Positions 1 through 32,211 of a stretch of DNA of 32,211 nt are shown piece by piece (the stretch's first letter is position 1; the number at the start of each line of letters is the position of its first letter). The DNA is from a virus, in the IMG/VR virus record IMGVR_UViG_3300024344_002357, positions 1 to 32,211 of that record. One strand, 5' to 3'. The position numbers and the translations under genes were made by a program. Below the pieces are notes generated by a model, which was not told where the DNA came from, searched no databases, and was given only the letters and a program-made list of their open reading frames with translations.

Positions 1-409
1 TTCTCTTGTATCTATCTCTTGGGCTATTTTCATTGTAGAAGTTTGCACCTCTTTTAATTCCATCAACACCTATAGAAAAATATCTCTCATCCACATTTCT
101 ATTTCTGTCATCACTTAGAATTCCGCAATCAAGCATCATTCTTTGACGACCAAGTTCTATCATTTTATTTTTTATAGCAACTCTCATATAGCCTTCTTCA
201 GCCATTCCATTCGGATCTGAATGAAAGCATAACGACTCATATCTTGTCACTTCAGCTATTTGAAAAGAAACGTCGCATCTTTCAAGCTTATGCAAGTCAC
301 GTTTTGACTTTATTACCTCAACATGATCTCCAGAATCGAGAACTCCTTGAGTAAAAGATTCCATTATCTGATCTGTTCTTCTCTTTGTGTAACATATAGC
401 TACTTTCAT
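1..409 (-). CDS. Unknown protein of the glycan cluster (N-terminal part, runs off left edge)
   Basis: An open frame of 136 codons starts at an ATG at 409 and is still open at base 1, so only the N-terminal part is present. It begins MKVAICYTKRR, the short hydrophobic strand typical of several neighbouring glycosyltransferases, and contains the stretch SIGVDGIKRGANF near the visible end. The start overlaps the stop of the upstream gene by one base (TAATG), so translation is probably coupled. I do not recognise the family. Its position as the most distal visible gene of a dense glycosyltransferase cluster makes a role in glycan assembly or surface modification likely, but that is inference from context only. 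Confidence 0.7.
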   Translation of the reverse strand, partial: MKVAICYTKRRTDQIMESFTQGVLDSGDHVEVIKSKRDLHKLERCDVSFQIAEVTRYESLCFHSDPNGMAEEGYMRVAIKNKMIELGRQRMMLDCGILSDDRNRNVDERYFSIGVDGIKRGANFYNENSPRDRYKR

Positions 410-1071
410 TAGAGATAACTCCTCCAAAGTTCAGCATAGTCTACATCTTGCCAGTTCTCAAACCACGGACCACCATTCGTAAAGTGTATGACTGCGGGCG
501 GAGTTTCCGGTTTGTCATACTCACCCTCTAACCAATTCCACTCAAGAGGAAGCTCTCCAATCTCTTCATCTTTGAGAAATTGAAATCTGTGCAAGAACGC
601 GCCAGACTCTTCGCTAACTATATCTTTTGTCAGTGCTTTGTTAGATGGGTGTCCGCAATTCCATAAAATACAGCTAGACCAGTTTTTTCTTGGGTAAGAA
701 ACCTGTTTTTGTCCGTCCATTTTTACAGCGTTTCTGGGTACATAATCATGTTTGACGCACATTAGTGCATATTCGTCATCTGCCATAGCGAACAACTCAG
801 CCACATCTTTCGTAAATAGAAAGTCACAGTCTATAAACAATGCCCAGCCGTTGTAATCCGCTAGGTATGGCGTTAAAAATCTTGTGTAGGTGAATTCTAC
901 AGAACCAGCTTCTGGTTGTGGTCTGTAATACTCGCCAATTTCAATCAATGCTTCTCTGACAATCGGTACGATTTCGAGTTCTTGCGATGCGTGTTCTTTT
1001 AGGGATTTAACACAGACGTTGTAAGCGTCTGTTTCTCTACTATCCCACCCGATAAAAACTTTAAGTGTCAT
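409..1071 (-). CDS. Glycosyltransferase, GT8-like (GT-A fold)
   Basis: A 220-residue protein that would transfer a sugar from a nucleotide-sugar donor. The N-terminus LKVFIGWDSRE followed by a Y-x-R-F region and the metal-binding DxD in LFIDCDFLF (about residues 78-86) are typical of small GT8-like enzymes. A C-terminal HFTNGGPWF segment is the H-x-x-G-P-type motif that in this class helps bind the donor diphosphate. No signal peptide or membrane segment is seen, so it should act in the cytoplasm. It overlaps the upstream HAD/nucleotidyltransferase gene by 11 bases and the downstream gene by one. Family-level assignment is fairly secure; donor and acceptor cannot be read from the sequence. 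Confidence 0.8.
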   Translation of the reverse strand: MTLKVFIGWDSRETDAYNVCVKSLKEHASQELEIVPIVREALIEIGEYYRPQPEAGSVEFTYTRFLTPYLADYNGWALFIDCDFLFTKDVAELFAMADDEYALMCVKHDYVPRNAVKMDGQKQVSYPRKNWSSCILWNCGHPSNKALTKDIVSEESGAFLHRFQFLKDEEIGELPLEWNWLEGEYDKPETPPAVIHFTNGGPWFENWQDVDYAELWRSYL

Positions 1072-2437
1072 TTAAGAATACCTCTAAGTCCTCTGGCGTT
1101 CCAAGACCCCACATTTTGTCGATGTCGAACACCTTAATTTTTTTCTTATCTTCTATAGCTTCGTTAAATACAGGACAAACATAAAACTCATTGTTTACCC
1201 GTTTGTCTTTTTTAATCATTTGCTCGGCGTATTTTACATAGTCACTGCCTTTAGACCAGTAATACACACCTACCGTTGCCTTGTTGCTAATAGGTTTCTT
1301 TTCAGCAACCTCGGAAACAAAACCGTCGTCATCAAGCTTTGCAAAGCTCCACTTTGGATGAACAGATTCAAAAGTTAAAATTCCACCATCTACTCCTGAA
1401 GCTTGCATTGAATACAAGAATTCATTACTATTCCAGTCAATAAACTGGTCGGAATTTGCTGTTAAAAGCGGCTCGTCGTTGTCGATAAATTCTTTTGCCA
1501 ACAATGTCGTGCAAGCCGCGCCTTCAGTTACTCCGTCAACTTGAACTATTTCACAATTAGGAGCTATCAAGTTAAGTAGGTACTGAAGATTGTATTTTTC
1601 ATAATGATTTTTTTGAACTATAAATACATGCTGGGCATCAATGTTCAAATTTTCAACGACAACCTGTATCATAGGTTTGCCGTTTACCTCAATAAGTGGC
1701 TTAGGAAAGGTATATCCCGCTTTTTCAAAACGAGAACCAGCTCCAGCCATCGGTATCAAAACTTTCATGTTTCCACCTTGCCATTTAGGTCTTATCGGTT
1801 GATGCTTACACTCAGCTTTTTCTATAGCTTTATGTATGTTATCTAATCTTACGTCTTCTAGACCTTTTACGCCTAAAACATTTCCTCCAGATTTTGCAGC
1901 CGCCTCTCTACCTATGTGAGAGTCTTCTACAATTAAGCACTCTTCTGGGTTAACTCCAGCATGTATCATGCATTTTAAATATATTTCGGAGTGTGGTTTT
2001 GGGTTTTTTACATCTTCATTAGAAAAGTATTCATCTATATGTTCTAGATAGCCTGCTTTTAAAAGCATTAGCTTTACGCTAGATCTTATTGAGTTTGAAG
2101 CGCAGTATATCTTGTACCCTTCACTGCTAAGCCTTCTTAAAACCATACATATACTAGAATGCGAAGAAGGGCTAACTACATCTGATATTACTTTTTGTGT
2201 GCATTTTTGTTTTTCTTGCCAAACTTCTTCATGTATATTAGTTGGCAACCCCTTTTCTTTAGACAGTTTGGCCAGCTTCTTGCTTGTTGGAAGTCCGTCA
2301 TAAGAAGAAAGATGTTCTTCTATTGATATTACATACTTTTCTCCAAATTTAGCCAAGGCTCTGTTTAAAGCTTCGTAATGTATATTTCTGGCTTCTACTA
2401 ACACACCGTCAAGATCAAATATTATAAGTTTTATCAT
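1061..2437 (-). CDS. Fusion: HAD phosphatase + sugar-phosphate-type nucleotidyltransferase
   Basis: A 458-residue two-domain protein. Residues 1 to about 210 are a HAD-superfamily phosphatase of the beta-phosphoglucomutase-like type: motif I is D8-L-D10-G-V, motif II lies at CASNS, the conserved Lys in NPKPHSEIY and motif IV in LIVEDSHIGREAA. Residues 224-458 are a GT-A-fold nucleotidyltransferase, with the signature MKVLIPMAGAGSRF and Lys in FPKPLIEVNGKPM, and an N-x-D metal site in TANSDQFID. Together these could dephosphorylate one intermediate and activate another with CTP, GTP or UTP. The linker contains an ATG (M224) preceded by AAGGTGG at good spacing, so a free nucleotidyltransferase may also be made. 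The start overlaps the upstream stop (ATGA). Confidence 0.88.
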   Translation of the reverse strand: MIKLIIFDLDGVLVEARNIHYEALNRALAKFGEKYVISIEEHLSSYDGLPTSKKLAKLSKEKGLPTNIHEEVWQEKQKCTQKVISDVVSPSSHSSICMVLRRLSSEGYKIYCASNSIRSSVKLMLLKAGYLEHIDEYFSNEDVKNPKPHSEIYLKCMIHAGVNPEECLIVEDSHIGREAAAKSGGNVLGVKGLEDVRLDNIHKAIEKAECKHQPIRPKWQGGNMKVLIPMAGAGSRFEKAGYTFPKPLIEVNGKPMIQVVVENLNIDAQHVFIVQKNHYEKYNLQYLLNLIAPNCEIVQVDGVTEGAACTTLLAKEFIDNDEPLLTANSDQFIDWNSNEFLYSMQASGVDGGILTFESVHPKWSFAKLDDDGFVSEVAEKKPISNKATVGVYYWSKGSDYVKYAEQMIKKDKRVNNEFYVCPVFNEAIEDKKKIKVFDIDKMWGLGTPEDLEVFLNDT

Positions 2438-3099
2438 CCGTATTTCTTACCCCTAAGAAGCATAGGAAAATCAATTCTATTAACTGGCACATTATTACAA
2501 TCTAAGTGATATCTTAGTATGTATTCTGGATGTATCATTATGCCGTTTTTAGCGTAATGTTCTATATTGTTATATACAGAGTTGTATACTTTCATGTCTT
2601 CTACAGAACCAAACGCAAATGAGTCTTGATACCCATCCCTTCCATCAAGACCCTTTGGAATAACCAAACTTGTGTATGACATTTCTAGCTCTTCGTTTGT
2701 TACTGGTCTTTCGTATTCTATTTCTGTTCTACATCTAAACACAACATCATAGTTTTCATTGTTTATCTGCTGATAACATTGCATATTTGTATAAAACATG
2801 CACATCATTCTTTCGGCGCTGGTCTCTGGAGCTTTTGTACGGAAGGAAAAGTTTTTGTCTTTTAGAAACTCATCACAGCTTTCAAGGATGAAAGACTTTG
2901 GTCTGTACAATTCTAAGAATTCTTCTACAGTGCCGTTCTCAGAGAACCTCTTGGTTACATCATTTTCGTTCCGCTTTTCAAAATCCCAACCATAGACAAA
3001 AAGATCTGCGTTTGTAGGGTCTATTATGTTTTTAAAAAGGGAGTCTCGGCTTCTAACAAAGCTTCTTAGTTGTCCAGAAAGACAGACCGCAACTTTCAT
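2434..3099 (-). CDS. Putative glycosyltransferase-like protein (CLSGQLR family)
   Basis: A 221-residue protein beginning MKVAVCLSGQLRSF. This N-terminal signature is shared by a family of viral and bacterial proteins annotated as putative glycosyltransferases or of unknown function. Further family-like features are DLFVYGWDFE, the acidic DVVFRCRTEIEY segment (a possible metal or nucleotide site) and HPEYILRYHL near the C-terminus. No membrane segment is visible. It lies between a GT25-type gene and the HAD/nucleotidyltransferase fusion with 4-base overlaps on both sides, which supports a function in the same pathway. Catalytic activity is not demonstrated by any unambiguous motif, so the call rests on N-terminal resemblance plus context. 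Confidence 0.6.
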   Translation of the reverse strand: MKVAVCLSGQLRSFVRSRDSLFKNIIDPTNADLFVYGWDFEKRNENDVTKRFSENGTVEEFLELYRPKSFILESCDEFLKDKNFSFRTKAPETSAERMMCMFYTNMQCYQQINNENYDVVFRCRTEIEYERPVTNEELEMSYTSLVIPKGLDGRDGYQDSFAFGSVEDMKVYNSVYNNIEHYAKNGIMIHPEYILRYHLDCNNVPVNRIDFPMLLRGKKYG

Positions 3100-3818
3100 A
3101 ACTTATTTCTTTCAATCCTGTTTTGTTCACAATTACTGAACAAACCTTTATCGTGTATGATTTTGGGCATAACATAGCAGGTATTCATTTCTTGATGTAT
3201 CCCTGAGTTTAGTTGTGAGTCTATTGGATTTTCAGGGTCAAGCTCTATGAGTTTGTCTAAGATAGTTTTATTAATAATAACGCCGTGCATTCCGCCGCAA
3301 GTGAAGTGTGCTTCTGACACAGTTCCCAATGCCACCCCTCCATTCTCATTGTACATTCTTTCAACTGTCTTATTCCAAGGATCGTCAGCCTCTCCTATCC
3401 ACCAACCAAGAAAAAACATATCAAAAATAAAAGGTCTTTTGTTGTTCTCTTCGTACTGATGTGCTATTTGTTCCACCTTAGACATTACATCATCAAATCT
3501 TTCTGTAAAATAAGCATCGTCTTCAAGAAGTAAAAAACGATTTAGCCCCTGCTCTTTTGCTCTTTTGAATATTTCAATATGTGACATGAAAGCGTTGTAG
3601 TGTCTGATTTTAGTGGTGTCATTTCCATAACTCCAATCAGAAAGATCTGCGTCTTCAACGTCTATTCTGTCGTACATATCTGGGTCTAGTGTTTTACCAT
3701 CACCAACAATGAATTTTTCAAACTCAATACCCTTTGACTCGCACTGTCTTTGCAGGTCTTCCCATTCGTCTTTTCGTTTGTCTAGACATAGACATATAGC
3801 TTTTTCTATTCCGAGCAT
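3096..3818 (-). CDS. Glycosyltransferase family 25-like (LPS/procollagen type)
   Basis: A 240-residue protein resembling GT25 enzymes, which transfer galactose or glucose to LPS cores or proteins. The N-terminus GIEKAICLCLDKR matches the family opening (hydrophobic strand then a conserved Arg), and FLLLEDDAYF around residue 100 is the characteristic ED-D acidic motif. HAFMSHIEIF-type spacing upstream (NAFMSHIEIFKRA) matches the conserved helix with its S-H pair. A GG-x-H motif follows at about residue 178. Length is near that of the catalytic domain alone. It overlaps its upstream neighbour by 13 bases. Family assignment is good; substrate is unknown. Confidence 0.78.
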   Translation of the reverse strand: MLGIEKAICLCLDKRKDEWEDLQRQCESKGIEFEKFIVGDGKTLDPDMYDRIDVEDADLSDWSYGNDTTKIRHYNAFMSHIEIFKRAKEQGLNRFLLLEDDAYFTERFDDVMSKVEQIAHQYEENNKRPFIFDMFFLGWWIGEADDPWNKTVERMYNENGGVALGTVSEAHFTCGGMHGVIINKTILDKLIELDPENPIDSQLNSGIHQEMNTCYVMPKIIHDKGLFSNCEQNRIERNKL

Positions 3819-4861
3819 TTCTTCATTTCTTCTAAAAGATATTTTGCCATAGATTCTGTAGTTAAGTATTTTTCTGTATACTCTCTAAACTCTCTTAGTA
3901 GATTTTCATATTCTATATTGTTGAAATTTGCATAGTCTATATAACCTCTGGCTGAACCATCTTGTATAGCTTTAGATGTTCCTATAAACGTGTCTTCTTC
4001 TGGATCAAAAGGTTTTTTTGTTCCGGGCATGACTCCAGACATCTTTTTTGCTTTTATGCAAAGGTCTTTAGGAAATCTAAACATGCTTTTTGGAGGGCAT
4101 TTTTCTATGTCTGTAAAGTAAGGAACAGAACCGGCTGCTAATATTTCATAATGTCGCATACAATCCCAAGACTCCTCAAGAACATGCTCCCTGCCTTTCT
4201 TGCACGTATAAGCAAAGTAGCTTTCTTCGTACATATCATAGTAGTCTTTTTCATTATCATAAATGTAAGACTTCATATGCGGATCGTCAAAGTGACCATA
4301 CGCTGGAACTAGCGAAGCAAAATCAATCTCTTTTCTCTTACCGCCTAAAGGTCGCAGTTTTTCTTTAGGTATAGAAAACGATATGGACTTTGCTTGACTT
4401 GTTTCTTTGTTTATCTCTCTTTTGAAGAACGGAACTAAAGACATTAAAGAAGTGTCAGTGTAAGGTCTGTCCCATCCATCTATCAGGCAAACTTTGTTAG
4501 CCGGATAAAATTCAAGAACCTTTTTTATAATATCCTTTGCCGTCTTCCAGTCTTGAACCATAGTGTGGTGCATAGGGCAGATGATATAGTCGAAATATCT
4601 GCTTTGTATCTTGCCGCCAATGTCATCCCTGTCAATCTTTATGTTTGGCAATAAACCATAAGTAGTAAAACCTTTGCCCCACAAGTGAGACAAAGATTCT
4701 GGATGAGCGTCATTGTAGACATGCCACATCCTGTAGCCGTCTATGAGATCTTCACCTAACAAAGACCTGAGACCATGAAAGAGAGTGTCTGTCAGATAGT
4801 CTCCAGCCTGTCTTGACGAAATGGCTTGCTGTTGTATTAGTGGGTAGTAGAGTACTTTCAT
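3806..4861 (-). CDS. Putative glycosyltransferase (GT-B-like, exostosin-like C-terminal region)
   Basis: A 351-residue protein. The N-terminus MKVLYYPLIQQQ is a beta strand typical of a Rossmann half. The most telling part is near residues 230-250: SWDCMRHYEILAAGSVPYFTD, where an E followed by AAG-x-VP-x-F/Y is the donor-binding signature of GT-B enzymes of the GT1/GT4/GT47 type. A central stretch, FDYIICPMHH and VCLIDGWDRPY, alternates strand and helix as in the N-terminal acceptor domain. It sits between an SDR epimerase and a GT25-like gene with short overlaps on both sides. The glycosyltransferase call is likely, but the family is uncertain. Confidence 0.65.
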   Translation of the reverse strand: MKVLYYPLIQQQAISSRQAGDYLTDTLFHGLRSLLGEDLIDGYRMWHVYNDAHPESLSHLWGKGFTTYGLLPNIKIDRDDIGGKIQSRYFDYIICPMHHTMVQDWKTAKDIIKKVLEFYPANKVCLIDGWDRPYTDTSLMSLVPFFKREINKETSQAKSISFSIPKEKLRPLGGKRKEIDFASLVPAYGHFDDPHMKSYIYDNEKDYYDMYEESYFAYTCKKGREHVLEESWDCMRHYEILAAGSVPYFTDIEKCPPKSMFRFPKDLCIKAKKMSGVMPGTKKPFDPEEDTFIGTSKAIQDGSARGYIDYANFNNIEYENLLREFREYTEKYLTTESMAKYLLEEMKKCSE

Positions 4862-5808
4862 TTGCTTCTCTTTACTACATCAAAGATGACATCTTTTGAT
4901 TTAGGAAACTTAGGATTCCAACCCGCAGATTTTAACAATGTGTTACTAGCTCTAATAATTCTATTATCGCCTTTCCAGTTTGCTTCTTCTCCAAGCCACT
5001 TGATAGGCTTTTGTATTTCTAGAGCGGACATTGCTGCTTCCGCAACTTCCTCAACTGTAATTGAATCATCAGGAACTACGTTAAATACCTTGCCTTTTGT
5101 ATCTTGTGTACCAAGAAGTATCAGCGCTTCTACCACATCGTCTATATGACAGAAAGGTTTGGTAGATCCGGGATAAGAACCTAAAGCTTCTAGATTTGGG
5201 TTGTCGCTTTTTATTTTTCTTATAAAGTCTTTTATGATTCCATGAGTCAATCCGGAACCTACGGTCGCGCATAATCTAGCAGAAACCCCATCTATTTTGC
5301 CTGAAGATGTATATGACTCAATTATGCTCTCAGAAGCCCTTTTGGTCATTCCATAAATTGAAGTTGGCTTGCAGGTAGAGGATTCTTTGTATTCTCTGTC
5401 AGGGCTTGGTGAATTAAAAATCCAATCACCATAAACTATAACAGAAGAAGCTAAAACAACTCTACATCCTTCAGGTGCGTAATGAGCTACTTTCTGCGTG
5501 CTTATAGTATTATCTAAGATGATACCGTGAGGATTTTCGTCGTCTGGTTTTACTACAGCATTGCTTGCTAAGTGATATATTAAATCAGGTTTGTGCTGTT
5601 TGCATATGTTCTCAAAAATGTAGTAGCTGTCTTTTGACCTGTCTACTTCGCCAAGGTCTAACGCATAGTGATCGCTAAGTTTAACGTCTCTGTTGGTTAT
5701 CATTATTGGACGGCGGGATACTGTAATCAGTTTATGTCCAAGAAGTTTTAATTGTAAACAAAGATGCTTTCCTATAAATCCGGTCGATCCAGTTACAAGT
5801 ATTTTCAT
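4858..5808 (-). CDS. NAD(P)-dependent sugar epimerase/dehydratase (extended SDR)
   Basis: A 316-residue extended short-chain dehydrogenase of the nucleotide-sugar epimerase/dehydratase type. The N-terminus ILVTGSTGFIGKHL contains the GxxGxxG dinucleotide-binding motif (residues 7-13). LIYHLASNAVV is the conserved H-L-A strand end, a catalytic Ser lies in LASSVIVYGD, and Y-x-x-x-K is present in SIYGMTKRASE. The C-terminal half has FCHIDDVVEALI, the usual substrate-domain motif. The length matches the family. It would remodel the sugar of an activated nucleotide-sugar for the adjacent transferases. Start and stop overlap the neighbours by four bases. The exact reaction (4-epimerase, 4,6-dehydratase or reductase) cannot be decided. 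Confidence 0.9.
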   Translation of the reverse strand: MKILVTGSTGFIGKHLCLQLKLLGHKLITVSRRPIMITNRDVKLSDHYALDLGEVDRSKDSYYIFENICKQHKPDLIYHLASNAVVKPDDENPHGIILDNTISTQKVAHYAPEGCRVVLASSVIVYGDWIFNSPSPDREYKESSTCKPTSIYGMTKRASESIIESYTSSGKIDGVSARLCATVGSGLTHGIIKDFIRKIKSDNPNLEALGSYPGSTKPFCHIDDVVEALILLGTQDTKGKVFNVVPDDSITVEEVAEAAMSALEIQKPIKWLGEEANWKGDNRIIRASNTLLKSAGWNPKFPKSKDVIFDVVKRSK

Positions 5809-6851
5809 TTTTCCACCATGCTATCTACGAACATTAAACATTTTTCCGCTTCTTTAGGCATGTCTAGTTCGGTAAACAGCCTAGCGATTCTGTGAAAATA
5901 AGTGTGGTTTTGTAGAACGCAATTAAAACCTTTTTCTGCGTACAATGCTGCTTCTTTGGGATGATTGACGTAGTATTGAATTAATTGTTCAAACTCTTCT
6001 GGCGTTTTTGCAAACAAAACTTCGTCGTTTGTAAATACGTCGTTCGCCATTGATTCGACGTAGTCTGAAATACAAAAACCGCCACTCATCAATACCTTGA
6101 ACGGTCTCTCGATTATATCATATCCAAAGTCTTGCGAATGAGGCTCGCTGACATTTGGGCAGACGATGGCAGATCTAAAAGCGTGTTTTACATTTTCGTT
6201 AGAAATTTTTCCAGCATACTGAACTACAGGCCAGTCAGATCCTCCAAAGATTTTTATATTGAACTTGCCGACAGGATGGCATAGCCTAAGAAGATATGGA
6301 TCTAATCTTTCTGCTTTGTAAGGCCAATAGCCACCTACAAACACTATGTCAGATTTTAGAAGATCCACTTCACCAGCGTTTGCATAGTCGAACACGTCTG
6401 CGCCATGCATCATTGAGACAACTTTTACACCTATTACCTCCCACCTATTGTGTGTGACCTTCATCCAATTATCGTGGTAATGATTGTGAACGAAGTCAGG
6501 CTTGTCGCATTCTCTCTTAAGTCTTTCTATCCATATAGACTCATCTTTCGTAGCCGTCAGGATAGGATATTTTTCTTTATCCACCTCTTTTTGCATATCG
6601 CCCCAGTCAGAAGCTCGCATTACAACCTTCATTTCTGGACGCTCTTTTATGCAGTTAAAGAGAGATCTATTCATGTTGTAAGTTTGCCCCATAAATATGT
6701 CGGGTTTAAACTCGTCAAATGCGTCATATGCAGACTTTGTATTTGTGTCCCATAAAATTACTTCGTGACCTATAGCTTGAAAAACTTTAGCCCATCCCAT
6801 TCTTATATAGTAGTGCGCATGAGGACCGTCACTAGAAATCATAACTTTCAT
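5805..6851 (-). CDS. Glycosyltransferase, GT-B, GT4-like with Glyco_trans_1_2-type C-terminus
   Basis: A 348-residue GT-B protein. MKVMISSDGPHAHYY and KPDIFMGQTYN belong to the N-terminal Rossmann half. The C-terminal half has IVFVGGYWPYK (inter-domain strand) and a donor-binding region around residues 238-262, ending in ERPFKVLMSGGFCISDY, in which the E and the following S-G-G-F replace the more usual A-C-G-x-P. The closing segment, with EFEQLIQYYVNHPKEAALYAEKG, is the usual C-terminal helix of this subfamily. No membrane anchor is seen. It is coupled by ATGA overlaps to both the upstream nucleotidyltransferase and the downstream SDR gene. Confidence 0.8.
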   Translation of the reverse strand: MKVMISSDGPHAHYYIRMGWAKVFQAIGHEVILWDTNTKSAYDAFDEFKPDIFMGQTYNMNRSLFNCIKERPEMKVVMRASDWGDMQKEVDKEKYPILTATKDESIWIERLKRECDKPDFVHNHYHDNWMKVTHNRWEVIGVKVVSMMHGADVFDYANAGEVDLLKSDIVFVGGYWPYKAERLDPYLLRLCHPVGKFNIKIFGGSDWPVVQYAGKISNENVKHAFRSAIVCPNVSEPHSQDFGYDIIERPFKVLMSGGFCISDYVESMANDVFTNDEVLFAKTPEEFEQLIQYYVNHPKEAALYAEKGFNCVLQNHTYFHRIARLFTELDMPKEAEKCLMFVDSMVEK

Positions 6852-7567
6852 TTTTGCAAGTCCTTAAGAGAGTCAATTTCTTTTATTTGCATTCGAGGAG
6901 GTTCAACAGATCTAAAGAAGCCTCCAGAGTTTATTATTATATTAAAAAGCTCAAATGGATACATTTTGTTTTTTGTTTTGTCTTGACATAAGTCGTTAAA
7001 CATTTCAAACTCAAAACCTTCCAAGTATGCCATATGCGCCCATTTAGATTCTAATCCATAGGCAAAATTTGTAACTTCTCCATCCACTATGGTTACACCT
7101 ATCTCTTCTTCGTCAAATCTAGATTGACTATCGACAACAATAGAAGATCCTTTTTTTGTTATGTCATTTAGCGAACTTACGTTAAATATAAGATCTCCAT
7201 ATATTATCAGTGCGTTATTATGAACTGAGTTATTTATTCCGAGCCTAAGACTTTCTACTATATTGGACGTTCTATAAGATTGATTTTCTACAATTCTTAT
7301 GTCTCTATCTAGCGTTTTTATAACCCTGTCGGATTCAAATCCTACTACGACTATTATCTCAGAAAATGGGTAAGTCTTTTTTACAGTTAATATTATTTTA
7401 TCTAGTATGGTATGTCTTTGATTTACTGGCAGCAAGCATTTAGGGCCATAGGATTTCATTCTATGACCCATACCGGCTACTGGTACAATAACGCTTAGAG
7501 GTTTGTCAGCGTCTTTACCAGACCCGTTGTGCTTCGTTGAGCTTGTAAAACGGTTATATTTACGCAT
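6848..7567 (-). CDS. Nucleotidyltransferase (phosphocholine/sugar-phosphate cytidylyltransferase-like)
   Basis: A 239-residue GT-A-fold nucleotidyltransferase. Residues around 24-45 carry the signature LSVIVPVAGMGHRM plus a conserved Lys in PKCLLPVNQ, then DKII in place of the usual L-x-x-x-I. SYRTSNIVESLRLG has the TSN-x-x-SL motif and IIYGDLIFNV the catalytic D, as in LicC-type phosphocholine cytidylyltransferases and related Campylobacter-type enzymes. The first 23 residues are basic and unlike the catalytic domain. It would make a CDP- or other NDP-activated group for transfer. This is the second nucleotidyltransferase of the cluster and is not a close copy of the one fused to the HAD domain, so the two probably activate different substrates. 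Confidence 0.82.
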   Translation of the reverse strand: MRKYNRFTSSTKHNGSGKDADKPLSVIVPVAGMGHRMKSYGPKCLLPVNQRHTILDKIILTVKKTYPFSEIIVVVGFESDRVIKTLDRDIRIVENQSYRTSNIVESLRLGINNSVHNNALIIYGDLIFNVSSLNDITKKGSSIVVDSQSRFDEEEIGVTIVDGEVTNFAYGLESKWAHMAYLEGFEFEMFNDLCQDKTKNKMYPFELFNIIINSGGFFRSVEPPRMQIKEIDSLKDLQK

Positions 7568-8348
7568 TTGCCCTGTTTTGTAATTTTTCCATTACTCTAG
7601 ACCAGTTTTGTTGCCAGACATTTTGATTTACTACAAAGCTAGAGTTGTCACCTGTCACCCTAACGAGAGTTAAAGATTCTGCTACATGGGCTATGATGTA
7701 TTTTTCGCTTATCCTCATCCAGAGGTCATAATCTTCGCATGTTCTCATAGTAGAATCGTAGTAACCAGTAGTTTCTTCAACGTCTAACAATGCTTGTTTA
7801 TTTATAATGCTGCCGCTATGAACCATGCATTCTTCTATTAACCTTCTTCTAGTATAAGGCTCTTTAAATTCTCTGATTATTTTTCCTGTAGAAGTATGCT
7901 TAGTGTCATAGTCAGCATAAACAACTCCAATAGACTTCATGTCCTGTTTCATTACATTGACACATTTTGTTATCTTTTCAGGATACATTTCATCATCAGC
8001 ATCTAAAACTGCATAGATGTCTGTGTCCGGTAGTGTATAGTTGATGCCGGTATTTCTAGCAGCGCTAGGGCCTCCGTTTGTCCTATTTATAGCGACAAAT
8101 TTTCTATCGGAAAAATCATCACTAGGCCAAGTTATAAAAACTTCCGAACCTTCAAATGTATCGCTAGCAACATTCTTTTCAGAAGAAGTTATTATGTCCC
8201 AAGATTTATCTGTAGAGCCATCATTAACGACGCAAATTGTAATAGGCCCTTCATAGTCTTGATGCATAGCGCTATTTATGGCTTTAGCTATATACTCTTC
8301 GTCGTTATAACAAGCTATAAGAATTGTAACTCTAGGATTCTTTTCCAT
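7560..8348 (-). CDS. Glycosyltransferase family 2
   Basis: A 262-residue GT2 enzyme with a complete set of motifs. RVTILIACYNDEEYI is the N-terminal strand, VVNDGSTDKS the first Asp-containing nucleotide-binding loop, NGGPSAARNTGI the conserved N-x-G-x-x-x-A-R-N segment, and YAVLDADDEM the DxD metal site (about residues 114-118). The C-terminal CEDYDLWMRIS carries the ED-Y-DLW acceptor/catalytic motif. No transmembrane helix is present, so it is a soluble transferase. It overlaps the upstream gene by 17 bases and the nucleotidyltransferase downstream by 8. Family assignment is secure; sugar specificity is not visible. Confidence 0.92.
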   Translation of the reverse strand: MEKNPRVTILIACYNDEEYIAKAINSAMHQDYEGPITICVVNDGSTDKSWDIITSSEKNVASDTFEGSEVFITWPSDDFSDRKFVAINRTNGGPSAARNTGINYTLPDTDIYAVLDADDEMYPEKITKCVNVMKQDMKSIGVVYADYDTKHTSTGKIIREFKEPYTRRRLIEECMVHSGSIINKQALLDVEETTGYYDSTMRTCEDYDLWMRISEKYIIAHVAESLTLVRVTGDNSSFVVNQNVWQQNWSRVMEKLQNRANA

Positions 8349-9129
8349 TTCTAATTTCTTCCCAAGTCCAAACTACACTTTTAGTGCTTCCGTCCTCACT
8401 CTGTATGCCTTCTATTTTTTCAAGAAGTGTCATTCCGTAGTATCCATTCAAAAACTTATGCATGGTAGCCTGAACAACAGTTCCATTTAGATTTTCATCG
8501 CCTTTGATATAGACAACAGGTTCAAGCTCTGTATTCGTTTGCTTATCAATTAAAGAAATTACATCTTTTGCAGGCTTGTTTCCAGCTTTCAAAATATAGT
8601 AGTAGCTATTGTTAATGTTAGAAAAACACAGATCTATGGATTGATACTGATATGTCTCTTTTTCCATAATCCTAGTTACTTTGTAATCTATTTCAGAATC
8701 TCCAAACAAATCTTGAACTGTAGAAATGAATTCTATAGGATCTGATTCTGAGCTATTGGCTATAGTGACATAGGAAGCCTCGCCTTCTATTTCCTTAATG
8801 CCAGAAATAGTTTTTTCTAAATCTTCAGTAGAGGAGTCATTGTCGAACAAAACTATGAAACCTACGGGAAAGACGGCTTCTTCTTTTACTTTGTCTGTTA
8901 GACTAACGCTTGTGTCAAACGCCTCTTTCCATTCCTGATTTCTGTAATAATTACACCAAGCTTCAACCACAAAGAACTCATTTTCTTCTAAGTCCTCTGC
9001 TTCAATGATGTCAACTCCCTTTTCTCTGAACTTTTCTACTCTACCTAACTTACACTCTGTTTGTGTTTTGCCAATATAAACAGCAAAAACACAATCTTTG
9101 CAGGAGCTAGTTAACTGATTGTCCATCAT
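8332..9129 (-). CDS. Unknown protein with N-terminal cysteine cluster
   Basis: A 265-residue protein of unknown function. The N-terminus holds C10-x-x-C13 and C27 in the context CKDCVFA and TQTECKLGR, a pattern that could bind zinc or an iron-sulfur cluster, with a further Cys in AWCNYYR (about residue 58). The middle (PVGFIVLFDND, then strand/helix alternation) resembles the start of a degenerate GT-A nucleotide-binding fold without a clear DxD. It overlaps the GT2 gene by 17 bases and the methyltransferase-like gene by 4. Context suggests it partners the GT2 enzyme, possibly as an accessory or inactive transferase. Two consecutive ATGs are possible starts. Confidence 0.6.
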   Translation of the reverse strand: MMDNQLTSSCKDCVFAVYIGKTQTECKLGRVEKFREKGVDIIEAEDLEENEFFVVEAWCNYYRNQEWKEAFDTSVSLTDKVKEEAVFPVGFIVLFDNDSSTEDLEKTISGIKEIEGEASYVTIANSSESDPIEFISTVQDLFGDSEIDYKVTRIMEKETYQYQSIDLCFSNINNSYYYILKAGNKPAKDVISLIDKQTNTELEPVVYIKGDENLNGTVVQATMHKFLNGYYGMTLLEKIEGIQSEDGSTKSVVWTWEEIRNGKES

Positions 9130-9635
9130 GGTCTTTCTCCTTCTACTAACATGTTAACGCCTTGTAATCTTTTTTTTGTAACTTTGATACCTTGCGACTC
9201 TAAGAAAGAAACAAGATCTTCCATAGTCGTGTGACTTAGTTTAACGCTCCAAACCTCCTCAAAATTTCCATGCATAAGGACATTGAGAGAATCTGTGTCT
9301 ATAGCTTTTTTATAAAACATTCTACATACTTCTAGAATGTCTGTTCCGCCGACGACTATCTTGCCGCCATGTCTAAGCTTACTAATCCAGTGAGCTAAAA
9401 CTTTTCTAGACTCTCCAAGCTGTAGATAGTCTAGTATGTCTTCTGCTACAATTTCTACGCATTCGTTTTCTAGGGTTATTTCATCTAAATTACGAATGTC
9501 TGCCTTTATGACATTTGTTTGTCCTTCATTGGCATTTTCCAGAACTACTTCTTCACCCATTCTTTTGAGCGTTGGGTCTACGTTCACGTAGCCAGATTTG
9601 TAGCCAGACCCGCCTAGTGTTATGTTAATCTTCAT
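9126..9635 (-). CDS. SAM-dependent methyltransferase-like protein (small, degenerate)
   Basis: A 169-residue protein with the outline of a class I methyltransferase. LGGSGYKSGYVNVDP resembles the first loop and the acidic end of strand 2 (the usual GxG is not canonical). IKADIRNLDEI matches the D-x-R motif before strand 4, and a long HWISKLRHGGKIVVGG segment is the classic helix plus G-G strand 5. The C-terminal part is short. It probably methylates a sugar or is a non-catalytic relative. It is placed between a GT4 gene (gap of one base) and the cysteine-containing unknown. Class membership is likely; catalytic competence is uncertain because of the altered SAM loop. Confidence 0.65.
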   Translation of the reverse strand: MKINITLGGSGYKSGYVNVDPTLKRMGEEVVLENANEGQTNVIKADIRNLDEITLENECVEIVAEDILDYLQLGESRKVLAHWISKLRHGGKIVVGGTDILEVCRMFYKKAIDTDSLNVLMHGNFEEVWSVKLSHTTMEDLVSFLESQGIKVTKKRLQGVNMLVEGERP

Positions 9636-9636
9636 C

Positions 9637-10653
9637 TTATCCCCTAAAAAACTTTTTAGCAGTTTGTTTAAGTAAAAAGTCCCACTTCCTAATAAACTCT
9701 TCTTGTGAAAAGTTTTCGACTATGGTTTTTCTTGCGTTTTCGCCTAGCTTTTTAGCAAGCTCTTCGTCATTCAAGAGGTCAACTAAGTATTGCTTTAGCT
9801 CTTCTTCGTCATTACTTATAAAACCGTTAACGCCATTTTCTACAATCTCCGGTATCATACATGTCGCTGTCGTAACAACAGCGCAACCACAAGACATGGC
9901 TTCCAGCAAGGCTGTTGGTACGGGAGATATTGTAGAAGTGTTTAGAAAAATTCTATTGGAAGAGTATGCGTTTACTAATTCTTCTGTGCTGGATGCTGGG
10001 ACTGACAGGCCGGGAGTATCTCCAACAACCTTAAATGGTAAGCCCTGAATAACTCTTTGCCATAAAGTGAACCCGCAACACCAATCTCTATTAATCCAGT
10101 CATTAACAACGGATAGTATTTGGTTTTCTCTCTCTACTTCCTGCGGCTTAAAAGTCTGCGAGTCTACTCCGTGCGTTATTACTGCTGTGTCATTCCCCTG
10201 CGGACTCCAGTCCCAGTCGTGTATGCTGTATTCTGATATAAATATATTTGTATCGCCTCTCATGTATTTTGTAGACTCTTTTACATTTGGAGGCCAGTAA
10301 GGAACTGGCAATGTATGCTCTAAACTAACCATCGGTAAGTGCAGTCTTTTTGATAAAGGTTCTGCGATTTGAAATTGACCGAACTTGTTTTGAGAGAGAA
10401 TAAGATCAAAATCTACATTCAGTGGTATTTGTGACTCGCCAAGATCTGGGTCTAGCAGTTGGTAGTTCTCTGGTAGAGGAGCGTAGTTAGAGTTCCAGTC
10501 TTTTACGCCTTCGGCTCTGTAGGCATAAAAATTATGGCCTGTCCTGCACAAAAGACTTTCATATCTTTCGTGTGTGGGGAAGGTCAGTATATTTAGCGGC
10601 TCATTAAATTTTCTGGTCGCTGCTCTTGTTATAGATGCTACTGGATTACTCAT
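9637..10653 (-). CDS. Glycosyltransferase family 4 (GT-B)
   Basis: A 338-residue retaining-type GT4 enzyme. The N-terminal half contains FDLILSQNKFGQFQIA and PMVSLEHTLP, the acceptor-side strands of a GT-B fold. The C-terminal half has NRIFLNTSTISPVPTALLEAMSCGCAVV, whose E-A-M-x-C-G-C-A-V core is the donor-binding signature, then IPEIVENGVNGFI, the conserved loop that contacts the nucleotide. A basic C-terminus (KKFFRG) follows a long helix. It overlaps the upstream GT4 gene by 8 bases. Soluble, cytoplasmic; substrate unknown. Confidence 0.9.
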   Translation of the reverse strand: MSNPVASITRAATRKFNEPLNILTFPTHERYESLLCRTGHNFYAYRAEGVKDWNSNYAPLPENYQLLDPDLGESQIPLNVDFDLILSQNKFGQFQIAEPLSKRLHLPMVSLEHTLPVPYWPPNVKESTKYMRGDTNIFISEYSIHDWDWSPQGNDTAVITHGVDSQTFKPQEVERENQILSVVNDWINRDWCCGFTLWQRVIQGLPFKVVGDTPGLSVPASSTEELVNAYSSNRIFLNTSTISPVPTALLEAMSCGCAVVTTATCMIPEIVENGVNGFISNDEEELKQYLVDLLNDEELAKKLGENARKTIVENFSQEEFIRKWDFLLKQTAKKFFRG

Positions 10654-11800
10654 TCAAAAGCTCTTTTATTAATTTGCCTATATTTTCGTGAGAATATTTC
10701 TGCGCTTGAACAAGTCCGTTTCTTTTCATCTTGCTGTATTCTTCTTGTTCTGAGCTTTTCATAGTGTATATTTTTCTCATTGCTCTTCTAAGCTGATTTA
10801 CATCTACAGAATACCAATCCTCTTCGCCTGTAAAAAGATCGGCAAAGGTGTCTGTCATTCCAGAAACTGGTTCCCATCTGCCGTCAATCAAAATTCCAGA
10901 GTCGCCCTGCGGGTCTGGTTTTCCCCCAGAATATCTAATATAATCTGCCATTCCTCCAGTATTTGAACATATCGGCGTTTTACCAAAGCCCATAGCGTCA
11001 AAAGCTGGTATAGACCAAGCCTCTCCGTAGCTAGGCATAACGAAGCAGTCACAAGCCCTGTGAAGACCATAAAGCTCTTGTTCGCCTAAATAATCTGTAA
11101 CTATTAAGTCTTCTCTATAGTCTTCTAGATTTGCGTACTTTTTAAGAGATGTCTTAATTTTATCGCATACATTTTTTATCTCTGCCGCGCACTCGTCGGA
11201 AGACATACCATACCTGTTTGATTTTATTAAAATCGAGACGGGTTCGTCTGGGTCAAACTCTAGATGAAACGCTCTTATAAAAGCCGCCATGTTCTTTCTG
11301 TTGTTCATCTCGCCAACAAAGTAGAAAGTAAAGGTGTCTCTTATGTTTGGTATATCAACTTTTCTATGATTGCTTTCAAACTTAGAAAAATCTGTGGCAT
11401 GAGGAACAACCTTTATTGGTATGTTTACCCCGCTTTCTTTTGCGGCGTTCACCATTTGGTTGTTTATAACCCAAGCCTCATCTAAACAGTTTATTTTTCT
11501 AGCCCAGTTAGATGCCTTAAAATTGCTTGTCTCGCTTGCGTATAGGGCTATATTTTTCTTAAATCTAGCATTGTAATCCATCATGTGTGGAAGTACGTGC
11601 TGTATGCAAACATCACTGCCGATACTATCTTTTTTCTCAAGCTCAATTATTCTTTTAGGTATGTCTGGTTTGTTGTTATTTAATTTTATTGGCCTTGGAA
11701 CAACGTCTATTCCAGCAGCGTCCATAGAAAGTATGTAATCTATTGCGGCTTGCGCCCATCCAGTACCATCTCTGTAGCAACCTATATAGAGGACTTTCAT
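10646..11800 (-). CDS. Glycosyltransferase family 4 carrying an inserted RYSGGKPDPQ segment
   Basis: A 384-residue GT4 enzyme. MKVLYIGCYRDGTGWA is the glycine-rich N-terminal loop; TFYFVGEMNNRKNM is the inter-domain strand with the Arg-Lys donor site; DCFVMPSYGEAWSIPAFDAMGFG and CSNTGGMADYI are the C-terminal donor motifs. Between MADYI and GDSGILIDG, where relatives normally continue directly into the G-x-L-V loop, lies a segment (residues 288-298, IRYSGGKPDPQ) encoded by DNA nearly identical to a stretch of the polymerase C-half gene. This lies next to the donor-binding cleft, so it may lengthen a loop there. ATG start with a 4-base overlap to the upstream gene. Confidence 0.88.
   Translation of the reverse strand: MKVLYIGCYRDGTGWAQAAIDYILSMDAAGIDVVPRPIKLNNNKPDIPKRIIELEKKDSIGSDVCIQHVLPHMMDYNARFKKNIALYASETSNFKASNWARKINCLDEAWVINNQMVNAAKESGVNIPIKVVPHATDFSKFESNHRKVDIPNIRDTFTFYFVGEMNNRKNMAAFIRAFHLEFDPDEPVSILIKSNRYGMSSDECAAEIKNVCDKIKTSLKKYANLEDYREDLIVTDYLGEQELYGLHRACDCFVMPSYGEAWSIPAFDAMGFGKTPICSNTGGMADYIRYSGGKPDPQGDSGILIDGRWEPVSGMTDTFADLFTGEEDWYSVDVNQLRRAMRKIYTMKSSEQEEYSKMKRNGLVQAQKYSHENIGKLIKELLNE
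10907..10942 (-). repeat. 36-bp dispersed in-frame segment, copy A (in glycosyltransferase)
   Basis: On the minus strand this encodes Y-I-RYSGGKPDPQ. It matches copy B at 15319-15354 at 33 of 36 positions, in the same reading frame; two of the three differences are synonymous (GGG/GGC, AAA/AAG) and one changes Ile to Leu. Flanking bases diverge at once on both sides. The core can form a hairpin: TCTGG and CCAGA pair around a 7-base loop. In this host gene the segment looks like an extra stretch relative to the usual GT4 layout. Confidence 0.85.
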
Positions 11801-13434
11801 CTAACCACCTCTTTCCTTTTTGATTCCCAGAAATTTCTTCTCTCTGCAAGATCAGCGACAACCTTGTATGCAATTTCTTTGTCAAACGGTTGATACTCTG
11901 GACGAACAAACTTATAAGAGTCCTCATTAAAGTACATCTCTCCAGTGCCTTCTATGTACATCCCATAATTTAGATCTCTAATCATTCTTGCTTCAAAGTA
12001 AGTGTTAAGTCTTTCAGGCTCTCCTAAAACATTGACTATCAGCCATTGAGCATACTCTTGTGTAGGAAGGTAAGCAGGAACATCTATATCTGGGTGGTGT
12101 ATTCTGGGTGGTGACAGCCAAGTTTCTTGATCGGGTCTAATTTCTAAAGAATCAAAATACTGCTCCCATTTCTTAGCGGTTGAATCCCATTGGTAGTATT
12201 TATCAAAGTTCGCCTTGCAAAGCTTTCCTAAAAATTGACGATCTTTATCTGACATGTCGAAGAACTTTTTCATCTCCTCCGCAGTCTTGTCGTTGTCAGG
12301 TACTGCCCTGTCACAGCCAGTTTCCATTTCGTTGTAAAGAGCTTTTGGCTTTAATGGTATTCCTCCCAATTTTCTAACAACACTACTCATGGCAGAGTAA
12401 TCAATGCTCATGACAGGCACTCCACAAGCGGCTGCTTCAACCTGTGGCAAACCGAAACCTTCACTGTTTGCATACTGAACGTATAGGTCAAACGTATTCA
12501 TGATAGAAGCAAGGAATTCATAGCTCGTTCCATTCTTTACGCTTGATAAGCCAGCTCCAGAACCACCGCATCTTGGGCATTTTGTTTTTGCGTCAGCAAA
12601 AAACGATGGGAAAGCATGACCACAACTTGGGCATACATATGTGAAGATAACCTTGCTTGACAGTGCGTGTTTATTTAGTAGTTTAGGTATGTCCCATCCA
12701 ATGTCTGGATAGCTAGTGTGACAGTATAGAAAAACATCACTACTACCACTCTTGTCTAAAAACTTTCTAAAAGCTTCAAACAAGTCAGGAAATAACTTCC
12801 TTCTTTGATTGCGCATTACAGTGCCAATTATTTTACTGTCTGGGTCAAACCCTAATTCGGATTTGTGCTTTCTTTTGCTTGCTACTGGCTGGTAGGCTTG
12901 ATCGGCAGAAGGAGGAGCGCTACCCAAACAATTAATAGCGCCGTTAGACTCTTCTTTTAGAACCTCATATCCCCAATCAGAATAATTAAAAACGCCGTCA
13001 GCTTCAGAAAATGTAGCCAGCCATTGTTCGTTTTGTGGGGAAGCATCTACGGTAGGCATTATAACCCAATGGAACATCCTTCTGAATGGCGACCTGCTTT
13101 GATAGTCAAGCATCCAAAAGTCTCGAATATCAAAAACAATATCAGGCTTAAAGCTAAGTAATACTTCTTCAAATCTCCACTCTCCAAATTGGTTTGTAGG
13201 GATGGAGTTGTACTGATCTACTTCAGCTTTGTTAGAAGTGTCAGGCATGTTTGGATAAAAAGTCCACGGAATATTGTTCTTTGCGGCCTCTTCTGGAGTT
13301 CCATAACTAGCAAATTCTGCCAATTCGTACTTATCTGTCTGATAAAGTCTGTTTAAAACTTCTCTGCCATAGGTTGCATAGCCTGTATTTAGATAGGTAG
13401 CCTCTCCGCAAAATAATATTCTTTTCTTTCTCAT
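11797..13434 (-). CDS. Glycosyltransferase family 4 with an internal zinc ribbon
   Basis: A 545-residue GT4-type protein. The start is placed at ATG 13434, which overlaps the sigma-factor stop (TGATG); the codon before it is TTG. Features: RILFCGEATYLNTGYATYG (glycine-rich donor-side N-terminus), KPDIVFDIRDFW, KIIGTVMRNQRRKLF (inter-domain strand plus basic donor site) and YVQYANSEGFGLPQVEAAACGVPVM, the E-x-x-x-C-G-x-P donor motif. Between these is an inserted four-cysteine ribbon, C268-P-S-C271 and C286-P-R-C289, followed by a glycine-rich turn. A C-terminal extension of about 120 residues is unassigned. It is the first gene of the glycan cluster after the sigma gene. Confidence 0.88.
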   Translation of the reverse strand: MRKKRILFCGEATYLNTGYATYGREVLNRLYQTDKYELAEFASYGTPEEAAKNNIPWTFYPNMPDTSNKAEVDQYNSIPTNQFGEWRFEEVLLSFKPDIVFDIRDFWMLDYQSRSPFRRMFHWVIMPTVDASPQNEQWLATFSEADGVFNYSDWGYEVLKEESNGAINCLGSAPPSADQAYQPVASKRKHKSELGFDPDSKIIGTVMRNQRRKLFPDLFEAFRKFLDKSGSSDVFLYCHTSYPDIGWDIPKLLNKHALSSKVIFTYVCPSCGHAFPSFFADAKTKCPRCGGSGAGLSSVKNGTSYEFLASIMNTFDLYVQYANSEGFGLPQVEAAACGVPVMSIDYSAMSSVVRKLGGIPLKPKALYNEMETGCDRAVPDNDKTAEEMKKFFDMSDKDRQFLGKLCKANFDKYYQWDSTAKKWEQYFDSLEIRPDQETWLSPPRIHHPDIDVPAYLPTQEYAQWLIVNVLGEPERLNTYFEARMIRDLNYGMYIEGTGEMYFNEDSYKFVRPEYQPFDKEIAYKVVADLAERRNFWESKRKEVVR

Positions 13435-13931
13435 CAATTAGCTTCCCTAATTTTTTCAAAGAGTGTTTCTAATTTTTTATTCAAAACAACTCTGGTGCAA
13501 TTTAGAAAATCGCAAATCTCTGCGTTGGTATAATTTTCAAGTTTTAACTTGAGTATAAAGTTCTCTTCTTCTGATAGATAATCCGGCACATAATCAAAGA
13601 AGCTTTCTTTTATATAGTACTTATCTTTTAGACTTTTTGCTAAAAGATTGTTATCAAAGAATACTTTAACATCTTTATCTTTATTTTTGCTTTTTAATTT
13701 TTGTATCTCATTTCTAATACATACAGTAGCATAAGTAGAAAACTTAGCTATGTTTTCATCATGTTGTCTTATAGCTCTAAGCAGACCTATCAGTCCAGCC
13801 TGTATAAATTCGTCTAAGCTAGAGTTTCTAGATAAAAAAGAAAGAGCTTGACTAACAACCAGTCCGTAATTATTACGAATCAGTTGGTCTTCAAGCTCTT
13901 TGTCCGTTGTGCTTCTTTCTTCTTTATTCAT
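13434..13931 (-). CDS. RNA polymerase sigma factor (small sigma70-family, regions 2 and 4)
   Basis: A 165-residue sigma70-family protein. Region 2 spans about residues 15-78: LIRNNYGLVVSQA (2.1), DEFIQAGLIGLLRAI (2.2, core-binding) and FSTYATVCIRNEI (2.3-2.4, promoter melting and -10 recognition). A degenerate region 4 helix-turn-helix covers the C-terminus (YTNAEICDFLNCTRVVLNKKL). Region 1 and a full region 3 are missing, as in many phage-encoded sigma factors. It should redirect host RNA polymerase to a class of phage promoters, most likely middle or late genes. It overlaps SSB by 8 bases and the first glycan gene by one, so all are on one transcript, probably driven by the promoter at 14378-14406. 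Confidence 0.9.
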   Translation of the reverse strand: MNKEERSTTDKELEDQLIRNNYGLVVSQALSFLSRNSSLDEFIQAGLIGLLRAIRQHDENIAKFSTYATVCIRNEIQKLKSKNKDKDVKVFFDNNLLAKSLKDKYYIKESFFDYVPDYLSEEENFILKLKLENYTNAEICDFLNCTRVVLNKKLETLFEKIREAN

Positions 13932-14340
13932 TTACCAGTTCGGATTTTTCGAGCTTACTTTCATTGCTCGCCCCATCCGAAACGCTAGACGTATTTTGAT
14001 TTGTGTTAAAAAGTTTAAACTCTTTGACTCTAAATCTTGTCTGAAACTTTTTGTTTCCTTCTTTGTCTGTCCAGTTATTATTTCTAGCTGAGGTCACTAC
14101 ATCTACTATGTCACCCTTTTTGCAATATTTACCAAGAGTTGTCGCTCCAGTGTCCCAAGCTTCAAAGTCAAAGTAATTTACGCTCTTCTTTTTCTTACTT
14201 TCTCCGTCATGGCTTTTTTCTCGCCTGTATTCAGTTACGGCCAAAGTAAATCGACATAACTCTGTTTTGTCTACTTTGATAAGATGTGGGTCTTCAGTCA
14301 AACGACCAATAAATCGGCAATAATTTGAAATAGTGTTCAT
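13924..14340 (-). CDS. ssb: Single-stranded DNA-binding protein (OB fold)
   Basis: A 138-residue SSB. The start is set at ATG 14340 (MNTISNYCRFIGRLTEDP) with AAGGA about ten bases upstream, because the longer frame reads into the promoter region and its extra residues do not look like SSB. The OB fold is recognisable: FIGRLTEDP opening, CRFTLAVTEYRRE, a lysine-rich loop, NYFDFEAWDTGATTLGKYCKKGD, which is the usual F-x-x-x-x-W-x-x-x-A-x-x-x-x-x-K-G-x, and the closing strand KKFQTRFRVKEFKLF. The C-terminal tail has acidic residues but ends ELVNE, not the D-D-x-I-P-F tip that in bacterial SSB recruits partners. It binds ssDNA at forks and recombination intermediates. Confidence 0.92.
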   Translation of the reverse strand: MNTISNYCRFIGRLTEDPHLIKVDKTELCRFTLAVTEYRREKSHDGESKKKKSVNYFDFEAWDTGATTLGKYCKKGDIVDVVTSARNNNWTDKEGNKKFQTRFRVKEFKLFNTNQNTSSVSDGASNESKLEKSELVNE

Positions 14341-14377
14341 AGTACCATCCTTGCAATAAGTTGTTCTTACTACATAC

Positions 14378-14406
14378 AATATACGCTGATTAAAGAGCTT
14401 TTGCAA
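14378..14406 (-). promoter_or_regulatory. Predicted sigma70-type promoter for ssb, sigma factor and glycan cluster
   Basis: In the 66-base gap between the polymerase C-half stop and the SSB start, the minus strand reads TTGCAA (14406-14401), 17 bases, then TATATT (14383-14378). These are 4/6 and 5/6 matches to the -35 and -10 consensus at ideal spacing. Transcription would start about 30 bases before the SSB ATG. This is one of only two real intergenic gaps in the window, which supports a regulatory role. Confidence 0.6.
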
Positions 14407-15978
14407 CTACAGTTCAAATATTTCGTCTACTATAACTCCGTCTCTTTTACCCTTGGATGATTTTCCTATTATAAGTACATTGTTTCCATTATATAGAACA
14501 TTTTTGTATTTAATCCAAGCTTCATTAAAAAGAGTTATATTATCAACGCTACCAGTAGCATCTTCTATTTCTAAAAACCCCATTTCATTGCCAGCGGCCT
14601 TACCCTTTTTTGGTGTGTACCTTCTCGTTTCAGAAACTGTTGCGGCAATCATAACCTTGCCCTCTTTACCATTAATGAGATCTTTACAAGTGGTATCAGC
14701 CCTGCTAGTATCTGATGACTCTACTTTGGAGAAAGTCAGTGACACGCCGTAATAATTTTCTTCCGTTCTAACTATCCATTCTGGATCGTCGTGTAGAGAG
14801 ACTGGAGGATCTTCTAGCTGCTGTATCAAATCTTTTACTATCTCCAGCCTATTCTTGTTTGTAACCCCACCACCCTCTTTTCTCGGCTTGCCTAGACTTC
14901 TAAGAAGTTCTAGTAATGAGTCAAAGGCTTGATAATTTTCTAAAGCCCATTCTATTTCTTTGTTGGATAACTTTTCAAACGTGTCGAATTCATAAAGCAT
15001 CTTTTGTCTTGAAACTTTAAGGTTGGACAAAACTCCAGAGGATATTAAAGCTCTGGTTGCCGTTTTATTTATCTTCCTAGAAATGAGGACTAAAAATTCA
15101 TACCAAGTCCACTCCTGTGATTTTAAAGATTCCTTTAGATCAGAAATACTATCTCTTATTGTTGTTATTGTGTTAGACCCTAGAGACTTGACGTTTTTGA
15201 GTCCAAAGTAGATTGTATCGTTTATTACGTCAGTCTCTTCGTTCAAATAATCTAAGGACGGAGGATGTATGAATATATCGTTGGACTTAGCGTCCGTGAC
15301 AAGCTCCTTGACTTCTTTCTGCGGGTCTGGCTTTCCGCCAGAATATCTAAGATAGTTACAGTAGAACTGTAGCGGATAATGCGTTTTAGCGTATGCGCTC
15401 CAATATCCACAAATAGCATAGCTAACAGCGTGAGATTTATTAAAAGCGTAACGACTAGACTTTTCAATCCAGCTAAAAATTTCCTCTGCTGTTTCTTCGT
15501 CCACAGTCCCTTGCTTAATAGCCCCTGACATAAAAGACTTTTTAACTTTAGCCATCAGATCCGCCTTCTTTTTGCCGATGGCTTTACGGAGGTCGTCAGC
15601 GTCCTCAAGGCTAAATCCAGCTAACTGTTGAGCTATCTGCATTGACTGCTCTTGATAAACGAGTACACCCTGAGTCTTCTTTAGGATTGGCTCTAATGAT
15701 TGGTGCAAATATGTTATTGACTCTTCGCCACTCTTCCTATCGACGTAATGTTGAGTCATAGACTTTCCATCAACTATAGCTTTTAGACATCCCGGACGGA
15801 TGATGGCTATTAAGTCGGAAAGTTCTTCCATATTTTTGGGCTTAACTTTTTTAGCCCAACTTCTTCCTAAACTACTCTCTAACTGAAAAACACCCTTCGT
15901 TCTTCCGCTACAGATTGTGTCCCATGTAGAGTCGTCGTCAAAAGATAAATTTATAGGATCAAAGGTGGATGTTTCCAT
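14407..15978 (-). CDS. dnaE: DNA polymerase III alpha subunit, C-terminal half (split gene)
   Basis: A 523-residue protein that starts exactly where the other half stops in the family alignment. Residues 29-35, GVFQLES, are the first palm/fingers motif after the third catalytic Asp; IAIIRPGCLKAIV, GVLVYQEQSMQIAQQLAGFSLEDADDLRKAIGKKK and FNKSHAVSYAICGYWSAY are conserved finger motifs. The C-terminal 90 residues are the OB domain (GFLEIEDATGSVDNITLF). No catalytic Asp of the active-site triad is on this half, so it must assemble with the N-half. The ATG at 15978 is preferred over an in-frame TTG at 15996 because AAAAGG precedes it at good spacing. It overlaps dnaQ by 20 bases. No tau-binding domain is seen after the OB fold. 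Confidence 0.93.
   Translation of the reverse strand: METSTFDPINLSFDDDSTWDTICSGRTKGVFQLESSLGRSWAKKVKPKNMEELSDLIAIIRPGCLKAIVDGKSMTQHYVDRKSGEESITYLHQSLEPILKKTQGVLVYQEQSMQIAQQLAGFSLEDADDLRKAIGKKKADLMAKVKKSFMSGAIKQGTVDEETAEEIFSWIEKSSRYAFNKSHAVSYAICGYWSAYAKTHYPLQFYCNYLRYSGGKPDPQKEVKELVTDAKSNDIFIHPPSLDYLNEETDVINDTIYFGLKNVKSLGSNTITTIRDSISDLKESLKSQEWTWYEFLVLISRKINKTATRALISSGVLSNLKVSRQKMLYEFDTFEKLSNKEIEWALENYQAFDSLLELLRSLGKPRKEGGGVTNKNRLEIVKDLIQQLEDPPVSLHDDPEWIVRTEENYYGVSLTFSKVESSDTSRADTTCKDLINGKEGKVMIAATVSETRRYTPKKGKAAGNEMGFLEIEDATGSVDNITLFNEAWIKYKNVLYNGNNVLIIGKSSKGKRDGVIVDEIFEL
15319..15354 (-). repeat. 36-bp dispersed in-frame segment, copy B (in polymerase C-half)
   Basis: Minus strand encodes Y-L-RYSGGKPDPQ (residues 209-220 of the C-half). 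Sequence matches copy A at 10907-10942 at 33 of 36 bases. Here the hairpin is perfect: TCTGGC and GCCAGA enclose a 5-base loop. The segment follows HYPLQFYCN, where E. coli DnaE has only about three fewer residues before its next conserved block, so this copy could be native to the polymerase and the other one derived, or both could be insertions. Confidence 0.85.
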
Positions 15979-16642
15979 CTGCAAATGCCTTTTCAAATTT
16001 TACGCTAGGAGAAACTCTTCTGATAAGCTTCATGAAAGCAATCAACAAATTGGCAGTATCTTTTACGTCCTGTAGTGCGTCATGAGCATTTTCTTTGTCC
16101 ATACCAAGCAGGTCTCTCATTGAATCCATGCTCAAGGATTTAACATCTGAGTTATTCTCCATCCACATCCACACCGTATGCATCAAGTCAACTTTGTGAA
16201 TAGGATTAAACAAGCCCTGTCTACCTGACTTGTTGTGCGTAGGGCCATATTGTTGGCACATACGTTCAACGATAGGCATGTCAAAACCAATTATGTTGTA
16301 ACCAGCGGCGATAGGAGCGTAGTAGTTTGTTTTTTTGAAGTTGTACTTATTGACAAAGTTTGTGAACTTTTGCCAAACCGCTTTTGGCTGCGGTGCTTTT
16401 GCTAAATCTTCTCTATTCTTTCTAGTGACGGCGAGAGCTTCGTCCTCTACTGGATCTAAACCTAGCTCAATAGCCTTATCGTCATCTAAAATAGGCCGTA
16501 TTTCACTATTAAAATAACCTCCGGGCTGCACAGTGAGCTTGCGCCCATGAATAGCAACTGCGGCAATTTGTGTTGGCTGACACTTATACGGGTTTCTACC
16601 GCCCGTTTCAAAGTCGAACACAATGATATCTCTATAATTCAT
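15959..16642 (-). CDS. dnaQ: DnaQ-like DEDDh 3'-5' exonuclease (proofreading)
   Basis: A 227-residue DEDDh exonuclease. ExoI is IIVFDFETGG with D10 and E12, ExoII is AAGYNIIGFDMPIVE with its Asp, and ExoIII is NAHDALQDVKDTANLL with the His and Asp. This fits the epsilon-type proofreader of a C-family polymerase. No clear clamp-binding QxxLF is seen. The gene lies between the two polymerase halves, overlapping the 83-residue protein by 4 bases and the C-half by 20, so proofreader and both halves should be made in similar amounts. The C-terminal tail after the exonuclease fold is only about 15 residues, so a polymerase-binding domain like that of E. coli epsilon is not evident. Confidence 0.92.
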   Translation of the reverse strand: MNYRDIIVFDFETGGRNPYKCQPTQIAAVAIHGRKLTVQPGGYFNSEIRPILDDDKAIELGLDPVEDEALAVTRKNREDLAKAPQPKAVWQKFTNFVNKYNFKKTNYYAPIAAGYNIIGFDMPIVERMCQQYGPTHNKSGRQGLFNPIHKVDLMHTVWMWMENNSDVKSLSMDSMRDLLGMDKENAHDALQDVKDTANLLIAFMKLIRRVSPSVKFEKAFADGNIHL

Positions 16643-16890
16643 CTTATCTTTTTCCTTAATTCAACAAATTTATTTATTGCTTGTTCAATGTCTGCGTAAA
16701 GCATACTGAACGGAATTTTCTTTGAGTTAGATTCTTTTTCATGCAAACATCTAGGGTTGGAACAGTGAACCTGATACATGTCCTTTTCTACCATTCTGTC
16801 ATAAAAATCATTTATTTTGCATATAGACAGAGATTTGAACTCAACGTATCTTTTGTTCTCAATTCTGTTTTTTATAAATTCTCTATTCAT
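16639..16890 (-). CDS. Small unknown protein with zinc-type cysteines, between the polymerase halves
   Basis: An 83-residue basic protein of unknown function. It contains VHCSNPRCLHEK, a C-x-x-x-x-C-x-H arrangement that could be half of a zinc knuckle, plus a single Cys upstream (SLSICKIN). The ends are lysine/arginine-rich helices. The arrangement VHC-x-N-x-RC recurs in the 100-residue protein at 27518-27820, so the two may be distant paralogs. It begins one base after the stop of the polymerase N-half and overlaps dnaQ by 4. Position suggests a polymerase accessory role, but nothing in it proves this. Confidence 0.7.
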   Translation of the reverse strand: MNREFIKNRIENKRYVEFKSLSICKINDFYDRMVEKDMYQVHCSNPRCLHEKESNSKKIPFSMLYADIEQAINKFVELRKKIR

Positions 16891-16891
16891 A

Positions 16892-18799
16892 TTAAGATTC
16901 TTCCAGTTGGTCTCTAATACCCATCACTTTATCTAAAAGTGAAATACCTAAAACGTCAAATTTGACATGACCCATAGCCTCAAGATCGTTCATTTCCATA
17001 CCAGCCATTTTTTCTGAGCTAGATTTGTCTCTAACCATAGGGCATACCTCGTTCAAATTATTGGAGGAAATTACAACTCCAGCTGCGTGTTTACCCTGAG
17101 ACTTAAATGTACCTTCGATGCGCATGGCTTGTTCAAACAGTTTTGCATAATCGCCTTCTAATTCGCCCTCGTCATTCATTCTGCAATACTCTCTTAGGAC
17201 TTCCGGCTGATTTATCAAAGTCCATCGTATTACTGACGGGTCGTCCATATCCGCTAATTGATCAGATATTTCATGTTCGGGTGGTAGGCTTTTTGTTATG
17301 ACGTTCATTTCGTCATAGCCGCAAGCCTCATTCATGCGTAGAACTTCTTTGAGTGCGCTTCGCCCTTGAAGTCTCCCAAATGTAACCATTTGACTTACTT
17401 TTGAATGTCCATACTTATCTCTTATGTAGTTTATGGTATCGTCTCTTCTAGATGCCGGTACGTCTATATCAATATCTGGAAGTGATATGTGATCTTCTGT
17501 ATTTCTTCCGGCGTTATAAAATCTTTCAAAGATTAATCCATACTCAATGGGATCAACTTGTGTTATGCCCACCAAATAAGAAACCAAACATCCAGCAGCA
17601 GAACCTCTTCCGGGTCCGGGAATCCAAGAGTTTGATCTAATGTTGTTAACTATATCTCTTACTATCAGAAAGTATCCAGACAGGTTTGCATCACTTATGA
17701 CTTTAAGTTCTTTTTTTATTCTGTCGGCATATATATCTTCAGATGTTTTTGTGTTTATCTTACCACTTGGCATGAGGAAATTTTTCCATCCCTCTCTGCA
17801 TAAATGTTTTAGGTAAGCCTCTTCCGCCATGTCTTCTGGGCATTTAAACTTAGGCAACATTGGCTGACCAAGAATGTCATAGCTTTCACACATGTCGGCC
17901 ACATGCATGGTATTCTGCAATTCAGCTTCTGTATGTATTGCCTTCATCTCTTGTAAAGTTGGGATGTGGAAGTTGTTAGACTTCATAAACCCAGAGAAGC
18001 CAACGTCCTCATTGTTATCTAACTTGCTTTTTATCTTTCTAAGAGTTGTTTTCATCGCAGAACACAAAAGTAGTAGGTGGTCTGGTGAATCCTTCTTTTC
18101 TGGATAGTGTGAGTCTGAGGTCGCTATCGAGGGTATCTTTAATGTTTTAGCGATATAGCGCATCCCTTGCGCTACAAGCTTTGCTGCTGGAGAGTTATCT
18201 TGGTCTATACACTGCACTTCGATTAGAAAGTTTTCTTTACCAAATATATCCATATATTTGTATGCGACTTTTGTGACTTTCTCAACCCAGCTTGGGTCTA
18301 TATACTTCTTAACTCCAGCCTCTGTTTCTTGACCATACGCAGCTTTATAGTCTGTAAAAATCGCGTTAGCCATGTCGCTGCCTAAATGCCCACTAAAAGC
18401 CAAAAGGTCTCCGTTAGCATATTGACCGAGCAAATCTAAGTCTAATCGCGGCTTGTAATAATAAACATCTTCATCGTTACTGCGAGATACAGCCTCGATC
18501 AATTTTCCCCAGCCAGTCTTGTTCTTTGCCAGCACTACAAGATGACTCAGGGTTCTGTTTGATGTTTCTTTTACCGTTGCGTCGTCTTGACTGAGATAGA
18601 ACTCACAGCCTAACACAGGTTTGATATTTTTTGCTTTACAAGCCTTAGTGAAAGAGACAGCTCCAGACACGGTTCCGTGATCTGTCAGTGCGCAAGAGCT
18701 AAATCCCAAGTCTGCACACCTGCTTGCGATCTGTTGCGGCCTAGACAGACCATCAAGTAGGCTGTAGTGACTGTGTAAATGTAATGGAGTCCAATTCAT
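16892..18799 (-). CDS. dnaE: DNA polymerase III alpha subunit, N-terminal half (PHP + catalytic palm)
   Basis: A 635-residue protein. Residues 1 to about 250 are the PHP domain: LHLHSHYSLLDGL, CALTDHGTVSG and IATSDSHYPEKK hold most of the usual metal ligands. The palm follows, with GPGRGSAAGCLVSYLVGIT and LPDIDIDV, whose D442 and D444 match E. coli D401 and D403. GRLQGRSALKEVLRM and KSQGKHAAGVVIS are conserved. The third catalytic Asp is D615 in KFDVLGI. The protein ends 20 residues later at a normal stop, with no intein-like sequence. It carries the complete catalytic triad but lacks fingers and OB fold. ATGA overlap with the RecB-like nuclease gene upstream. Confidence 0.95.
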   Translation of the reverse strand: MNWTPLHLHSHYSLLDGLSRPQQIASRCADLGFSSCALTDHGTVSGAVSFTKACKAKNIKPVLGCEFYLSQDDATVKETSNRTLSHLVVLAKNKTGWGKLIEAVSRSNDEDVYYYKPRLDLDLLGQYANGDLLAFSGHLGSDMANAIFTDYKAAYGQETEAGVKKYIDPSWVEKVTKVAYKYMDIFGKENFLIEVQCIDQDNSPAAKLVAQGMRYIAKTLKIPSIATSDSHYPEKKDSPDHLLLLCSAMKTTLRKIKSKLDNNEDVGFSGFMKSNNFHIPTLQEMKAIHTEAELQNTMHVADMCESYDILGQPMLPKFKCPEDMAEEAYLKHLCREGWKNFLMPSGKINTKTSEDIYADRIKKELKVISDANLSGYFLIVRDIVNNIRSNSWIPGPGRGSAAGCLVSYLVGITQVDPIEYGLIFERFYNAGRNTEDHISLPDIDIDVPASRRDDTINYIRDKYGHSKVSQMVTFGRLQGRSALKEVLRMNEACGYDEMNVITKSLPPEHEISDQLADMDDPSVIRWTLINQPEVLREYCRMNDEGELEGDYAKLFEQAMRIEGTFKSQGKHAAGVVISSNNLNEVCPMVRDKSSSEKMAGMEMNDLEAMGHVKFDVLGISLLDKVMGIRDQLEES

Positions 18800-19815
18800 T
18801 TTTTCTTAGTATCTTCTGCGAGTCTACCGCCGCCATCTCCGTATGCTGACAGCTTGTTGACATCTCCGTATTTTTCAACAACTTTTAAGATTCCGTCTTT
18901 TCTTACCTCGTCTCTAATATGTTGACACACACTTTTCTTTGAACCTTCTTTGTAAGGCTGACTAAACTTACAAAGTTTCTGGCACTTCCAATGTGAGTTT
19001 TCATTAGATAAGAGCTTTGGATTTTGACTTCTCTTAATTTTCTCAAATTTTTGTCTCAATATGTTTTCTGCTTTTTTGTAGTCGTCTTCGTCAAAGACCA
19101 TTGAGAAAACACCACCAGCGTTAATATAAAAAATGCTTACAGAAAACTCTGCTTCTGGGTACATGTTTTTTAGGGCGTAGTAATACAGGAGGAGCTGAGT
19201 GTCTTTTTGCAGCTTCTCTAAAGTTTTCTCTTCTCCAGTAGCCCAGTTAATTCTTTTGCCGGTTTTATAATCTAGTATCTCGTAATAGTTTTCGCCCTGT
19301 TTTACGATTAAGTCAACGGTTCCCTTTATAGCTAAGTTACCTTTGACATTTTCTTTACCTACCCTGTAGTTGTACTTTGCCCAGTTTTCCTGTATTTCAA
19401 TGTCGAAGAAAAGCTCTGTCGCAAATACATCTTGATTTCTAGGATCAAACATTCCGTCCTGATAGGCCACAGCTTTCTCAGCCCATTTTAGACAGGTTCG
19501 TTTTTCAGTATCCGTGATAACGACTTCTGGAAAACTACTAGCGTAGTAATCAAAAGCTAAGTCATTCACATGCGATAGGTCGTCACACTGCTCCAGCGTA
19601 AAAGTGCCAAGTTCGTCATCAACGACCTTGTCTTCACCTTTGATGATAGCCAGTGACTTGTCTCCAAGTATCTGCATCACCTTATGGGTAATAGTACCCA
19701 TGAGAGCTTTTTTGTTCGTCTTGTCCTTGTAGGATAGATTGTACTGGAGAAAATACTTTTGTTCGCAGAACTCCAGAGTTCCTAAACTACTGCTTCTGTG
19801 GTAGCAAACTATCAT
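18796..19815 (-). CDS. RecB/Cas4-like PD-(D/E)XK nuclease with Fe-S-type cysteines
   Basis: A 339-residue nuclease of the RecB/Cas4/AddB class. SSSLGTLEFC is the N-terminal motif with C17; GTITHKVMQIL is the conserved G-x-x-x-H; IKGTVDLIVKQGENYYEILDYKTGK contains the catalytic D and the E-x-L-D-Y-K-T core; and QLLLYYYAL is the Q-x-x-x-Y helix. Near the C-terminus HWKCQKLCKF and SVCQHI give three more cysteines, so together with C17 a four-Cys [4Fe-4S] site as in Cas4 and AddB is likely. It would resect or process DNA ends during recombination or replication. It overlaps its upstream neighbour by 29 bases. Confidence 0.88.
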   Translation of the reverse strand: MIVCYHRSSSLGTLEFCEQKYFLQYNLSYKDKTNKKALMGTITHKVMQILGDKSLAIIKGEDKVVDDELGTFTLEQCDDLSHVNDLAFDYYASSFPEVVITDTEKRTCLKWAEKAVAYQDGMFDPRNQDVFATELFFDIEIQENWAKYNYRVGKENVKGNLAIKGTVDLIVKQGENYYEILDYKTGKRINWATGEEKTLEKLQKDTQLLLYYYALKNMYPEAEFSVSIFYINAGGVFSMVFDEDDYKKAENILRQKFEKIKRSQNPKLLSNENSHWKCQKLCKFSQPYKEGSKKSVCQHIRDEVRKDGILKVVEKYGDVNKLSAYGDGGGRLAEDTKKK

Positions 19816-20344
19816 CTAAACCATCTAATTCTGTAGTTATCAAATTGTACATATCAGTATGAGCGCGAAAACCATTGTTGCCTTCACTCTCTCCTTTTTT
19901 GATAAACCTAGCCTGTTTGAAATATTGATCCCTGTCTTTTTGTCCGATGATCCATATCCTCTTTGGCGTATGACCATCAAACTGTATGCTTGCAAAAATG
20001 TAAAGATCTAATCCTCTCTTGTCCGCTTGGTGCTTGCTTGTAGCAGCGACTGAAACGTCATAGAAAGGCTTTGGAGCGACTGTGCGCCTTTTAGTCTTTA
20101 CTTCAATCCTTCTGTCATTTTTGAGGATATCATGCCCGTATTTGGCATCTCCCTCTTCAAAACTAATAATGTCCGCACTGATGTACGCAGCGACGGCTTC
20201 TTCCCCAAGAAATCCAGCAAAGTTACCTTTACCCTTGAGTATTGAATTCTTAATTGATCCCATCTGCTTAGCCTTAGCTTTAGCAGAGTTGACCATATCC
20301 TGTGTAAACGGAATTTCTACGATTAAGCCTTTGGAGTTATCCAT
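19787..20344 (-). CDS. PD-(D/E)XK nuclease-like protein
   Basis: A 185-residue protein. The start is placed at the second ATG (20344), because AGGA lies exactly six bases before it whereas the first ATG is adjacent to that site. GFLGEEAVAAYI provides the conserved Glu helix, DAKYGHDILKNDRRIEVKTKRR the D ... E-x-K core, and YDVSVAATSKHQAD a following strand and Gln/His segment. This resembles small restriction-endonuclease-fold proteins. It could be a Holliday-junction or flap nuclease, a DNA-degradation enzyme or a modification-dependent endonuclease. It lies between dNMP kinase (overlap about 22 bases) and the RecB-like nuclease. Confidence 0.75.
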   Translation of the reverse strand: MDNSKGLIVEIPFTQDMVNSAKAKAKQMGSIKNSILKGKGNFAGFLGEEAVAAYISADIISFEEGDAKYGHDILKNDRRIEVKTKRRTVAPKPFYDVSVAATSKHQADKRGLDLYIFASIQFDGHTPKRIWIIGQKDRDQYFKQARFIKKGESEGNNGFRAHTDMYNLITTELDGLDDSLLPQKQ

Positions 20345-21120
20345 CCCCATTCCTTTATAACCTCTAACAATGCTCTATTAGTTTCATCAATCGTCATGTT
20401 TTGATTGTCGATAACATGATCAAATTTCTTAAAGCCATCTAAAGCTGTTTCACTGTCGTGACTATCTTCGTGAGGCTTTCTTGTCAGTCTTATGACTTTG
20501 CCTCCAGCTTTGCGTATAGCCTTAACTTCGTTTGGGAAACGTATATCTGGAACAATGGCTAGATCAGTTCCACTTTGTTTTATTCTGTTCACACAACTGC
20601 GAACCCATATGTCCGATTTAAGTCTTCTGCATATGTCTGTTCCAAAATATTGTAAAAATTCTCTTGCTGTAAGATGAGCTTCTGCTGCTGGTATCTTCAC
20701 AAGTTCGGTTTGGTCTGGGCCAGAAATTAACCTAGACATATCTTGAATTCTAATATTAGTAAGTGAGTTTTTATCTTCGTCCGTGCCGAAACACTGCTCT
20801 TCTGACAAACCGAATAGTTGTACCGCTATTATCTTGAGAGGGTCGGCAAAACTAAACGATCTCACATGAGGCCAAATTTCTTGTGCTGCGTATTCTACAA
20901 ATTCAGGATCTCTTCTCTCGATGTCGAGAATACCCAAACCTTCTTCTTCTTCGCCTTTCTCGTTAATCGTCACTGTATTAACAAGAAGTTCGCCAGTGTC
21001 TTGGTTCATCATAAACTTCTCAATTACATCATTAACTCTAAGTTGATATCCGTAAAGGAAGTTTGTTGATGTGGTTTTACCGCTTTGCTTTGCTCCAGAG
21101 AATCCAATTATTCTAGACAT
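20323..21120 (-). CDS. Deoxynucleoside monophosphate kinase (phage dNMP kinase)
   Basis: A 265-residue P-loop kinase. The N-terminus IIGFSGAKQSGKTT has Walker A at G9-T16. FADPLKIIAVQLFGL is a hallmark of phage dNMP kinases (T4 gene 1 type), TAREFLQYFGTDICR is the substrate-binding helix region, and DLAIVPDIRFPNEVKAI plus VIRLTRKP form the core strand and lid. It phosphorylates dNMPs to dNDPs for phage DNA synthesis and fits with dUTPase, dCMP deaminase and RNR in this window. It overlaps DnaG by 8 bases. Confidence 0.9.
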   Translation of the reverse strand: MSRIIGFSGAKQSGKTTSTNFLYGYQLRVNDVIEKFMMNQDTGELLVNTVTINEKGEEEEGLGILDIERRDPEFVEYAAQEIWPHVRSFSFADPLKIIAVQLFGLSEEQCFGTDEDKNSLTNIRIQDMSRLISGPDQTELVKIPAAEAHLTAREFLQYFGTDICRRLKSDIWVRSCVNRIKQSGTDLAIVPDIRFPNEVKAIRKAGGKVIRLTRKPHEDSHDSETALDGFKKFDHVIDNQNMTIDETNRALLEVIKEWGWITPKA

Positions 21121-22156
21121 ACTTGCCCTCCAGTTGAGGCTTAATTTCGTTTTGTATTTGTTGTACGGTCATTTCGCCAATATCCTTAGCGAAAAACTCT
21201 GGTTCGACAATGTTAAAAAGAGTTCCGCATTTTTCCTTGATTGACCTTCTAGCTTTTTCGCCACCTTCGTCATTATCTGTCAGTATAACAACATTAAAGG
21301 CTCCAGAAGTTTGTATAATTCTAGATTGTGTGTCACTAAGAGAAGATCCAAATATACCCACACAATTTTCTATTCCGGCTTCGTGAAGTCTCCATACATC
21401 GCCTTGACCTTCTACCAAAACAACCGTTTTCTTTTCTCTTATCTTTTCTTTGGCTAGCCAGTAACCGTATAAGTGAGAGCCTGAATTGAAGTATTTGGAA
21501 TTTATCCACTTGTAACCGTTATGTTCTTCTTTCGTAGTTCTTCCTACGCAACCAACGTATTCAAAGTTTTCATCATAAACGGGAGCTACAATTCTACCGT
21601 TCATCTGTTTACCTTTTGAATCGCAGTTTCCAACATCAAACTTATCCAACACCTCTTTAGTATAACCCCTATTGATGTAATACTTAGAAGGTATCTTGAG
21701 ACTTTTCCTAATTTCTTCTCTAGGTATGTTTAGTATTTTCTGTTTATTCTGCTTTGTTTTTTGCTGATACTTTTGAAGTATAGACGGTATATCTTTTGCT
21801 CTATCTTTAATATCGTTTCCACTTACGTTAAGAAAGTCCTTGCAAAAATTAATAGCTTCATTGAATGAAACTTCCTTGTCTTTTCTCACGCTAAGTACAG
21901 CTCTGACAAACCCCAATATCGAATGAGTATGCTCTTTTTCGCAACCTCTAGTCCAACACTTCCAAGCACCTTTCCACTCACCGAATACCGTCATCGTGCA
22001 TCCATGTGGATTGTCAGCACCTTCGTGTATGGGACAGACAAAGGCGTAGTAATCGCCATTATCTGTGTAGTCTATTTCTAAAAAATCTAAAAGATCACCT
22101 ATATTGTCAGACATCAAATCTGCCAGTGCAATCCTGTCTTCTTTTGTTTGAAACAT
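21113..22156 (-). CDS. dnaG: DnaG-type DNA primase (zinc-binding + TOPRIM)
   Basis: A 347-residue primase. Residues about 40-75 form the zinc domain: CPIHEG with C and H, then CWTRGCEK with two Cys, as CHCC. The TOPRIM core follows with KTVVLVEGQGDVWRLHEAG (catalytic Glu) and VVILTDNDEGGEKA (D-x-D). Compared with bacterial DnaG it ends soon after TOPRIM and lacks the C-terminal helicase-binding domain, so contact with the neighbouring DnaB must be made otherwise. It makes RNA primers at the replication fork. It shares a TAATG junction with DnaB and overlaps dNMP kinase. Confidence 0.93.
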   Translation of the reverse strand: MFQTKEDRIALADLMSDNIGDLLDFLEIDYTDNGDYYAFVCPIHEGADNPHGCTMTVFGEWKGAWKCWTRGCEKEHTHSILGFVRAVLSVRKDKEVSFNEAINFCKDFLNVSGNDIKDRAKDIPSILQKYQQKTKQNKQKILNIPREEIRKSLKIPSKYYINRGYTKEVLDKFDVGNCDSKGKQMNGRIVAPVYDENFEYVGCVGRTTKEEHNGYKWINSKYFNSGSHLYGYWLAKEKIREKKTVVLVEGQGDVWRLHEAGIENCVGIFGSSLSDTQSRIIQTSGAFNVVILTDNDEGGEKARRSIKEKCGTLFNIVEPEFFAKDIGEMTVQQIQNEIKPQLEGKYV

Positions 22157-23613
22157 TAGAATGGCCTCTCCGCTTCTCCACCGTCCTCAATAACAAATCC
22201 CTCTCGTTGTAATTGAGTTCCTTTTAAAGCCTCTGATTTAGTCATCATTTCTTCAACAGTTCCAATCTCACCCTTCATATCAATGTTGATATAGTCGTAA
22301 TCATCTAGGCCACCACCGTGCCTAGTGACGATTGGAATCAACTTTCTATTACCTGTAGCTCCGTTATCTTCAGCCATTTCTTCATCAGATTTTGTTTTGA
22401 AAATAGTAAAGCTACTACAGAGCCAAATCAATCTGTCAGAACCACTGACAACATCAGTAGACTCTTTTGTAATTCCATCTCTGTTTAGCTGAACAAAGCT
22501 CAGGCAAGGAAAGTCATACTCAACAGTCAAGTTGTGTAGTTTTGTTATTTGAAATCCTAGCACCTGAAACTCTTTCATGCTGTCATTAATTTCATTAGAT
22601 GCCATAAGTTTTAGATAATCATATATGACCATACAATCATTTGTTCTTCCGTTTTCGTCGAAGCCGACACGTTTGACAATCCATCTCCTGATAATCGAAA
22701 GTGTTTCTTCAAAAGGCTTCCCAGCTATAGTGATATAATCAAACGGAACGTCTTTAATTTTTTCTGCGGCTTGAGCAATTCTTTCTTTGCCGTTCACCAT
22801 TTTTGTGAACTTTCCAGTAGAAATATCGTTGATGTTTATTCCACTGAACCTTGCCAACAGTCTGTTGAAGTGATCCTCTCTTGACATTTCCGTGTCTAAT
22901 ATCAAAACAGGAACTTCTAATTGGGTTGCTATGTGAGCAGCTACATTATCTGCCAGCATACTCTTTCCTGTTTTAGGGCGAGCAGCTATGAGATCTACAC
23001 ACTTACGTCGAAAACCACCACCAATAGCTGCGTCAAACCTTGCGAAGCCACTACTCAAACCCAGCATGTCGCAAGGATTCTCTTCCAAGTGCTGTATATA
23101 GTTAGAAACTTCGTCTCCAAGAGTTATTGGCCTGTCCTCTACGGAGTTGTTAAGAGTTGAAGATAGTTCAAAGAAAGGAGATTCGCCTATTGATATGATG
23201 GTGTCAACAGATTCATCTCCTGTAACATCGCTTATGTCTTTTATAACTCTTTTTGCTCTGAGTCTGACATCTCTGGCTATTTCCAGCTTCTTTAGTTTCT
23301 TTGCGTGAGTCCTAACATTTTCAAGTTGAACATCGAAGTTCATTAATCCTTGAATATGATTAGGAGGAACCCTGTCCTTGAAAGAGTCTGTCATTCCTAA
23401 ATCTTCAGCCGCACTCAGGACGGACGGAAGATCTATGCTAGAGCTATTTTCTAATGTCTTTTTTAGGCAGGCATAAATAATCTGATTTTGCTCTAAAGTA
23501 AACGTGCTTACATCTATCATGTCGTCAACGTCTATAAAAGCTTCTGAGCCATGTTTAATTATGCCCGATAAAACAACCCTTTCGGACGCTGGATTTGAAA
23601 TTTGTTCTTCCAC
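22156..23613 (-). CDS. dnaB: Replicative DNA helicase, DnaB family
   Basis: A 485-residue DnaB-type helicase starting with GTG and a strong Shine-Dalgarno (GGAGGG). The N-terminal domain begins ASERVVLSGIIKHG and has the usual TFTLEQNQIIYACL helix. The RecA-like motor contains Walker A in AARPKTGKSML, Walker B region VPVLILDTEMS with the Glu, DCMVIYDYLKLM and a Q-x-N sensor in PCLSFVQLNRDG. It unwinds DNA ahead of the split Pol III and works with the DnaG primase encoded next to it. No separate helicase loader is identified in the window. Gap of 3 bases from the upstream gene. Confidence 0.95.
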   Translation of the reverse strand: MEEQISNPASERVVLSGIIKHGSEAFIDVDDMIDVSTFTLEQNQIIYACLKKTLENSSSIDLPSVLSAAEDLGMTDSFKDRVPPNHIQGLMNFDVQLENVRTHAKKLKKLEIARDVRLRAKRVIKDISDVTGDESVDTIISIGESPFFELSSTLNNSVEDRPITLGDEVSNYIQHLEENPCDMLGLSSGFARFDAAIGGGFRRKCVDLIAARPKTGKSMLADNVAAHIATQLEVPVLILDTEMSREDHFNRLLARFSGININDISTGKFTKMVNGKERIAQAAEKIKDVPFDYITIAGKPFEETLSIIRRWIVKRVGFDENGRTNDCMVIYDYLKLMASNEINDSMKEFQVLGFQITKLHNLTVEYDFPCLSFVQLNRDGITKESTDVVSGSDRLIWLCSSFTIFKTKSDEEMAEDNGATGNRKLIPIVTRHGGGLDDYDYINIDMKGEIGTVEEMMTKSEALKGTQLQREGFVIEDGGEAERPF

Positions 23614-23616
23614 TTG

Positions 23617-24066
23617 TTACCCTCCAATACATCTTGAACATCTGTAGAATTCTCCACTTTTAAGTTGAGGGTTTATCTGTTCTGTCTTTCCGCAAACATG
23701 ACAAGTGACATCTAACAAATCAACCGGAGGCCGTCTTGTTGTTCTTCTGACTTCTGGAGTTGTTACTTCTGAAGACTCAACGCCATCGTCAACGAACTTA
23801 TTCTCGCCAGATTGAATTGCCTCTGCTTTTGCATATTTAGATTTACTATCATTTTTAGATCTTTTTATTGAGAAGTCTAAGTCTTTTGATTTTTCTTCCC
23901 GCACCCCTTCTTGCACTGGTGTTTCTTGCACTTGTCCGTCTTCTGGCTCTCGCTCTTCTGCTGCTCCTCTTGAGATTGATTCTCCCGTGAGGCTTTTGTA
24001 GCCGAGAATAACTTGCTCCATATCATCGTTCAAAATTCCTTCTTTGATAAGTTCTAGAGGGGTCAT
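23617..24066 (-). CDS. Unknown protein with disordered middle and C-terminal zinc ribbon
   Basis: A 149-residue protein. The first 30 residues form a short helical region (TPLELIKEGILNDDMEQV). The middle (residues 35-110) is rich in E, K, S and P and probably disordered. The C-terminus carries a four-cysteine ribbon, C-H-V-C ... C-S-R-C, within the last 35 residues. It sits immediately before dnaB, so a helicase accessory role is conceivable. The family is not recognised. The start follows the upstream stop as TAATG. Confidence 0.7.
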   Translation of the reverse strand: MTPLELIKEGILNDDMEQVILGYKSLTGESISRGAAEEREPEDGQVQETPVQEGVREEKSKDLDFSIKRSKNDSKSKYAKAEAIQSGENKFVDDGVESSEVTTPEVRRTTRRPPVDLLDVTCHVCGKTEQINPQLKSGEFYRCSRCIGG

Positions 24067-24545
24067 TAGTACCTTCTCCTTCCAAGCTCCATTAATGCGT
24101 CTACTTGTCTACGCATGTCTCTAACTTTATTGTCTATCCAAGTAATGTTGTTTTCTGCTGTACTTTTTGCTTTCATAACGGACTCAGCAAAGTCATCATT
24201 AATTGATAGGGTGTGTAACTTCTGTTCCCATTTCATATATTTGCCAAACAGGTGGTCATGTTCTACTGTCATTCTGTAAAGGATGTCATTGCACCAGTTT
24301 AGTTTTACTTTGTGTTTGTTTTCTATTTTCTGCACATAGCCGCAGTATCCAGATAATAAAAAAGCCTTGCGTAGACATTCTTCAGGTTTTAGTTTCTTCA
24401 GATCGTCTTCCGTAAGGTTTACAATTTCTTCAACCTCTGGATGTATTTTTGCAGTTATTATACCTTTTAGGTCGCTGTATTCGTTTAGAGATTGTATAAG
24501 GCCGTCAAGCTCAAAGTTTTTCGAGTATTGTTTCTCTCCACTCAT
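24066..24545 (-). CDS. Unknown helical protein next to recombination genes (possible mediator)
   Basis: A 159-residue protein, start taken at ATG 24545 because GGAAGG lies five bases upstream; a GTG two codons earlier is too close to that site. It is predominantly helical, with long amphipathic stretches in the second half (EHDHLFGKYMKWEQKL; WIDNKVRDMRRQVDALMEL) and a basic end GRRRY. Size, helicity and placement beside a RecA/UvsX-like gene resemble T4 UvsY-type recombination mediators, but there is no motif I can align with certainty. It overlaps the nuclease gene upstream by about 35 bases. Confidence 0.65.
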   Translation of the reverse strand: MSGEKQYSKNFELDGLIQSLNEYSDLKGIITAKIHPEVEEIVNLTEDDLKKLKPEECLRKAFLLSGYCGYVQKIENKHKVKLNWCNDILYRMTVEHDHLFGKYMKWEQKLHTLSINDDFAESVMKAKSTAENNITWIDNKVRDMRRQVDALMELGRRRY

Positions 24546-24936
24546 CTTCACCTTCCGAAAATTTTAATGATACGAATTCTATAGAATTAAGTTCGCACCA
24601 TCTCTGTTTGTCTTTATCTCTGATTTTAGATTTTAGAAATTCGGCTTTGTTCTTATGAAAAAAACTCACGAACTCAAAATGCTGCCTTCCATGAACTTCC
24701 ACGACAAGATTGTAGGCTGGAATGAAAAAGTCAGCGTAAAGTTTGGATGGTCTCGACGGCTTGTTTGAGCCGGGAAGGACGACCTCTTCCAAAATTGTAT
24801 CATAAGGAAAAAGCGATTTCAACAATTTTCTTGCGGAAACATGTAAGTTTGATCTTGGTCTAATATCTTCGCCAGAAACTGCATATTTATTCAGCCTCCA
24901 ATGATGTTCGCGACCGTCAAACCCTTTTACTCTCAA
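24511..24936 (-). CDS. PD-(D/E)XK endonuclease, Vsr/DUF559-like
   Basis: A 141-residue protein starting at TTG, which overlaps the RecA stop as TTGA; GGGAG lies about nine bases upstream and no ATG is available later. Core: KLYADFFIPAYNLVVEVHGRQHF holds the catalytic D and E-x-H-G, followed by a helix with KSKIRDKDKQRWCELNSIEFVSL, the typical D-x-x-K-x-x-x ... G/S-x-x-x-V-x-L arrangement of Vsr and DUF559 nucleases. The start HHWRLNKYA and a basic stretch may bind DNA. It could cut recombination intermediates or mismatched DNA; a homing function is also possible but it interrupts no gene. Confidence 0.78.
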   Translation of the reverse strand: MRVKGFDGREHHWRLNKYAVSGEDIRPRSNLHVSARKLLKSLFPYDTILEEVVLPGSNKPSRPSKLYADFFIPAYNLVVEVHGRQHFEFVSFFHKNKAEFLKSKIRDKDKQRWCELNSIEFVSLKFSEGEDEWRETILEKL

Positions 24937-26024
24937 TACAATATCTCCCTCATTGTGTTGTCAAGCAAGTCCCAAAGCTGTGGATACTCATTCATAAAAT
25001 CTAACAGCTTAGCCTGTCCTTGAAATTTGAAGAATCTTAATACGGCATCTTCGTCTAATGGATCGACTTCTTTTTCAGACAGAATGTCAACGATAGACTC
25101 TGGACTGTCAATAGCGAAGTGGCAAGTGTACCACGCACCAGCCTGTTCGATAATGTCAAAATCAACCGCCTGCGAAAATAACTCTTGTTTTTTATCAAGA
25201 CCAACACCGTAACGAAGCCAGCTAACAGCTCCACCTCCGGTAAAGCCTCCGGCAGAGGAAGTGACCACTTTCCATAAGATGCACTGACCAACCTGCTGTG
25301 AGTCTGCCTTATCGTCAATCTTCCAAGGCTGAACCCTGCTTATCTCTAAAATAGTATCAGCTTGATATTGTATTTTTACACCACCATCAGCTACCTTCTT
25401 TTTTCCATAGCCGGAGATGTTAGAAATATAGTGCGTAATCATGATTATAATTACACCTTGCTTAGGAACTACGCCGCCAAGTTTCTTTGTGAAGTTAGAT
25501 AGTATTTTTTGAAGTCCCGGTCTGTAATCTCCTCTAACCTCTTCGTCTAAATCTTTTTGCGCTATCATAGAAGAAACAGAATCAATGATAATAACAGAAC
25601 CCGGACATTCTTTGACTATTCTTTCTATAGCTCCTAAGTACTTCTCTGCACTCAGAGTTTCAGAAGGTGATTCAAATACGTGGATCTTATCAACGTCTAG
25701 ATCTTTTATTCCTTCCAAGTTTTTTCTATTTAGTCTTCCCTCTACATTTATGTACCACACATCTCTTGAGCCATAGACTTCTTTCTGTGCATTAGCAGCT
25801 ATTTGCAAAGCGGTCGTTGTTTTGCCACTCTTTGGATCTCCTATCATTTGAACCCAACTACCTTCTTGGATTCCGCCGCCAAGAGCGTAATCTAAACAAG
25901 GGCTGACAGGAATAATTTGCTTATTTTTGATTTCTTCAAATACTTCTTTGCCGCTTTTAACAACGTCTTCGCCGTACTTTTTTACGAGCGTATCAAAGAT
26001 TGAAAGTTCTTTTTTCTTAGCCAT
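24933..26024 (-). CDS. RecA/UvsX-like recombinase
   Basis: A 363-residue strand-exchange ATPase. Walker A is GDPKSGKTT (residues 62-70), Walker B is SVIIIDSVSSM, and the adenine-side loop reads YINVEGRLNRKNL. GVIIIMITHYISN is the strand with the sensor, normally N or Q. DGGVKIQYQADTILEI matches the conserved C-terminal core of RecA. The N-terminal polymerisation segment is short, as in phage UvsX. It would drive homologous recombination and recombination-dependent replication with SSB and the flanking nuclease. Start follows AGGAAG at good spacing and overlaps the upstream gene by 8 bases. Confidence 0.92.
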   Translation of the reverse strand: MAKKKELSIFDTLVKKYGEDVVKSGKEVFEEIKNKQIIPVSPCLDYALGGGIQEGSWVQMIGDPKSGKTTTALQIAANAQKEVYGSRDVWYINVEGRLNRKNLEGIKDLDVDKIHVFESPSETLSAEKYLGAIERIVKECPGSVIIIDSVSSMIAQKDLDEEVRGDYRPGLQKILSNFTKKLGGVVPKQGVIIIMITHYISNISGYGKKKVADGGVKIQYQADTILEISRVQPWKIDDKADSQQVGQCILWKVVTSSAGGFTGGGAVSWLRYGVGLDKKQELFSQAVDFDIIEQAGAWYTCHFAIDSPESIVDILSEKEVDPLDEDAVLRFFKFQGQAKLLDFMNEYPQLWDLLDNTMREILY

Positions 26025-26427
26025 CTAACTTCCTAAGTTTGCTGATTTTACTTTCTCGACCGTAAGGTTTGGAAGGTCTTGCTTTTGTATTGTCTGTATA
26101 TTCTATCACGTCGGGATTAATTTTATCCAACCGTTTTTGGGATTGTTTTACAAGAGGTTCTAGATTTTTCACCCTCAAGGAATATATGCCTTTTCCTTTT
26201 GGGGAGTTTAGCGCTGAGATTATGGCCTTGTCGGTATATTTTTTTAGAAGTTGATAGGCTTTAGTTATCTGGCTTTGGAATTCTTTTTTCCACTTGGCCG
26301 TATTCCATAATGCGTAAGCTGGCCGTCCGACATTTTGCGATTCAGCTTTTCTCAAGCAAACCATTTCCGCTATGTATTCAGCGGCATTACACGGTTGACC
26401 CGTCGTTTTGTGTTTGTAATTGTCCAT
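26017..26427 (-). CDS. Unknown basic protein
   Basis: A 136-residue, strongly basic protein of unknown family. It begins DNYKHKTTGQPCNAAEYIAEMVCLRKAES and continues with helical, lysine-rich segments (WKKEFQSQITKAYQLLKKY; KQSQKRLDKI). The basic charge suggests nucleic-acid binding. The start lies 41 bases inside the upstream gene, but a GGAG nine bases before the ATG supports it. It directly precedes RecA. Confidence 0.65.
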   Translation of the reverse strand: MDNYKHKTTGQPCNAAEYIAEMVCLRKAESQNVGRPAYALWNTAKWKKEFQSQITKAYQLLKKYTDKAIISALNSPKGKGIYSLRVKNLEPLVKQSQKRLDKINPDVIEYTDNTKARPSKPYGRESKISKLRKLDG

Positions 26428-26890
26428 TCAATGCTCCGTCCTTCGCTATCAAACAGTCAGGGTTTGCGAAGGGATCTCGTTCTTCAACTCTTTCTAAAGT
26501 CATTTCCGGCATAGACCATTTTCTAACAAACAGCCTGCCGTCATCCAAATATCCAACTATAAATGAGTGTAGTGTATCGCCACCAAACATAAAAGCTGAC
26601 GCACATTTACAAAAGAAGTACCCATCTTTGTTGGCGGGAACATCTTTTGCGTTGGATCTATTTTTAATTTTTAGGTTTGTGACATACAGACCCTTGTTTT
26701 CACAATAGATCTTTAGCCTAGCCCAAGCGCTCTCTGGAACTGCGTTAGGTCTGCCGTCATCTTGGTAGATAGTTTCGCCGTTTGAAAGTTCGGCTATCCA
26801 CATTGGATTCTTGTCACCGTACTGATTGACGTAAGAATCTAATTGTTTGGCTACATTGTATTCACGATCTGGTATGTCCGATAGGTTCAT
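26387..26890 (-). CDS. Unknown protein
   Basis: A 167-residue soluble protein. The central part is beta-rich, with MWIAELSNGETIYQDDG, GYFFCKCASAFMFGG and SFIVGYLDDGRLFV. One C-x-C pair is visible. No known catalytic motif is seen and I do not recognise the family; similar short beta-rich proteins are common in large phages. A one-base gap separates it from the HTH gene upstream. Confidence 0.65.
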   Translation of the reverse strand: MNLSDIPDREYNVAKQLDSYVNQYGDKNPMWIAELSNGETIYQDDGRPNAVPESAWARLKIYCENKGLYVTNLKIKNRSNAKDVPANKDGYFFCKCASAFMFGGDTLHSFIVGYLDDGRLFVRKWSMPEMTLERVEERDPFANPDCLIAKDGALNGQLQTQNDGSTV

Positions 26891-26891
26891 A

Positions 26892-27221
26892 TTACTTGTC
26901 TTTGATTATATGAATTGCATCACTATATCTTGATGTGTTCTGAACTCTCGTTGATCTGGTTTCATCGGCTAATTCAGATGCGGCTGGTGTCATGATTGTA
27001 ACTCCACGATCTTCCTTGTGACCCATAAGCTCTCCAACCGTAGATTTTTCGTCCTGAGCTGTATCGACATGCCCTGTGTCTGTAGACTCGCCAATATGTT
27101 TCTTTACAGCATTCTCGGTTCTGTTTAGGTCTTTAGCTATTTCTTCTACAGACTTTTCTGTATTGTTCTCAATGTAGAATTTTTCTACCTTAGTTAGCTT
27201 TCCTGTTTTTCTTTTAGACAT
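26892..27221 (-). CDS. Helix-turn-helix protein, possible regulator
   Basis: A 109-residue protein. The ATG at 27221 is taken as start; the preceding codon is TTG. Residues about 10-45 contain a helix-turn-helix of the sigma-region-4/resolvase type (KVEKFYIENNTEKSVEEIAKDLNRTENAVKKHI). The rest is polar and probably disordered. It could regulate phage transcription or be a terminase-small-subunit-like DNA-binding protein; only the HTH is supported by sequence. Overlaps the upstream gene by about 8 bases. Confidence 0.7.
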   Translation of the reverse strand: MSKRKTGKLTKVEKFYIENNTEKSVEEIAKDLNRTENAVKKHIGESTDTGHVDTAQDEKSTVGELMGHKEDRGVTIMTPAASELADETRSTRVQNTSRYSDAIHIIKDK

Positions 27222-27525
27222 CAATATGGCTCCGTTCTGCCCAAGATAAATAGCTCGATTTTCTAGTTTCTAGATACTTAACGTAAAAATTAAATGTATC
27301 CTTTTGAACTTTTTTATACTCTGCCATGTCTGACTTGATTTTTCCAGAATCCATACCGTAAGGGTCTATGACCCTACCCCTGAAAAACTTAACATAATAA
27401 TTTTGCACCTTATCGCTTTTTACTAGATATGCGCATGAATTACGTCCGTCTTCCTGAGATTCCGATCCGTCAGATCCGTAGTAGGTGTAATCAAACTTTT
27501 CTTCTTGAAAAAATTCACTATCCAT
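27214..27525 (-). CDS. Unknown small protein
   Basis: A 103-residue acidic-then-basic protein. YLVKSDKVQNYYVKFFRGRVIDPYGMD is the most distinctive part. No domain is recognised. It is embedded in the run of small genes between PhoH and RecA, with 8- to 11-base overlaps on both sides. Confidence 0.6.
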   Translation of the reverse strand: MDSEFFQEEKFDYTYYGSDGSESQEDGRNSCAYLVKSDKVQNYYVKFFRGRVIDPYGMDSGKIKSDMAEYKKVQKDTFNFYVKYLETRKSSYLSWAERSHIDV

Positions 27526-27820
27526 TTTTCTTTTTCCCCATATGTATATTCATTACACCGTCCTCGTCTTCTTCCATCGACTCTATTATATCTCTTTCTT
27601 TTATTGTTGCATATATAAAAGATCCATTAATTTCATGAACCCAGCTCTCACCTCTGGTTTCTTTCGGGGTACATCTCTTATTTACGCAATGAACTTTTAT
27701 GAAATGCTTGTCATCTGTATCTTCTGTCTTGATGATATTTAGTAATGGTCTATCACAGTCAGCGCATTTTACAACTACAAATTCGCCTTTAGCTTTTTCT
27801 ACATACTTCTTAAATTCCAT
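27518..27820 (-). CDS. Small zinc-ribbon-like protein
   Basis: A 100-residue protein with C-A-D-C near residue 20 and VHCVNKRC about 27 residues later, i.e. a C-x-x-C ... C-x-x-x-x-C arrangement that could bind one zinc. A beta hairpin region (WVHEINGSFIYATI) follows and the tail is acidic then lysine-rich. It resembles the 83-residue protein at 16639-16890 at the second Cys pair. Function is unknown. The start shares TAATG with the FmdB-like gene. Confidence 0.7.
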   Translation of the reverse strand: MEFKKYVEKAKGEFVVVKCADCDRPLLNIIKTEDTDDKHFIKVHCVNKRCTPKETRGESWVHEINGSFIYATIKERDIIESMEEDEDGVMNIHMGKKKNG

Positions 27821-28173
27821 TACTTTTTCCCGTCTCTAATATATTTTGCTTTTTGGGACTTGCTCATTTTGTTTATATCGGATTTGCTGGCATCCCCAGA
27901 CTTTTCCCACCAGTCCTTTTTCTTTTCTTTCTTCTCGGCATTTTGATAAGCTCTTCTGTCGTCAAGTTCGTAACGCCCCATCTTTTTGGTATTTTTCTCG
28001 GCAAGTTGCCCAAGAGTTTTGGCTTCTCCTTTTACGAAGCCAATGGGAGGTTGGTTGATAACAATTTTTATATCTGAACTTCCGCATTTACAGGGAGAAG
28101 GTTCCTCTTTGAAGCCGTGAAATTGTTCAAACTCAATTCCACAGGTGTTACATTGATAATCATATGTTGGCAT
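27820..28173 (-). CDS. FmdB-family zinc-ribbon protein
   Basis: A 117-residue protein. The start is placed at ATG 28173 (MPTYDYQCNTCG), one base after the PhoH stop; a longer in-frame extension overlaps PhoH and is not protein-like. The N-terminus is a FmdB-type regulatory-domain zinc ribbon: YDYQCNTCGIEFEQF, then PCKCGSSDIK. The C-terminal half is a lysine-rich, probably disordered tail. FmdB-like ribbons are common small proteins of phages and bacteria with no settled function. Confidence 0.85.
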   Translation of the reverse strand: MPTYDYQCNTCGIEFEQFHGFKEEPSPCKCGSSDIKIVINQPPIGFVKGEAKTLGQLAEKNTKKMGRYELDDRRAYQNAEKKEKKKDWWEKSGDASKSDINKMSKSQKAKYIRDGKK

Positions 28174-28174
28174 G

Positions 28175-28846
28175 TTAATCGTACAGTGCTTTAAGAATTT
28201 TTGAGATAATACTATTTCTGACAATATCTTCTTCCGTAAGTTCGGAAATACCAACACCGTCAACGCCATCAAGACGCTCAAGGAACTCCTCAAGACCGCC
28301 TCGGTCTTTTTTTAGAAGGTCTGTTTGCTCAATGTCTCCGTTGATGACAGCTTTTGAATCCCAGCCGATTCTCGTTATAAACATTTTTAATTGTTCAAAG
28401 GTGGCGTTCTGGGCTTCATCTAATATCATAAAGCAATTATGGAAATTTCGCCCTCTCATATATTCTAAAGGCACTACTTCTATCTTGCCTTCTTCTCTGT
28501 ATGCTTGAACTCTATTGCTATTTAACCTGTACTGCATCTCTTCCAGTACAGGCACAAGATAAGGATGTATTTTTTCTTCAAAAGTTCCGGGCAGGAAACC
28601 TAAGCCCCTACCACTTTCAATTACAGGTCTAGTTACAATTATCTTCTCAACCCTTTTATCTAACAAATAATCGCAAGCCAAGCCAACAGCTACTGCTGTT
28701 TTTCCTGTACCTGCTGGGCCGGTGCAGAAAGTCACATCGTTTTCTGATATAGTTCTGATGTAACCTTCCTGATTTTTGGTTTTAGGTTTTAAAGCTTTCC
28801 TTCTTTTAGTTGGTTGTCCTGCTTCTGGTTTTTTTCTTCTGGGCAT
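28175..28846 (-). CDS. phoH: PhoH-like P-loop ATPase
   Basis: A 223-residue PhoH-family protein. Walker A is GPAGTGKTAVA (about residues 41-48), IIVTRPVIESGRGLGFLPGTFEEKI is the hallmark of the family, Walker B is FMILDEAQNA, and VINGDIEQTDL is the conserved C-terminal signature. A basic N-terminus (KRRKALKPKTKNQ) precedes the core, matching other PhoH-like proteins without a PIN domain. The family is widespread in phages; roles in RNA metabolism or phosphate stress have been proposed. Gap of 2 bases to dUTPase. Confidence 0.92.
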   Translation of the reverse strand: MPRRKKPEAGQPTKRRKALKPKTKNQEGYIRTISENDVTFCTGPAGTGKTAVAVGLACDYLLDKRVEKIIVTRPVIESGRGLGFLPGTFEEKIHPYLVPVLEEMQYRLNSNRVQAYREEGKIEVVPLEYMRGRNFHNCFMILDEAQNATFEQLKMFITRIGWDSKAVINGDIEQTDLLKKDRGGLEEFLERLDGVDGVGISELTEEDIVRNSIISKILKALYD

Positions 28847-28848
28847 TT

Positions 28849-29280
28849 TTATTTACCTGTAGAGCCAAAGCCTCCGGAACCCCTGTCTGTAGAGTCTAAT
28901 TCTTCTACTACGTGCTGTACAAAATGTGGAACTTCCTGTATGATAAGCTGAGCTATTCTATCACCTTTTTCTACATGGAATGGTTCTTTTGTGGTATTGT
29001 GCAGACAAACTTTTACTTCGCCTCTATATCCACAGTCTATAACGCCAGCATGTCTATGAACACCTTTAACACCCATAGAAGATCTATCCCAGATTAACCC
29101 TGAGTGACCTTTAGGTATGGCTATTGCAATGCCTGTGGAAGCTAAAACAGTGGCTCCCGCCGGTATGCTGACAGTTTCAAAAGCGTACAAGTCCCAACCA
29201 GCATCATCTAGATGACCTTTGGTGGGACTCTTTGCTGATTCGTAGAGTTTTTTGGTCTCAAAAAAATTATAATTAGTCAT
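28849..29280 (-). CDS. dut: Trimeric dUTPase
   Basis: A 143-residue dUTP diphosphatase. All five motifs are recognisable: DAGWDLYA (1), WDRSSMGVKG (2), HAGVIDCGYRGEVKV (3), GDRIAQLIIQ (4) and RGSGGFGSTGK (5). It converts dUTP to dUMP, keeping uracil out of phage DNA and feeding thymidylate synthesis. It lies directly downstream of RNR (gap of 8 bases). Confidence 0.95.
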   Translation of the reverse strand: MTNYNFFETKKLYESAKSPTKGHLDDAGWDLYAFETVSIPAGATVLASTGIAIAIPKGHSGLIWDRSSMGVKGVHRHAGVIDCGYRGEVKVCLHNTTKEPFHVEKGDRIAQLIIQEVPHFVQHVVEELDSTDRGSGGFGSTGK

Positions 29281-29288
29281 TTTTAGTC

Positions 29289-31490
29289 CTAAATAATATC
29301 ACACTTTCCGCCAGCGCAAGCCCATTCCTGTTCAGGTTTGACGTTGTTTTCTTCCTCTATAACTTCCGTATAGTCAACCTTAGTAAACTCCCTATTTAAG
29401 TCTACCCACTCTTTCCAGTTGTAGACATCTTTCATGCAATAGGTAAGCTTTCTTAGGTCTCCTTCAAAATATCTATCCGCAAACTTCTTACATCTGTCAG
29501 ACCACTCTTTTTTGCCATTGCCTTTTATCTTAGCTCCGACACCTAGAAGTGAATCGCAGGCCGACCATAGATTGTCTTCCCATAAGTTGAGAGCGACCTC
29601 TATAAGTCCGCTGACAAACAAAGATGCGTCTCCGTAGTGACGAACCTGTTCTGTTGGTAGGTAGATTGCGGTGAATGGCGCTTGGGGATAGTCCTTGTCT
29701 CCAGTAATTGGCAACAAAGATATACCACAGAAGTATTTCCTGTTTTTATAAATAAACTTTTCTACTTCTTCCCATTCATCTGGTTTTACATTAATCGTAT
29801 TAGAAACATTGTGTACAAGCCAAGGCTTGGTACACAGGGATTTATTAGTGCCGGGAATTACCCAGCTTTGCTGTGTGCTTTTTACATGTGTTAGGAGGTC
29901 TATAGCGCCAACTTGATTCTTAGTCTTAGACCCCGCAGGAACTTCTACGCAAAATGCAACTACATCATCGCTATCATTGTTAGACCATACGGACTCTTCA
30001 CAGGCTCTTGGGTTTACTTCTCTAAAGTAGTTGTAAATGGGTTCCATCTTATTCGCTTGAACCCTTCGTATATAACGCTTAGCATGATGCGGATGGATAC
30101 CAGAGGAAGTACCAAGAACACAACTGCTAGTACCTTCAGGCTTAATACAAGTAGTTCTAGCGGCTTGATTGGTTCCAATGATCTTAGCGACTCTTTTGTT
30201 TTCATCTTTAACTACTTTAGCCCCTTGTTTCTGCGTGTCAGGATCTAAGCATATCTCATGCTTCTCCATTATACCTGTCATGGAAACGCCGAGTAGTGCT
30301 TCTCTACTAACAATATTCTCGCTTGTCTTGCCGAGATAGGGGAATCTTGCAAACCCAGCCTGAAGAGAACCGATTATAGAAGCGGCTTTACAGGCTTCAA
30401 GGAAGTCTTCCTCTGTTTTTATCTTAGCGCAGTTAATTGTGCTTAGGTTGCAAGCCTGCCAACCGCTTTTGCCGGTTGTTTCGTCCACAGGCCACATTCC
30501 AATCTCAACACATGGATTAACTATTAACTCGGTAGAGTCAGACCATACAAAACCGGGTTCTCCAAACTCTTGTACTGACTTCATCAGTTTTGAAAACTGC
30601 TCGGCTGTTGTTTTATCTCTTAGTAATAATGCTGAATTATTAGAACGTCCTCTTTGTGGGTTCTCCACAAACCAAGATCCGGTCTTAGCTTTTGCCATCT
30701 CCTCATCATCTGCGCTAAATAAACATATAGTAGCACTTCTACGAACGCCGCCAGAAATAACAGCGTCAGCACTATGCATAACTATGTCGTAAGCTTGAAT
30801 TGGAGTGAGATCTCTTATTGACTTGTCACAGAACTCTAACTCTTTAAGTGCCTTGTCTAAAATTTTTCTAATGCTAGACAGGGCGTTTTTTAGGGGTTCT
30901 GGGCCGGGAGCTTTACCGCCGCTAGAGTTTAAGAAAGATCCAGCTGGTCTAATTTCAGAGTAATCAAAGTTTACGCTTTTGCCTACGTATTCTGGAAACA
31001 GTTCATCTTGATCAAAATAGCTAGCCACCAAAACGCCAACAGCGTCTGACCATCCTTCAATGGTATCTGGTATGACAAACTTTTTAGTGCCACTTTTATT
31101 TCTGACTAGGGGTGGTAGTTTTTCTACGTGATGTCTCTGCACAGAAAACCCAGTACCACAACCGCACAATAAAAGATACATACATTCTTGAAAGAAACGC
31201 AGTCGATCACAAAAAGAGGTGATGCAGTTATAGATTCTTGCGTTGTGTTTAAAGATTGGTTTTCCACCAAACTGTAAGGCTCTTTGAGATCCAAGAACGC
31301 GCTTCTTTCGCATCATCTCATAAGCCCACTCAATGTCTTCATGTATTTCTGGCTTGTCGAAATACTTGTCAAGCATCATTTCTTTTACTCGGCTAACAGC
31401 TTCTTCCCAAGTTTCTCTTCTTTTCTTTTCCGGTATCCATCTTGCATATTTTGCTACAAAAGTATAATCAGAAAGTTCTCGAACAGACAT
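29289..31490 (-). CDS. nrdJ: Class II (adenosylcobalamin-dependent) ribonucleotide reductase
   Basis: A 733-residue monomeric-type class II RNR, similar in length to the Lactobacillus RTPR. SGGVRRSATICLFS and RSNNSALLL are substrate-site motifs. N325-P-C327-V-E329 is the thiyl-radical active site, C89 and C347 (ACNLS) match the redox pair, and C725-x4-C730 near the C-terminus matches the re-reducing tail. No ATP-cone is seen at the N-terminus. It makes deoxyribonucleotides from ribonucleotides without oxygen or a second subunit but needs coenzyme B12 from the host. GGAG lies six bases before the ATG and a structured leader precedes it. Confidence 0.95.
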   Translation of the reverse strand: MSVRELSDYTFVAKYARWIPEKKRRETWEEAVSRVKEMMLDKYFDKPEIHEDIEWAYEMMRKKRVLGSQRALQFGGKPIFKHNARIYNCITSFCDRLRFFQECMYLLLCGCGTGFSVQRHHVEKLPPLVRNKSGTKKFVIPDTIEGWSDAVGVLVASYFDQDELFPEYVGKSVNFDYSEIRPAGSFLNSSGGKAPGPEPLKNALSSIRKILDKALKELEFCDKSIRDLTPIQAYDIVMHSADAVISGGVRRSATICLFSADDEEMAKAKTGSWFVENPQRGRSNNSALLLRDKTTAEQFSKLMKSVQEFGEPGFVWSDSTELIVNPCVEIGMWPVDETTGKSGWQACNLSTINCAKIKTEEDFLEACKAASIIGSLQAGFARFPYLGKTSENIVSREALLGVSMTGIMEKHEICLDPDTQKQGAKVVKDENKRVAKIIGTNQAARTTCIKPEGTSSCVLGTSSGIHPHHAKRYIRRVQANKMEPIYNYFREVNPRACEESVWSNNDSDDVVAFCVEVPAGSKTKNQVGAIDLLTHVKSTQQSWVIPGTNKSLCTKPWLVHNVSNTINVKPDEWEEVEKFIYKNRKYFCGISLLPITGDKDYPQAPFTAIYLPTEQVRHYGDASLFVSGLIEVALNLWEDNLWSACDSLLGVGAKIKGNGKKEWSDRCKKFADRYFEGDLRKLTYCMKDVYNWKEWVDLNREFTKVDYTEVIEEENNVKPEQEWACAGGKCDII

Positions 31491-31505
31491 ATGTGGCTCC
31501 GTAAA

Positions 31506-31604
31506 AAAGTAACACCTAAAACCTAAGCGGTTTGTCTAGGTTAAAAAATCACAAGGTTAAACTAAGCGCTTAGGGCTTATTGCACATCGAGGAGGTGTTA
31601 CTTT
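31506..31604. repeat. 99-bp segment bounded by perfect 12-bp inverted repeats
   Basis: The plus strand begins AAAGTAACACCT and ends AGGTGTTACTTT. The interior also has two copies of AGGTTAAA (31538-31545 and 31554-31561). No target-site duplication is visible at the ends, which favours an RNA structure over an inserted miniature element. Confidence 0.7.
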
Positions 31605-31644
31605 AGTTCAGTCTTTATGCTAACTCTTTAAGCCCCGACATTTT

Positions 31645-31650
31645 ATTATA
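31645..31650 (-). promoter_or_regulatory. Possible -10 element for RNR transcription
   Basis: A perfect TATAAT lies three bases beyond the deaminase stop codon on the minus strand, giving a leader of roughly 150 bases before RNR. At 16-18 base spacing no good TTGACA-like -35 is present, so it would need an activator or the phage sigma factor, or it is chance in AT-rich DNA. Confidence 0.35.
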
Positions 31651-31652
31651 CA

Positions 31653-32177
31653 CTAGAAAAGCGATAGCTGCTTATCATTTTTTTTGTCTACCACAAGATC
31701 GTTCAAGTAAGACCATCTTGGGGTAATCCAGTCTATCTTAAGTCCATTTTCAAACAGATGGTTGTGTATTAGCTTATCTTCCTCGGAATAACTATGTGCT
31801 TTTTGTCCAGCTAAAATTTTCCAAGTTTTTATATTATTTTGCCAAAGCAGTTTAGCACACCTGTAACAAGGCATGTGCGTAACATAAGCTATCACCTTCT
31901 TTTTCGGCCTTATTATCATATTGCTTATTGCATTTTGTTCAGCATGAACCATGAAGGGGTATTTGTCCGGCCTAACCGTAGGAAGGTCGTCGTCAATCAC
32001 GCCGGTACAAAATCCGTTATAACCAGCACTGATTACCCTATTCTTATGAACCAAGACGCATCCAACTTTCGTTTGAGAGTCGGGACTTCTGGTTGCTGTT
32101 AATTGTGCAAAATTTATAAAATACTCATCCCAAGTTGGACGAGTCATCGCGTTTTTTTGTTCTTGTTCTTCGTTCAC
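31653..32177 (-). CDS. dCMP deaminase with C-terminal clamp-binding-like peptide
   Basis: A 174-residue zinc deaminase. H78-A-E80-Q-N-A and P103-C104-x-x-C107 are the catalytic zinc motifs, and GYNGF plus DKYPFMVHAEQN fit the dCMP deaminase (ComEB-type) family. It converts dCMP to dUMP, the precursor for thymidylate. The start is either GTG 32177 (leaving a GTGA overlap with a possible upstream gene, as elsewhere here) or ATG 32147, which begins MTRPTWDEYF close to the domain start. The last five residues, Q170-L-S-L-F174, match the consensus peptide that binds the bacterial sliding clamp, unusual for this enzyme. Confidence 0.92.
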   Translation of the reverse strand: MNEEQEQKNAMTRPTWDEYFINFAQLTATRSPDSQTKVGCVLVHKNRVISAGYNGFCTGVIDDDLPTVRPDKYPFMVHAEQNAISNMIIRPKKKVIAYVTHMPCYRCAKLLWQNNIKTWKILAGQKAHSYSEEDKLIHNHLFENGLKIDWITPRWSYLNDLVVDKKNDKQLSLF

Positions 32178-32211
32178 GCTTCAGACGTTTCTTGTCTTTT
32201 TTGCTTTTTCT
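32178..32211 (-). other. Right-edge stretch, probably the 3' end of an upstream gene
   Basis: All three minus-strand frames are open from the edge: one stops at 32181, one at 32174 (giving GTGA with the GTG start of the deaminase) and one at 32125 with a very Lys/Arg-rich reading. The window is too short to decide which is the real upstream gene. The GTGA option fits the packing style of the rest of the region. Confidence 0.35.

Follow-up and report, generated by a model that had tools for sequence, protein, structure and literature searches.

Probable ectopic insertion of a 30-bp polymerase gene fragment into a viral glycosyltransferase gene

How can two unrelated genes come to share almost the same short stretch of DNA in the same reading frame? 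This question is raised by the genome fragment of an uncultured virus, one record from a collection of viral contigs (IMGVR_UViG_3300024344_002357), which we analysed over its entire 32,211 bases (hereafter the window). A segment of the glycosyltransferase gene (10907-10942) and one of the polymerase gene (15319-15354), located 4.4 kb apart on the same strand, were found to be identical at 33 of 36 bases, in the same codon phase and with sharp ends, which confirmed the near-identical in-frame pair reported in a preliminary description of this DNA. The longest exact run between the two copies comprised 13 bases. A search of the whole record allowing mismatches, suggested in the same description, was run on both strands and returned no place with at least 23 of 36 matches other than these two. 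Against the 33 matches observed, 30 randomized copies of the window from a first-order Markov model reached 23 to 27 of 36 positions in their best 36-base self-match, this comparison being restricted to pairs with an exact 12-base seed in common.

Table 1. Coordinates of the shared segment, its parts and the two genes that carry it.
Feature	Position in window	Strand	Basis
Glycosyltransferase gene, recipient of the insert, 384 aa	10646..11800	-	ORF list; Pfam Glycos_transf_1 5.3e-14; fold match
Insertion proper, 30 bp, codons 289-298, RYSGGKPDPQ	10907..10936	-	Absent from L003 and 77/77 other glycosyltransferase rows
TATATT, codons Y-I native to the glycosyltransferase gene; forms the left junction, imperfect microhomology to TATCTT of the putative donor	10937..10942	-	Sister/donor comparison
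DnaE-type DNA polymerase III alpha, C-half, 529 aa; gene family of the putative donor segment	14407..15996	-	Pfam DNA_pol3_finger 6.9e-48; PDB relatives 2hpi, 5fku
Polymerase copy, window allele GGC/AAG; 28/30 identical to the insert	15319..15354	-	Sequence comparison; ungapped in 98/99 polymerase rows

The recipient gene encodes an enzyme that we take to be of the GT4 type. Its predicted fold resembles known glycosyltransferases, the best PDB match by E-value being 3oy2, a glycosyltransferase of a chlorella virus. Positions 1-13437 of the window form a long run of sugar-related genes adjoining replication genes, with several glycosyltransferases and nucleotidyltransferase- and epimerase-like ORFs, most of which were named by eye from their translations. 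The polymerase III alpha is split in two genes, a PHP and palm half (16892-18799) and the fingers and C-terminal half listed in Table 1, and between them lie an 83-aa ORF and an RNase_T-type exonuclease gene (15959-16642). Judged by eye against the alignment, the break apparently falls in a linker ahead of the finger region, and no intein was seen by eye at the split. Among the literature matches listed for a split phage polymerase III, nothing was on point by title.

To place the segment in both gene families, related loci were taken from viral_contigs, 41 for the glycosyltransferase and 60 for the polymerase; since rows in the alignments are loci, some contigs stand in two of them. The site was readable in 40 of the 41 glycosyltransferase loci, with L035 ending before it. 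Altogether 79 glycosyltransferase rows were alignable at the segment, two of which represent the window (W and its copy L001), and the segment-level reading was confined to these rows, the 119 records of the phage collection that carry distant glycosyltransferases (all below 60% identity) being set aside. RYSGGKPDPQ occurred in none of the 77 other rows; at its columns the number of other residues ranged from 0 to 7, the loop being variable in length. This empty site in all 77 rows rules out that the segment is an ordinary part of the glycosyltransferase family carried by its homologs in general, the finding that the preliminary description had named as fatal to its reading. The insert is also absent from the nearest relative, L003 (the same contig as L044), with 97% protein identity and about 94% nucleotide identity across the window. 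The L003 glycosyltransferase has 374 codons and differs from that of the window by the ten-codon insert and by 31 synonymous and 3 nonsynonymous changes. Furthermore, a search with the codons just before the site matched four contigs, three of them already among the relatives, and all four read through without the insert. The extent first given for the shared segment, 36 bp, had to be corrected: its last six bases by coordinate (TATATT) are native to the glycosyltransferase gene and only the remaining 30 constitute the insert, so that the third of the three differences between the copies falls outside it.

The polymerase family gave the opposite picture. Except for L034, every one of the 99 polymerase rows covered the segment ungapped, with GKPDPQ present in 33 and SGGKPDPQ in 13; here 1,238 phage-collection records with distant polymerases (all below 60%) were set aside. 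As the insert is absent in 77 of 77 rows of one family and the segment ungapped in 98 of 99 of the other, the alignments indicate that the segment is old in the polymerase and was inserted recently in the glycosyltransferase.

The polymerase of the window itself matched the insert at 28 of 30 bases, whereas that of L049, a contig of 5,494 bases, 5,493 of which align to the window at 98.25% identity, matched it at 30 of 30. At the two diagnostic sites the window polymerase agrees with L003 (GGC, AAG), while L049 has exactly the GGG and AAA of the insert. Of the 99 polymerase rows, 75 were compared at the diagnostic glycine codon, and L049 was the only one of these with GGG. The two synonymous differences between the copies, taken beforehand as a hint that the peptide had been kept, are thus allelic and no sign of selection on the peptide. 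The L049 contig ends before the glycosyltransferase gene. Of the 96 sites at which window and L049 differ, the window agrees with L003 at 50, L049 agrees with L003 at 42, and neither does so at 4. In addition, no difference between the window and L003 was found in the 500 bases of 18001-18500, a probable tract of recent recombination, compared to 10-50 differences in most other 500-base bins. This mosaic sharing of alleles and the difference-free tract fit recombination among relatives.

Two further length differences were noted in these comparisons. Between the dUTPase-like and ribonucleotide reductase genes, the window has 46 bases (29244-29289) where L003 has about 180, an unaligned replacement. 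In L100, the polymerase match extends over 1,944 bases (8001-9944) as opposed to about 1,590 in nearer relatives, hinting that this polymerase gene bears an insertion, possibly an intein or intron.

The junctions were read by comparison with the sister L003 and the donor candidate L049. On the left side, in gene sense and with a slash at the joint, the window reads GATTATATT/AGATATT, the donor candidate AACTATCTT/AGATATT and the sister GATTATATA/GGTGAC. The microhomology at this junction is TATMTT, in which only two bases are contiguous (TT), and a single one if the ancestral sequence was ATA, as in the sister. The right junction, CCGCAG/GGCGAC, has nothing in common with the continuation AAAGAA of the donor candidate and hence shows no microhomology. 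The 30-nt gap fits equally at two adjacent places, each with 5 mismatches in 80 nt, and one base beside the insert is possibly donor-derived, which would make the event a 31-for-1 replacement. When the window without the 30 nt was aligned to the empty site, no target-site duplication was detected. CRISPR-spacer-like integration, considered for the 30-bp length, was dropped, as nothing appears to be duplicated at the site. The likeness of TATATT and TATCTT may account for the same frame of both copies, and the junction pattern is as would be expected of template switching or of illegitimate recombination with a short strand.

The same junctions bear on whether the insert is real at all, since a chimeric join during sequencing, amplification or assembly might have placed a scrap of polymerase sequence in the contig. 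Amplification chimeras do arise at short homology, and this general behaviour lends the possibility some weight. The window is moreover a single record, and a second record carrying the insert was not found in viral_contigs, a collection from which records very near to that of the window may be omitted. However, two junctions 30 nt apart, one of them almost without homology, seem unlike an ordinary k-mer overlap, the insert has the alleles of another strain rather than those of the contig itself at both diagnostic sites, and its length and phase leave the reading frame open. We therefore regard an artefact as unlikely.

A small, mobile palindromic element with in-frame insertion, of the kind of the Rickettsia palindromic elements (RPEs), would be expected to have dispersed copies. 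Apart from the known pair, the only repeat returned by a dispersed-repeat scan of 108 records (1,611,996 bases, redundant; 11-base seeds, ungapped, at least 26 bp and at least 88% identity) was a local palindrome, which appeared in two overlapping loci of the same contig. This near-perfect palindrome of 30 bp, AGGCTTGGGGGG..CCCCCCAAGCCT, is located at 5972-6001 of L014 (also 10513-10542 of L068) and is perhaps a terminator. Comparison of related records in 790 ordered pairs yielded 18 distinct insert strings of at least 15 bp, some of which are alternative alignments of one event, and only for the polymerase-derived insert does the same record contain another copy. Against all records, this insert was again the only one (listed twice, for W and L001) with a non-orthologous match longer than 16 nt, the others reaching 12-16 nt. 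A codon-level pattern for YSGGKPDPQ matched six contigs in viral_contigs, in all six within polymerase genes, and a 36-mer pattern matched only the L049 polymerase in 7 related records. In genome_contigs, the one exact-match pattern applied gave 0 matches. Three matches of the looser pattern GGKPDPQG fell in stop-to-stop frames of 29, 144 and 110 residues and were taken for chance.

Folding as DNA gave the polymerase copy of the window a 6-bp stem with a 5-nt loop, present only in this allele, while the insert and the L049 allele adopt a different and weaker fold. All three sequences fold slightly better than their shuffled versions (z -2.1 to -2.7), and a palindrome common to them was not found. 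Together with the insertion in frame, the stem of the window allele and these scores are what can be said in favour of a mobile element. Opposed to it are the number of copies in the window, two, one of which is an old part of a conserved protein, and the restriction of all matches outside the window to polymerase genes, with L049 as sole match among the 7 related records, two viral_contigs patterns matching polymerases only and genome_contigs giving none to the exact-match pattern. Moreover, the stem is not kept in the putative donor allele and the insert, and a target-site duplication, as left by transposase-moved elements, is lacking. RPEs are about 150 bp long; PMC10969869 names ten families of them and counts 44 insertions in R. 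conorii. The present insert resembles the elements outlined there as short in-frame DNA within protein-coding genes, but it is a single insertion of 30 bp with a known, non-mobile source. Multiple dispersed copies and a conserved palindrome, as in RPE- or MITE-like elements, are not seen here; what was searched contained one insertion and polymerase copies, with the stem confined to the polymerase allele of the window. Judged by these searches and folds, a mobile palindromic element, proposed in the preliminary description, is extremely improbable.

To assess the consequences for the glycosyltransferase, AlphaFold2 models with and without the insert were compared. Their secondary structure was closely similar, with a mean pLDDT of 92.2 and 94.3, respectively. 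Within the block 291-300 the pLDDT falls to 55, and to below 50 at 291-294, whereas the model of the sister protein contains no ten-residue block below 88. The insert comes after the helix that follows the GG loop, between this helix and a strand, where homolog lengths vary by a few residues. The usual Rossmann topology would put it on the side away from the donor-sugar site. The models suggest that the ten extra residues are probably tolerated in the loop, likely because the frame is kept and the extended loop is already length-variable between homologs, and the enzyme presumably still works.

An alternative is that the polymerase decapeptide was recruited as a useful loop or as a binding motif shared by the two proteins. 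This would agree with an in-frame insert free of stops at a place of variable length between helix and strand, and with the strong purifying selection on the rest of the gene that is evident from the few nonsynonymous changes relative to the sister. Nevertheless, the synonymous differences are accounted for by the donor allele, the peptide pattern in viral_contigs pointed to polymerase genes in every case, and the loop is predicted at very low confidence. By our reckoning, any insertion would have the same strand and frame by chance in about one case in six. A selected peptide tag, likewise proposed at the outset, is consequently unsupported and in our view very unlikely, although the loop may have become useful later.

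From these comparisons we consider it highly probable that a single, recent, templated ectopic insertion took place, with a polymerase allele of the L049 type as its source and no mobile element involved. A 30-nt piece of such an allele would have been copied or joined into the glycosyltransferase gene, in an ancestor or in a co-infecting relative, through template switching or illegitimate recombination where homology is very short, with TATMTT on the left and none on the right. Since the polymerase of the window is not an exact match, either a donor in trans or a later allele replacement is required. The ancestor may have had an L049-type polymerase that was later replaced through recombination, or the scrap may have been donated in trans by a co-infecting relative. 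The lack of microhomology at the right junction and the one or two contiguous bases at the left one may count against a templated insertion. Among the explanations offered beforehand, the one that a fragment of the polymerase gene was copied has good support from the empty site in the sister of about 94% identity, from the 30/30 match of L049 and from the greater age of the polymerase copy, and it is the one that stood, while the mobile palindromic element and the peptide tag did not.

The proposed event can be compared with SPDIR, reportedly described in bacteria by Harms et al. in PNAS in 2016 and also mentioned in PMC7192050. SPDIR is characterized by microhomology at both joints, replacement of recipient bases by the donor segment and RecA-independent joining of short single strands. 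In contrast to SPDIR, the event considered here concerns a virus, is a net 30-bp insertion rather than a plain replacement, and is known from sequence alone. With respect to the joints, only the left one has microhomology (TATMTT, with one or two contiguous bases) and the right one none; with respect to replacement, the 30-nt gap can be set at either of two adjacent places, and a 31-for-1 exchange is possible. The likeness lies in a short intragenomic or extragenomic segment set at an unrelated site with little homology. Templated insertions of the MMBIR type, arising through microhomology-mediated template switching, were reported in human cells (PMC8421209), and they share with the present case a short insert, an identifiable distant template and microhomology at one end. 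They differ from it in their setting, human cells as opposed to a virus.

The proposed insertion would represent a known kind of mutation in a traceable example. In a bolder version of it, a co-infecting sister phage supplied a few dozen nucleotides of its polymerase gene in trans, and the loop of ten residues gained in this way alters the choice of sugar acceptor. This version appears decidedly unlikely to us; if true, ectopic copying of tiny gene scraps between co-infecting phages would be a source of protein novelty. Short insertions in proteins are often without a traceable source. In the present case the sequence is available for the putative donor allele as well as for the empty site and the insert, and this natural example shows cleanly how part of one gene can enter another in frame. 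Altogether, this locus illustrates that a single mutation can account for a striking repeat in two unrelated genes, for which neither a mobile element nor a tag is necessary.
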